This document shows positions 1 through 64,000 of a stretch of 64,000 nucleotides of DNA, in pieces (position 1 is the stretch's first letter; every line of letters starts with the position of its first letter). The notes beneath the pieces are model-generated. The model did no database searches. It had not been told where the DNA came from and saw only the letters and a list, made by a program, of their open reading frames with translations. Source of the DNA: Bacteroidales bacterium (GTDB taxonomy: Bacteria; Bacteroidota; Bacteroidia; Bacteroidales; Muribaculaceae); the NCBI GenBank assembly GCA_014800815.1, contig JAAVFI010000049.1, forward strand, positions 1 through 64,000, in the 5' to 3' direction. The position numbers and the translations under genes were made by a program.

Positions 1-198
1 CCCTCATGGCTAGTTACTAGGATAGGTCACCGTCTCTGTCTTTCTATTTAACAATTCAGGGAGGGAATGTTAACTCTGAATCACAGTGCAAAGGTAAAAG
101 TTACTGGTTAATCGGTGTCTTACAGACACCACGTAGACGGCGTTTGGTTAGGGAGTACTTACGGACACTGCACAGATAGTCAGGTAGTTAAGGCGGGA

Positions 199-3100
199 TT
201 ATCGGGCGAGGGAGAGGTTGAGGGATATGCCGTAGGAGGAGCTGGTAGTGGGGTATGCGCTTGTGGTTACGATCGGGGAGTTGACCTGGTGGTCGAAGTA
301 TGCGGAGAGTGTGAGGCGCTTGCTGAGGATGTAGGAGGCGTTGAAGTTGATGTTGAGGGTGTTTGTGCCGCTTGTTGGCTGGGTGTAGTTGCCTTCGATG
401 CGGCGGATGAGGGCCTGATTGTTCTGGAATGAGAAGTCGGCGTTGAGGGTTAGGTCGTTGCTTATGCCCTGGGCTGAGCCACGCATTTTGAGGACGCTGT
501 TGAAGCCTACGATTTTGTAGCCGGCGCCGATAGTGATGCCTTTGCTTGTTGCTTCTACTACCTGCCCTGCGGAGGAGTTGAGGGTGAGGGTGCGCTGGTC
601 GCGGTACTCGGCGTTGAACTGGAGTTCGTTCTTGAGGGTGACGCTGACGCCGATGAGGGGGGCGAAGCGTTCGGTAATGGCTACGGAGGAGATGTTATAG
701 GGTGAGGAGGGAATGGGCTGGCCAGTGAGTTCGTCGAGGGTGAAGCCGAGGTTGGACTGACCGACGCTCACCCAGTTGAGATAAGATGAGTATGAGCCTA
801 CGGAGTAGGTACACTGGTAGGCGTGAGAGAGGGTGAATGATTTGAATATGTTGCGGAGGTTTCCGAGGTTGACGAGGCCGTCGTAGGTTATACGCCAGTT
901 GGGGAGCACGGATGTGAAGGCGGGGAAGGGGTTGAGGGTTTCTTTTTTGGCGGAACGCCCTGTGTAGGCTGCCACGAATGCGGGGATGAGTACGTCGGAG
1001 GAGGTTTCGCTCACGGAGCCGACGGCGGGGTCGAAGGGATAGCCTGCGTGTGAGTTGTCGGCCATAAATCCTGTTGTCGGATAGTCTGTACCGAAGTAGT
1101 TCTGCTCTACTCTGCTCCTTATCTCGGGGATGTACTCGATGAAGCGGTCGAAGGCTGCTGAGTAGTAGCCGTCGTCGGCTTTTGCCGAGCGTAGGGCTGT
1201 GAGGATTGCACAGTGTGTCTTTGTGTATGAGCCCGAGAGGGTTGTGGGCATGTTGGCGTACATGAACTGTGTCTGTGAGTTGCGGTTGTCGGTACGGTTG
1301 AAGGTGAGCTGCACCTTGAGGCCTTTGGCGACTTCGAACTGTGTCTCGATATTGAGTTCATTGGTATGCGCGAAGATAGCGGGGGAGGTCTGGCCGTCGT
1401 TTGTAATCAGCCAGCCCCTGTCGAGCGCTTTGTTGATGTAGTCTTCTCCCGTGAAACCGAAGGCGAAGTCGAGACCGGGGGCCATGGGGCCGTATGAGTT
1501 GGTCTGACCGAAGATATTGCCGATGTTGGGGTCGAAGAGGGGGAGGGAGAGTGAGCGGGTGTTGCGGTAGCGTACAGATACCGAGCGCGGCGATGTGATG
1601 AAGCGCAGGGCGTACTCGCCGATATTGCGGGCGAGTGTCTTCTCGTCTTTGAGGACTTCGGTGACAACGATTTTGAGGTCGGTGTCGCCGCGGTCGAGCA
1701 CTTCGACGGAGTTGGCGTCGACAACGCGCGTTTTGACAGGGAAGGGTGTGCCGTCGAGAGTCGTTGCCGAGACCTTGACCTTGTTGGTGCGGAGGTTGTG
1801 CTTGACGGTCATGGTTGTGTCGGCTTTGAGTTTGTACGTTCGCTCGAATCGCTTGGCTTTGGGTTTGGAGACTGTTCGCGCACGTGTATTGGCAAAACGC
1901 TTGGTGACTTCTTTCAGTATAGGAATTTTATTGTAGAAGGTTTCGAAGTTGATGCGTCCGTCGGCAGTCCATGCGGCCTGATTTGCTATGGAGTTGCCGA
2001 GCTTGAGGCCGTCGATAGTGGCGCCTCGCTCCCAACGGTATGTGGCATTGTAGCTCACCGAGCCGGTGAGGAAGTCGAGGAATGCTATCTTGCTGAACGG
2101 GGCTTTGTACTGGCCTGTGAAGGTTTGATTGTAGCTCCAGGGGGTACCCATTGAGAGGATTGACTGCCATACGGTGTCTTTCCAATCGCGGTAGCGGTCG
2201 GGGAAGAGTTTTTTGTTTACGGCACCAACAGTCTCCTCGATGCGCGCCGAGGTATTGGAGTTGAATGTAAACGAAAGTGTCTTGGTGAGATTCCACTGGA
2301 GCTGTAGCTGACGGTCCCAGAGCCAGTTCTTGCTCACTGATACGGGGAGCTGGAAGAGGGCGTCGGTCTCGGAGCGTGTCTGCTGCTCGTAGTAGTATCG
2401 CGACATGTTGGTCATGAAGGAGATATTGTTCGGCAGCCAGTTGAGCTCCCAGTCGCGGAGGAATTTAGCGTTCTTGCTCTTGCCCTGTATGCCCTTGAAG
2501 GGCTTGAAGGCCTTAATCATGGGGGAGTAAGAGTAGGCGAGAGATCCGCGGTAGTCGTTGGTATTCTCGTAGTCGATAGTGGGGTCGTTCTTTGCCTGCT
2601 TCGTAAATGAGTAGTTGATAGTGAAGTTGGCAGGGTCCCAGGGCATGGGGGTGCGGCTCTGGACGTCGAATCTGAGGCCCGAGAGGGAGAAGTTCTGAAT
2701 GGTGGAGCGCTCTACGGCATAGGCCTTTACGGAGTCTCTTTCGGCGGCTGTATTGCAGTCGTCGAGAGCTTCTTTGAGGAGTACGTCCTGATCGAGCGGG
2801 TTGTACTTCGGAGATGTTTTCTCCTTGGTCATGGAGTAGTAAATCGGCGCTCTGAGCTTGGCTTTCTCGGGGAGGAAGCGTCCCATATCGGCCTGTACGG
2901 CAACGTTGTACTGCTCGTAGTCGTCGAGTCGGCGCTCGTTGAGGCTCTGGTCTACGCTACCGAATCCGGCGGTCTCGATATGGCTTCCGAGGTTGAGGGT
3001 GGCAATATCGCTGACGTTGAGGGTCGCATTAGCCTTTGCAGCCCAGCCTCCCGACTCGTTGAAGTCTGTTACTTTAAGTTCGTTGAGCCAGATAGTTCCG

Positions 3101-6100
3101 TCTTTGGTGGTGGCGGAGTTGTTGCGTACGCCCACGAGGATTACGCGGATATCGCTGAGCGAGGGATTGCCCATTACGGCCATACGGTTGCGCTCATTGT
3201 CTGGGTCGCGTCCGGTGAATAAGGTTGAATAGCCCACACCGCTCTCCTCTGCCCTCTTGGCACGGTTGCGCTCCTGCTTCAGGTCGACGAGGTTCTGTAG
3301 GTTGAAGTCCATGTAGTTGTTGCGCGGCCATACGATGTAGCGGTCGGATGTGAGATAGCGGTTGTAGGTGCCGGGCGGGGTAAGTTCGAGGGGGATTTCG
3401 TACTCGTAGAAGTTGTTCTTGACATCGGAACCCATGCGGATGAATACCGACATATCGCCCGAGCGGAGCGATGTGAGGTTGTCGATAAGGGCCTCGGCAT
3501 GCACCCACATCTGTATTCGCTTATAGTTTCGGAGGTCGAGTTGTGTATTTCGGTACACACCACGGGCATCGCCGGCGTTGAGGTCGGTGAGTTTGAGCGA
3601 CATCGACTGCTCGTTGAGCTGTGTAATCTGGCTCTGACCGGGGTCGGAGATACGTGTTACGCCGGGAGGGAGCACGTAGTTGACGGGCTCGCGGGTGGCG
3701 TTTTCCTCGATGTTGACTACCGATACGTCGAGCTGGCCCTGGGCGGGAGCATCGCCACGGGAGTTGAGGTTGAAGTCGTAGGTACGCCACTCGCCGCGGA
3801 CGAGTTCAAGAGTTGCAAAACGGAGGTGTGTGGTCTTCTTGAAGCCTGTCATAAACATACGGGCGAAGCGGATAGTGGAGAAGTCGGAGATTGAGCCGAC
3901 GACTTTCTCGTATTCGCTCAGGGGTATCTTGAACTGATACCACTCTACTTGCAGGCGGCCTCCGTCGCGTGTGGGCTGGAGGGATACCTGCTTGTCGGTG
4001 ATGAAGTTTTTGCCTACGACGAGGTCTTCGGGGCGTATCGAGATACGATACTGGAAGTAACGCTCGTACTCATTGAGGGTGTTGTCCTGGTTGATATCTT
4101 CGACGTCGGGCACCGAGCGGGCCGACTGATAGAGAGGGTCGGGAGCGTCTTCGGGCGAGAGTGAGTTGCCTTCTACGCCGTTGTAGCGCTTGTATCGCTC
4201 GAGAATGGATAGGCGCTGCTCGTCGTAGTCGTAGCCACGGTAGAAGTGGTAGTTGTCGCCGGCCGGGTCGTTGAGTGGCGAGAAGGCGTCGTTCTGCATC
4301 TTCTCCATTCCGCTCTGCGAGAGGCGTGTGCGCACGCGGTCCACATAGTTCTGATATGTGGGGAAGGCGAATTCCTGGTCGGTGTGGAGGCCGTCGAGGC
4401 CGACGTCCTGGGCGAGACGCGCGCCGGAGGCGTTGTCGAAGGAGTATGTGAGCGAATTCTGCTTGGATACGCGGCCCCACGACGTCTCGGTGAGGTATTC
4501 GTCGTTGCCGTCGTAGGGGATGCCGTTCTCATAGCTCTTGAGACCGTCTTTGAGGATGTCTTCCGATATCTCGCCGAAGTTGATGTATAGGTCGCCGCCC
4601 TCGAGGTTGTCGGCTTCGGGGTCGAGGAAGGGGTTGAGGAGCCAGAACTGCACGTACTCGATGTTGCTCTGCTCGAAGTTGGTATTGTCCATTCGGCGCA
4701 TGATACCGCCCCAGCGTTTCTCGGGATTGAGGAGCGCACCTTCTTCGTCGATGCGGTCGGCGTCGAGGTTGTAGGGTCCACGCTCGGTGGGATAGAATGA
4801 GAGGTTGAGGGTCTGGATAGTGGAGCTTTCGCCGTATGTGATTTCGCGTCCGGGGAAGATTTCCTGCGAGGTGACTTCGCGGACGTAGGGGTTGGAGAGC
4901 TGCTTGAGGTCGCTCTTGATGTAGCCCGGGCACATCGAGGAATTGCGCTGGGTAAACAGGCGGTCGATGTAGTACCAGTTGAGGAGGGCGCGGTTCTTGC
5001 CGTAGTCGGGGTTGTCGCTCAGGGCTGCTTCGGGGAAGAGAGCGTCGGGCGAGGGGTCGTAGGGGGTGGAGGCGAGGAACCATGAGTAGGGCGAGCGGAG
5101 GTCGATGCCCGTCTGTGTGGCCTCGAAGTCGTCGATATACGATGAGCCTTTGTTGGAGCCTGACTTCTGTGAGTGGGGAATAAGGGCGGCGTACTCGGCG
5201 GTGAGGCTCAGGCGCGAGGGCTGTGTGGCGTTGACGGTCGGAATCTTGTTGACGAGGTTGGTGAGCCACATGAATTCGCCGTTGTATGCGAGGTTGAAGC
5301 CAGCCATTGAGTTGTTGACCACTTCGTCGCCGATGTTGACTTTCTCGATGAGAGCCTTCTCGGAGAAGTGAAGGAGGGTTGCGCCGATATTGAGGTTCTT
5401 GTTGAGCTGATACTGGAGGTCGAGGCCGAGGAGGGTCTTGCGCTGGGTGGAGAACATCGACTGATTTTCGAGGGTGACGGAGATATTCTGTCCCGAGTCG
5501 ATGATGCTCTGGTTGGTAATGGTGACTATACCCATGGCGTAGTCGACGGTATAGTCGGAGTTCTCGGTGAGTTGCACGCCTCCGGCCATTACTACTACCG
5601 AACCTCGGGGCACGTTCATGGCATTGAGTCGAATCTGCGAGCCTGCAGAGGCCTGATATTCACCGGTGAGAATGAATTTATTTTTGTCGGCGTACTGGCG
5701 TGCGACGATGAGAGTCGAGTCGTAGAGTTCGTTGTAGACATACTGCTCGGCGATGACGGGGTTGCCGATTTTGGCTTCGAGGTGGCGACCGAAGGGCTCT
5801 ACTACGGGGAAAATGACTTTACCCGTGGAGGGTATGATGGTGTAGCCTTCGATGAAGTCGAAGAATCCGTCGGGGTTGCTGTCTTCGTTGGAGTCGATGC
5901 GGTCGAGGTTCATGACCTGCAGGAGCGACTGGTTGGTGAGGCCGGGTACGGGGAGGTAGTTGATCTGTATGCCGGTGGTGTCGGAGAGGTATTTGATGTT
6001 GAGCTTGAACTTCGACTTCTGTATCTGGTAGCCGCCGAGGTTGTAGACGTTCTTCATCATGAGGTGCCACATGGGGAGCCGGGGCGAAGTGGTGGTGCTC

Positions 6101-7644
6101 TTGAGCATCTTGAGGAAGAGTGCCTGGTCGGTGGTGGTGATGTCGCCGGAGAATTCGCCGACCTGGTACACCTGGCCGTTGTAGGTGTACTCGAAGGCTA
6201 CGGCGAGGACTTCGTCGGCGTTGAGGGCGCTCTTGATGGAGATGTAGCCGAGGGTTGAGTTGAGGGTATATTCGCTTGACGAGAGCAGGCGGGCACTCTC
6301 GACTTTCTCGTAGTCGCGGCCTCCCTCGATGCCGTAGGCGGAGAGGGGGTCGAGGACCTGGGTCACCTGGTTGATATTGCGGGCGCCGGGGTAGTCGGTC
6401 TTTATGACTTCGAGGAGGTTGTTCGAAGCGTTTGCGGGGTTGGAAAGAGCGGGGTTGGGGGTCCAGTAGTCAGTAGCGAGGTGGGAGTTTTCGCCAAGGT
6501 CCATGAAGCCGACGAAGTTTCGCGACTGGTCGTATTTTCCGGTCTTGTTGGTCACCCATACTTCAATGCGCGTAATCTGCACGCCCGACGATACGTAGGG
6601 GAGGCGTGAGGCGAATCGGTCGTAGTTGTCGCGGAAGAAGTGGGCGAGGAAGTAGTGGCGGTTCTGGTCGTACTCATCGGCGTTGATAGAGAACTCGGTG
6701 GTCTGTGCGCCGCCGCGGGTGTTGACGGTGCGCGACTCGGAGTTCTGCTGCGAGAGCAGGGCCGTGGCGGTGAGTTTGCCGAACTGGAGTTTTGCTTTGA
6801 GACCGAAGAGTGCCGTACTGCCTCGGATGAGAGAGGAGCCTGTGGTCATGGACACGTTGCCGGCTTCGATGTTTTTGACGATGTCGTCTTCTTTGCCTTC
6901 GTAGGCGAGCTTGAGGTTCTTGCTGTCGAAGTCGAAGGTGGCATCGGTATTGTAGGTCATGTTGAACTTCATGCGGTCGCCTACCGATGCGGCTATGGTT
7001 GCCTGAATTTTCTGGTCGAAGTCGAAGTATGTCTTGCGTCTGGCCGATAGTGAGAGTGAGGGGTTGTCGGTCTTGTTGCTCTTGACGCCCATCGACACCT
7101 GCACGGAGCCCTGTGTCTTGAGCGATACGCCGCCGGGGCCGAATATCTTCTCGAGGGGTCCGAGGGCAAAGTTCATGTCGAAGACGTTGAAGGGCTGTTT
7201 CTCACCATCGGTGACGAGTGCGAGGTTGCGCTCACGCCAGTATTTCTGCATGGATTTGCGAAGCTGCCAGTTGTGGTACTGCTCTGAGGTGAGGATGAAG
7301 GGTGTGGCGATGTCGGTGTCGCCTACGCGGGTGCGCACGGTGTAGCATCCGGTGGCGGGGTCGTATTCGGCCGATGTGACGATGTTGGAGGGTGTGGCGA
7401 GGTCGTAGGCGAGCTCGTCGCGCATGAGGTCTTCGTAGCTCTGCGGCACGGTGTAGGGTATGCCGAGGGGCATGGGCACGGAGTCGTAGGGCGTGGCTGA
7501 GGGATAGGCTTGCGGCGCGGGCATGGATATGCCGGGTGCATAGAGCTGTGCTACGGCCGGTAGGGATACACCGAAAGCGGCCCCTAATGAGAGGAGCAAC
7601 GCAAAGATGAATATTCTGTGAGCCGATTTGATTTCCATCTGCAA
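199..7644 (-). CDS. sprA: Cell-surface protein SprA (Sov), T9SS/gliding motility outer-membrane translocon component
   Basis: 2481-aa ORF with signal peptide; size and repeated 'YSWF...DDFE.TQ..IDLRSP' and 'GRDPDNERNRMAVMGNPSLSDIRVILVGVRNNS' type segments match the SprA family; lies directly downstream of ruvA. Confidence 0.95.
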   Translation of the reverse strand: MQMEIKSAHRIFIFALLLSLGAAFGVSLPAVAQLYAPGISMPAPQAYPSATPYDSVPMPLGIPYTVPQSYEDLMRDELAYDLATPSNIVTSAEYDPATGCYTVRTRVGDTDIATPFILTSEQYHNWQLRKSMQKYWRERNLALVTDGEKQPFNVFDMNFALGPLEKIFGPGGVSLKTQGSVQVSMGVKSNKTDNPSLSLSARRKTYFDFDQKIQATIAASVGDRMKFNMTYNTDATFDFDSKNLKLAYEGKEDDIVKNIEAGNVSMTTGSSLIRGSTALFGLKAKLQFGKLTATALLSQQNSESRTVNTRGGAQTTEFSINADEYDQNRHYFLAHFFRDNYDRFASRLPYVSSGVQITRIEVWVTNKTGKYDQSRNFVGFMDLGENSHLATDYWTPNPALSNPANASNNLLEVIKTDYPGARNINQVTQVLDPLSAYGIEGGRDYEKVESARLLSSSEYTLNSTLGYISIKSALNADEVLAVAFEYTYNGQVYQVGEFSGDITTTDQALFLKMLKSTTTSPRLPMWHLMMKNVYNLGGYQIQKSKFKLNIKYLSDTTGIQINYLPVPGLTNQSLLQVMNLDRIDSNEDSNPDGFFDFIEGYTIIPSTGKVIFPVVEPFGRHLEAKIGNPVIAEQYVYNELYDSTLIVARQYADKNKFILTGEYQASAGSQIRLNAMNVPRGSVVVMAGGVQLTENSDYTVDYAMGIVTITNQSIIDSGQNISVTLENQSMFSTQRKTLLGLDLQYQLNKNLNIGATLLHFSEKALIEKVNIGDEVVNNSMAGFNLAYNGEFMWLTNLVNKIPTVNATQPSRLSLTAEYAALIPHSQKSGSNKGSSYIDDFEATQTGIDLRSPYSWFLASTPYDPSPDALFPEAALSDNPDYGKNRALLNWYYIDRLFTQRNSSMCPGYIKSDLKQLSNPYVREVTSQEIFPGREITYGESSTIQTLNLSFYPTERGPYNLDADRIDEEGALLNPEKRWGGIMRRMDNTNFEQSNIEYVQFWLLNPFLDPEADNLEGGDLYINFGEISEDILKDGLKSYENGIPYDGNDEYLTETSWGRVSKQNSLTYSFDNASGARLAQDVGLDGLHTDQEFAFPTYQNYVDRVRTRLSQSGMEKMQNDAFSPLNDPAGDNYHFYRGYDYDEQRLSILERYKRYNGVEGNSLSPEDAPDPLYQSARSVPDVEDINQDNTLNEYERYFQYRISIRPEDLVVGKNFITDKQVSLQPTRDGGRLQVEWYQFKIPLSEYEKVVGSISDFSTIRFARMFMTGFKKTTHLRFATLELVRGEWRTYDFNLNSRGDAPAQGQLDVSVVNIEENATREPVNYVLPPGVTRISDPGQSQITQLNEQSMSLKLTDLNAGDARGVYRNTQLDLRNYKRIQMWVHAEALIDNLTSLRSGDMSVFIRMGSDVKNNFYEYEIPLELTPPGTYNRYLTSDRYIVWPRNNYMDFNLQNLVDLKQERNRAKRAEESGVGYSTLFTGRDPDNERNRMAVMGNPSLSDIRVILVGVRNNSATTKDGTIWLNELKVTDFNESGGWAAKANATLNVSDIATLNLGSHIETAGFGSVDQSLNERRLDDYEQYNVAVQADMGRFLPEKAKLRAPIYYSMTKEKTSPKYNPLDQDVLLKEALDDCNTAAERDSVKAYAVERSTIQNFSLSGLRFDVQSRTPMPWDPANFTINYSFTKQAKNDPTIDYENTNDYRGSLAYSYSPMIKAFKPFKGIQGKSKNAKFLRDWELNWLPNNISFMTNMSRYYYEQQTRSETDALFQLPVSVSKNWLWDRQLQLQWNLTKTLSFTFNSNTSARIEETVGAVNKKLFPDRYRDWKDTVWQSILSMGTPWSYNQTFTGQYKAPFSKIAFLDFLTGSVSYNATYRWERGATIDGLKLGNSIANQAAWTADGRINFETFYNKIPILKEVTKRFANTRARTVSKPKAKRFERTYKLKADTTMTVKHNLRTNKVKVSATTLDGTPFPVKTRVVDANSVEVLDRGDTDLKIVVTEVLKDEKTLARNIGEYALRFITSPRSVSVRYRNTRSLSLPLFDPNIGNIFGQTNSYGPMAPGLDFAFGFTGEDYINKALDRGWLITNDGQTSPAIFAHTNELNIETQFEVAKGLKVQLTFNRTDNRNSQTQFMYANMPTTLSGSYTKTHCAILTALRSAKADDGYYSAAFDRFIEYIPEIRSRVEQNYFGTDYPTTGFMADNSHAGYPFDPAVGSVSETSSDVLIPAFVAAYTGRSAKKETLNPFPAFTSVLPNWRITYDGLVNLGNLRNIFKSFTLSHAYQCTYSVGSYSSYLNWVSVGQSNLGFTLDELTGQPIPSSPYNISSVAITERFAPLIGVSVTLKNELQFNAEYRDQRTLTLNSSAGQVVEATSKGITIGAGYKIVGFNSVLKMRGSAQGISNDLTLNADFSFQNNQALIRRIEGNYTQPTSGTNTLNINFNASYILSKRLTLSAYFDHQVNSPIVTTSAYPTTSSSYGISLNLSLAR

Positions 7645-7664
7645 GACCGAGCCTACAGCACGGA

Positions 7665-8249
7665 CTACATCATCGACATGGCTTTCTTGATGGCTGCCTC
7701 TACTTTTATGGCGGGTTCGGCAGAGAAAATGGCGTTGAGGGCCTTTTCGCTCTGCTTCTTGTCGAAACCGAGTATTGTGAGGGCGGCGAAAGCTTCGTCG
7801 AATGCGTCGTTACGCGCTGCGGTCTTGATAGATAACGTAATGTCTGCCGATTTTATTTTATCGCGGAGGTCTACAATGATTCTTTCTGCTGTTTTTGCAC
7901 CTATTCCTTTTATATCCTTTAGTCTTCTGGCGTTGCTTGAGGCGATTACTTCGGCGAGTTCGTCGCCGGGGAGGGAGGAAAGAATGATAGCTGCTGTAGA
8001 TGCACCTACTCCGGAGACTCCGATGAGGCTGCGGAAGAGGCGACGCTCGTCCTCGTCGACAAAGCCGTAGAGAATCCAGGCATCGTCGCGAATTACCTCG
8101 TGGACGTAGAGACGGGCCTCTGTCTTGCCCTCGAGAGCCGAGAACGAAGGCAGTGTGATATTGAGAAGATAGGCTACTCCCGTAGCTGTCTCAAGAGTGA
8201 CCTGAGCCGGGGTGAGGGCCTCGATGCGTCCTTTGATATATTCTATCAT
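7665..8249 (-). CDS. ruvA: Holliday junction branch migration protein RuvA
   Basis: 194 aa, MIEYIKGRIEALTPAQVTLETATGVAYLLNI..., HhH motifs 'LIGVSGVGASTAAIILS' and 'IKGIGAKTAERIIVDLRDK'. Confidence 0.97.
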   Translation of the reverse strand: MIEYIKGRIEALTPAQVTLETATGVAYLLNITLPSFSALEGKTEARLYVHEVIRDDAWILYGFVDEDERRLFRSLIGVSGVGASTAAIILSSLPGDELAEVIASSNARRLKDIKGIGAKTAERIIVDLRDKIKSADITLSIKTAARNDAFDEAFAALTILGFDKKQSEKALNAIFSAEPAIKVEAAIKKAMSMM

Positions 8250-8281
8250 CGTGGATTTAATGTTGTCTTAGTAAAACGCTG

Positions 8282-8313
8282 CAAAGTTACCAATTAAATT
8301 GCTAATAAGCAAC
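8282..8313 (-). promoter_or_regulatory. Candidate Bacteroidetes-type promoter for ruvA-sprA (-7 TAACTTTG, -33 GTTG)
   Basis: Minus-strand TAACTTTG at 8289-8282 matches TAnnTTTG; GTTG 20 nt upstream; 33 nt before the ruvA start. Confidence 0.55.
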
Positions 8314-8338
8314 ATGCGGAAGTTAAAAAGGTGACCCT

Positions 8339-8376
8339 AAAAAAGCGCCCTGCCGCGTGTATCGCAGCAGGGCGCC
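8339..8376 (-). terminator. Intrinsic terminator of the rpoBC operon
   Basis: GCGCCCTGC...GCAGGGCGC stem followed on the minus strand by a T run (plus-strand aaaaaaa at 8339-8345), just after the rpoC stop. Confidence 0.9.
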
Positions 8377-8398
8377 TGTATGGAGGATAGGGATTTTA

Positions 8399-12766
<4,368 letters not shown>

Positions 12767-12827
12767 ATATGATGGTGGTATGTCTTTTGTAAGTGGATTA
12801 AAGGAGGAGAGAGGATGAGATGCGGAA

Positions 12828-15800
12828 TCAGTTCTCGAGGTTGATGCTCAGACCCAGACCGCGGAGCTCGTGGAGAAGCACGTTGAGCGACTCGGGGATG
12901 CCGGGGGTAGGCATTGGATCGCCTTTGACGATAGCCTCGTATGCCTTGCTGCGGCCGTTAACGTCGTCACTCTTAATGGTGAGAATCTCCTGGAGGATGT
13001 GGGCTGCGCCGAATGCTTCGAGCGCCCAAACTTCCATTTCACCGAAACGCTGGCCACCGAACTGTGCTTTACCGCCGAGAGGCTGCTGGGTGATGAGAGA
13101 GTACGGACCGATAGAACGTGCGTGCATCTTGTCTTCGACCATGTGGCCGAGCTTGAGCATGTAGATGACACCTACGGTAGCGGGCTGGTCGAAGCGTTCG
13201 CCTGTGCCGCCGTCGTAGAGGTATGTCTTACCGTAGCGGGGAATACCTGCTTTGTCGGTCCATGCGTTGAGGTCGTCGAGGCTTGCACCGTCGAAAATCG
13301 GGGTAGCGAATTTCTCGCCGAGTTCGCGACCTGCCCAGCCGAGAACGGTCTCGAACACCTGTCCGAGGTTCATTCGCGAAGGCACACCCAGAGGGTTCAG
13401 GCAGATATCGACAGGAGTACCATCGGCAAGGAAGGGCATGTCTTCCTGGCGTACGATACGCGACACGATACCCTTGTTACCGTGGCGACCTGCCATTTTA
13501 TCGCCGACGCTGATCTTACGCTTCTTGGCGATGTAGACCTTGGCAATCTGCATGATGCCCGAGGGAAGGTCGTCGCCGATAGAGATGTCGTATTTCTTAC
13601 GGCGGAGCTCGGTGTTGATTTCCTTAGACTTCTGGAGGTAGTTGACGATAGTGCGACGGATGAGGTCGTTCTTGTGCTCGTCGGTGGTCCAGTTGGAGAG
13701 GCTGAGTGTATCGTAGTCGATAGTGCGGAGCACTGCTGCGCTGAACTTCGAGCCCTTGGGCACGATTTCGCTGCCGAGGAAGTCGACAACACCGTTGGAG
13801 GTGAGGCCGTCGGTGAGTACGAGGAGCTTGTCTACGAGCACACCGAGGAGGTTGTCGAGCTTTTCTTCGTATTCTTCGTCGAGCTTGGGCAGAAGTGCGT
13901 TGGCGCTCTTGCTCTTCTTTTTCTTAGCTGCGCGAGAGAAGAGGTTGGTACCGATAACGACACCCTTGAGTGAGGGCGAAGCCTTGAGAGAAGCGTCTTT
14001 TACGTCGCCGGCCTTGTCGCCGAAGATAGCACGGAGGAGCTTTTCTTCGGGGGTGGGGTCGCTCTCGCCCTTAGGAGTGATCTTACCGATCATGATATCG
14101 CCGGGGACTACGTGTGCGCCGACACGGATGATACCGCGTTCGTCGAGGTCCTTGGTAGCGTCTTCGCTGACGTTGGGGATATCAGAGGTGAGTTCTTCCA
14201 TACCACGCTTGGTCTCGCGTACTTCGAGAGCGTACTCGTCGACGTGAACCGAGGTGAGGATATCGTCGCGTACTACGCGTTCGTTGAGCACGATAGCGTC
14301 CTCATAGTTGTAACCCTTCCAGGGCATGAACGCCACCTTGAGGTTGCGACCGAGAGCGAGCTCGCCGTTTTCGGTAGCGTATCCTTCGGTGAGGATGTCG
14401 CCGGCTTTCACGCGCTGACCCTTGGTGCAGATAGGACGGAGGTCGATAGTGGTGCTCTGGTTGGTCTTGCGCCACTTGGGTATCTTATATTCTTTTACGG
14501 CGCTTTCGAAGGCAACGAATTCGTCTTCTTCGGTGCGGTCGTAGCGGATGCGGATGACGGTAGCGTCGACGAACTCGATAACGCCTTCACCTTCAGCGGT
14601 AATCTGGGTACGGCTGTCGCGAGCGAGCTGTGCCTCGATACCTGTGCCGACGATAGGAGCCTCGGAGCGCATGAGGGGTACTGCCTGGCGCATCATGTTC
14701 GATCCCATGAGGGCGCGGTTCGCGTCGTCGTGCTCGAGGAAGGGGATGAGCGATGCAGCGATAGATGCAATCTGTGTGGGCGATACATCCATGAGCTCGA
14801 TTTCGGAAGGCGGAACTACAGGGAAGTCGGCGTCCTGACGTGCTTTCACCTTGTTGAGGATGAATGTGCCGTCGGGGTTGAGGGGCGCGTTGCCCTGAGC
14901 AATCATCTTACCTTCTTCGATTTCGGCGGTAAGATATACCACTTCGTCGTTGTTGAGGTTTACCTTCGAATCGGCTACCTTGCGGTAGGGAGTCTCGATG
15001 AAGCCGAGGTCGTTGATCTTCGCATATACGCAGAGCGAGCTGATAAGACCGATGTTGGGGCCTTCAGGGGTCTCGATCGGGCAAAGACGACCGTAGTGGG
15101 TGTAGTGTACGTCTCGCACCTCGAAGCCTGCACGCTCACGTGAAAGACCGCCGGGGCCGAGGGCCGACATACGGCGCTTGTGAGTGATTTCGGCCAGAGG
15201 GTTGGTCTGGTCCATGAACTGCGAGAGGGCGTTGGTACCGAAGAATGAGTTGATTACCGACGAAATTGTCTTGGCGTTGATAAGGTCGGTAGCTGTGAAT
15301 ACTTCGTTGTCACGCACATTCATACGCTCGCGGATGGTACGGCTCATACGGCTGAGGCCTACGCCGAACTGGTTGTAGAGCTGCTCGCCTACGGTGCGAA
15401 CGCGACGGTTCGAGAGGTGGTCGATATCGTCGACTTCGGCACGGGTGTTGATGAGCTCGATGAGGTAGCGGATGATGGCGATGATGTCTTCTTTAGTGAG
15501 GACGCGCACGTCGGGCGATGTGGTGAGGCCGAGCTTGCGGTTGATACGGTAGCGGCCCACGTCGCCGAGGTCGTAGCGCTTCTCAGAGAAGAAGAGGTTC
15601 TGGATCACTTCACGTGCCGAAGCATCGTCCGGTGGCTCGGCGTTGCGAAGCTGTCTGTATATATATTGGATAGCCTCTGATTCGGAGTTTGTGGTATCCT
15701 TCTGCAGAGTGTTGAAAATAATCGAGTAGTCGGTAGCACCTGCTTCTTCCTTGTGGAGGAGGATGCTGGATACACCTGTTTCGAGGATTCTTTCGACATC

Positions 15801-16640
15801 TTCTTCGGTGAGGACAGTTTCGCGGTCGACGATTACTTCGTTGCGCTCAACGGTTGCCACTTCACCGGTATCGGCATCGGGGAATTCCTCGGTCCATGTC
15901 TTGAGGACACGGGCAGCGAGCTTGCGACCGATAGCTTTCTTGAGGTTGGTCTTGTTGACCTTCACCTCTTCGGCGAGACCGAAAATGTCGATAATCTCCT
16001 TATCACTCTCGAGACCGATAGCACGGAGGAGCGAGGTGACGGGGAGTTTCTTCTTACGGTCGATATAGGCATACATCACATTGTTGATGTCAGTAGCAAA
16101 CTCAATCCATGAGCCACGGAAGGGGATGATACGGGCAGAATAGAGTTTGGTACCGTTGGCGTGGGTGCTCTGTCCGAAGAACACACCGGGCGAACGGTGG
16201 AGCTGCGATACAACGACACGCTCGGCACCGTTGATTACGAAAGTACCCTTTTCGGTCATGTAAGGAATCTGACCGAGGTATACCGACTGGATGTCGGTAG
16301 CGAAGTCTTCGTGATCGGGGTCCGTGCAGGAGAGTTTCAGCTTTGCCTTAAGGGGCACGCTGTATGTGTAGCCGCGTTCCAGACACTCCTCGATGCTGTA
16401 CCGGGGAGGGTCGATGTAGTAGTCAAGGAACTCGAGGTTGAAGTTGTTGCGGGTGTCGGAGATAGGGAAATTCTCGGCAAACACCTTGTAAAGACCCTCT
16501 TTTGTACGACGTTCCGGCGGAGTGTCGAGCTGGAAGAAGTCGCGGAATGACTTCAGCTGCACTTCGAGGAAATCGGGGTAAGGAAGGGGATTCTTTACCG
16601 AGGCAAAATTAATGCGTGGTTTGTCTATCGAAGCTGACAT
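12828..16640 (-). CDS. rpoB: DNA-directed RNA polymerase subunit beta
   Basis: RpoB motifs throughout ([29 protein letters not shown]); start placed at [17 protein letters not shown] (16640); the ORF track extends 56 codons further into the structured intergenic leader. Confidence 0.97.
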
Positions 16641-16792
16641 CGAAAAATATATTACCGTATTTGGTTTATTACTATACCGCTTATGTGTGTATGTGTCCTC
16701 GCTGAGGACTGTCGCCCAGTGCGTTTGCAACCAATAGTGTCGGCTGACATCTATCGCCCAGAGCGGGGAAGGCGACGAAAGAGTTTTCCCGT

Positions 16793-16961
16793 TTCTGCCT
16801 GCAGGCACGGCAGCCTGCCGGTCGGTTGAGAGGGAGCTTCATGAGGGCCTGAAAAAGGCATTGTGGAAGCTCCGGAGCAGATGTCGGGGAGCGGCGCGGC
16901 GGCCGAATGTCATAAATGACACAAAAGGTTAAGAATCACCCTTAACGGGGATTCTTAACCC
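16793..16961 (-). promoter_or_regulatory. Structured rplL-rpoB intergenic RNA (several hairpins, possible attenuator/processing region)
   Basis: Inverted repeats at 16796-16820 (alternative pairings), 16833-16873 (GGAGCTTC/GAAGCTCC) and 16928-16961 (GGTTAAGAATC/GATTCTTAACC) between the rplL stop and rpoB start. Confidence 0.5.
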
Positions 16962-16984
16962 AATTGTCTGATTATCAGACTGTA

Positions 16985-17359
16985 TTATTTGAGTTCTACC
17001 TCAGCACCAGCTTCTTCGAGCTGAGCCTTCATGCCTTCAGCGTCTGCCTTAGCGAGGCCTTCCTTGATAGTGCTGGGAGCGCCGTCTACGAGCTCTTTAG
17101 CTTCCTTGAGACCAAGGCCGGTGAGTTCCTTAACGAGCTTAACGACTTTGAGTTTCTCACCACCTGCTGCCTTGAGAACTACGTCGAAAGAAGTCTTTTC
17201 TTCAGCTGCAGCTGCACCAGCTGCGGGGCCTGCTGCTACTGCTACTGCTGCAGCGGCGGGTTCGATGCCGTATTCGTCCTTGAGGATCTGGGCGAGTTCG
17301 TTTACTTCCTTGACAGTGAGGTTTACGAGTTGTTCAGCAAAAGCTTTTAAATCTGCCAT
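16985..17359 (-). CDS. rplL: 50S ribosomal protein L7/L12
   Basis: 124 aa, [46 protein letters not shown]. Confidence 0.98.
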
Positions 17360-17394
17360 TTTTGTATGATTTTTTTTGGTTTTTATTCGTTAGA

Positions 17395-17919
17395 TTAGTT
17401 TTCTTTCTTCGAGAGAGTCTCGAGGATGCCGTGGAGCTTGCCGCCACCAGAAGTAAGAGCGGAGATAACGTTCTTGGCGGGTGACTGGAGAAGAGCCACA
17501 ACGTCGCCGAGGAGTTCTGCCTTGCTCTTGATAGCTGCGAGAGCGTCGAGCTGGTCAGCACCGAGGTAAACAGTTTCCTCTACGTAAGCGCCCTTAAGTA
17601 CGGGGAGTGTATCGCCCTTCTTTACGAAGTCCTTGAGGAGCTTGGCGGGAGCGTTGCCCACGTTGGTGCACATAAGCGAAGTAGAGCCGTGGAGGGCGCT
17701 GTAGAGTTCGCTGTAGTCACCTTCGAGAGTTTCGAGAGCCTTGTGGAGAAGAGTGTTCTTTACCACCATGAGCTTGATGTCTGCTTTGAAGCAAGCGCGA
17801 CGGAGCTCAGAGGTCTTCTCTGCATCGAGTCCGGCAGTCTCTACGAGGTAGAAACCGTTGTAACCCTTAATGGTCTCGGCAATGTGGTTGATTATATTAC
17901 CTTTATCTTCCTTTTTCAT
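17395..17919 (-). CDS. rplJ: 50S ribosomal protein L10
   Basis: 174-aa L10-like sequence in conserved order between rplA and rplL. Confidence 0.95.
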   Translation of the reverse strand: MKKEDKGNIINHIAETIKGYNGFYLVETAGLDAEKTSELRRACFKADIKLMVVKNTLLHKALETLEGDYSELYSALHGSTSLMCTNVGNAPAKLLKDFVKKGDTLPVLKGAYVEETVYLGADQLDALAAIKSKAELLGDVVALLQSPAKNVISALTSGGGKLHGILETLSKKEN

Positions 17920-17939
17920 TGTGTTCGGTGTTATAGGGT

Positions 17940-18635
17940 TTAGGCCTCAATCGATTTGGGGTCGATTTTGACGCCCGGACTCATGGTGCTGGAAAGATAA
18001 ATGCTCTTGATATATGTGCCTTTAGCGGTAGCGGGCTTAAGTTTGATGAGGGTATTCACGAATTCACGTGCATTGTCGGTCATCTGCTCAGCGTTGAACG
18101 ATACCTTGCCGATTGACGAGTGAACGATACCGTTCTTGTCAACCTTGAAGTCGATCTTACCTTTCTTAACCTCTTCAACAGCCTTAGCCACGTCCATAGT
18201 CACGGTACCGCTCTTGGGGTTAGGCATAAGGCCACGGGGACCGAGAACACGGCCGAGAGCACCAATCTTACCCATGATAGCGGGCTGAGTGATGATCACG
18301 TCGACGTCTGTCCAGCCGCCTTTGATCTTTTCGATATATTCGTCGAGGCCTACGTAGTCGGCACCTGCAGCCTTAGCAGCAGCTTCAGCATCGGGGGTGC
18401 AGAGAACGAGAACGCGTACTGTTTTGCCAGTTCCGTGGGGAAGGGTTACGACGCCGCGTACCATCTGGTTGGCTTTGCGGGGGTCTACGCCGAGACGGAC
18501 ATCAATGTCGAGAGAAGCGTCGAACTTTGTAAAGGTCATATCCTTTACGAGTTGAGCTGCCTCTGCCAAGGTGTAAGTCTTCCCTGCTTCAAGCTTGGAT
18601 AAGGCAACCTTCTGATTTTTTGTAAGTTTACTCAT
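17940..18635 (-). CDS. rplA: 50S ribosomal protein L1
   Basis: 231 aa, [19 protein letters not shown] motif. Confidence 0.98.
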
Positions 18636-18649
18636 ATCAAGTGAAGTGA

Positions 18650-19093
18650 TTAAAGGTTAGAGGGAAACTCGCCCTTGACGGTGATACCCATACTTCTGGC
18701 CGTACCGGCAACCATACGCATAGCGGATTCTATGGTAAAGCAGTTAAGGTCCGGCATTTTGTCGGCAGCAATAGCCTGTACCTGTTCCCAAGTGATTTCG
18801 CCAACCTTTGTACGGTTAGGTTCCTTGGAGCCGGACTTGATGTGTGCAACTTCCTTGAGCTGAACTGCTACAGGGGGAGTCTTAACTACGAAGTCGAAAG
18901 ATTTGTCGGTGTAGTAAGTGATTACTACAGGGAGAATCTTACCGGCTTTGTCCTGAGTACGGGCATTGAATTGCTTGCAAAATTCCATGATGTTGATACC
19001 CTTCGAACCGAGCGCGGGGCCTACAGGAGGCGAAGGATTGGCAGCACCACCTTTAATCTGCAATTTGATTTGTCCAGCAATTTCTTTAGCCAT
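18650..19093 (-). CDS. rplK: 50S ribosomal protein L11
   Basis: 147 aa, [33 protein letters not shown]. Confidence 0.98.
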
Positions 19094-19172
19094 TGGTTTA
19101 ATACTTAAATAATTAATATATTGCGTTATTTACTCTCACTTTCCGGCACGTAACATTACCGGCCTGCGAGTG

Positions 19173-19736
19173 TCATTCACGCTCTACTTCCGAATTGTCC
19201 AGTTGCAGAGGTGTCTTTCGATCGAAGATTTTAATCATCACCGTGAGTTTGCGTTTCTCACGGTTGACTTCTTCGATGATACCGCTGAAGTCTTTGAACG
19301 GGCCTGCTGTTACCTTTACGCGTTCGCCTACGATGTAGTCGTTCACGCCATCGGTTTCAGCCTCAGCTATTTCATCGGCAGCACCGAGCATCCGCATTAC
19401 CTCAGCTTCACGAAGACGCTCGGGCTTAGAGTTTTTCTCGCGGCCACGGAGGAAGTCGATAACGTTGGTAGTGTTTGTAAGCTCGTGAATTACTTCACCG
19501 GTGAGGATAGCCTCGATGAAAACATAACCTGAATAGAGATTTTTCTCTTTAATCACCTTTTTACCGTTCCGAAGAGTCATCACCTTCTCGGTGGGTATCA
19601 ATACCTGAAATACATAGTTGCCAAGGTCAGTGCGTTTCATCGAGCCTTCGATGATTTCCTTGACCTGGGCTTCTTTTCCGGAGATGGCACGAAGAACGTA
19701 CCAGCCTTTAACATTTTCCGCCATTGACTGTGCCAC
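19173..19736 (-). CDS. nusG: Transcription termination/antitermination protein NusG
   Basis: 187 aa, NGN domain (WYVLRAISGKEAQVKEIIE) and KOW (GERVKVTAGPFKDFSGIIEEVN). Confidence 0.96.
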   Translation of the reverse strand: MAQSMAENVKGWYVLRAISGKEAQVKEIIEGSMKRTDLGNYVFQVLIPTEKVMTLRNGKKVIKEKNLYSGYVFIEAILTGEVIHELTNTTNVIDFLRGREKNSKPERLREAEVMRMLGAADEIAEAETDGVNDYIVGERVKVTAGPFKDFSGIIEEVNREKRKLTVMIKIFDRKTPLQLDNSEVERE

Positions 19737-19758
19737 TTAGAGGGGTTACGAACTACTT

Positions 19759-19950
19759 TCAGAGACTATAGATGAAGTGCATCAGGTGATCGACTATCTG
19801 ATCCATGAGGAAGATTATCAGGGCGATAATCACGGAAGCAATCATCACGATGATAGCCGACTTAACCAGTTGTTTTCTGGAAGGCCAAGAAGTCTTATAA
19901 CGTAATTCGTCGTAAGACTCCTGTATATTCGTAAGTAGTTTGAGTTTCAT
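19759..19950 (-). CDS. secE: Preprotein translocase subunit SecE
   Basis: 63 aa, single C-terminal TM after ELRYKTSWPSRKQLVKSA; conserved position before nusG. Confidence 0.94.
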   Translation of the reverse strand: MKLKLLTNIQESYDELRYKTSWPSRKQLVKSAIIVMIASVIIALIIFLMDQIVDHLMHFIYSL

Positions 19951-19966
19951 TCTTGTTTCTTTTTTG

Positions 19967-20039
19967 CACGGGTTGAGAGACTCGAACTCCCGACACCTGG
20001 TTTTGGAGACCAGTGCTCTACCAACTGAGCTAAACCCGT
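19967..20039 (-). tRNA. tRNA-Trp (CCA)
   Basis: Cloverleaf ACGGGTT...AACCCGT, anticodon stem-loop CTGGT-CTCCAAA-ACCAG, T-loop TTCGAGT. Confidence 0.95.
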
Positions 20040-20046
20040 GTATGTA

Positions 20047-20088
20047 AAAGATGCCGGTTCGAACGGCCGGGAGCCTCCCGGCATCTTT
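20047..20088. terminator. Hairpin between tuf and tRNA-Trp (possible bidirectional terminator/processing site)
   Basis: AAAGATGCCGG/CCGGCATCTTT outer arms, with an alternative inner GCCGGGAG-C-CTCCCGGC hairpin. Confidence 0.55.
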
Positions 20089-20119
20089 ATATTTTATCTA
20101 TCCACGAAGGGAAGAAATA

Positions 20120-21304
20120 TTAGTCGAGGATTTCGGTGATCTGACCCGAACCTACTGTGCGGCCACCTTCACGGATAGCGAAGCGGAGACCCTGGTCGCA
20201 AGCTACGGGGTTGATGAGCTCAACTGTGATTTCTACGTGGTCACCAGGCATTACCATTTCAACACCTTCGGGAAGAGTGATTTCACCGGTTACGTCGAGT
20301 GTACGGATGTAGAACTGGGGACGGTAGTGGTTGTGGAACGGAGTGTGACGGCCACCTTCTTCCTTCTTGAGGATATAAACAGAAGCTTTGAACTTGCTGT
20401 GGGGCTTAACAACACCGGGGTGGCAGATTACCATACCACGCTTGATATCTTTCTTGTCGATACCGCGGAGGAGGAGACCTACGTTGTCACCAGCTTCGCC
20501 CTGATCAAGGAGCTTGCGGAACATTTCCACACCTGTTACGGTAGACTTCATAGAAGCGCCGAGACCCATGATCTGTACTTCGTCGCCAACCTTAACGATA
20601 CCGGTTTCAATACGGCCGGTAGCAACGGTACCGCGACCGGTGATTGAGAACACGTCTTCAACAGGCATAAGGAAGGGTTTATCAACGTCGCGGGGAGGCA
20701 GGGGAATCCAGTTGTCAACTGCTTCCATGAGTTCCATAACTTTAGCTTCCCATTCGGGTTCGCCGTTGAGGGCGCCGAGAGCAGAGCCGCGGATGATAGG
20801 AGTATTGTCACCGTCGTATTCGTAAGCTGAGAGGAGTTCGCGCATTTCCATTTCAACGAGGTCGAGAATTTCGGCGTCGTCTACCATGTCGCACTTGTTG
20901 AGGAACACAACGATACGGGGCACGTTCACCTGACGAGCGAGAAGGATGTGCTCGCGGGTCTGGGGCATAGGACCGTCAGTACCTGCAACTACGATGATAG
21001 CACCGTCCATCTGAGCAGCACCGGTAACCATGTTCTTAACGTAGTCGGCGTGGCCCGGGCAGTCAACGTGAGCGTAGTGACGATTTGCGGTTTCGTATTC
21101 TACGTGTGCGGTGTTGATAGTAATACCACGTTCCTTTTCTTCGGGAGCGTTGTCAATCTGGTCGAACGACTTCACCTCAGAAAGACCTGCCTTAGCAAGT
21201 ACAGTGGTGATAGCGGCGGTAAGGGTAGTTTTGCCGTGGTCAACGTGGCCGATAGTACCAATATTGACGTGGGGCTTGGTTCTTTCGAATTTCTCTTTAG
21301 CCAT
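20120..21304 (-). CDS. tuf: Elongation factor Tu
   Basis: 394 aa, [32 protein letters not shown]. Confidence 0.99.
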
Positions 21305-21387
21305 AACTGTGCTGTATAATGATAATTTATTAATTTTCTAACAATCAGCCACGATAATGCAGAAGCACTACCGGGGCTTTGACTTCG

Positions 21388-21459
<72 letters not shown>

Positions 21460-21470
21460 AAAACAAAATG

Positions 21471-21543
21471 AGCGGAAGACGAGGCTCAAACTCGCGACCC
21501 TCAGCTTGGAAGGCTGATGCTCTATCAACTGAGCTACTTCCGC
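21471..21543 (-). tRNA. tRNA-Gly (TCC)
   Basis: Anticodon stem-loop TCAGC-CTTCCAA-GCTGA; GCGGAAG acceptor. Confidence 0.95.
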
Positions 21544-21560
21544 ATTAGAGAAAATTGTTG

Positions 21561-21643
21561 TGGGCGAAGATGGATTCGAACCACCGAAGGTAAAAACCAG
21601 CAGATTTACAGTCTGCCCCATTTGGCCACTCTGGTATTCGCCC
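21561..21643 (-). tRNA. tRNA-Tyr (GTA)
   Basis: Long variable arm; anticodon stem-loop GCAGA-CTGTAAA-TCTGC; acceptor GGGCGAA. Confidence 0.95.
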
Positions 21644-21699
21644 GATTAGGAAAGTATCCTTTCCAAGCCACTTCTGCTTATTGGCAGAGGGAAGTGAAG

Positions 21700-21773
21700 A
21701 GCCTCTTGTCGGATTCGAACCAACGACCCCGAGATTACAAATCACGTGCTCTGGCCAACTGAGCTAAAGAGGC
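21700..21773 (-). tRNA. tRNA-Thr (TGT)
   Basis: Anticodon loop TTTGTAA; acceptor GCCTCTT/AAGAGGC. Confidence 0.93.
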
Positions 21774-21834
21774 GGGTTTCAATTTTCTCTGCAGCGGGGA
21801 GATTTGCCGTAGCGTCTTTTCCCGTTTGCGGTTG

Positions 21835-21865
21835 CAAAGTTAAGCACTATTTTTCATTCTGCAAA
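21835..21865 (-). promoter_or_regulatory. Promoter of the tRNA-tuf-secE-nusG-rpl-rpo transcription unit
   Basis: Minus strand TTTG (21865-21862), 19-nt spacer, TAACTTTG (21842-21835): match to the Bacteroidetes -33/-7 consensus. Confidence 0.8.
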
Positions 21866-22011
21866 TTTTTTCTCCGTTTTTTTTCGAGGAATTTATTGCA
21901 ATTATAGCTATACTGCTATCATTCACCTATTTAGCTATATGCAAAAAATTGTGAAAAGTTATATTACCCATAAAATCGCGCGAAAATAAGGCTTTTTCGG
22001 ATTTTTTGGAC

Positions 22012-22019
22012 TATCTTTG
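22012..22019 (+). promoter_or_regulatory. Candidate -7 element for the PorT-like gene
   Basis: TATCTTTG matches TAnnTTTG, 56 nt before ATG; no clear -33. Confidence 0.4.
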
Positions 22020-22074
22020 TCACGGATTAGGCCCGACGGCCCTTTCCTCTACTAACAAGACTTACTTATATAAT

Positions 22075-22713
22075 ATGAAACGAATCGCCGCTCCCCTCCT
22101 TATATTCATCGCGCTTCTCATTCCGGCTGTCGCATCGGCTCAGTTCCGCTATGCTCCCGTGGCGGGTGTAACTATCAGCGATCTTAAATTCAAGCAGTCG
22201 CTCTTCAATGTAGACCAGATAGTAGGCTTCCAGGCCGGTATCATGGGCGAAATGATGTTTCCGGGCATCGGCTTCGGCATCCACATAGGTCTTCTCTACA
22301 ATCAAATGGGAGCGAAAGCTGATATAGGCAGCCGCGAAATATGGCGCGCCGACGGCTTCGGCAATGAGAATATATATGTACATACTCTCGATATCCCCGT
22401 GCATCTCCGCTTTAAATGGACCCGCATGATGGGCTTCGAGGACTATCTCGCACCTTTTGTTTATGGCGGTCCCGACTTCTCGATTCAGGTAGGACACAAT
22501 TCTATAAAGGGCAACGAGGGCGCACCCAACCCCTTCCGCTACTCTGGCGGCGACATTGGCCTTACGGCAGGTGGTGGTGCCGAGATATTCAAGCGCTGGC
22601 AGGTGTCGCTGCAGTACACCTGGGGTATGTCGAACGTACTCAAGACCCGCAAACTCGACAATCTTACCGCACGCAACCGCGAATGGGCCGTGCGCGTAGC
22701 CTACATGTTCTGA
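22075..22713 (+). CDS. Outer-membrane beta-barrel protein, PorT-like
   Basis: Signal peptide MKRIAAPLLIFIALLIPAVASAQ; glycine/aromatic-rich beta-barrel ending in AVRVAYMF (terminal F). Confidence 0.75.
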   Translation: MKRIAAPLLIFIALLIPAVASAQFRYAPVAGVTISDLKFKQSLFNVDQIVGFQAGIMGEMMFPGIGFGIHIGLLYNQMGAKADIGSREIWRADGFGNENIYVHTLDIPVHLRFKWTRMMGFEDYLAPFVYGGPDFSIQVGHNSIKGNEGAPNPFRYSGGDIGLTAGGGAEIFKRWQVSLQYTWGMSNVLKTRKLDNLTARNREWAVRVAYMF

Positions 22714-23216
22714 GAGTTTGTATGACTCGCTCCGGCGTATTTCATCATTTCCGCAAAGGCGGGAATGTCGGGCAGGAACACGTAGCCGGCGCCGGTAAAA
22801 CGGCAACAAAAATGATTAAGACCATTGCTCACTACTAAAAAGGGTGCGTTGAGCACACTGTTATATCGGGCAATCTGGTCGAAGACCCGCTGTGTAATGG
22901 CAATATGAGGGGCTTTGTACTCTACGATGCACAGCGGACGCAGGGCCGAGGTGTAGACCACCGTATCGCAGCGGCGCGATGTGCGGTTGAGTTTCAGCTC
23001 CACTTCATTGGCCATTAAGGCTTCGGGAAAGGCACGCCCGTCAAGCATAAAATTCACAAAACATTGACGTACATATTCCTCGGGAGTGAGCGCTACCCAG
23101 CGGCGCCTGAGGCGGTCGTACACCTCTACTCCGCCTCGGCGGGAGTCGTCGTCGGGGCGCAGCTGAAGATTGCAGGGCGGAAGATTGAGCTGAGGAAGAT
23201 TAATTTTTTGTTCCAT
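22701..23216 (-). CDS. Small protein with type I restriction enzyme R N-terminal (HSDR_N_2-like) domain
   Basis: 171 aa; 'PEEYVRQ...L....FP..LMANEVELKLNRTSRRCDTVVYTSALRPLCIVEYKAPHIAIT' nuclease-like core (D...VEYK). Confidence 0.8.
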   Translation of the reverse strand: MEQKINLPQLNLPPCNLQLRPDDDSRRGGVEVYDRLRRRWVALTPEEYVRQCFVNFMLDGRAFPEALMANEVELKLNRTSRRCDTVVYTSALRPLCIVEYKAPHIAITQRVFDQIARYNSVLNAPFLVVSNGLNHFCCRFTGAGYVFLPDIPAFAEMMKYAGASHTNSQNM

Positions 23217-23274
23217 GATGCGGGCTGTTAGCGAAAAAGTGCGTAAATTTACGAAATAAAACGCAACTCCGCCA

Positions 23275-24312
23275 ATGGCACTCCCCGCACCTACCTACGA
23301 AGGCATAAAAAAATCAATAAAAGAGCGCAATTTTGCGCCCGTCTACCTGCTGCACGGCGAGGAAGGATACTTCGCCGACAGCCTCGCACGCGAATTTGAA
23401 AATGTATTGCCCGAAGACGAAAAGCCCTTCAACCAATACGTGCTCTACGCTCCCGAGGTGGAGCCGGCGCAGGTAATCGACATCTGCCGCCGCATACCTA
23501 TGATGAGCGAGCGTCAGGTGGTGATTCTCAAGGAGGCTCAGGCGATACGCGCCGACAAGCTCGCGAAGCTCGCGCCCTACATCGCCAATCCGGTGCCCAC
23601 TACCCTGCTCGTGATTTGCTGCCGCGGCGCCGAGGCCAAGGGCAAGGAGCTGCATGCCGCAATCAAGAAAGGCGGAGGTGTGGAGCTGTTTTCCAAGAAG
23701 ATTGCGGACTACAATATCCCGGCTTTCATAGGTACGTACGTAAAGTCGAAAGGCTTGTCGGCCGACCAGAAAGCACTCGAGATGATACGCGATTTCGTAG
23801 GTACCGATCTGTCGAAAATTTATAATGAAATCGACAAGCTGACTACAATCCTGCCGCCCAATGGTGCCATAACACCCGAAGCTATCGAGCGAAACATAGG
23901 CATGAGCAAGGACTACAACACGTTCGAGCTGGTCAACGCTCTGCTCGAACGTGACGCCCGCAAGGCTTTTGCCTGCATTGCCTATTTTCAGAGCAATCCC
24001 AAGGCGGTGCCTCTGCAGGTAGCTGTAGCAACGATTTTCGGCAGTTTCGCCGACCTTCTCGTGGCCTATTATGCTCCCGACCGCTCTGATGCGGCGATAT
24101 CGCAGGCTTTGAATCTGCGGAATTCATACTTCCTGAAGCGCATCCGTGGCGGTATGGCCAACTACAATCCGTTCCAGATTATCGAGATACTGGGTGCCAT
24201 ACGCCGCTTCGACACCCAAAGTAAAGGAATAGGCTCGCGGCAAAACGAACATCGTCTTTTCCACGAGCTTATCTTCCACATACTTTCGGCGCCCGGAAAT
24301 ATCGGGGGCTGA
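23275..24312 (+). CDS. holA: DNA polymerase III subunit delta
   Basis: 345 aa, PVYLLHGEEGYFADSLAREFE...KLAPYIANPVPTTLLVICCRG...; divergent to the HSDR_N gene. Confidence 0.92.
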   Translation: MALPAPTYEGIKKSIKERNFAPVYLLHGEEGYFADSLAREFENVLPEDEKPFNQYVLYAPEVEPAQVIDICRRIPMMSERQVVILKEAQAIRADKLAKLAPYIANPVPTTLLVICCRGAEAKGKELHAAIKKGGGVELFSKKIADYNIPAFIGTYVKSKGLSADQKALEMIRDFVGTDLSKIYNEIDKLTTILPPNGAITPEAIERNIGMSKDYNTFELVNALLERDARKAFACIAYFQSNPKAVPLQVAVATIFGSFADLLVAYYAPDRSDAAISQALNLRNSYFLKRIRGGMANYNPFQIIEILGAIRRFDTQSKGIGSRQNEHRLFHELIFHILSAPGNIGG

Positions 24313-24329
24313 GTTATCAAGGCTGAGTT

Positions 24330-25301
24330 TCAGAATATCAGGCCGGCATTGTCCACCCACATGGTAGTGCCGGGAGTACCTGTATAGGGTTCGCCGCTGC
24401 CCGAGGAGAACATCACTATCATATGCGTAGGTGTAGCATCGGCGTCGTCCCAGCCCACTTCAACGACGGGTACCATTTTGCCCTTGGAGTTGCGGGTGTA
24501 GTAGCTTTTTTCTTCGGGAATAAGGTTCATGCGCTTGCTGAATCCGGGCTGCGAAGATATATCACCATAGCGAACTTTGAGGCGGTGATCGTTGACCCAA
24601 CCGGCAGTGTTGCGGCCGAGCTGCTCGCAACCGGTGCCTACTCTCTTTGCGTACACATTGCCTGCGGCATCTTCCCAACGGCGCTGGAGGTATATCACAA
24701 CCTCGGCCTTATCCTTGCCGGGTACGACTTTTTCTTTGCTGAATCCGCTTGAATAGATCATGTCGCCATCGGGAATCACAAGTTTATAGTCGTAGCGGAG
24801 AGCCACGGGGCGCTTTGTATAGGGAATACCCATCACCATTTTGGAGTAGGGGTCGGAAGTTGATTTAACGGGCTCGAGCATTTCGCCGAGGAACATACTG
24901 CCTGACACAAGTACCTTAACATTTACTACGCCCATAGCCTTGCACTCTTCGATGCCGGTAGTGAGCTTTGCGCACTTATTGCCTGCAGAGCGTTCGTCGG
25001 GGAACACCATGTTGCTCACCTTGGTCACGCCGCATACTTTAGCCATGACATTGGAGGTCGCCCACGGCGAACCGCCACGGTTAGTATATGGAGCATCGCC
25101 TACAACGGTGGCCGTAGGAGCTACTTCAAAGCATTGTTTCTGATTTCCTCCGATGATACGCGATTCTTTGATATTGCGTGTGAGCCAGTTATTGAAATCG
25201 CCGAAGGGTAGCATTTCCACTTTCTGAGCGGAGACTAAGGAAGATATACTCAGCATTACAGCAGGCAGTATATAGGAGCGGAGCATTGCGATGACTTTCA
25301 T
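24330..25301 (-). CDS. PCMD-like (putative carbohydrate metabolism domain) secreted protein
   Basis: Signal peptide; PFGDFNNW...KSTSDPYSKMVMGIPYTKRPVALRYDYK...DADATPTHMIVMFSSGSG pattern. Confidence 0.6.
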   Translation of the reverse strand: MKVIAMLRSYILPAVMLSISSLVSAQKVEMLPFGDFNNWLTRNIKESRIIGGNQKQCFEVAPTATVVGDAPYTNRGGSPWATSNVMAKVCGVTKVSNMVFPDERSAGNKCAKLTTGIEECKAMGVVNVKVLVSGSMFLGEMLEPVKSTSDPYSKMVMGIPYTKRPVALRYDYKLVIPDGDMIYSSGFSKEKVVPGKDKAEVVIYLQRRWEDAAGNVYAKRVGTGCEQLGRNTAGWVNDHRLKVRYGDISSQPGFSKRMNLIPEEKSYYTRNSKGKMVPVVEVGWDDADATPTHMIVMFSSGSGEPYTGTPGTTMWVDNAGLIF

Positions 25302-25401
25302 AGGAGCGAGTTTTCTTGAATTTGGTTGAAATACTTGAATCTTTCCATTAAAAACACTCCGGAAGTATATCTTGTTCGCCCAAAAAGTAAACTTTCAGAT
25401 A

Positions 25402-25443
25402 CAAAAAAATTAGCGGGCGCCACCCTGAAAAGGGAGCGCCCGC
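25402..25443 (-). terminator. Intrinsic terminator of rpsF-rpsR-rplI
   Basis: GCGGGCGC/GCGCCCGC stem with inner CCCT/AGGG, followed on the minus strand by a seven-T run. Confidence 0.9.
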
Positions 25444-25470
25444 TGTATTGTAGCGTCTAAGCTTTCAGAC

Positions 25471-25914
25471 TTATTCTGCGACTACTTCGAAAGGAATCTC
25501 AACGCTTACTTCCTTGTGGAGCTTAACGTTAGCGGTGTAGTTGCCTACTTCCTTGATAGTTTCCTTGATTTCGATGAGCTTGCGGTCTACGTTGAAACCG
25601 AGCTTTTCGAGAGCTTCTGCAATCTGGATAGCGTTAACAGAACCGAAGATAGTACCTGTAGCACTTGTCTTGGCGCCGATAGTGAGCTTGAGGTCCTTGA
25701 GCTGAGCTGCGAGAGCTTCTGCATCAGCTTTGATCTTAGCGAGCTTGTGAGCGCGCTGACGCTGATTTTCAGCGAGAACCTTGAGAGCAGAGGGAGTAGC
25801 GATAACAGCCTTACCGGTGGGGATGAGGTAATTGCGGCCGTATCCGTCTTTTACTTCAACAACGTCGTCCTTGTATCCGAGGCCCGAAACGTCTTCTTTA
25901 AGAATGATCTTCAT
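25471..25914 (-). CDS. rplI: 50S ribosomal protein L9
   Basis: MKIILKEDVSGLGYKDDVVEVKDGYGRNYLIPTGKAV. Confidence 0.98.
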   Translation of the reverse strand: MKIILKEDVSGLGYKDDVVEVKDGYGRNYLIPTGKAVIATPSALKVLAENQRQRAHKLAKIKADAEALAAQLKDLKLTIGAKTSATGTIFGSVNAIQIAEALEKLGFNVDRKLIEIKETIKEVGNYTANVKLHKEVSVEIPFEVVAE

Positions 25915-25935
25915 AGTGTTTCTTGCGGTAAGGGG

Positions 25936-26205
25936 TTATTTCATCAGGTCGGTTACATAGGGAAGGAGTGCGAGGTGACGAGCACGCTTAACAGCCTGAG
26001 CGACGCGACGCTGGAACTTGAGAGAAGTACCGGTGATGCGACGGGGGAGGATTTTGCCCTGCTCGTTGAGGAATTTCTTGAGGAATTCCGGGTCCTTGTA
26101 GTCTACGAAGTTGATGCCGAAACGTTTGAAACGGCAGTATTTTTTCTTCTTCACGTCAACCGACATGGGGGTCAGGTAGCGGATTTCTGATTGAGTCTGT
26201 GCCAT
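25936..26205 (-). CDS. rpsR: 30S ribosomal protein S18
   Basis: [63 protein letters not shown]. Confidence 0.98.
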
Positions 26206-26208
26206 GAT

Positions 26209-26574
26209 TTAGTCCTCCTTGTTTTCTACGGTTTGAGCCTGGGGCTGAGCGGCACGGCGAGCGCGGCGCTTCTCAGCGTACTGAGCTGCGTATTTGTCCT
26301 GACGGAAAGTGAGCCAACGGAGAACGCGTTCGTCACGACGGAAAGCGGTCTCGAGAGTGCGGATCACCTTGGGATCGGCATTGAATTCAATGAAATTGTA
26401 GAAGCCGGTCGACTTCTTGTCGATGGGGTAAGCGAGCTTGCGCAGGCCCCAGTCTTCGCTGTTTACGATTTCAGCACCGTTGTCGGTGAGAACCTTAGCG
26501 AACTTTTCTACCGCTTCCTTCATCTGAGCATCAGACAAAACGGGAGTTAAAATGAAAACGGTTTCGTACTGCAT
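26209..26574 (-). CDS. rpsF: 30S ribosomal protein S6
   Basis: [25 protein letters not shown]...[23 protein letters not shown]. Confidence 0.98.
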
Positions 26575-26623
26575 TTTAGGTTGATAATTAAGTGATTAGT
26601 TCTGTGGAATATTTTTCCGGCTG

Positions 26624-26655
26624 CAAAGGTACGATTTTTTTATGTAACTGCCAAA
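26624..26655 (-). promoter_or_regulatory. Promoter of rpsF operon
   Basis: Minus strand TTTG (26655-26652), 20-nt spacer, TACCTTTG (26631-26624). Confidence 0.75.
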
Positions 26656-26688
26656 TTTTTCGGGCACTTCAGCTCTTTTTAGTATATT
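26655..26688. repeat. 34-bp direct repeat, copy 1 (pairs with 28262-28295)
   Basis: attttt cgggcacttcag[c]tcttttt ag[t]atatt; 32/34 identical to copy 2. Confidence 0.9.
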
Positions 26689-26700
26689 CTATTCGCTATC

Positions 26701-28161
26701 TTATTCTTTGATAATCTCCCAATGACCGCCTTTCTTGGGCCCTATATGCCTTATTAGATGTGACATTTTTACAATCTCACGATCTATTGTCGGAGCACTA
26801 ACGCCAATTGCTTTAGCTATTGAATCAAGACTAATTGCAGGATCCTCCTGTATTAATTTGAGAATACTCTGCTGACGCTGAGAGATTTTTTTAGCATCAT
26901 TTTTAGCATCATTTTTAGCATCACTTTTAGCATCACTCCCACTTGCATATACATCATTGCCTTCAGTCTTTCTTTGGATAGCTGATTTGAGGGGGAAGGT
27001 TACGGTGGCAATGGTGCGGTCACTTTCGATAGTAGGACGAGTGCCTGTCAAGGTTTCCCAACTTGTGAGTTTGTTCATGCCGTATCCGGCGTTCTCTGCA
27101 ATTCCTACGAAGCGGAAAAGTTTGGCAATGGTTGGGTTGCGAAGTTTGGAGTATATCTTTCCGAGAATGTCCTTGACAGGGAGTGGAAAGGCTCCGCCGT
27201 TCATAAATTATATATGGTCGGTAAAGACGCGGATGCAGGAACGCAAAGAATCAAAGTGATCGCAGTGCATGACCATGTTGGCGAGGGCCTCGCGGAGTAC
27301 CTTGTATTGGCTTTCGTCATGAGTGGCAAATCCATCGTCTTTGATATGTATGGGTGCATCGACAAGTGTTCTGAAACGACGCAAGATAATCTGTACTGCT
27401 TCCCAGATGTTGTCCTGCTCCGGGATTCGGTAGGTGTATCTTACCTCTGCTTGTTGAATTGTCGGAGCCGGAATCTCTATATAGTCAACACAGAATGTCG
27501 GTACGTAACGAAGGACATAGGGGGATTTGCCGAACATCAGAAGTCCGGCGTAAGTGAGCAGCCCATTCCTGGTTATGTTGACTTGTTCGCAGAACTCAGC
27601 ATCATCCACTTCGCGTAGATTAACAAGATTCTGCGTCTGACTTAGGGCGAACCTATAACTTTTCAAAGTATTGAGATTGAGCATATCAATGCTCGTGTCG
27701 GGTATGGTCTCTTCGGTTTTCTTGCCAAAGGATTGATTGCGGAACATCGCGCGTATCTCACCCTCGGTTGCCCGTTGGTCGCCACTACCCATTCGGATAA
27801 ACGTGTTGACGGGATTCCCGAAATAGACTGGCTTCAAATCAACCTCAGGCACATAAAACGCAAGAAGTTTTTTTCCGTCAATATCGTATCGCTTAGAGGT
27901 AACGACCAATCTCTGATTGAACTTCTCCGAGCGCAAAGTGCCAAGAAAATCCTGTTCAAGTTTTTCGACGTTATCCACTCCTTGAATTTCGAATGTCTTG
28001 CCGGATTGTTTCACTCCGAGCACAATCCAGCCGCCGGAGGTATTTGAGAACGCGCTGACGCTTTCCCAGATATTCTTCGGCAACTCAGATTTTGCAGCCT
28101 TAACTTCAAAATCCTCCCATTCTATGTCGCTCAGTTTTGCGACAAGCTCATTCTCAGTCAT
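26701..28161 (-). pseudogene. AlbA_2-domain putative ATP-binding/transcriptional regulator, interrupted by an in-frame ochre stop
   Basis: ORFs 27208-28161 and 26701-27204 are in the same frame, separated by TAA (27210-27208) and one TTT codon: ...RVFTDHI*FMNGGAFPLPV.... N-terminal 'DIEWEDFEVKAAKSELPKNIWESVSAFSNTSGGWIVLGV' is AlbA_2; C-terminal part ends in a wHTH. Confidence 0.85.
26889..26936. repeat. 12-bp tandem repeat x4 encoding (S/N)DAK linker
   Basis: ttttagcatcat x4 (last two units end in c); encodes SDAKSDAKNDAKNDAK. Confidence 0.9.
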
Positions 28162-28261
28162 TTCAACTGCAAAATTAAGAAAAATCTATTAATAAACTAC
28201 TATGATTGAGTATCGAACGCAAACAAACGCATCAAAAATTGTCCGTATAGTTATTGATGAG

Positions 28262-28295
28262 ATTTTTCGGGCACTTCAGTTCTTTTTAGCATATT
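28262..28295. repeat. 34-bp direct repeat, copy 2 (overlaps the hxlR-type gene 3' end)
   Basis: attttt cgggcacttcag[t]tcttttt ag[c]atatt; includes the codons for YAKKN-stop. Confidence 0.9.
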
Positions 28296-28635
28296 TGCGC
28301 TCGAAAATATCGAAATGGTCTGTGCCCCACTGCAACATTTGATCAATGATGGGTATGAGCGTACAGCCCAGTGGAGTAATCTTATACTCGGAGCGCGGAG
28401 GGAGTTCGGCGAAAATCGTTTTCTCGACAAGACCGTCCTCAACAAGCTCCTTTAGTTGAATATCCAGTACACGCGGAGCGGCCTCGGGCAGACACTTATG
28501 TATTTCGTTGGGTCGCATAGGTGTCCCGCTCCTAAGCTCGTCGAGAATACACGATTTCCACTTTGAGCCGAGAAGGCTCATGGTAAGTCTCAGCGGGCAG
28601 TTGAGGTCTACAGGTATCTTTTTTTCGTAAGCCAT
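28276..28635 (-). CDS. HxlR-family transcriptional regulator
   Basis: 119 aa, CPLRLTMSLLGSKWKSCILDELRSGTPMRPNEIHKCLPEAAPRVLDIQLKELVEDGLVEK. Confidence 0.93.
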   Translation of the reverse strand: MAYEKKIPVDLNCPLRLTMSLLGSKWKSCILDELRSGTPMRPNEIHKCLPEAAPRVLDIQLKELVEDGLVEKTIFAELPPRSEYKITPLGCTLIPIIDQMLQWGTDHFDIFERKYAKKN

Positions 28636-28660
28636 ACTTTGATTTATCCAATTGACAGGG

Positions 28661-28683
28661 CAAAGATAGTCATTAACTGACTA
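28661..28683 (-). promoter_or_regulatory. hxlR promoter -7 (TATCTTTG) overlapping inverted repeat TAGTCA-N5-TGACTA (putative operator)
   Basis: CAAAGATA at 28661-28668; TAGTCATTAACTGACTA at 28667-28683. Confidence 0.5.
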
Positions 28684-28755
28684 ATATTCATATATGGAAA
28701 AATTATTCTATACATGAATCTTTTTTCGGTACTTGATTTTTAGTGATTACTACTC

Positions 28756-28763
28756 TAATTTTG
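28756..28763 (+). promoter_or_regulatory. Candidate -7 element for the divergent NTF2-like gene
   Basis: TAATTTTG, 31 nt before ATG; TTGA about 19 nt upstream. Confidence 0.5.
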
Positions 28764-28793
28764 CATCGTCAAAAAAAACATACATTATTTATC

Positions 28794-29174
28794 ATGAGAG
28801 ACAATATTGAAGAATATAATGCGGTGGCCAAAGCGGCAGAAAAATTTGTAAAAAGCGTTGCTGAAGGCAATAGTGAATACGCACGCACTCTGTTTACCAA
28901 CGATGCAGTGCTCTTCGGTATACTCAACGGAGTGGAAGAACGCGGTTCTATAGAGCAATTCTACCACAATGTCGACACCGTAGGTGCCGGTGCAGATTTC
29001 AAGGCTCGTATCGACGTGCTCGCTGTAGAGGAGACGGTCGCCGTTGTCCGCGTTCTCGAAGAAGGCTGGGGCGGCTCTATCGACTTTACCGATTTCCTGT
29101 TGCTACTGAAACTCAACGGCGAATGGAAGTGTGTGGCCAAGGCATATAATCAGAACTCCAATACCATTAAGTGA
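28794..29174 (+). CDS. NTF2-like/putative lumazine-binding small protein
   Basis: MRDNIEEYNAVAKAAEKFVKSVAEGNSEYARTLFTNDAVLFGILNGVEERGSIEQFYHNVDT...; start moved from the 28743 ORF to 28794. Confidence 0.75.
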   Translation: MRDNIEEYNAVAKAAEKFVKSVAEGNSEYARTLFTNDAVLFGILNGVEERGSIEQFYHNVDTVGAGADFKARIDVLAVEETVAVVRVLEEGWGGSIDFTDFLLLLKLNGEWKCVAKAYNQNSNTIK

Positions 29175-29177
29175 GTC

Positions 29178-29717
29178 ATGAAGATAACCGTAATCACCGG
29201 CAGCCCGAGGAAGAACGGCAATACCTTTGCTATGGTCGATGCCTTCATAAAGGCTGCCGAGGCAAAAGGACATGAAGTAGTACGCTTCGACGCAGCCTTG
29301 ATGAAAATCGGAGGTTGCCACGCGTGCATGACATGTTTCAAGACCGGCAAAGCCTGCTCATTCGACGATGATTTCAATATCATCGCTCCGCACATACTGG
29401 ATGCGGATGCAATTGTATATGCAATGCCGCTGTACTGGTATTCGATACCTGCTCAAATCAAAGGTGTAATCGACCGTGTATTCTCTTTCTATGTGGCAGA
29501 AAAGCCCATTTCAGGTAAGAAAATGGGATTGATATGCTGCTGTGAAGAGCACGATGCCTCTGTTATGGATGGTGTAAAACTTCCGTTGGAGCGAACCGCC
29601 GCCCTGCTCAAGTGGGATATCGTGGGAGAAGTACTTATTCCCGGAGTATTTGTCGAAGGAGACATCGCCAAAACCGACGGCTGCGCACAGGCTGCCGCTC
29701 TGGCCGAGAAGTTCTAA
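29178..29717 (+). CDS. Flavodoxin-family NAD(P)H-dependent oxidoreductase (FMN reductase)
   Basis: MKITVITGSPRKNGNTFAMVDAFIKAAEAKGHEVVRFDAALMKIGGCHACMTCFKTGKACSFDDDF. Confidence 0.9.
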   Translation: MKITVITGSPRKNGNTFAMVDAFIKAAEAKGHEVVRFDAALMKIGGCHACMTCFKTGKACSFDDDFNIIAPHILDADAIVYAMPLYWYSIPAQIKGVIDRVFSFYVAEKPISGKKMGLICCCEEHDASVMDGVKLPLERTAALLKWDIVGEVLIPGVFVEGDIAKTDGCAQAAALAEKF

Positions 29718-29742
29718 AATAACCATAGTCTTTAACTACTAC

Positions 29743-29772
29743 AAAGCACATCGGCGCAAGTCGGTGTGCTTT
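29743..29772 (+). terminator. Terminator after the flavodoxin-family gene
   Basis: AAAGCACA/TGTGCTTT stem followed by agtttgtt. Confidence 0.6.
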
Positions 29773-29921
29773 AGTTTGTTATATCAGAGAGTGTCAAAGG
29801 TTCGCTGATGAGCCTGTATGCTGTGTGCAGAATCTTGCCAATTTTGTATATTATACTGATTCGCGCGTGATTAGGGGGCAGAAAGGTTGAGATGTGCGAC
29901 TGCAATTTTTGCATAAATCGG

Positions 29922-29929
29922 TAAATTTG
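29922..29929 (+). promoter_or_regulatory. Candidate -7 element upstream of GH28
   Basis: TAAATTTG, 27 nt before ATG; -33 not convincing. Confidence 0.4.
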
Positions 29930-29955
29930 CATCGCTAACACTTAACTTCTAAAAC

Positions 29956-31320
29956 ATGAATAAACGAATATCACTTTTGGCATCGTCGATTTTTCTCATT
30001 TCATCAATGATGTACGGAGCGGATGCAGATCTCAGCAAAATTCATTCTTATGCCGGAAAGTCAAAACCTGTCACCGGCATTGTTCAGCAAGCTATAGACT
30101 ATTGTTCGAATACGGGCGGAGGTACGGTGACTATCCCCTTGGGAGAATATATCACCGGTGCGCTTGTGCTGAAATCGGGCGTAGAGCTTCATCTCTCGGC
30201 CGGATGTGTGCTCAAGGGGTCGACAAATCATCCTGACGACTATGCCGCAGGCCGCGGTGTGATATCGGCCAAAGGCGCTCACAATTGTTCTGTGACAGGC
30301 CTCGGAACTATCGACGGCCAGGGCCAACATGAAAACTTCCAGCGCTACGGCAATAATCAGGGCAATCGCCCGCACGCTCTGTTCTTTGAAGACTGTACCG
30401 ACGTGACGGTGAAAGACGTATATATCCGCAATGCCGCATGGTGGTCGTTCCGCCTGTTCAGATGCGACGGCGTGACTATCGACAATGTGAAGGTGTACAG
30501 CCACGCTATTGTAAACAACGACGGCATAGATATCGACGCCCGCAACGTGACGGTGTCGAACTGCCGCATTGACTCCGACGACGACGGTATCTGCCTCAAG
30601 AGCGACGACCCCGACTTTCTGCCAGAAAACATAGCCATAACCAACTGCGTAATAGGCTCGAACTGTAATCCTATCAAACTGGGTACGTCGGGCTACTGCG
30701 GCTTCCGCAACATAAGTGTGAGCAACTGTGTGATACATCGCCCCGCCGAAAGCAACGTATGGAACTGGTCGAAAGAATATCGCGAGGTAGAGCCGGGCGA
30801 ACTCACCGGTCTGGCCGGTATCGCGGTAGAATCGGTAGACGGCGGCAATCTCGAAAACGTTCAGTTCTCGAATATTACAATGACCGGCGTCATCACTCCT
30901 ATATTCGTATGCCTTAACGGACGCCACGGCGTGGGTACTCTCCGCAATGTGACTTTTGAAAATATCACCGCACAGACCACCGGCATAATACCGACTCTCA
31001 TCAGCGGCGTCCCCGGGGGAATAATCGACGGCATAACCATGCGCAACATCGTGGTAGAAAGCAAAGGTCGCGGCACGGCTCAGGACGCAAGCACCAACCT
31101 GCCCGAAAATCTGAACGGCTATCCCGAAAACCGTATGTACGGCCACTCCAATCCTGCCCACGGCCTCTACATACGCCACGCAAAAAATGTATCTGTCGAC
31201 AATTTCCGCATCAATCTCAAAGATGAAGATGCCCGTCCGGCGGCGGTGCTCGTCGACGTAGAGAACGCCGACATCGAAAAGTTATCGACAAACGGAGACA
31301 AGTCTATCGTAAAGAAATGA
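29956..31320 (+). CDS. Glycoside hydrolase family 28 protein (polygalacturonase-like)
   Basis: Signal peptide; parallel beta-helix; NNDGID and SDDDGICLKS motifs. Confidence 0.88.
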   Translation: MNKRISLLASSIFLISSMMYGADADLSKIHSYAGKSKPVTGIVQQAIDYCSNTGGGTVTIPLGEYITGALVLKSGVELHLSAGCVLKGSTNHPDDYAAGRGVISAKGAHNCSVTGLGTIDGQGQHENFQRYGNNQGNRPHALFFEDCTDVTVKDVYIRNAAWWSFRLFRCDGVTIDNVKVYSHAIVNNDGIDIDARNVTVSNCRIDSDDDGICLKSDDPDFLPENIAITNCVIGSNCNPIKLGTSGYCGFRNISVSNCVIHRPAESNVWNWSKEYREVEPGELTGLAGIAVESVDGGNLENVQFSNITMTGVITPIFVCLNGRHGVGTLRNVTFENITAQTTGIIPTLISGVPGGIIDGITMRNIVVESKGRGTAQDASTNLPENLNGYPENRMYGHSNPAHGLYIRHAKNVSVDNFRINLKDEDARPAAVLVDVENADIEKLSTNGDKSIVKK

Positions 31321-33377
31321 GAAAGTTTACACTACTCTGTCTCAGCAGCCTCCTGAGCCTGTGCGCCTACGCGATGAACACGAGGGAGGCAGTGAAGCGT
31401 GCCGACGTGCTGCGCACTGACTGCCCCCAATCGCCAACTGTATATCTCTATCAGGGCAACGGGCAGTTCGGAACATCATACGGCCCGCTGGGTCTGCATC
31501 TCAATCCGTCGCGCAAGCACAATTCGTGGGGAAAGACTCACTACCTCAACCTCAATCACCGCAGCCGCGGAAAGTTCAACCACGACTATCTGCTGCCGAT
31601 GCTTGAAATATATTGGGGTAAAGATTTCGCAGATGTCAGCGACTACACTCAGCATCAGGACTATTACGACGGTACGATAACGACATCGTTTGCCACCGAC
31701 GACAATAAGTTCACCGTCCAGACATGGTTCGACCCTGTAGATAAATCTATTGCCGCAATAAGCATCGACGCGAAAAAAGGTGGCGAAGAAGTGATTCTGG
31801 CCCCTATGAAGCAACTCAATGTGCATTACGGGCAGAACCTTACGCAGGACGTGGCCATAAAAGGCAAGGAAATAGTTATCAGCTGTCTTGAAAAACAATC
31901 AAGTATCTTCTTGGATACCAACGCCGCGATAGCGGAAGAGGACGGCCAAATCACTATTACTCTCAGGAAAGGCAACAATTACATACTCCTTTCGTACGGC
32001 AAGCCGGCCGATATTTCGGCAAAAAAATCGCTTGCCCGCACCAAAGACCATTGGCACCGGCAGTGGGAATCGCACGGCATCATCTCCGTGCCCGACAAGC
32101 ATGCGCAGCAGACATGGATTCGCTCAATGGCCATGTTCCTTTCCTCGTACGACGATCTGAAGAACGGCCTCGCACCTCCTATGGGATTTACCGGCAACTG
32201 GTGGCCCTTCTACTATCCTCAGGATGTATCGTACGTGCACCCCGTATTTCTCAGCACAGGCTACATTGATATTGCAAAATCGTGGATTGAACGCTGGGCG
32301 GAAGATGTAGAGGCGCTACGCGACTACACCAAACGCTTCTACGGAGTCGACGGCATCCTCGCACCGTGGGTGTACCCCTACGGTTCTTTCGAGGGCTATC
32401 ACAACCCGGGGCCTCCCAACAGATTTTTCTACGAGATACACAACTCCGGCTATTTTGCCCGAATGGCTTCGGAAACTGCGGCATACGTAGACGACCCCGA
32501 GTGGACCCGCAAAAATGTGCTGCCTATTCTCGAAGGTTGTGCCGAGTTCTACTCCAACATTGCCCGCAAAGGAGAAGACGGCCTTTGGCATCTCTTCGTG
32601 ACTCCCTCGACCGGACAGGACGAGCACGGCGGCTCCGACCGCGAAGACTATCTCTGCGCACTCTACAGCGCACAATACTGCCTGCAGCAGGCTGTAGAGC
32701 ACGGGCTTGACAAGGACGGCAGGTATGCTGCCATTCTTAAGGACGGCCCGGCATTCGAATCGCTCAAATCGCCGCAAGGCTTCTACTATTCATGCGCCGG
32801 CCAGGGCGAGAAAGACTTCGGCATGCAGAAGCACCCCGTACAGCTCAACGAACTGGCTTTTGTGCCCGTAAACGCCTCTCCGTCTGATGCTGCCAGAAAG
32901 GCGTACGCTCTGCGCTACGACATAACTCAGAATGCCCGACAGCCCTACTTCTACGGCTGGACCCTCGGCGAATTCCTCCTCGCAGGCTCACGAATGGGCG
33001 ACACCGAGGGCTGGAAATACGACTGGGCTCAAATGGAACCTGCTGAATACGTAGACCCCGAGTGGATACAGATATACGAGACAAGCCGAAACACCACTAC
33101 GCCCTTCTACAATATCACAAACGGTCTGGTGGCACAATCGCTGCTCAACAATCTTGTATGCGATTGGTACGGCGAACTCGAGCTGGCAAAGTGCAACCCG
33201 TGGGATGGCCCCGTCGAAGTTCGCGATATTGTATCCAAACTCGGTGTAAGCGTCGACGGAACTATCAACGGCACCTCCTACGATGTAAATCTCACAGCCT
33301 GGAAAGACACCGCTCTGAAAGTCGACGGTAACGAAATCACATTGAAAAAGGGCGATAAAATACGCCTCCGACACTAA
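31317..33377 (+). CDS. Secreted six-hairpin (alpha/alpha-barrel) glycosidase-like protein, family uncertain
   Basis: Signal peptide, then GH65/GH95-like layout (N-terminal beta domain, helical toroid: MGFTGNWWPFYYPQDVSYVHPVFLSTGY...GCAEFYSNIARKGEDGLWHLFVTPSTGQDEHGG). Confidence 0.55.
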   Translation: MRKFTLLCLSSLLSLCAYAMNTREAVKRADVLRTDCPQSPTVYLYQGNGQFGTSYGPLGLHLNPSRKHNSWGKTHYLNLNHRSRGKFNHDYLLPMLEIYWGKDFADVSDYTQHQDYYDGTITTSFATDDNKFTVQTWFDPVDKSIAAISIDAKKGGEEVILAPMKQLNVHYGQNLTQDVAIKGKEIVISCLEKQSSIFLDTNAAIAEEDGQITITLRKGNNYILLSYGKPADISAKKSLARTKDHWHRQWESHGIISVPDKHAQQTWIRSMAMFLSSYDDLKNGLAPPMGFTGNWWPFYYPQDVSYVHPVFLSTGYIDIAKSWIERWAEDVEALRDYTKRFYGVDGILAPWVYPYGSFEGYHNPGPPNRFFYEIHNSGYFARMASETAAYVDDPEWTRKNVLPILEGCAEFYSNIARKGEDGLWHLFVTPSTGQDEHGGSDREDYLCALYSAQYCLQQAVEHGLDKDGRYAAILKDGPAFESLKSPQGFYYSCAGQGEKDFGMQKHPVQLNELAFVPVNASPSDAARKAYALRYDITQNARQPYFYGWTLGEFLLAGSRMGDTEGWKYDWAQMEPAEYVDPEWIQIYETSRNTTTPFYNITNGLVAQSLLNNLVCDWYGELELAKCNPWDGPVEVRDIVSKLGVSVDGTINGTSYDVNLTAWKDTALKVDGNEITLKKGDKIRLRH

Positions 33378-33388
33378 CCAAGTAAGCC

Positions 33389-36019
33389 ATGAAACGCTTA
33401 TCAGCCCTACTGCTTCTTCTATCCGCGCTCACTGCATTCAGTCAGGTATCACTGACTTCGGGTGCCTCGTCGGCAGGCGACGGCAAATGGAAAATGGCCA
33501 AGGCGTCAGATATCACTGCAAGCGCCGAAAATCTGTCGATGCCCGGCTACGCTACCGACGGGTGGCTAGAAGCTACCGTCCCCGGCACGGTGCTCACAAA
33601 TCTTGTTGCCAACGGCATATACCCCGATCCGTATTTCGGTAAGAACAATAAGCTCTCCGAGACAAAAATTCCCGACTTGGCGAAAGTCGGGCGCGACTTC
33701 TACACCTACTGGTGGCGAACCGAGTTCTCTATCCCCGACAGCATGCGCGGCAAGACCATCTGGCTCGAACCTCAGGGTATAAACTACCGCGCGGAACTAT
33801 GGCTCAACGGACATCTTGTCGACGTAATGGCAGGCATGTTCAAAGGCGACTATATCAACGTAACCGACTATGTGAATCAATCAGGCACGAACGCTCTTGC
33901 CATAAAAGTCTATCCTGTAGACGTGCCCGGCTCGACGAAGCAGAAAGAGTGGGGAGCCACAGGTGAGTGGCGTAACGGGGGCGATGGTGAAATCGGCGCC
34001 AACACCACCCAACTCATGACCGTAGGGTGGGACTTCACTTTTGAAGACGGCATCCGCGACCGCAACACCGGCATCTGGCGCCCGATTATCCTCCGTGCCA
34101 CAGGCCCCGGAGCTATGCGCCATCCCTTCGTGAAATCGGAACTTTCCGACAGCTTCAGAGTTGCGCGCGAGACTGTCTCTGTAGAAGTCTTCAACCCCTC
34201 CAATATCAATCGCTACCGCACCTTCAAAGTGGTCGGCAATATCAATCCCGGCAATATCAGCTTCGAGAAAGAGATAACTCTCGACCGCGGTCAGCACGGC
34301 ACCGTGGAGTTCTCGGCAGCCGACTTCCCTCAGCTCAAGATTGACAATCCCCTCCTCTGGTGGCCTAAGAACAAGGGACCGCAGAATCTATACGACCTTT
34401 CGCTCAAGCTGTATGAGAACGGCGAGCTCAGCGACTCTCTCGCTCTTGCCTTCGGCATACGCGATGTGAAAGCCGTACGCGACACTCCCGACGGCAGCAA
34501 GATGTTTGTTATCAACGGAGTGCCTACATTTATCCGCGGCACAAACTGGATTCCCGAGGCTATGCTGCGCACCGATGACCAACGCATGGACACAGAACTG
34601 GCCTACACGGCTCAGTCGGGCGTAAACCTCCTGCGCCTCTGGGGCGGGGGCATAGCCGAGAGCAACCGTTTCTACGAGCTATGCGACAAATACGGCATAC
34701 TCGTATGGCAGGAGTTCTGGCTTACAGGCGACACCCGTCATCCTCAGGACGAGACCCTCTATCTTGCCAACCTTGAGTCTACCGTCAAGCGGATACGCAA
34801 TCATCCGAGCATCATATTCTACGTGTCGAGCAATGAAAGCACCGAAGTATCGGGTGCGAAAGAACTGCTCACGGCCCTCGACGGAACACGCCCCTATCAG
34901 ATGCAGAGCGAATGCGACGGCGTGCACGACGGCAGCCCCTACAAGCAGGTCAATCCGATGCAGCACTACACCAATACCGCATCCGACCGCGGTTCACGAG
35001 TCGACGGCTTCAACCCCGAGTACGGCGCTCCCACACTACCGCTCGCAGAGAGTCTCCGCCGCATGATGCCCGAAGACGCTCTCTGGCCTATCGACGTATC
35101 TACCTGGGACTATCTCGACGGTAACGGATTTCACCTCATGACCAAACTCTACAACGACATGGTGCTCCAATATGGTGAATGCGACGACATCGAGCAATAC
35201 GCCAAGCAAGGTCAGCTCGTGGGAGCAATGAACTCCAAGAGCATCTGGGAAACATGGAACCGCAATAAACTCAACTACGGCGACCGCTTCTGCTCCGGCC
35301 TTCTTTTCTGGTACCACAATAATCCCAATCCGCAGGTGTGCGCACGCATGTGGGACTGGTATCTCGAGCCCACAGCCTCGCTCTACCACACGGCGAATGC
35401 CCTCGAACCGCTGCATATCCAGTACGACTACCTCACAAACGGTATCAGTGTAGTCAACGACGGGCTTACCCCGGCCGATGGTCTCACTGCCACGGCAACT
35501 GTCTACGACCTCTACAGCCGCAAGATAAGCGAGAAGAAAGCCGGTGTCGACGTGGCTGCCGACGGGGTGGTCGCAGACTTCCTCACCCTCGATTTTCCGG
35601 AGGATATCACGCCGGTCCACTTCATCAGCCTCGCGCTCCGTGACAAAGCCGGCAAGGAAATCAGCCGTAATTTCTACTGGCGCTCCACCAATACCTTCGA
35701 AGGTCCGTGGACACTCACAGGTCCTACGACAGCCGGCTTCGGGTCGTTGCACGAAATGCCGGAAGCAAAAATCAAGACTATAAAAAAGCAACTTCCCGAC
35801 GGAAAATATGAAGTAACCGTAAGCAATGCCGGACGAAATATTGCGTTCTTCATTCAGTTGCAGATGCAAGATGAGGCCGGTCAAGCTATAAACAGTTCGC
35901 ACTACTCCGACAATTTCTTCACTCTGCTTCCCGGGGAGAAACAAACCGTGGTAATCGAAGCCCCTCAGGCCGGCAAGATTAAACTCAGCGGTTGGAACAC
36001 AAAATCCGGCTACCTATAA
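33389..36019 (+). CDS. Glycoside hydrolase family 2 protein (exo-beta-glucosaminidase/beta-mannosidase-like)
   Basis: 876 aa; FIRGTNWIPEAMLRTDDQRMDTELAYTAQSGVNLLRLWGGGIAESNRFYELCDKYGILVWQEFWLTGD...IIFYVSSNES. Confidence 0.88.
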   Translation: MKRLSALLLLLSALTAFSQVSLTSGASSAGDGKWKMAKASDITASAENLSMPGYATDGWLEATVPGTVLTNLVANGIYPDPYFGKNNKLSETKIPDLAKVGRDFYTYWWRTEFSIPDSMRGKTIWLEPQGINYRAELWLNGHLVDVMAGMFKGDYINVTDYVNQSGTNALAIKVYPVDVPGSTKQKEWGATGEWRNGGDGEIGANTTQLMTVGWDFTFEDGIRDRNTGIWRPIILRATGPGAMRHPFVKSELSDSFRVARETVSVEVFNPSNINRYRTFKVVGNINPGNISFEKEITLDRGQHGTVEFSAADFPQLKIDNPLLWWPKNKGPQNLYDLSLKLYENGELSDSLALAFGIRDVKAVRDTPDGSKMFVINGVPTFIRGTNWIPEAMLRTDDQRMDTELAYTAQSGVNLLRLWGGGIAESNRFYELCDKYGILVWQEFWLTGDTRHPQDETLYLANLESTVKRIRNHPSIIFYVSSNESTEVSGAKELLTALDGTRPYQMQSECDGVHDGSPYKQVNPMQHYTNTASDRGSRVDGFNPEYGAPTLPLAESLRRMMPEDALWPIDVSTWDYLDGNGFHLMTKLYNDMVLQYGECDDIEQYAKQGQLVGAMNSKSIWETWNRNKLNYGDRFCSGLLFWYHNNPNPQVCARMWDWYLEPTASLYHTANALEPLHIQYDYLTNGISVVNDGLTPADGLTATATVYDLYSRKISEKKAGVDVAADGVVADFLTLDFPEDITPVHFISLALRDKAGKEISRNFYWRSTNTFEGPWTLTGPTTAGFGSLHEMPEAKIKTIKKQLPDGKYEVTVSNAGRNIAFFIQLQMQDEAGQAINSSHYSDNFFTLLPGEKQTVVIEAPQAGKIKLSGWNTKSGYL

Positions 36020-36069
36020 AAAAGTACTCAGATAAATATAATTTTCAACCTGAAAGTATAACAATACTC

Positions 36070-37074
36070 ATGATTCCCCCTATCTTTTCACCCGCTGCCG
36101 ATCGCTATGAAAACGGTATGAAATACCGTCGTTGCGGCCGCAGCGGCATCCTGCTCCCCGAAATCTCTCTCGGTCTCTGGCACAACTTCGGCGATGTAGA
36201 CACTCTCGCAAACTCGCTCAAGAAAGCTCACTACGCTTTCGACCACGGCATCACCCACTTCGACCTTGCCAACAATTACGGCCCGAGCTACGGTTCTGCC
36301 GAGGAGACTTTCGGAACAATCATGGAAAAGTCGTTCCGTCCCTACCGCGACGAGCTTTTCATCTCCACCAAAGCAGGTCATGACATGTGGCCCGGACCCT
36401 ACGGCGATTGGGGTTCGCGCAAATATCTCTTTGCGAGTCTTGAGCAGAGCCTCCGCCGCATGAAGCTCGACTATGTTGATATCTTCTACTCGCACCGTTT
36501 CGACCCTCAGACACCTCTCGAGGAGACTCTCCAGGCTCTCGTAGATATCGTGCGTCAGGGCAAAGCTCTCTACGTGGGCATCTCCAAATATCCCAAGGAG
36601 GCCGCCGACTTCGCTTATAATTATCTTGCCGAGCGCGACGTACCTTGCCTTCTCTATCAGGGTCGCTACAATATCTTCAACCGCGAACCCGAGCAGGAGG
36701 GTATCCTCGCCGATGCCAAAGAGAAGGGCTGCGGATTCATCGCCTTCTCGCCTCTCGCTCAAGGTCTTCTCACCGACCGCTACCTCAACGGCATCCCCGA
36801 AGACTCCCGCGTAGCCCGCGGCGGATTCCTTAAGAAAGAGGCTCTCACCGACGAAACTATCGCCAAAATCCGCCGCCTCAACGAAGTGGCCCTCCGTCGC
36901 GGCCAGACTCTCGCAGAGATGTCGCTTGCGTGGGTACTCAAAGACGACCTCGTGACGAGCGTGATAATCGGTGCAAGTTCGGTAGAGCAGATCGAGCGCA
37001 ACCTCAAGGCTCTCGACAATACTTCATTCACACCCGAAGAACTCAGCGAAATCAACGAAATAACCTTAGCATAA
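36070..37074 (+). CDS. Aldo/keto reductase (YghZ-like)
   Basis: MKYRRCGRSGILLPEISLGLWHNFGDVDT...YVDIFYSHRFDPQTPLEETLQALVDIVRQGKALYVGISKY; start chosen at MIPPIFSP. Confidence 0.93.
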   Translation: MIPPIFSPAADRYENGMKYRRCGRSGILLPEISLGLWHNFGDVDTLANSLKKAHYAFDHGITHFDLANNYGPSYGSAEETFGTIMEKSFRPYRDELFISTKAGHDMWPGPYGDWGSRKYLFASLEQSLRRMKLDYVDIFYSHRFDPQTPLEETLQALVDIVRQGKALYVGISKYPKEAADFAYNYLAERDVPCLLYQGRYNIFNREPEQEGILADAKEKGCGFIAFSPLAQGLLTDRYLNGIPEDSRVARGGFLKKEALTDETIAKIRRLNEVALRRGQTLAEMSLAWVLKDDLVTSVIIGASSVEQIERNLKALDNTSFTPEELSEINEITLA

Positions 37075-37091
37075 GCAATCTTTTCTAATAC

Positions 37092-40000
37092 ATGAACCAA
37101 CCAAAATCAATCTTTCTTGCTGCTGCACTGGCGCTCTGGGGTACATTAGCCGTAGATGCCGCCAAGACAGCCAAAGACTTCAACACCGCCTGGATTTTCG
37201 ACCAGAATGTCACGGGGGTAAATAAGGAAGAAGGACATGCCACCTACATTCCTTATTCGAGCACCTCGGCGATGACTGCCGACAAGTACTACAACACTCC
37301 GTGGATAATCCCCTCCGAGGCCGACTATCTCGACCTCAACGGCACATGGAAATTCAAGTGGGTTGCGGGCTCTCCCGAAGGTCCTGCTCCCTCCGACTGG
37401 CAGGCCGCCGACCTCGACGACTCTGCATGGGACGATATCAAGGTGCCCATGAGCTGGGAAATGGCCGGCAAATACAACCAGCCCGCCTACGTCAACACCG
37501 ACTATCCCTTCCACAACGAGCCTCCCTACGCGCGCCACGGCTATGAGGAGCACGATGTGACCGACCACAACGCCACAGGTTTCTACCGCCGCACATTCAG
37601 CCTCCCCGCAGGGTGGAAGGACGACCGTATCTTCGTCCACTTCAACGGTGCTTACAGCGGTATTGCCGTGTGGGTCAACGGCAAGTTTGCCGGATACTCG
37701 CAGGGAGCCAACAACGATGCCGAGTTCGACATCACCAAACTCGTGCACTCGGGCGAGAATCAACTCTCGGTGCGCTGCTACCGCTGGACCGACGGCTCGT
37801 ATCTTGAAGGCCAGGACATGTGGCGCATGAGCGGTCTGCATCGCGATGTATATCTCAAGGCCGTGCCCAAAACCTTTATCCGCGACCACTACGTCTACAC
37901 CGACGAGCAGAGCGACGATGCCACCTCAGGCCGTCTCAACGTAAAGCTCGACATCGACAACCGCGATAAGGAAAAGGGTGCGAAGACTTACCGAATCGCT
38001 CTGAAAGATAAGGACGGAAAGACTGTGGCCTCCGCTGAGAAAACCGTGAAACTTACCGGCAACGGCCAGTCGGTGCTTCTCTCTACCGACGTGCTCAAGG
38101 GCCTCACACCCTGGCATGCCGAGAATCCGTATCTCTACGATCTCAATATCAGCCAGCTCAAGAACGGCAAGGAGGAAATGGTATTCAACACTAAATACGG
38201 ATTCCGCAAGATAGGGTATGTCAACGAGCCCGGCAAGCGCTATGTGACCATTAACGGTAAACGCGTGTTCTTCAAAGGTACGAATATCCACGACTCACAC
38301 CCGATGTTCGGCCGATATGTCGACCCCGAAACCATGAAGAAGGATATTTCGCTTATGAAACAGGCAAATATCAACCTCATGCGCACGAGTCACTATCCGC
38401 GCGACCCCAAGATGTATGCTATCGCAGATGCTTACGGTCTGTACGTGATGGATGAGGCCGACCTCGAATGTCACGGCAATCAAGGCCTTACACGCGACAC
38501 TACGTGGACCGACGCTTTTGTTGACCGCGACGTGCGCATGGTGCTCCGCGATCGCAACCACCCGAGCGTTATCTTCTGGTCGCTCGGCAACGAAAACGGA
38601 CGCGGCGACAATATGGTAGCCTGCGCCGAGGCAGTCCGCGCTCTCGACCCGCGCCCCATTCACTGCCACGAAAATACCGAAGACGCCCGCTCTACCGACA
38701 TGTACTCTACAATGTACTCTTCCATTGGCTCGGTGCAGGAGCTCAAGGAGGGCCGCAACGACCTCCCCTTCTTCATGTGCGAATACGCTCATGCCATGGG
38801 ACAGGCCGTGGGCAACCTCTGCGACTACTGGGCTGAGGTAGAAAGCAGCAACGGTACGATAGGCGGATGTATATGGGACTGGGTAGACCAGGCCGTCTAC
38901 GACCCGAAGGCAATACTCGAAGGCAAGGAAATATCGCCGCGCGGATTCCATGCCTGGACCGGCGGATACGACTTCGACCGCTCGCAGCAGGAAAATCCGG
39001 GCCGTCGCAACGGCTTCCAGGGCAACTTCCTCAACAACGGTATCATCACGCCGGACCGCGCCCGGACCGCCAAGCTCACTGAAGTAAAGAAGGTGTACCA
39101 GCATGTGGCTTTCGATGATTTCGACAAAGCCGACAATACTCTCACTATCCGCAACAAATACCCGCACACCGACCTTGCCGACAGATTCAAGCTCGGCTAT
39201 GAACTCCGCAAAGACGGTCGCGTGGTAGAAAAAGGTGAGACTGCCCTACCCTCCGTTCCGGCTCTCGCCACTGCAAAAGTGAAGGTGCCTCTCACCACCA
39301 AAATCGACGATAAGGGCGAATACACCCTCGTCACCTCCCTGCTGCTGAAAGAGAGTCAGCCCTGGGCAGAGGCCGGCTATGCGCAGGCCGACGAACAGTT
39401 CGTTCTCAACGAGCGTCCGGCTCTCGACAGCGTGATTGCTTCCGGCGAAATAAAAGTCGAAGGCAACCGCGTCTACGGCCACAACTTCTCGATTGAATTC
39501 GACGACAACGGCGTGCTGAAAAGCTATGTCTTCCAGGGCAACGAACTTCTTGCGGCATCGCCCGAGTACAGTGATTTCCGCCGTATCGACAATGATAACG
39601 ACGGCGCTCAGGCAAACGGCGAAGGTCCCGGCGGTTCGAACAGCTTCGGCGACGGCAAATACGACTATGCCGCCACCGGCATACAGAGCCACACTATGAC
39701 AGCCGCACCTCGCCTCGAAGGCAACAAGGCCGTGGCTTCCATGAAGGCTGAAGGTTGGAAGAGCAACTATACAATCGACTACACTATATATGCCGACGGA
39801 ACACTGGACGTGACCGTAAACTTCGACCCTCAGCGCCGCGGACTCCGCCGTCTCGGTATGGGTTGGACGCTCGCTCCCGGCTTCGAAGACCTTGAGTACT
39901 ACGCACGCGGTCCGAAATCGAACTATGCCGACCGCAAGACGGGTTCGTACCTCGGCAGATACACTACCACTATCGACGGTATGATCGACGAAAATGTGCA

Positions 40001-40340
40001 TCCCCAGAGCTATGGCGACCACCAGGAACTCCGCGACCTCACACTCTACAACCGCAACACGGGCAATCACCTCCACGTGAAGGCTCAAGGCCCTGTAAGC
40101 TTCTCGGCAAGCCACTACAACGACACAGACTGGAATCAGGATATGCACTACACCCGTCAGCACTGGGACGACCTCAAGCGCCACGACGAAACATTCATGC
40201 ACTTCGACTATTGGGTGCGTGGCATCGGCAACAACAGCTGCTTCTCCGATAAGTGTCTCCCCAAATACGAGACACCCTACCCCGGCAACTATCAGGGTGC
40301 CGACTCTCTCACCTACACCCTCCGCTTTATCCCCGAGTAA
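37092..40340 (+). CDS. Glycoside hydrolase family 2 beta-galactosidase (LacZ-type with small chain domain)
   Basis: 1082 aa; NINLMRTSHYPRDPKMYAIADAYGLYVMDEADLECHG..., ILEGKE..., C-terminal Bgal_small region. Confidence 0.94.
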   Translation: MNQPKSIFLAAALALWGTLAVDAAKTAKDFNTAWIFDQNVTGVNKEEGHATYIPYSSTSAMTADKYYNTPWIIPSEADYLDLNGTWKFKWVAGSPEGPAPSDWQAADLDDSAWDDIKVPMSWEMAGKYNQPAYVNTDYPFHNEPPYARHGYEEHDVTDHNATGFYRRTFSLPAGWKDDRIFVHFNGAYSGIAVWVNGKFAGYSQGANNDAEFDITKLVHSGENQLSVRCYRWTDGSYLEGQDMWRMSGLHRDVYLKAVPKTFIRDHYVYTDEQSDDATSGRLNVKLDIDNRDKEKGAKTYRIALKDKDGKTVASAEKTVKLTGNGQSVLLSTDVLKGLTPWHAENPYLYDLNISQLKNGKEEMVFNTKYGFRKIGYVNEPGKRYVTINGKRVFFKGTNIHDSHPMFGRYVDPETMKKDISLMKQANINLMRTSHYPRDPKMYAIADAYGLYVMDEADLECHGNQGLTRDTTWTDAFVDRDVRMVLRDRNHPSVIFWSLGNENGRGDNMVACAEAVRALDPRPIHCHENTEDARSTDMYSTMYSSIGSVQELKEGRNDLPFFMCEYAHAMGQAVGNLCDYWAEVESSNGTIGGCIWDWVDQAVYDPKAILEGKEISPRGFHAWTGGYDFDRSQQENPGRRNGFQGNFLNNGIITPDRARTAKLTEVKKVYQHVAFDDFDKADNTLTIRNKYPHTDLADRFKLGYELRKDGRVVEKGETALPSVPALATAKVKVPLTTKIDDKGEYTLVTSLLLKESQPWAEAGYAQADEQFVLNERPALDSVIASGEIKVEGNRVYGHNFSIEFDDNGVLKSYVFQGNELLAASPEYSDFRRIDNDNDGAQANGEGPGGSNSFGDGKYDYAATGIQSHTMTAAPRLEGNKAVASMKAEGWKSNYTIDYTIYADGTLDVTVNFDPQRRGLRRLGMGWTLAPGFEDLEYYARGPKSNYADRKTGSYLGRYTTTIDGMIDENVHPQSYGDHQELRDLTLYNRNTGNHLHVKAQGPVSFSASHYNDTDWNQDMHYTRQHWDDLKRHDETFMHFDYWVRGIGNNSCFSDKCLPKYETPYPGNYQGADSLTYTLRFIPE

Positions 40341-40361
40341 CATATTTATCCCCGAGTAACA
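40326..40361. repeat. 17-bp direct repeat (TTTATCCCCGAGTAACA) duplicating the GH2 stop region
   Basis: Copies at 40326-40342 and 40345-40361; the first contains codons F-I-P-E-stop. Confidence 0.95.
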
Positions 40362-40375
40362 CACCTCTTTATAGT

Positions 40376-40411
40376 CAGGGCCGGCCCCACGAAAGTATGG
40401 AGCCGGCCCTG
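40376..40411. terminator. Hairpin between convergent GH2 and HTCS genes (bidirectional terminator-like)
   Basis: CAGGGCCGGC/GCCGGCCCTG perfect 10-bp stem; no U run. Confidence 0.55.
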
Positions 40412-40441
40412 ATTGCATATATTCAGTTGGTCTGCGGAGTC

Positions 40442-43400
40442 TTAGTCAGCGGTGGATGTTGCTGTACCTTTGTTTTTAATGCGGTAATCTTTCGGGGTCA
40501 TGCCGTAGACCTTGTCGAACTCGCGGTAGAAGTGGGAGCGGTTGTTGAATCCGCTGCGGTAGATAATTTCCTGCACGGTGAGTGATGTTGTAACAAGGAG
40601 TTTGGCGGCAAAGGAAATGCGGTGAGCCTTGATGAAATCGTTAGGCGACGGGAGGTCCAGCTCTTTGAATTTGCGGTAGAGGTTGCGGACACTCACCTGC
40701 ATATGCTGAGCCAGAGTTTCGGGCGAGAGTTCGGCATCGTCGAGGTTTTCGTCGATATAATCCACAATCTTGTTGATAAACTCTTTGCTTTCCTTATCGA
40801 CAAGCTGCCCGCCCGAATATTCGAATGCGCTGGCCGATGAATTGTAGTATTCCTTGAGCACATTGCGGTTTTCGAGCAGACGCACGACAAGCGCACGGAG
40901 ATAGCTCATGTAGAAGGGTTTGGCCACGTAGGCATCGGCACCGCTGGCCAGACCTTCAACTTTATCGTCGCTTGTGTTCTTTGCCGAAAGTATTACAAGG
41001 GGAATATGCGAGGTGTGCTTATTGCCCTTGATCATGCGTGTAAAGCTTATACCGTCGGTTCCGGGCATCATCACGTCGGTAATGATGAGGTCTATCTTGC
41101 CGTCTTTGAGGACTTCCATGCCTTCGTCGGCATTCTTGGCGGTGACAACATTATACTCCGAGAAGCTGTCGGACAACAAGGTAAGAATATCCAGATTGTC
41201 GTCCACCACGAGTATAGTGTTCTTGCCCTTATCAGGTTCGGGTATGAGCTGAGTGTCGATGACGGGCTGCGCAATAATTTCAGAAACGCGTTGCGCGCCG
41301 GTTTGGTCGGGAGTGTCTTTCGTCTCCGTAAATTCGCTACACTTCACCTGCGGCAATGTCACTATAAATTCGGCATATTTACCGGGTTCGCTCTCGATGG
41401 TGATTTTGCCACCAAGCAGAGTCACAAGCATGTGGCAGATAGCCATTCCGAGTCCGTGGCGCGACGAAAGTCCTTTTGAAGCATTCTCCCCCACATTATC
41501 AAATATACGGTAATGGTCGAATATCTTCTCCTTTTCTTCTTTTGTAAGGCCTTTTCCGGTATTATAGATACGGAGTTTCAGTCCGGAGTCCTCCCCGGCC
41601 ACAGCGAAGCGGACTTCCCCTCCTGCATGGGTGTACTTGAACGCATTGGACAGCAGGTTGTTAAGGATTCGTCCAAAGGCGTTGTAGTCGGTATTGAATT
41701 CGATACCCGGCTGAATATCAATGTTGAAATTCACTTTATTCTGCTCAGCGATAACCTTGAACAGCTCGCCGACTTCTTCGCACATTTCGCTGATGTTCAC
41801 AGGAATAATTTTCAAGACCTTAACACCGCCTTCGAACTTACGGAAGTCGATGAGGTCCTGGATGAGCGAGTCGAGACGCTGAGTGTTCATGCGTATCAGG
41901 CCGGCATATTTACGTGTGTTTTCGTCGGGATTACCCGAAGAGAGCAGTCGCTCGCACGAACCGAAAATAAGGGTAAGAGGTGTGCAGAACTCGTGAGTAA
42001 CATTGGTGAAGAAGCTTAGTTTCTGCTCATATACTTCTTCTTTGTGAGCGGCTTCGAGGGCCTCAAGAGCCTGCTTCTGCTTTCTACGCTGGCGGCGGAT
42101 GAACAACAGAAATACTCCGAATACAAAGGTGGCGATAATCAAGAGGTACGCAACTTTGGCATAGACCGTTGCATACCACGGGGCATCTAAGTCGATATAA
42201 AGCACGTAAGGTTCGCTTTCGACATCGGTGGTGAGATCCTCATACTTGAACTGCAGCTTGTACTTACCGTGGGTGAACCGGGTGAAGTTGAGAGTATTGT
42301 CCGAGCCATTGTCTACCCACTTACCGTCGTCGAAAGAATAATAATATCGGTACTGCGACTCGAGTCTGAAGTCGGGCACCATAAACGAGATACGGAAATC
42401 AGTCTCGTCGCTCTTCAGTTTAAGAATCTTTTGCCCCTTGGCATCGGTAACTATATACTTCGCCGTCGACACATTATTTCCGAGCACCGAAAGGTCGAGT
42501 ATCGATATTTCAGGATAATATTTGGTTCCGGACCTATAGTTTTCGTTTCGTGTAAGTATCAGTATTCCTTCGTTTCCGCCAAAGAAAAGTGAACGGTCGG
42601 AGCGGAAAGCCGCGCCGTCGCACAACTCGGTGAAGGGTACTCCGTAGTTCTTTGAGAAAACAAAAGTTTTGTCCGAGCCTTTTTCGAATCTTATCAAGCC
42701 GTGATTGGTAGATAGCCACAAGCCGTTGTGGTCGTCGTTGAGCAAGGCATGTATGGTGCTGTTGAGCAAGGTATTCTTATCTCCAAACTCTACAATACTG
42801 CCGTCGGAGGCAATTTTAATCAGTCCGTTACCGGTGCCGAGCCATATATTTTCACTGTCGCGACTGATAGCATAAATATCGTCGGCAGTTACATCCATAT
42901 CTTCCGGAAAGTCTATTGCACGGACGAGGCTGTCGCCGTCGATAAAGAATACTCCCTGGCCGCGGTTGCCGAAGAGTTCCGGTTGTGATTTGTCGAAGGT
43001 CTGCGTGAAGAAATAATTGGATGATACCTTCGCGCCTTTGATATTGTACTGCTTGATATCGGTAAGTACAGGTGCCGACTCGGGTCCCGAGATGAGTGCC
43101 GTAAACACACCTTCGCCATTGGTGGAAATATATAGCGAGTCGCCCTTCTCAAATACGCTTGAAACCCATCTGAGAGGGATATCACCGGTAGATACCCGAT
43201 GAATCTTGCTGTCTGTGTAGGAATAATAGCAGATGCCGCCGTCCTCACCAATCCAGAATATGGGTCGTGAGCTGGGCGAGAAAGAGTAGACGGAGTTCTC
43301 GGAGAGAGCGCTGTTGGTAGAGTTAAATATGCGCGGTTTCCCTCTTTTCGTAGGATCATTTACATCGAAATCTGTCACAAGGAGCATGCCGTCGCCCTTG

Positions 43401-44473
43401 GTACCGAGCCAAAGATTATTTTGGTCGTCAAGGTAAATTGCACGTACGGGATGACTTATCAGGTCATCAAAATCCTTGAAAGACAAGGCGACAAGGTTAT
43501 ACTTGGAATCGGAATATGTATAAATTCCGTGCGAATCAGTACCGAAACATATCACATTCTGAGGCGAACGTGCCATGCACATCACACCGAAGTTGAGATT
43601 GAGGTCTTCGGGGATGTATTTTCCGTCGGGCTGACGCACAAGCTTGAGCACACCGCTTGTAAAGAACGAAATATATATGTCGCCTGAGTTATCGGTGAGC
43701 ATACTCGAAACTGTTCCGCGTGTTTCGATGCGGTTTCTGAGATCTGCATACTCCACGGGGATATTGTCGCCGGGACGATACTCAAGGACTTTATTGTCGC
43801 TGTCAATAGCGAGGACCGACGAGCCGTTCTCAAAAGCATATTTGATGCTGCGGCCTGATACGGCATAGGGCTTTCCGAGCTTCACCGCTCCCCCGGTTCG
43901 GGTAAGAGGATAGTCGAAAATTCCTTTGGCAGTGAACAGGCGGAGAGCTTTCTCAGATGCGGTATAGTATTTGATGTCAGAATAGTCGATATCGACAGTG
44001 GTGAGATATTCAAACTCCTTGGAGCGTGACTCCGAGAAGTAAGAGAGTACTCCGTTTTCCTGCAGAAGAAATACGATACCGCCTTGGGTTATAACGAGTT
44101 TGTCGGCGCCTCGAAATTGCTTGAAAACATCGGCTTCACCTGTAGCGGGTACTATACGTGTTATGCCGTAGTTGGTCTGCACCCACAGCACATCCTCGTC
44201 CGACTCCTGAACTATCTCAATGATATTGCCCGGGATAACATCAAACTGCGGTAATGTTTTGGTGGATATTATATTGCTACCGTCGTAGGCATCAAGTCCG
44301 TCGAGGGTGCCTATCCACAGCAGACCGTCCGACTGAAAGCAGAGTGAGAGTATCACACTGTTGCTCAATCCGTCGTCGATGCTTAAATGCTTGATATTAT
44401 AGGGTTTGGCAGTAAGCCCAAGCAATAAACAGGCACAAAACAGATAGAATCGTAGGGTCTTTGGTTTAATCAT
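40442..44473 (-). CDS. Hybrid two-component system protein (HTCS): Reg_prop propeller, Y_Y_Y, HisKA/HATPase, receiver, AraC HTH
   Basis: FFTNVTHEFCTPLTLIFG, NLLSNAFKYTHAGGEV, ILVVDDNLDILTLL...DLIITDVMMPGTDG, C-terminal AraC domain; start placed at MIKPKTLRFYLF because the promoter covers the 44503 ATG. Confidence 0.93.
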   Translation of the reverse strand: MIKPKTLRFYLFCACLLLGLTAKPYNIKHLSIDDGLSNSVILSLCFQSDGLLWIGTLDGLDAYDGSNIISTKTLPQFDVIPGNIIEIVQESDEDVLWVQTNYGITRIVPATGEADVFKQFRGADKLVITQGGIVFLLQENGVLSYFSESRSKEFEYLTTVDIDYSDIKYYTASEKALRLFTAKGIFDYPLTRTGGAVKLGKPYAVSGRSIKYAFENGSSVLAIDSDNKVLEYRPGDNIPVEYADLRNRIETRGTVSSMLTDNSGDIYISFFTSGVLKLVRQPDGKYIPEDLNLNFGVMCMARSPQNVICFGTDSHGIYTYSDSKYNLVALSFKDFDDLISHPVRAIYLDDQNNLWLGTKGDGMLLVTDFDVNDPTKRGKPRIFNSTNSALSENSVYSFSPSSRPIFWIGEDGGICYYSYTDSKIHRVSTGDIPLRWVSSVFEKGDSLYISTNGEGVFTALISGPESAPVLTDIKQYNIKGAKVSSNYFFTQTFDKSQPELFGNRGQGVFFIDGDSLVRAIDFPEDMDVTADDIYAISRDSENIWLGTGNGLIKIASDGSIVEFGDKNTLLNSTIHALLNDDHNGLWLSTNHGLIRFEKGSDKTFVFSKNYGVPFTELCDGAAFRSDRSLFFGGNEGILILTRNENYRSGTKYYPEISILDLSVLGNNVSTAKYIVTDAKGQKILKLKSDETDFRISFMVPDFRLESQYRYYYSFDDGKWVDNGSDNTLNFTRFTHGKYKLQFKYEDLTTDVESEPYVLYIDLDAPWYATVYAKVAYLLIIATFVFGVFLLFIRRQRRKQKQALEALEAAHKEEVYEQKLSFFTNVTHEFCTPLTLIFGSCERLLSSGNPDENTRKYAGLIRMNTQRLDSLIQDLIDFRKFEGGVKVLKIIPVNISEMCEEVGELFKVIAEQNKVNFNIDIQPGIEFNTDYNAFGRILNNLLSNAFKYTHAGGEVRFAVAGEDSGLKLRIYNTGKGLTKEEKEKIFDHYRIFDNVGENASKGLSSRHGLGMAICHMLVTLLGGKITIESEPGKYAEFIVTLPQVKCSEFTETKDTPDQTGAQRVSEIIAQPVIDTQLIPEPDKGKNTILVVDDNLDILTLLSDSFSEYNVVTAKNADEGMEVLKDGKIDLIITDVMMPGTDGISFTRMIKGNKHTSHIPLVILSAKNTSDDKVEGLASGADAYVAKPFYMSYLRALVVRLLENRNVLKEYYNSSASAFEYSGGQLVDKESKEFINKIVDYIDENLDDAELSPETLAQHMQVSVRNLYRKFKELDLPSPNDFIKAHRISFAAKLLVTTSLTVQEIIYRSGFNNRSHFYREFDKVYGMTPKDYRIKNKGTATSTAD

Positions 44474-44496
44474 TCTGGAGTGTCTCATGGTATTAG

Positions 44497-44531
44497 CACA
44501 CAAAAATAGTCAACATTTTTGTGTGTACAAA
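44497..44531 (-). promoter_or_regulatory. HTCS promoter embedded in a perfect 11-bp-arm palindrome
   Basis: Minus strand TTTG (44531-44528), 19 nt, TATTTTTG (44508-44501); CACACAAAAAT-N7-ATTTTTGTGTG at 44497-44525. Confidence 0.65.
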
Positions 44532-44547
44532 ATATTATCGACGTGAT

Positions 44548-46416
44548 TTAACCTTCAACATTATCAGAGAATGAATAAGGATAGTCTGCGGCCGCAGTTA
44601 CCCTGTCACCGGCGGGCGACGACGACATCTTATACACCATATCGGCACCGTCGAGCAGAGAATCATACGATATATATGTGCCTGAGTGCTTTATACCGTT
44701 GACAGTCATAGAGGCAATATATGGGTTGGCCTCGGAATTGTCCATAGCCTTGATTGTTATTTTATTGCCATTTTCAAGATGAATTACGGCAGTCTCTACG
44801 CGAGGCGACGTGAGTACATACTGCCCGCTTCCGGGGCAGAGCGGATAGAAGCCGAGAGCGGAGAATACGTAGTCGGCATCGGAAGCGGTATTGTCGGCGA
44901 GGCGGTGCGATACCTCCTGGCACATCCAGGGTCTGTCGGTATAATTATAGAGGCAGGCGAGCTTGACAGAACTGTCTTTGAGGGCGATAAGCGAATCAAG
45001 TTTCTGATTGAAAGCTTCCACACCGCCCAGCGCCGCAATAGTTCCGCGCAGATCGTGGGGAGCGTTGAGCAGGCTTTCGGGTGTGATACAGGTATCGGCA
45101 ACGGTATGGTTGAGAGCACATTCCCTAAATGCGCGGAGTTCATACTCCTGTTTGCCGAGCGATTTACCGAGAGTATATATACACCAATCGTCGTAAGAGT
45201 GCTTGTCGGGGCGCGGAGACTGTTTGCTGTGTGAAGTGTATCTTATTACGTCCCAGAGCATATCCATGTCCTGCGCAAGGAGCCCGTGAGAATACGCATC
45301 GGCCAACAATGCAGGCTCGACATACCTGCAGGCCGAAGCACTTTCGCTATAGGCGTTGGCAAGGCCCTGATGAATTTTGGCGGCTTCGGAGGGATAGAGC
45401 AGATTGAGCATAGGCATCAGCGAACGCAGAGCCTCGTCGCTGTCGACATTAAGGTACATATATCCCTGACCGACCGCTCCGTTGTAGGGACTGAAGTGCA
45501 CGGCCGAGCCATCGGCAAGATACTCATGGACAGTGCGGGGAGCAAGGAGCGCACGGTGGAGACGGGTGTAGAACGTGCGGATGTTGCCGGCATCCTTTCC
45601 TCCGAGAGAGACGCGCGCGAGAGCACGGTTCCAGTCGGCTATACCTTGGTTGCGGACGGCCTCAAAATCGCCTGATACCTCTGCCATATTGCGGTCGGCC
45701 TGCTCAAGACTGATAAATGAACTTGCCACGCGCGCGTGGACGGTCTTGCCGCCGGCGGGAAAACTTATTACGGCACATACATGCCGGCCTGTGCAGGAGT
45801 AATCTGCCGAGAGGGTGTCGCAGTCGGAAACGGTGGCGACGCAGGTGATAGGAGTATCGAATTTGATTACGAAATAATTGCGGAAATCTCCGGGAACGGA
45901 ACCGTTGCCCGCTGCAGAGAACCCGACAATCTTGTTCTCTTCGGGGAGTACCGATACGAAAGAGCCGGCTTCGAGGGCATCAAGCACCACGAAGGCGCTG
46001 TCGGTATCGGGATAGGTAAAGCGCATGAGGGCGGCACGCTCGGTTGCGGCGAGTTCGGCCTTGATACCGCTGTCGAGCAAGTCGGCGCTGATATGGCAGG
46101 GCGAAACCTCGGCAGAATCTACCGTATAAGCCGACGTCGGCATATCTTCGCTGAAAGCCACCAGGGTTGTGGTCGGCATCAGAGAGAATCTGCCGTAGTC
46201 GTCCACGCCGTCGTGAACGATATGCGACTGACAGAAGCCGCAGAATTTTGAGTGCGCATCTGTCCGGACCTTCCACAAGTGCATGCCCAGTGGCATGCCG
46301 AGGCACGTGGACTGTATATTGTCTACATACCGAGCCGGTGAGGAGACGGTCTCTTCTTTAGTACATGTTACTAACAATGTAGCTAAACACAATAGAACAA
46401 ATGCTTTCTTCATCAT
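44548..46416 (-). CDS. GH92-like lipoprotein, divergent (predicted inactive)
   Basis: YDDWCIYTLGKSLGK, LYNYTDRPWMCQ, YVFSALGFYPLCPGSGQYVLTSP align with GH92; lipobox LLVTC followed by TKEE; catalytic motifs absent (see findings). Confidence 0.75.
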   Translation of the reverse strand: MMKKAFVLLCLATLLVTCTKEETVSSPARYVDNIQSTCLGMPLGMHLWKVRTDAHSKFCGFCQSHIVHDGVDDYGRFSLMPTTTLVAFSEDMPTSAYTVDSAEVSPCHISADLLDSGIKAELAATERAALMRFTYPDTDSAFVVLDALEAGSFVSVLPEENKIVGFSAAGNGSVPGDFRNYFVIKFDTPITCVATVSDCDTLSADYSCTGRHVCAVISFPAGGKTVHARVASSFISLEQADRNMAEVSGDFEAVRNQGIADWNRALARVSLGGKDAGNIRTFYTRLHRALLAPRTVHEYLADGSAVHFSPYNGAVGQGYMYLNVDSDEALRSLMPMLNLLYPSEAAKIHQGLANAYSESASACRYVEPALLADAYSHGLLAQDMDMLWDVIRYTSHSKQSPRPDKHSYDDWCIYTLGKSLGKQEYELRAFRECALNHTVADTCITPESLLNAPHDLRGTIAALGGVEAFNQKLDSLIALKDSSVKLACLYNYTDRPWMCQEVSHRLADNTASDADYVFSALGFYPLCPGSGQYVLTSPRVETAVIHLENGNKITIKAMDNSEANPYIASMTVNGIKHSGTYISYDSLLDGADMVYKMSSSPAGDRVTAAADYPYSFSDNVEG

Positions 46417-48005
46417 TATTTGATATATACAAGCTTGCTGTTATGAACATAGATACCGCCTGCCGCCGGCTGCTGCAGACGTACTCCGCTCAATGTAAAC
46501 CATGAATCGGAATCGGAAGTACAGGGAGCGGCGGAGATTTGTCCGACGGAAGATTCCGGATCGAAGGCCGTGACGAGTCCGAGGTCGACATACTGCCCTC
46601 CCCACGACTGCGAGCACTTGACGCACACAATGTTTTTACCCTCTTTGAGAGCCGACGGTGCTATACGGCAATTCTGATAGCCCGAGAGATAGCCGGATTC
46701 GCTGAATACTTCCTGACCGTTAATCCACACGGTCACATCGTCGTCGTGATGAAGGTGGAGCATGAAGTGTTGTCGCTGATACTCTGTGAGCGGGGGAAGC
46801 TCGACTTCACGGCGCAGATAGATTGCCGACGAGGTCCACGAGGTGTTGATGATACCTCCGGGGACATCGCCGTTGCCGAACCCGCCTGTTCCGCTTTTCC
46901 ACTTGAAGCGCTCGACATCAAAGTCATCGTCGAGCCACTTCATGGGAGGCGTAGCCGTGGTATAGTACCACGACTGAGCCTCGGTGTCGGCGGCAGGTAA
47001 GAGTGTGAGAGGAGTATAGTCGTATTCATCGAGAATCTTCTTAAGCTCCTCTTTGGAAATGATCTGAACAGAGCCATGACGCACTCCCGTAGGATTTTTC
47101 ACCTCGCTGTCGGGGATTTGCTGCCATGAGAGTTTTGTAGGGTCGTCGGTACGGGCGTAGCTGAGGCCGGTGCCGTCGTCGAACTTATCGTAGTACATCA
47201 GGTAACCGCCGCCTCCGATGAGGGGGAAGGTCTCCGGCCCCTCGACCTGCGTCCTGTAGTCGGGGAAAAGATTGATTTCGTTGCCGAACTCCTCAACTTT
47301 GGGGTTGAGCGATTTGGTGGTGCGTGCCATGATGCACTTTTTACCATTGCGCTCGTCCTTGTAGAAGCCGTAGTAAGTGTCGCCGCACTTGAGCACTGTC
47401 AGGTCGATAGCCGTGTAGCCGGGATAGAAAAGGACTTCGGGCACGGAGAATTCTTTCCAGTCTCGTGTGGTGCAGTAGTAGTGCACTTCCTGCGAACCGC
47501 CGTCGATAGTCTGACGCGAAGCCCAATAGATATAGAATAGGTCTTCCTCAGGCACATAGAAGAATTCGGGCGCCCAGGCATTGGGAGCTGAGGGGCGGCC
47601 GTCCTTGCCGTCCATAAGCTGAATCTTGGCAGACTCGGGGTCGGTGGTGCCGTCGACAGCCACCCAGTTGACGAGGTCGTCGCTCTCCCAGTGGAATATA
47701 GCGGGATGATCCCAGCCCCATGTGTGCACGAGGTGGAACTTGCTCTCGCCGTTGCGGGTCACGCGGCTTGCATACGGGTCGCGCAGGGCTATGGAATTGT
47801 CGTAGGCGTTGAACACCTGCCCGCCGTCGTTGATATCGTTCCAGTGCAGACCGTCTTCGCTCCAGGCATAGAAAAGATGCTGATCGGAGGGCTTGAAGAA
47901 CGACATGAGATATACACTGTCGGCTTCAGCCGCCGCTTTTTGGGCGACGGCTGAAATCGGAGCCAATGCACAGAGTGCAAGTCCGAATAAGAATCCTGTC
48001 TTCAT
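46416..48005 (-). CDS. Glycoside hydrolase family 43 protein with C-terminal sorting motif
   Basis: ALRDPYASRV, NAWAPEFFYVPEEDLFYIYWAS, VEGPETFPLIGGGGYLMYYD; C-terminus WFTLSGVRLQQPAAGGIYVHNSKLVYIK. Confidence 0.85.
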   Translation of the reverse strand: MKTGFLFGLALCALAPISAVAQKAAAEADSVYLMSFFKPSDQHLFYAWSEDGLHWNDINDGGQVFNAYDNSIALRDPYASRVTRNGESKFHLVHTWGWDHPAIFHWESDDLVNWVAVDGTTDPESAKIQLMDGKDGRPSAPNAWAPEFFYVPEEDLFYIYWASRQTIDGGSQEVHYYCTTRDWKEFSVPEVLFYPGYTAIDLTVLKCGDTYYGFYKDERNGKKCIMARTTKSLNPKVEEFGNEINLFPDYRTQVEGPETFPLIGGGGYLMYYDKFDDGTGLSYARTDDPTKLSWQQIPDSEVKNPTGVRHGSVQIISKEELKKILDEYDYTPLTLLPAADTEAQSWYYTTATPPMKWLDDDFDVERFKWKSGTGGFGNGDVPGGIINTSWTSSAIYLRREVELPPLTEYQRQHFMLHLHHDDDVTVWINGQEVFSESGYLSGYQNCRIAPSALKEGKNIVCVKCSQSWGGQYVDLGLVTAFDPESSVGQISAAPCTSDSDSWFTLSGVRLQQPAAGGIYVHNSKLVYIK

Positions 48006-48009
48006 AATG

Positions 48010-50193
48010 TTACTTTACGATGACTTTACGCTTATGATGAATGTAGATACCGGGGGATGCAGGCTCTGCAATCTTCACGCCCATGAAGGTGTACCATGCG
48101 TCGTCGGCAGTATCTTCGGCCACGAGGACACCTTCGATGCCTGCGAGTTCGGGGTCGGTCTCGCCCGAGAGAGTGAGAGCGATGAAGTCGAAGTCGGCTG
48201 CCGAGCCGGGAGCATTTGTCAGTGCAATCTGATTGGCACCTTGCTTGAGATTTATCTTTACTGTCTCTTCCTTCACGGTACGGTTATTGCCGGTAGAAGG
48301 CAAAGTAGCGGAGTAGTCGGCATTGGCGGTTGAAGCAATCACGTCGGCCGCATCCTTCGAAGCGTAAGCCACTGTCATGTCGTAGCAACCGCTGAGAGGA
48401 ACATCTACCGAGAAGGTGATTTTGCCACCGTCGACGGCACCTGTCACCACAGTCTTGTCGCCGTAGATACTGCTGGGGATAACCTTGGTCTTGGCACCAC
48501 CGGCGAGGGCGGCGTCTTCAGCCTCGTATACGGCAGAATCCCAATACCCGTTTTCGGGAATTACGTAGAGGTAATCGAGGTCTACGCTGTAGGTCTGGCG
48601 GCTCTGCTCGATTGTGATATCGTTGTTGCCTTTGCGGAATACGAGTACAAGAGAGGTCTGGCCCATATTGTTCGACGAGCCGCTGGTAGTGGCGGGAGAG
48701 AATGTATCGGGCTCGTTGCCGTTGACGGTCACTTTAAGATTGGACGCGGGAGTACGCATAGAGTAGCCGAGCACTACGGTGTAGACGCCGGCTTCGGGCG
48801 CATCGTAATGGAAGGTTACGGTATTGCCGGAGAGGAAGTTGGTCACGCGCTTGCCGCCTGAGCACATGGGGTCGTCGACTATCTGGAGAGCATTCTTGTT
48901 GGTCGACTCGAAGTCGGCGTCCTCAGCTTCGAGATAGTTTGCCGAAGTAAATTCTTCTTTAAGAGGGAGCACGATGCAGGTGCTGTTGTTACCGACGAGC
49001 TTCACAGCCTGAGCGCACATCCACTCATATATAGTCCAACCGTTGGGGAAGGATATCTCGTTGCCGGTAAGAGGGCTGTCGCCGACTTTACGGGTTACGG
49101 TCTTGAGATCCCAGAGGTCGTTTTCAACAACGAACATGGAGAATGCGCGGGCGGCTTCCCAGCACCAGTAGCCGTCGGACGAAAGACCGCCGGCAGCATT
49201 GTCGTGCCAACCCTTGAAGTAGCCGTTGGCGTCGAGACGACGGTTTACGATATCGAAGATGATAGTCTCGCACCAGTCCATGTACTTTTCATCGCCGGTA
49301 GCCTGATAGAGGGCGTTAGTAGCCTCGAAGAAAGTAGAATGGTCGTGGAGCGTGCGGCGACCCTGCACGTATTCTTTCTGGTCGCGCTGCTCGCCGCTAT
49401 ATATTCCGTGATACTCGGGATGCCAGCCTTCAGAGACACCTTCTTTGGGCTGACCTGCGTTCTCGAGGTTGTCGTAGTGGTCGTAGAGAGTCGTAGCCAC
49501 CCAGTTCCATATGTTCTTAGCCTTGGTGAGGTAAGATTCGTCGCCGGTTTCTCTGTAGATATAAGCGCCGAGGGCAGCCACACCACTGTTGCTCAGAGGC
49601 GACTTGACCACGTAGTAGAAATTGTTGATTTCGGTGTGAACATTGGGTTTGACCATCCACCAGAGGCCCTTCGAACCGTCATCGGCCGAAACATCGGCCC
49701 ACATATCGCCGGGGCCGTGGCATCCGCGCTCGAAGAGGGTGTCGAACACCGTCTTGGCGCCTTCGAGCCACTCTTCATTGCCCGACACGCGGTAGCCGCG
49801 GATGAGCGAGAGAGCAAGCCAAAGCTGGTCGTCGATATATTCGTTCCAACCCAGGCCCCAGTTGTCGCCGTAGTGAATCTTGAAGCCGCGGCAGAGGTCG
49901 TCGGACATGTGGATAGCGGTGCGGTTTCCTGCAAACTCGGCAAGGTCTTCGGTTGCCATCATGCAGAGGTTCTGCTCCCAGTAGTAGCGGTAGTTGTTGG
50001 AGTTGGCTTCCATCCAGCCTATGTAGGCCTGACCGCCGCTTGAGAAATTTACTTTGAGCTTATTGGCCTTGAAAGCCTCGAACGATTCCATAACCATACG
50101 GTTGACATCGCTCTGATTGCTTATATCTATATCCCTTGCCGAAACTCCGAAGATGCTTGCGGCCATGAGAAGAGTGGAGATAGTCTTTTTCAT
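48010..50193 (-). CDS. GH76-like (alpha-1,6-mannanase family) protein with CBM-like modules and C-terminal sorting motif
   Basis: WNEYIDDQLWLALSLIRGYRVSGNEEWLEGAK; two AED-type beta-sandwich modules; ends WYTFMGVKIAEPASPGIYIHHKRKVIVK; start moved to MKKTISTLLMAASIFG. Confidence 0.75.
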   Translation of the reverse strand: MKKTISTLLMAASIFGVSARDIDISNQSDVNRMVMESFEAFKANKLKVNFSSGGQAYIGWMEANSNNYRYYWEQNLCMMATEDLAEFAGNRTAIHMSDDLCRGFKIHYGDNWGLGWNEYIDDQLWLALSLIRGYRVSGNEEWLEGAKTVFDTLFERGCHGPGDMWADVSADDGSKGLWWMVKPNVHTEINNFYYVVKSPLSNSGVAALGAYIYRETGDESYLTKAKNIWNWVATTLYDHYDNLENAGQPKEGVSEGWHPEYHGIYSGEQRDQKEYVQGRRTLHDHSTFFEATNALYQATGDEKYMDWCETIIFDIVNRRLDANGYFKGWHDNAAGGLSSDGYWCWEAARAFSMFVVENDLWDLKTVTRKVGDSPLTGNEISFPNGWTIYEWMCAQAVKLVGNNSTCIVLPLKEEFTSANYLEAEDADFESTNKNALQIVDDPMCSGGKRVTNFLSGNTVTFHYDAPEAGVYTVVLGYSMRTPASNLKVTVNGNEPDTFSPATTSGSSNNMGQTSLVLVFRKGNNDITIEQSRQTYSVDLDYLYVIPENGYWDSAVYEAEDAALAGGAKTKVIPSSIYGDKTVVTGAVDGGKITFSVDVPLSGCYDMTVAYASKDAADVIASTANADYSATLPSTGNNRTVKEETVKINLKQGANQIALTNAPGSAADFDFIALTLSGETDPELAGIEGVLVAEDTADDAWYTFMGVKIAEPASPGIYIHHKRKVIVK

Positions 50194-50203
50194 GGGATTG
50201 AAT

Positions 50204-52333
50204 TTATCTGATAATGATTTTCTTTTTATTGTGAATATATATACCGGGAGCCGAAGGCTTCTCGATGCAGATGCCGGTGAGAGTGTACCAGCGGTCGTCG
50301 GTATCGCCGGAGTTGTCGGCTGCGACTGCCGATACACCTGCTTCGTCGTCGCGGGAGTCGAGCAGACCGAAGGACGATATCTCTACATTTCCGCCTCCGT
50401 GATTTTCGGTAACTTTGATGCGGTAGTGGCTGAAAGCCTTGCCGTGATTGGGATTCTTCACGGAATAATCCTCGTTGAGAAGGTCGGCTGCACGCAGGCG
50501 CTCCACACTCTCGAAAAGGAAGAGACCGCTGAGCACTACCGACGCATGATAGTCGGGAAGAACGGCCTCACCGCGATCCTGCCAGTTGGCCATAATGGTC
50601 ATGTCGGGCTTGACAAGAGCCGCGAGATAGAGCGAACGGGCATTTTCGAGCAGATAGTTGGTGTAGCGTATCTGATGCTCTTCGTCGAGAAGACCGGAGA
50701 GTACCCAGTCGGTAATGTAGCGGATGTATATGCCTTTGAAGAGGCCGCCGTCGCCCTTTCCGCTCTCACACATTATACCGTTGGGCGAGTACCAGCGGCT
50801 GTCGATGCTCTTGTCGAGGAGGTCGACGGCCACGTCGTAGTATTCCTGATTCTTGGTGGCGCGGTAGAGCTCGAGCAGACCGCCGACCCATGTTCCCTGA
50901 TTGTAGGTGAAAGCCCAGCCGCGATTTTCCTGTGCGGGACTGTCTTTCACAAATCCGTCTTCAAAGAGATTGTGAGCGAGCATGAATTCATATATCTTCT
51001 CGGCCTTTTCGAGGTAATGTTCTTCGCCGGTTTTCTGATAGAGAAGTGCCGCGCAAAGCATTGCAGGAGCATTTGAGCAGGCATTTTTGGAGTCGACGGT
51101 GCCCACGGCGCTGCCATGATTCCAGAGTATGCCGCCCACCGAGGCATCCCAGCCTTCATTCCATATCCAGTCGAAAAGCTGCACGGCTTCGTTGAACCAT
51201 TCTTTGGGAGATATGCGTAGAGTCTCCGAAGCACGGATACATGCGAGGCACATCCAGTCCATATCGTCGAAGAAAGAGTTCCACAGGTCGCGGCGTCCGG
51301 CATCGTATGCCACGTACATACCGGTGCGGATATTGCGGGCGTGGCTTTCGTAGGTGTTCTTGCCGGTGCGGCGATAGGCATCAACGTAAGCGTCGACAGC
51401 GTGGGCCATCCACCAGTAGTTGTAGCCGTTGTTGATGTCGGCGGGTACGGTATTCCATGCGTGAATGAGGTATTTGCCGCCGTTGTAGTCTTTGTAGAAC
51501 TTCTGATCCATCATTGCATGAATCTTGTCGAGGGCATCGCTGAAGTCGATATTGCGGCCAGACTTGCCGAAAGTGTACTCCAGAGCAAAGTTCTGAACGT
51601 CGATGTCGGGCATATTGGCCTGCATGTCGAGAGTTACCCAGTCCTCGCCGTCGTTCGAAGCCTGCAGCTCCCATGCGGCTGGGCGGGTGGTCTTGTTGCC
51701 GGTAGCAGCGCCTCCGAGAGTGTAACCGCCGATAACGAGCGGCTCGTCGAGGTCGTACTGCAGTGATGCGGTCCATGCGTTATCGCCGATTACGCCGTTG
51801 TCGTACGCCTGTTTTGCAACAGTCGCCGTGCCCGGATTTTCGGGATATACCACACGGCTGAAATCGCGGCCGAGGAGCTGAATTTCAGCAATCTGCGCCG
51901 TGCCGCCGCCATTGTTCACCTTATTTACCTCAATCTTGAACTGAGTGTAGGGTGCGTCGGTAGTGGCGCGGGCTGTGGCGTTGGTGTACGGCAACTTATA
52001 GCCGGTAGCCATTACGCGGACTATGATTTTCCAATCTTCGCTGTCGTTGTTTCGGGCGTAGACATATACTCGCGAGGGCGCGGTATTGAGGTCGGCAGCC
52101 GCCACAACATTTACACCCGTCACGGTTACGGGAGTATCGAAGATATACTCTGCCGAGAGGTCGCCGCTGAGAGTCGCCACTGTCATATCGTTGCCGTCGG
52201 TAAGTGCTTCGGGAACGTCGACAGTGCCTCCCGCGAAGTGAGCGCGGGAGAGGATGTTGCTTTCAAATATTGTCTGCTGCCCGTAAACCGAGAGAGCCGC
52301 AGCAGCGATACATAGAGCTGTTAAGCGTTTCAT
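50204..52333 (-). CDS. GH76 protein with N-terminal discoidin-like domains and C-terminal sorting motif
   Basis: FFDDMDWMCLACIRA, KNACSNAPAMLCAALLYQKTGEEHYLEKAEKIYEFM, TYNQGTWVGGLLELYRATKN; ends WYTLTGICIEKPSAPGIYIHNKKKIIIR. Confidence 0.88.
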   Translation of the reverse strand: MKRLTALCIAAAALSVYGQQTIFESNILSRAHFAGGTVDVPEALTDGNDMTVATLSGDLSAEYIFDTPVTVTGVNVVAAADLNTAPSRVYVYARNNDSEDWKIIVRVMATGYKLPYTNATARATTDAPYTQFKIEVNKVNNGGGTAQIAEIQLLGRDFSRVVYPENPGTATVAKQAYDNGVIGDNAWTASLQYDLDEPLVIGGYTLGGAATGNKTTRPAAWELQASNDGEDWVTLDMQANMPDIDVQNFALEYTFGKSGRNIDFSDALDKIHAMMDQKFYKDYNGGKYLIHAWNTVPADINNGYNYWWMAHAVDAYVDAYRRTGKNTYESHARNIRTGMYVAYDAGRRDLWNSFFDDMDWMCLACIRASETLRISPKEWFNEAVQLFDWIWNEGWDASVGGILWNHGSAVGTVDSKNACSNAPAMLCAALLYQKTGEEHYLEKAEKIYEFMLAHNLFEDGFVKDSPAQENRGWAFTYNQGTWVGGLLELYRATKNQEYYDVAVDLLDKSIDSRWYSPNGIMCESGKGDGGLFKGIYIRYITDWVLSGLLDEEHQIRYTNYLLENARSLYLAALVKPDMTIMANWQDRGEAVLPDYHASVVLSGLFLFESVERLRAADLLNEDYSVKNPNHGKAFSHYRIKVTENHGGGNVEISSFGLLDSRDDEAGVSAVAADNSGDTDDRWYTLTGICIEKPSAPGIYIHNKKKIIIR

Positions 52334-54819
52334 AGAGCAAGTTTCTTGGAGAAGGAGGCCGAGCCGCAGTGCACGTTGGCAATGACGATGCCCGAGAGAG
52401 ATGTTTCAATAGTATTGACACCGCCTGAGAGGCTATAGGTGCCTGCAATGCGGCCGTCGAGAGTGAAGATAGTGAGTTCGCCGGCTTCGGCTGTAGTCAC
52501 GGTCACTGTTCCGGCAGAAGCGGTGATTGTGGGTGCGTAATAGGAATTTACGGTTTCGACGCCCGACTCTACGTAGTCGTCGGTAACTTCTGTCATCAGG
52601 AGGATGCGGTCGAATGCCGGAGTATTGGCGTTGTTGCGCGGCGAGATTTTTATGGTGTTGTTTCCTTTCTTGAGATTTACACGGATAGTGGTGAATCCAA
52701 GCGGATCGTGCGAAGACTGCCCGCCCTGGCGGTTGAATGTGTGGTAGGTTGCAGAAGCACCGTTTACCGAAATCGCCGCTGTGGACTGCTCGTTGTTGGT
52801 GTAGAAGAAAGTAAGGGTGTATTCACCGTCTTCTTCCACTTCGATGTCGTCGAAGAATACCGACTGCGAGGAGTTGTTCATCACGCCTGCCTGACGACCC
52901 TGCGAGCACCAGCTGTTGCCCTCGGCATTTACGCCCTGAGTATAGTTCTCGGCTTCGCGACGGATAGTGCGCGGATAGAGGAGGTCGCTGCGGGGCGAGA
53001 TGCACATTACGGCGCCGTCCTGTGCCTTGAGGCTGAGCGAAAGGCGGGTAGCGGATGTCACTTCGCGCTTTTCGAACGCGATGTCGGTGGCATGCACGCC
53101 CTGAGTGTAGATGTATGCGTAGTAGGTGCCGTCGCCTTCGAGGAAGCTGAGGTCTACGGTCTGAGTGCGCGCTTTATCGGAAACGCTTGCCACCCACCAG
53201 TCGTCGCCGGAGCGGCGGGCGATAGTCACATAGCTTTCGGGAGAGGCTGCAAGGCACTTGATATCGTCCCATGTGGTGGGCACCTGACGCAGCAGAGGAG
53301 TCGATTCACGGCCGAGAAGGTTGGATGCACAGTCGCAGATTGTGAGGTGAGCGCTCTCGTAGAGCACAGTGAGTGCAGTCTGATAAGCCCACGAAGTGTT
53401 TGCTATGGCACAGCCGTCGCGCTTACCGTATTTTACGGGAGTATAGTCCATAGGGCCGATTACATTGCGGGTCAGGGCAAGATTCACGCCGTGGCTCGCG
53501 GGGGTAAGGTGGCCCCAGTTCATATACATCTCGCCGCCGTAGTTTGCCTCGGTAGTCATAAGGTGAGGCCAGTAGCGCTCAAGGCCCGAGGGCTTGTTGC
53601 AACCGTGGAAGTTGACCATGAGGCGGCAGTCCGCGCACGCCTGTAGGAGCACCTGATATTTCTCCTGCACGGTCTGAGCGTCGCCGTTGAAGAAGTCGAT
53701 TTTCACACCGGCGATACCGGCGTCGGCCCAACCTTTGAGAATGCGGTAATCGTTGTCGTAGTCATTGTTGAAGCGGTTCTGGTGGCTCCAGAGCAGCACC
53801 TTCACATTCTTCGAGTCGGCGTAGGAAGTAACGTCGGTGAGGCTCACACGGCCGTCCCAGCCTTCGTCGAGGAGGAAGTAAGGCCAGCCCATCGACGAAG
53901 CGAGGTCGATATAGCTCTTGCAGCGGTCGAGTGTCACGTCGTTGCTGCCGTCTTCCGAACCCCAGTCCCATGAAGAGGCGCCGGGCTTTACCCATTCTTC
54001 CCAATCGGTCATCTCGGTATCGGGCACGAGATTCTGAATCATGGTAGACTCCACGATAGTGGGAAGTGTGCCCATCTGCAGGGTACGCCATGCCGAGGTG
54101 AAGTCTGATTTGATCTTGGAAGAACCTTCGGGCTGATAGATAATCTGGCCCTGTGTTTCGCCGGGGAAGATACGCGAGCCGGCCATCTGGTCGAAAAGTC
54201 CGGCCTCGGAGAGAAGGATATACTGAGCGCCCGACTGTATGAGCATCGGGCCGCAGTAGCCGCCTTCATTGGTGAGATTGTTCCATGTGTGGGTATTGTA
54301 GTAGGAGGAGTATCCTTCGCCGTAGTTCTGAACCCATGTACGGGTAAAGGATGCGATGTTGAACTCAGTGTGCTCCTGCGTGAGGCTCATGCCGGGAAGA
54401 TTTGGTATCTCGTAGCGGAATGCCACACCGTCGTCGAACACGCGGAAGCGTACGGTAAGATTGCGGGAAGAAGCTGTGCCCTTTCCGGTCACAGTAAGTT
54501 CGTTATAGTGATTGTGCGCCACAGATACCTTTCCGTGGGGCAGTGCATAATATTCGTCGTTGGAGGCTTCGGTCCATTCGGCACCGTTGGGGAATGTCCG
54601 GAGTTTCATTGCTCCGATAGTGAGGCCGAGGGCTGAAGACTTTACATATTCACGCGAGTTTTTCGCGATAGAGTATTGGAGAGAATTGTCGTCGGTGTAA
54701 GTTACTGTGAGGGTTATCGCACCGTCGGGCGACGAAGTCTGACGCGTCTCTTCTGCGTAGGCATTGGAGGCGCTACACAACGCACCGGTCGCCAAAAGTA
54801 TGTTGAGCAGTTTTTTCAT
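52330..54819 (-). CDS. GH97 protein (retaining alpha-galactosidase-type) with CBM35/6-like module and T9SS type-A-like CTD
   Basis: SusB-like N-domain; AGIAGVKIDFFNGD nucleophile region; VNFHGCNKPSGLERYWPHLMTTEA; ends in IFTLDGRIAGTYSLSGGVNTIETSLSG...KKLAL. Confidence 0.88.
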   Translation of the reverse strand: MKKLLNILLATGALCSASNAYAEETRQTSSPDGAITLTVTYTDDNSLQYSIAKNSREYVKSSALGLTIGAMKLRTFPNGAEWTEASNDEYYALPHGKVSVAHNHYNELTVTGKGTASSRNLTVRFRVFDDGVAFRYEIPNLPGMSLTQEHTEFNIASFTRTWVQNYGEGYSSYYNTHTWNNLTNEGGYCGPMLIQSGAQYILLSEAGLFDQMAGSRIFPGETQGQIIYQPEGSSKIKSDFTSAWRTLQMGTLPTIVESTMIQNLVPDTEMTDWEEWVKPGASSWDWGSEDGSNDVTLDRCKSYIDLASSMGWPYFLLDEGWDGRVSLTDVTSYADSKNVKVLLWSHQNRFNNDYDNDYRILKGWADAGIAGVKIDFFNGDAQTVQEKYQVLLQACADCRLMVNFHGCNKPSGLERYWPHLMTTEANYGGEMYMNWGHLTPASHGVNLALTRNVIGPMDYTPVKYGKRDGCAIANTSWAYQTALTVLYESAHLTICDCASNLLGRESTPLLRQVPTTWDDIKCLAASPESYVTIARRSGDDWWVASVSDKARTQTVDLSFLEGDGTYYAYIYTQGVHATDIAFEKREVTSATRLSLSLKAQDGAVMCISPRSDLLYPRTIRREAENYTQGVNAEGNSWCSQGRQAGVMNNSSQSVFFDDIEVEEDGEYTLTFFYTNNEQSTAAISVNGASATYHTFNRQGGQSSHDPLGFTTIRVNLKKGNNTIKISPRNNANTPAFDRILLMTEVTDDYVESGVETVNSYYAPTITASAGTVTVTTAEAGELTIFTLDGRIAGTYSLSGGVNTIETSLSGIVIANVHCGSASFSKKLAL

Positions 54820-54856
54820 TGTATGTGATAAGTGGTTAACGTTAAGAGGGAGAGAA

Positions 54857-54892
54857 ACGGAGGGACGAAGCCTCGGGGCCGCGCCCCTCCGT
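54857..54892. other. Intergenic hairpin between the 845-aa CBM gene and GH97
   Basis: ACGGAGGG/CCCTCCGT with competing GGGGC/GCCCC. Confidence 0.6.
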
Positions 54893-54922
54893 ATAGAAAT
54901 TTATAGCAATGTTGATGTTGAA

Positions 54923-57460
54923 TTAGCGGATAACGATCTTGCATACAGTGTTCTCTACCTTGAGGATGTAGAGGCCTGCAGCGAGAGTTACGGTTGCAGT
55001 TCCGTCGGCGAGCTTACCTGCGGCTACTTCTGCACCTGCGAGGGTGTAGACAGCGTAGGTGTTGCCGGCTTCAGCGGCGATAGTGAGTTCGCCGCCTGCG
55101 ATAGCGTAAGTGAAGGCGGGAGCAATAGCGTCGGCTACACCGGTGGGAATGTCGGGAGTAGCGTAGAGCTGGAATGCACCGAGGGCGGGATTGGAGATTT
55201 CGTCGCCGGTCATTTCGAGTTTAACAGCCTTTACAGCGGCAGCGCGAGCTTTGAAGCGTGCGGTTTCTTCGGCTTCGGCAGCGGGTGTGAATGTAGCCAC
55301 AATACCGCGTGAGCTCAGAGCTACGTCGCCTTCGAGAGCCTTGAATTCGCCTGCATCGGCAGAAGTGCTTACAGTCCATTCTTCCTTACCCTTGGTTGTA
55401 GAAGCCCATACAACCTTGTCGATGAATACGGGAGTGTCGAATACCTTGGTGATAGTTGCGGTGGGAGCAGTTGCGACAGCCTGGTTGTACTCGTTGTTAT
55501 CCCAGATTGCGGCGGCATTTTCGAAGTTTTCAACAGTCACTTCTTCGGCAGAAGCGAGATTGTTTTCGTTTTCTTCGATTTCGGGAGTTACTTCCTCGTC
55601 GGCGATAGTGTACCATGCGCCGATATTGATGGGTTCGAGTTCGAAGCAGTCAACGGGAGTAGCATATCCGGTAGTACCGTGAGTGATAGCGATGATATTG
55701 AGGCCTTCTTTAAGTTCGAGTACGGTAGAAGCTATACCGTTGCCCTGATCCCAGGCTGTTGCATTGTCGGGAGCATTAACGAGAACTTTAGCCTTACCGA
55801 GTACCTGTACATAGGTATCGCGGGCACCGTTCATTGCCACCTTGTGCCAGAGGCGCATCTGGTACATACCGGCCTCTTTTACATTTACGGTATAGTAAGC
55901 GGCAGCGGCTTCATTGTCGAAACCAACTACCTGACCGCCGTGGAATCCGGGCAGGGGTTCGTGTGCGCAGTTTTCAGCGAAGTAGTAAGCTTCAGCCTCG
56001 CTGAAGTAGCGTGCGCCTGCGAAGTCGCTTTCCTGGAGAGTCGAATTGGCATCTTCGAGGAACACGAATTTACCGATACCGGGCATGAAGTCGTTGTTGT
56101 GGCGGGCGAGAACAAAAGTGTTCACACCTTCGTTGAGCCATACCTTAACGCTGGTTTCGCCGGTGCAGGCAGCGAGAGTCTTATCCCATGTACCATTGTT
56201 GGCGCTGCGGAGAATGTTGGGTTTCTGGTCGTTGACCTGAGTGAAGAAAGCACGCTCACCCGCACAGGCGGTGTAAGCGGTAAGAGTGTAGACACCGGCC
56301 TTGGGAGCTTCGAAGGTGTACTTGGCACCGATAGTTGCGCGGTCGGCGGCAAATTCATCGTAGCCGTAACCGAACTTACCACCACCTTCGCCGAGTACTT
56401 CATTAGCTATTGAAAGGTTGAAGGGAACATATCCTTCGGTTTCGTGACCGTCAAACTCTACGGCGAGAAGTTCGATGCGGGCAATGGTCTCGAGCTTTTC
56501 GTTGGCGGTAAACCAGGGTGCGTCGATAGCCTCGATCTCGAAGCAGTCTACAATGGGAGCATAGCCATTATGACCCTTGAATGTGAGTTTGTTAGCACCG
56601 GCTTCAAGATAGAGGGGGAGATTTACAGTAGCGTTTGCGCTATCCCAATTTGATGAGTATCCGGGAACACCGTTGAGCTCGTAGGGAAGATAGCCGTCTA
56701 CCTCTACCTGCATATCGCGGTTCTGCATAGTGCAGTACCAGATACGCATGAGATAAGCGCCGGCCTTGTCTACGTTTACGGTATATGAGGCGGTGTTGCC
56801 GTTGTCAAGGCCTACGCCTGTACCGGCAGCGGCTGTAGTGTGGCTGAAGTTAGGACGATTTTCGAGACCGGCAGAGTGTTCGTCGCAGTCCTCGGCTTCA
56901 ACAAAAATAGCTTTGGTGGCTTCGAGAGCTTCTCCTTCGGCTTTTGTCAATTCAAACTTATAGATGTTGGGGAGATATGCGTTCTGAGAAGCGCCGTTCA
57001 AGAATATGCGGCAAGGTTCGATAGTAATGGTATTCTCACCGGCTTCGAGAGCCACACGCATGGTAGACTTGGCTGTAGCATTCTCCCAATTCCAATCACC
57101 TGAAGTCTCTGCATGTATGAGGGCTGCCTTGGCGTCGTTTACCTTTGCGTAGATGTAGCGGTCGAACTGCATGTTGGCGTAGAAGATGTCAAGGTCGTAA
57201 ACACCTGCAGCGTCAACTGTGAAAGTATAGGTTGCGTGGCGGCCGTTACCTTGGGCATAGTCAGAATAATATGCTTGCCAGTTTTCACCATTCTCCTGGC
57301 CGAGCATTTCAGAGGCTGTGTTCATACCCACGGTAGCTACAGTGGGCGCGGGGAGATTGTCGGCGGTAGCTTTTGTACCCGCCTGGAAAACGATGTCGGC
57401 GGCATTAGCTGCAGGAGCGAGAGCTGCTGCGCCGAGAAGAGTTAGTAAAATTTTGTTCAT
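54923..57460 (-). CDS. Multi-CBM (CBM6/35-like) secreted protein without catalytic domain, T9SS-like CTD
   Basis: Repeated 'AED...YTVNV..AG.Y.MR.W........V.V......A...L.EG.N......G..PVDCFE' modules; ends YTLAGAEVAAGKLADGTATVTLAAGLYILKVENTVCKIVIR. Confidence 0.75.
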   Translation of the reverse strand: MNKILLTLLGAAALAPAANAADIVFQAGTKATADNLPAPTVATVGMNTASEMLGQENGENWQAYYSDYAQGNGRHATYTFTVDAAGVYDLDIFYANMQFDRYIYAKVNDAKAALIHAETSGDWNWENATAKSTMRVALEAGENTITIEPCRIFLNGASQNAYLPNIYKFELTKAEGEALEATKAIFVEAEDCDEHSAGLENRPNFSHTTAAAGTGVGLDNGNTASYTVNVDKAGAYLMRIWYCTMQNRDMQVEVDGYLPYELNGVPGYSSNWDSANATVNLPLYLEAGANKLTFKGHNGYAPIVDCFEIEAIDAPWFTANEKLETIARIELLAVEFDGHETEGYVPFNLSIANEVLGEGGGKFGYGYDEFAADRATIGAKYTFEAPKAGVYTLTAYTACAGERAFFTQVNDQKPNILRSANNGTWDKTLAACTGETSVKVWLNEGVNTFVLARHNNDFMPGIGKFVFLEDANSTLQESDFAGARYFSEAEAYYFAENCAHEPLPGFHGGQVVGFDNEAAAAYYTVNVKEAGMYQMRLWHKVAMNGARDTYVQVLGKAKVLVNAPDNATAWDQGNGIASTVLELKEGLNIIAITHGTTGYATPVDCFELEPINIGAWYTIADEEVTPEIEENENNLASAEEVTVENFENAAAIWDNNEYNQAVATAPTATITKVFDTPVFIDKVVWASTTKGKEEWTVSTSADAGEFKALEGDVALSSRGIVATFTPAAEAEETARFKARAAAVKAVKLEMTGDEISNPALGAFQLYATPDIPTGVADAIAPAFTYAIAGGELTIAAEAGNTYAVYTLAGAEVAAGKLADGTATVTLAAGLYILKVENTVCKIVIR

Positions 57461-57479
57461 GATAATTTTAGGTTTGTGG

Positions 57480-57516
57480 ATAGTGAGGATGTTGACCTGA
57501 GCAACACCCTCACTAT
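57480..57516. other. Long intergenic hairpin between the two multi-CBM genes
   Basis: ATAGTGAGG-a-TGTTG / CAACA-c-CCTCACTAT, 14 bp with one mismatch, 7-nt loop. Confidence 0.85.
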
Positions 57517-57531
57517 ATTTTAAGCTATTGA

Positions 57532-59742
57532 TTAACGGATAGAAACTTTCTTCACGAGGTTGCCGACCTTAACTACATAGAAGCCGGGAGCGAGAGCTAC
57601 GGTATTGCCACCGTTTGCAGCGCGGCCCTGAGCTACTGTAGCACCTGCGATAGTGTAGATGCTGTAGTCGGTACCTGCCTCTGCAACGAATTCGATAGCG
57701 CCGGGGAGGATAGCGAGCGCGAGAGCGGGCTTAACGGCTGCAGATTCGATTACGCCTGCTGCTTCGCCGGAGATATCTTCAGTGAAGAGCTGGAGACCTG
57801 AGAGGTGGAGAGTCTTGCCGGCGGTCTCACGGAGTGTGAGGCGGATGAAGTCGGAAGTGAAGTCCATGTCGCAGGGGAGGATGAATGCACCGCCGATGGT
57901 GTGCCATACAAATTCGTTCTGAGCGTCGAGAGTTGTGTAGGGGTCTTCTTCGTCGGAGTTGTAGTCGTAAGCGGCGAGAGTCCAGTACTGGGGGTTACGG
58001 CCCGACCAACCGTCGCGGTAAGGAGCAGCAATGAGGTAAGACTTGAGCTGAACTTCTTCGTCGAGATAGAATTCAACGTTCACTTCGAGAGTTTCATTGT
58101 TGCAGACGGGAGTCCAGAAAGAGGTGTTGCTGCCGTCGAAGATATTGTGGGTGGTTTCGTCGTAGATCGTCACTTCGCCGGTGTCGGGGTCGGTACCTTC
58201 TGCGTAGTATCCTTCGATATCAGAGTTGAACTCTACACCGTCGGGGATGAGGATGCCTTCGGGGTTGTGAGTTGCAGCAGAGCTGTAGGGATAGCCCCAT
58301 ACTGCGAGGTCGCCGATAGATGCGGCTGCGCTACCCTTGATATTTACGCGTACATACTTCACGGGATCGGGAGTAACGAAAGGATCGGTGAGAGTTGCGC
58401 TGTAGAAGCGGCCTACGGTAGCGGTTGCACCGGGGGTAGGACCTTCGCGCCATGTCCGGCCGTCGTTGGATACTTCGAGTGTCCAGCCGTCGCGGTCGGC
58501 GTTCTCAGATGCCCACTGGTAGCCTGTGAGAAGGATTTCGAAGGGGAACTCGAGCACTACATCGGCGGTAGAAGAAGCTGCTGTAGCTACAGTCCACTCG
58601 TTGTGGTCCTGGATAGCGGCAACATTATCGAGAGTGTTCGACGACCACTTTGCGATAGACGAAAGGGCATGCTTGGGAGCACCGATTTCGTTTGCGGGCT
58701 TCACAAAGTCAGGATAGTTTACGAGGTCGAGGGTGAAGAGGTCCATAGGAGCGGTGTCACCGTTGCTCGAAGCGTTTGCACCCACCTTGGTGTAGTTGGA
58801 GATCTGGATAGTGTTGGCACCCTTTTCGAGATATACGAGGACGTTGCGGTGAGTGTTGGCGGCAAACCATTCACCTGCAGCCCACTGGTTGAACTGTACG
58901 AGGTAGGGCTCGCCTTCGTTTACTTTCACCTTGGCCCAGCGGTTGCCGAAGAGACAGTACCAGATAGTCATGTCGTACACACCGGCCTGGTCGACATTTA
59001 CATTGTAGATAAGTGTACCGCCGCTTGCGCCTACACAGCCGGCCTGACCGCCGCTAAAGTTTTCGCGATCGTCGATAGTGGTATTGCCGGAGCGACCGTC
59101 GGGAGTCTCCATTTCACGGATATAAGTTGTGTAGGGTTCCCAGTCGGCGGGTTTTGCTATCTCTGTAGCAGAACGTACGAGTTCGAAGCGGTCGAGGTTG
59201 GGGATATAAGGTACGTCGCGGCCTTCAGCTTTTGAGGGTCCGAACATATATTCAACCTTGAGTTCGTTTTCACCGGCCTCGAGGTAGAGCTGAATGGTCT
59301 TGCTTACGATACCGGGCTCGATGGTTGTGGTTTCGTCTTCGTTGAGAACTTCGCGGGGAGTACCGTCCCAACCGGCAGAGAGTTCGTCGCAGTAGATTAC
59401 GTTGCCAATCTGGTTGTTGGCCGTAACCTTGAGCCAGCGGTCGAACATAGAAGCGTAGAATACGGTGAAATCGTAAGTACCGGCTTCGGGAACTTCTACG
59501 ATATACTGGGCGTAGCAGCCGGCTTCGCCGCCTACCATTTCGAGGTAGCTGCCCACAGCACCCTGGGTACCACCGATCATAGCTCCGGAGGCCTCGGTGC
59601 CTTCACCTACGGGAGCATCGTCCATATTGACAGCATAGGTATAGTCCTCTGCTTCGAGCACAATAGGCTCTGCAGCGAAAGCTGCCATTGTACCGCTCAT
59701 AAGAACGGCTGCCATAAAAGCTGATTTGTGTAAATTTTTCAC
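57532..59742 (-). CDS. CBM6/35-like and F5/8-type-C-like secreted protein without catalytic domain, T9SS-like CTD
   Basis: LEAEDYTYAVNMDDAPVGEGTEASGAM..., MYNVNVDQAGVYDMTIWYCLFGNRWAKVKV..., ends YTIAGATVAQGRAANGGNTVALAPGFYVVKVGNLVKKVSIR. Confidence 0.75.
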   Translation of the reverse strand: MKNLHKSAFMAAVLMSGTMAAFAAEPIVLEAEDYTYAVNMDDAPVGEGTEASGAMIGGTQGAVGSYLEMVGGEAGCYAQYIVEVPEAGTYDFTVFYASMFDRWLKVTANNQIGNVIYCDELSAGWDGTPREVLNEDETTTIEPGIVSKTIQLYLEAGENELKVEYMFGPSKAEGRDVPYIPNLDRFELVRSATEIAKPADWEPYTTYIREMETPDGRSGNTTIDDRENFSGGQAGCVGASGGTLIYNVNVDQAGVYDMTIWYCLFGNRWAKVKVNEGEPYLVQFNQWAAGEWFAANTHRNVLVYLEKGANTIQISNYTKVGANASSNGDTAPMDLFTLDLVNYPDFVKPANEIGAPKHALSSIAKWSSNTLDNVAAIQDHNEWTVATAASSTADVVLEFPFEILLTGYQWASENADRDGWTLEVSNDGRTWREGPTPGATATVGRFYSATLTDPFVTPDPVKYVRVNIKGSAAASIGDLAVWGYPYSSAATHNPEGILIPDGVEFNSDIEGYYAEGTDPDTGEVTIYDETTHNIFDGSNTSFWTPVCNNETLEVNVEFYLDEEVQLKSYLIAAPYRDGWSGRNPQYWTLAAYDYNSDEEDPYTTLDAQNEFVWHTIGGAFILPCDMDFTSDFIRLTLRETAGKTLHLSGLQLFTEDISGEAAGVIESAAVKPALALAILPGAIEFVAEAGTDYSIYTIAGATVAQGRAANGGNTVALAPGFYVVKVGNLVKKVSIR

Positions 59743-59815
59743 AGTCTGTCAGGTTTTTATTTGTTAATGATTGATTCTGTTTAAAAAAAGAGGAGAGAGG
59801 AGATGAGAAGTTTTA

Positions 59816-60952
59816 TCAGAGTACCTCGACGGTATGTTTGTAGTTGTCGAGCTCGCCTTCGTTGTTCAGGTCGACAGTGATGAGGAGGTCGTGGTCGATC
59901 TGGAAGTTGTTTGCATTACCGAAACGGAAGCAGAACGAAGTGCCGGCATCGGCGCAGCGGTAGAGGTCGAAGTAGTCGGCAGGAGTATTGGCTGTCTGCG
60001 ACTGAGCGTTGGAGCGGAGATATCCGAAGTAGATATCGCGGGTGTCGCCTTCGGTATTGGTCTCGTTGACGATAAACTTGTAGGTGTAGGTATTTCCCAC
60101 GCGGGTGAAGTGGTATGTACCCTGCCATGTGGCATCATTACCTGCGAGGAGGGGAAGCTCTACGGGGTTCTGAGCGTCGCCCAGATAGAGGAGCGATACG
60201 CTGTTGACCGTAGCGAGGGTACCCTCGGAGGTGTTGAAGTCGGCCAGGATGTGGGTTACTGTGCCGCCCTTGGGAGCGTGGATTGTTCCGCCGGGGATGA
60301 GTTTGTCGCCGCTTACAGAGAAGTTGCGGGTCTTGCCGCCGGCCATGCGCTCGGTGATTTTGTATTCACCTTCCGAGAGGGTGGTGAAAATCTCGAAGCG
60401 ACCGAAATCAACGAGCTTCATGGTGATGAACTCACCGGAAGGAGTCTCGAGGAAGAGGTGCTCGGGGTTGTAAGCGAAGCCGTCGGGACGGTTAATGGTG
60501 AGTTTGTGCACCTCATCGCTCTGCATGTCGGTTACGCCCGTATTTGCCTTCACGGTCCAGTACACTGTGCCTTCGGCATCTTGAGGGATACCGCCGAGCT
60601 CGGCTATGATATTGAGTTCGCTCGGTGAGATCTCAACATTTGTTTCGGTACCGAAGTTGAGAGACTCAAGTTCGTAGTACACGTCGCTCATATCCGCCTT
60701 GGTAGCGAAGATCACCTTGTAGAATACGAGAGTGTGGTCGTTGGTGCGCGACGGTGTCCACTCTATCACGAGGTCTTCGGCATCTGCATCGGCAGCATCG
60801 TAGGTGACATCACCTGTGGTGATCTCAAACTCGGTGAGTTCGGTATCGTGAGTATTGGTCCAGTCGTAGCTTGTGCAGGAAGAGAGCCAACCTGTGGCAG
60901 CTACTGCCAGTGCCATTGCCAATGATTTATTTATAGTTTTCATTATTTTCAT
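59816..60952 (-). CDS. SusE-like outer-membrane surface lipoprotein
   Basis: Lipobox WLSSC; SusE-type Ig-like N-domain 'LVIEWTPSRTNDHTLVFYKVIFATKADMSDVYYELESLN...EGTVYWTVKAN'; between susD-like gene and surface proteins. Confidence 0.82.
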   Translation of the reverse strand: MKIMKTINKSLAMALAVAATGWLSSCTSYDWTNTHDTELTEFEITTGDVTYDAADADAEDLVIEWTPSRTNDHTLVFYKVIFATKADMSDVYYELESLNFGTETNVEISPSELNIIAELGGIPQDAEGTVYWTVKANTGVTDMQSDEVHKLTINRPDGFAYNPEHLFLETPSGEFITMKLVDFGRFEIFTTLSEGEYKITERMAGGKTRNFSVSGDKLIPGGTIHAPKGGTVTHILADFNTSEGTLATVNSVSLLYLGDAQNPVELPLLAGNDATWQGTYHFTRVGNTYTYKFIVNETNTEGDTRDIYFGYLRSNAQSQTANTPADYFDLYRCADAGTSFCFRFGNANNFQIDHDLLITVDLNNEGELDNYKHTVEVL

Positions 60953-60976
60953 GAATAGTTTAGCGGTTGATGCTCA

Positions 60977-62878
60977 TTAAACTTTTTCTCCGGCTTCGTA
61001 ACCGTCGTCCATAGTCGACGAACTGATTTCCGACCACTTGGGGTTCTGAACGAGATTGTGGTCTTTATAGATGTCGCTGATAGGAATAGGCCAGAGGCAA
61101 GCGTAGTCGGGGAATACGCGTTCTTCAAATACGGTGCGCTGATAGAATACGCTCTTGCCGCGGATATCGTTGACATTCATGCCGTGCATGGGTCCTCCGA
61201 AACACTCGGGAGCTATGCACCAGCGGCAGCCGTCGAGGTAGCGGTGGTCTTCGAAGCAGAGCTCTACCATGCGTTCCTGCTGGATAGCCTTGCGCATTGC
61301 AGCCTGGTCGGCGGGTACGGGCACGAGGCGTGAGCCTGTACCGTACTTGGGGATGCTTGCACGCTCACGGATAATGTTGACGGCGTCGAGCACTTCAGTA
61401 AGGTTGCCGGCATAGTCGGCTTCGTTGAGGGCCTCTGCATAGCCGAGGTAGAATTCGGCCAGACGCATCAGAATCTGTGAGTGTGTCACGTAGGTGCCGG
61501 TCATGGGGTTGGTCTCGGCGTCGATGAACTTGTTGGGGAGATAACCTGTCTGAGAGTAGTTACGGGTCTCGTTCTGGGTACGGCCGGTGTTGCCGCCGTA
61601 GTACATCTGCACTGTCGACTGATTGCTCTTTGCGAAGTACTTCATGTTGTCGAAAGTGATAGTGGCATAGAAGCGGGGCTCGCGGTTGCAGTACATCTTG
61701 AAGGTACCGGGCTGGGTATATCCGTTGTCGCCCTGAGTTACAGAGAAGCCGTCTTCGCTGTAAGAGCCGTCTTCTGCATAGAATTTGCCGTCAGGACCTT
61801 CCTTGATAGGATAGCCGGTAGAGGTGAAGAATGCATCCACCATTTCCTGAGTGGTGCCCCAGCCTGCCCAGCCGTTGACGAAGCGGGGAGAGGGAGCGAG
61901 CTGCGGTTCGTGGAACCCTTCGTTGAAGGGACGTGCCCAGATGATTTCGCTGTTCCACTCGTCCAGGAAGATGTTGCGGTAGAGCTGTACGGCATCAGAG
62001 CCGTTGGCGTAGAGCGAAGGACCGTTGAAGTTGAGCACTGCCTTGCAAGCGGCGGCTGCAGCCTGCCAACGTTCTTTTGCACCATTGTTGGTGTAGTCCA
62101 TGAGCTTGCGGCCGTCAGGATTCTGGAGAGTCTTGAAGATTTCGAGAGTCTGATCCTGATTGTAGAGAGGAGAAGCTGCCGAAAGGAGTGCGCGTGCCTT
62201 GATACCGAGCACGGTGCAGTTGGTCATACGGCCATACTCGATTTTTTCGTCGCGGAAATCGGCGAGGGCTTTCATTGCCACAACTTCGTCGCATTCCTTC
62301 ACGATGTAGTTGAAGCACTCGGAGGCGGTGGAGCGCATGAGCTGCATGTCGGCTACGTCGGCAGTTGCGCTGATGAGGGCGTCGTCGCCGAAGAGTATGC
62401 ACGGACCGTACTGCTGAACGATACGGAGGTAGAACCATGCGCGGAGTGCGCGGGCCTCGGCCTTGCACTTGAGGATTTCGTCTGCTGTAAGCTCGGGATT
62501 CTCGTCGACGTGCTCAAGGAAGTATGTAGCCGCACGGATACCGCGGTAGTAGTGGCGCCAGTAGTTACCGTAGGAGTCGCCTTCCTTATCGGGGGCGAGC
62601 ATGCCGAGGTTGATTTTGGAGATTTCGTATTCGGCGTATGTCACGTCTACTTCGTCGCAGGCACCGGCGAATACGTTGCCGTTACTCCACCAGTTCGGAG
62701 AGCGTATATAGGAGTACACGTTTCCGAGGAAGTTGAGTGTGGAGTTGCGCTTCTGGAATACATCATCCATGGTCTCCTTGTTTTCGGGCTGATTGTCGAG
62801 GAAGTCGGAGCACGACGTGCCGAGAAGCAGGGCGAGAGCGCAAGCGGCGGTATATATTAATGAATTGAAAAGTTTCAT
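60977..62878 (-). CDS. SusD/RagB family nutrient-binding lipoprotein
   Basis: Lipobox GTSCSDFLDNQPENK; RAEAR..RAWFYLRIVQQYG; IRERA...ERMVELCFEDHRYLDGCRW. Confidence 0.96.
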   Translation of the reverse strand: MKLFNSLIYTAACALALLLGTSCSDFLDNQPENKETMDDVFQKRNSTLNFLGNVYSYIRSPNWWSNGNVFAGACDEVDVTYAEYEISKINLGMLAPDKEGDSYGNYWRHYYRGIRAATYFLEHVDENPELTADEILKCKAEARALRAWFYLRIVQQYGPCILFGDDALISATADVADMQLMRSTASECFNYIVKECDEVVAMKALADFRDEKIEYGRMTNCTVLGIKARALLSAASPLYNQDQTLEIFKTLQNPDGRKLMDYTNNGAKERWQAAAAACKAVLNFNGPSLYANGSDAVQLYRNIFLDEWNSEIIWARPFNEGFHEPQLAPSPRFVNGWAGWGTTQEMVDAFFTSTGYPIKEGPDGKFYAEDGSYSEDGFSVTQGDNGYTQPGTFKMYCNREPRFYATITFDNMKYFAKSNQSTVQMYYGGNTGRTQNETRNYSQTGYLPNKFIDAETNPMTGTYVTHSQILMRLAEFYLGYAEALNEADYAGNLTEVLDAVNIIRERASIPKYGTGSRLVPVPADQAAMRKAIQQERMVELCFEDHRYLDGCRWCIAPECFGGPMHGMNVNDIRGKSVFYQRTVFEERVFPDYACLWPIPISDIYKDHNLVQNPKWSEISSSTMDDGYEAGEKV

Positions 62879-62903
62879 ATCCTATATTATATGTGAGTCG
62901 GTA

Positions 62904-64000
62904 TTAGAAGGAGAAGCTAAGGCCGAAGTTGTAAGAGCGGGTGTTAGGATAAGCCGAACCGGTACCCTGACCGAGCTCTACGTCCCAAAGCTTGAAGGAA
63001 GAGAATGTGAGCAGGTTGTAGCCCTGGAAATAAATGCGGGCTGAACTGAGCTGCAGACGGTCGGTGATCTTCTTGGGGATGTTGTAGCCGAAGTCGAAGG
63101 TCTTCATGCGCACGTATGAGCCGTCGCGGAGCCAGAAGGTGGAGTTGGCATAGTTTTCCACGTTTACCAGACCGTAGTCAAGACGGGGCCATTCGGCACC
63201 TACACCCTGATTTTCGGGGGTCCAGCGATTCACGATATTGGCGTAGAGCGAACCCTTTGCCGATTCATCCATGAAGGGCTTGAAGTCGTTGGCGGAGATT
63301 GTGATATCGCACTCTGCCACGCCCTGGAAGAATGCACCTACATAGAAGTTGTTCCAGGTGGCGGTGAAGCCGAAGCCGTAGGTGTAGCGGGGTACGGTAG
63401 GATTGCCTATGTAGCCCTTATCGTAGTCGTCGATTACACCGTCGCCGTTGAGGTCGCGGTAGCGGAGGTCGCCGGGCTGCTGCTTGATACCTTTGAGCTT
63501 GGGCACTGTGGGGTCGGCGATATCAGCTTCGTTGAGGAAGCCTTCGCAGGTATAGCCATAGTTTGAGTAGAGAGAGTGGCCGCGGGAGTTCTGCCATGCG
63601 TAAGGCTTGACAGCGGTATCGTCTTCCACAATTTTATTATGGTTATAAGAGAGGTTGGCGCGGAGCATAAGGCCTACGTTGCCGATATTCTTGGAGTAGT
63701 CGGCGGAGATTTCGTAGCCGGTGTTGTCGATAGTACCGAGGTTGCCGTAGGGCATCGATGTGATACCGATGAAGTCGGGCACGGCTGCGCGGAGGAGGAA
63801 GATATTCTCGCGGTGTTCCTTGAATACGTCAAACGATACATTGAGAGCGGAGTTGAAGAGATAGAGATCGACACCGGCATTCCACTTGGTGGCGATTTCC
63901 CATGTAAGGTCGATAGCCGGACGGCCTACCGATACACCACCCCAGTTGCGGTTGGTGCCGTCGGCACCGAAGCGATAGTTGCCGCCACCGCCTACGGTAG
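62904..64000 (-). CDS. SusC/RagA TonB-linked outer-membrane protein (C-terminal part; 5' end beyond window)
   Basis: Frame stays open to 64000; ...FDVFKEHRENIFLLRAAVPDFIG..., DLNGDGVIDDYDKGYIGNPTVPRYTYGFGFTATWNNF, C-terminal NFGLSFSF. Confidence 0.95.
   Translation of the reverse strand, partial: TVGGGGNYRFGADGTNRNWGGVSVGRPAIDLTWEIATKWNAGVDLYLFNSALNVSFDVFKEHRENIFLLRAAVPDFIGITSMPYGNLGTIDNTGYEISADYSKNIGNVGLMLRANLSYNHNKIVEDDTAVKPYAWQNSRGHSLYSNYGYTCEGFLNEADIADPTVPKLKGIKQQPGDLRYRDLNGDGVIDDYDKGYIGNPTVPRYTYGFGFTATWNNFYVGAFFQGVAECDITISANDFKPFMDESAKGSLYANIVNRWTPENQGVGAEWPRLDYGLVNVENYANSTFWLRDGSYVRMKTFDFGYNIPKKITDRLQLSSARIYFQGYNLLTFSSFKLWDVELGQGTGSAYPNTRSYNFGLSFSF

Follow-up and report, generated by a model that had tools for sequence, protein, structure and literature searches.

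The window, by which we mean the whole 64,000-nucleotide stretch of Muribaculaceae DNA that was analysed, carries a PUL read from a single strand (Table 1), in which the GH92-like protein studied here, P0001, is encoded together with GH43-like, GH76-type and GH97 proteins, two CBM-type proteins and SusE-like and SusD lipoproteins; SusC lies after SusD on the same strand and continues past the window end. The GH76 family acts on the alpha-1,6-mannan backbone, and because this backbone family is accompanied by a GH97 closest to an alpha-galactosidase model, a galactose-decorated alpha-mannan is a reasonable guess at the substrate from gene content. The GH43-like protein falls below the Pfam GH43 cut-off and bears a C-terminal extension that is absent from its relatives in other Muribaculaceae loci. 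The genome holds one other GH92, a full-length protein of 720 aa from another clade, encoded on the opposite strand of the same contig about 24 kb away and beyond the window end (L095:10316-12478); it keeps both acid (Glu531) and base (Asp634) and has no counterpart of His584-Glu585. Also present are an alpha/beta hydrolase and GDSL esterase fusion adjoining a GH3 gene upstream of SusC (L095:8533-10137), a group II intron reverse transcriptase/maturase close to where the contig stops (L095:12587-13867), and, within the window, a 2481-aa SprA_N protein of the type IX secretion translocon family (199-7644, minus strand) and a Schlafen AlbA_2 domain protein (27208-28161, minus strand).

Table 1. 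Features of the GH92-like gene and its PUL, in window coordinates (residue numbers are those of P0001 unless BT3990 is named)
Feature	Position	Strand	Basis or remark
GH92-derived, loop-stripped predicted lipoprotein P0001, 622 aa	44548..46416	(-)	ORF, Pfam, predicted model
Signal peptide, lipobox (LLVTC, Cys18) and LES-like TKEE, residues 1-22	46351..46416	(-)	sequence
Deletion junction, BT3990 33-45 (GSQSTFELSTGNTYP loop), between residues 37 and 38	46305..46306	(-)	alignment; identical boundaries in P0002
Deletion junction, BT3990 62-71 (GDGWQYTY loop), after residue 53	46257..46258	(-)	alignment; identical boundaries in P0002
F-C-G-F-C-Q-S-H, residues 58-65; Cys59 and Cys62 new, common only to P0002	46222..46245	(-)	alignment
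Cys107-His108, new, common only to P0002; Tyr-Tyr in GH92 enzymes	46093..46098	(-)	alignment
DSDEALR replacing GFWDTFR, residues 325-331	45424..45444	(-)	alignment
Deletion junction, BT3990 389-400 (GHRGCMVGNN, incl. Cys393, Met394), after Pro368	45312..45313	(-)	identical boundaries in P0002
Shortened acid region, residues 438-453; BT3990 509-541 incl. Glu533 absent; following HD kept	45058..45105	(-)	
Remnant of BT3990 570-608, residues 478-486; 579-605 incl. His584, Glu585, NYAHGNQP absent	44959..44985	(-)	
Former base motif, residues 504-516, end LADNTASDADY	44869..44907	(-)	Asp508 at Asp644 position; Asp642, GQ, Trp lost
HTCS hybrid two-component regulator, next gene downstream of the GH92-like gene, same strand	40442..44503	(-)	Pfam
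GH43-like protein, TAATG overlap with the GH92-like gene	46416..48005	(-)	74% identical to sister-locus counterpart
GH76-like with CBM6/35-like domain, start re-set to ATG 50193	48010..50193	(-)	Pfam
GH76 (endo-alpha-1,6-mannanase family) with F5/8 C domain	50204..52333	(-)	Pfam
GH97, nearest NCBIfam model retaining alpha-galactosidase, below cut-off	52330..54819	(-)	
Two CBM35/F5-8 type C proteins (54923-57460, 57532-59742)	54923..59742	(-)	
SusE-like (59816-60952) and SusD (60977-62878) lipoproteins	59816..62878	(-)	

The GH92-like gene is an intact frame of 622 codons, and its start codon overlaps the stop codon of the GH43-like gene that precedes it. Both GH92 Pfam domains score far above their gathering scores (Glyco_hydro_92, PF07971, 1e-52, 180 bits against 24.6; Glyco_hydro_92N, PF17678, 2e-32, 113 bits against 34.5), the NCBIfam GH92 model is passed at 253.9 bits (cut-off 249.55), and the top phmmer match in the PDB is BT3990 (E 2e-105), in an alignment broken into several blocks by gaps tens of residues long. 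With the fold landmarks also kept, the sequence-only reading was right to call P0001 a GH92 homologue, and right that it is more than 100 residues shorter than is typical, as its 91 closest GH92 homologues measure 735-858 aa (median 774), a shortfall of about 110-150 residues. Pfam found no carbohydrate-binding module in P0001. AlphaFold2 predicts the two-domain GH92 fold (pLDDT 81.6, pTM 0.87), as it does with somewhat higher scores (86.4 and 0.89) for P0002, the relative described below; Foldseek places BT3990 and then BT2199 at the top for both models (TM 0.86-0.88 over the query), followed by other solved GH92s, and the P0001 model superposes on BT3990 with TM 0.87-0.88. Since the input alignment contained GH92 enzymes, the models speak for compatibility with the fold and are not independent proof of it; the deletion junctions are among their weakest stretches.

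The extent of the loss is apparent when P0001 is aligned with BT3990 and 90 GH92 homologues of full length (the 91 sequences above), an alignment in which BT3990 chain index plus 19 gives the published numbering (514 = Glu533, 623 = Asp642, 625 = Asp644), in agreement with the catalytic residues of PMC5930347 and PMC10167667. About 144 BT3990 positions lack a counterpart in P0001, and eight blocks of pocket-facing loops are deleted; the missing BT3990 segments are 33-45, 62-71, 389-400, 430-458, 509-541, 579-605, 632-642 and two short ones. Among the 91 homologues, a single one shows an internal deletion of at least 8 residues when compared with BT3990, at a different place (214-227), while the positions deleted in P0001 are gapped in other homologues at a rate of only 0.5%. 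P0001 keeps 88 of the 199 near-invariant columns, defined as at least 95% one residue (44%), against at least 91% in each of the 91 active-type homologues (median 99.5%), and 52 of these columns fall in the deletions where 39.0 would be expected (hypergeometric p = 0.005, the columns not being independent of one another).

The consequences for the active site are severe. The general acid Glu533, Glu in 100% of the 91 homologues, lies in a column deleted from both P0001 and P0002, and the shortening that the sequence-only reading had claimed for the acid segment is thus confirmed. Among the residues to which PMC5930347 assigns -1 and +1 subsite roles, Met394 (-1) and His584 and Glu585 (+1) are deleted from both proteins, whereas Trp88, Asp348 and Trp385 are replaced in P0001 by Gly, Glu and Tyr; all six are deleted or substituted in P0002 as well. 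With regard to the Ca2+ site, the invariant 579-605 segment is absent together with its Glu588, His599, Asn601 and Gln602. The WDTFR segment, described earlier as gone, is in fact aligned but substituted, with its Arg kept, Trp347 lost and Asp348 changed. The base motif is degraded as claimed, having lost its second Asp (Asp642), Gly646-Gln647 and Trp651 from the G-Q-x-S-A-W context, but the position exactly 8 residues ahead of YVF is an Asp in BT3990 (Asp644), P0001 and P0002 (Asp508 in both), and the statement that both catalytic motifs are lacking therefore holds for the motifs and not strictly for the base residue. Every named block other than 509-541, that is 33-45, 62-71, 389-400, 430-458, 579-605 and 632-642, and the Trp88 and Trp385 substitutions are losses beyond those first noticed. 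Together, the missing acid loop and subsite residues strongly support the proposal that P0001 would no longer act as a GH92 enzyme.

This stripped state is more than a one-off, because its ancestry is shared with a second genus. P0002, a 623-aa protein with 45% identity to P0001, is encoded in a Muribaculaceae metagenome-assembled genome (L006) whose genus differs from that of the window genome; it lacks the same loop blocks, three of them with identical boundaries. Both loci have the order GH97-GH76-GH76-GH43-like-GH92-like-HTCS, and in each of them CBM-type proteins are encoded upstream. A 60-sequence tree joins P0001 and P0002 in a clade (100% SH-aLRT, stem of 1.08 changes per site), so the deletion does mark a clade, one of two members; the full-length GH92s nearest to it by path are largely from Muribaculaceae, its exact sister group being uncertain because the end branches are long. 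Independently of the tree, the shared deletions and gene order support one origin, and the loop-stripped state, as read from these sequences, is inherited in two genera from a common ancestor. A sequencing or assembly artefact was rejected, as independent assemblies from the two genera agree. No third member was found: searches of the family, of two genera and of the order with P0001 or P0002, which overlapped, took in some 800-900 different genomes and considered a small number of candidates in each, returned only the one further species, and a scan of 84,980 genomes for exact peptide patterns gave one same-length match, again L006. In the six loci inspected for the GH43-like protein, its other relatives had unrelated surroundings and no GH92-like gene beside them. 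We regard P0001 as very probably an inherited pseudoenzyme rather than a GH92 alpha-mannosidase. Because the stripped form and its gene order recur in a second genus, a retained non-enzyme is the most likely reading, in preference to a dying gene.

Where the protein acts is suggested by its N-terminus. The lipobox and CTKEE tail first noticed are both there (LLVTC, Cys18, followed by T-K-E-E), and CTKEET fits exactly the optimal surface-export signal C-X-K-(D/E)2-X (PMC5080379). The proposed surface export is accordingly supported for P0001, which likely resides on the surface side of the outer membrane in the window species, but does not carry over to P0002, where the lipobox Cys is present and the sequence reads CNNGKT; with no acidic export signal in this copy, exposure at the surface may not hold for both members. 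Among the extracytoplasmic proteins of the PUL, lipoprotein N-termini are confined to SusD, the SusE-like protein and P0001. The GH43-like protein and the two GH76-type proteins have non-lipoprotein signal peptides and similar short tails (WYTLxG...PGIYIHNxKKxIIK), and the CBM proteins match weakly to a T9SS sorting domain. PUL proteins with such tails may be type IX cargo, in which case the GH92-like protein would be among the few lipid-anchored members.

What, then, might a glycosidase relative without its pocket do, presumably at the outer membrane? We lean toward a non-catalytic lipoprotein of an alpha-mannan-type PUL that takes part in glycan capture or complex assembly, because the lipoprotein stays with importer and enzymes and keeps its scaffold while the pocket is lost. 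Its 45% identity between the two loci, lower than the 56-74% of the neighbouring enzymes and inside the 37-50% of the CBM-type proteins, points the same way. The gene would descend from a BT3990-like alpha-1,2-mannosidase of Muribaculaceae which, after duplication or transfer, lost the pocket-lining loops of both domains and kept the beta-sandwich, the barrel helices and the domain interface. Its product would be exported as an outer-membrane lipoprotein anchored through Cys18, made together with the SusCD-type importer, the two GH76-type proteins, the GH97 and the GH43-like enzyme, and would hold glycan or assemble an enzyme/importer complex at the membrane through a working surface other than the old pocket. 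Against such a role stand the missing carbohydrate-binding module, the P0002 N-terminus without acidic signal, the failure of the inactive GH18-like BT1284 to bind its expected glycan measurably (PMC11180146), and the Asp that persists at the base position. The mannoside binding first suggested for P0001 is, in its natural form, unsupported: the pocket in which it would occur is gone, and mannose binding there is disfavoured because the sugar-contacting residues are lost from both members and conservation on that face is poor: the surrounding residues 361-400 and 441-515 are those in which P0001 and P0002 agree least (20-34% identity). By comparison, the highest identities listed, 64-69%, fall in residues 151-200 and 516-560, although with only two members known, conserved surface sites cannot be mapped well.

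Of the alternatives, the one that fares best is a protein-protein partner or regulator that binds no glycan, acting for instance on the translationally coupled GH43-like protein or on the periplasmic sensor of the HTCS. The stop-start overlap joins the gene to that of the GH43-like protein, which is better conserved (74%) than any other PUL protein, the HTCS gene follows immediately in each locus, and a pseudoenzyme of the BT1284 type showed no glycan binding (PMC11180146); yet adjacency is common in PULs, and we consider this role unlikely. Appreciably less probable is a new functional site on the beta-sandwich of the pocketless scaffold, marked by Cys59, Cys62, His65, Cys107 and His108. Were it real, a retired mannosidase fold would have taken up a new job in the uptake of glycan at the outer membrane, based on a metal or a disulfide or on some other ligand than before.

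It is also possible to imagine that P0001 is still a glycosidase, perhaps for a different glycan, with Asp508 as base and another acidic residue standing in for Glu533. The conserved Asp644 spacing in both members, the acidic residues near the shortened loop in each (TPESLL, SIETPV) and the residual activity of the alanine and glutamine variants of BT3990 Glu533 (PMC10167667) point that way, but the acid loop, Asp642, segment 579-605 and the -1 and +1 contacts are all lost, the candidate acidic residues are unaligned between P0001 and P0002, and the surroundings of the old pocket are the least conserved part of the protein, which makes such relocated catalysis improbable. Least probable of all is a relic in decay, that is, a gene whose GH92 function is being lost and whose frame is open by chance. 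This would fit the rarity of the protein (two members found) and its fast evolution (45% identity against 56-74% in the neighbouring enzymes) but not the same deletions, gene position and intact frames (622 and 623 codons, no stop in either) in two genera, nor a pN of 0.37 beside saturated synonymous sites (pS 0.80, for which reason dN/dS is not computable), nor the 36 positions, Cys59, Cys62, Cys107 and His108 among them, that are common to P0001 and P0002 and almost absent in the 91 GH92s. A gene drifting freely over such a time would be expected to be broken.

Gut-microbiome surveys count GH92 genes as alpha-mannosidases, and P0001, which scores above the cut-off of the NCBIfam GH92 model, would be annotated as an enzyme though it appears to lack the machinery of one. 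It offers a clean natural case in which a glycosidase pocket is lost through many loop deletions and the fold is kept. Compared with the GH92 alpha-1,2-mannosidases BT3990 and BT2199 (PDB 2WVX, 2WVY), P0001 is predicted to share the beta-sandwich and (alpha/alpha)6 barrel, with 26-35% identity in the Foldseek alignments and the fold landmarks kept, but it differs in the lost acid and in all six subsite positions.

Two known systems help to place a non-catalytic P0001. First, SusCD importers form outer-membrane complexes with GH and SGBP lipoproteins, as in the levan and dextran utilisomes (PMC7618045). As a predicted outer-membrane lipoprotein encoded with SusCD, P0001 would resemble the SGBPs and may belong to a complex of this type; the levan SGBP, however, is a multi-domain binding protein, whereas P0001 has a predicted glycosidase fold. 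Second, and as the closest precedent, Bacteroidales PULs encode inactive GH18-like proteins, namely BT1284 and its homologues, which occur in 20 or more species; catalytic impairment was seen in BT1284 and in an orthologue from B. faecium, and BT1284 gave no measurable binding of the expected glycans (PMC11180146). Both cases involve an impaired, or in P0001 presumably impaired, glycosidase relative kept in a mannose-glycan PUL across species, two species for the loop-stripped GH92-like protein as against those 20 or more. They are alike only in kind, since P0001 is GH92 in sequence and predicted fold and not GH18: in the GH18 TIM barrel residues are substituted, whereas in P0001 whole loops are deleted. 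In the open-access literature searched, no GH92 pseudoenzyme is described; inactive glycosidase relatives in Bacteroidales PULs are already known, and what is new here is the size and number of the deletions as opposed to substitutions. GH92 would thereby join GH18 as a family with retained inactive PUL members, which bears on the role that such proteins play there.
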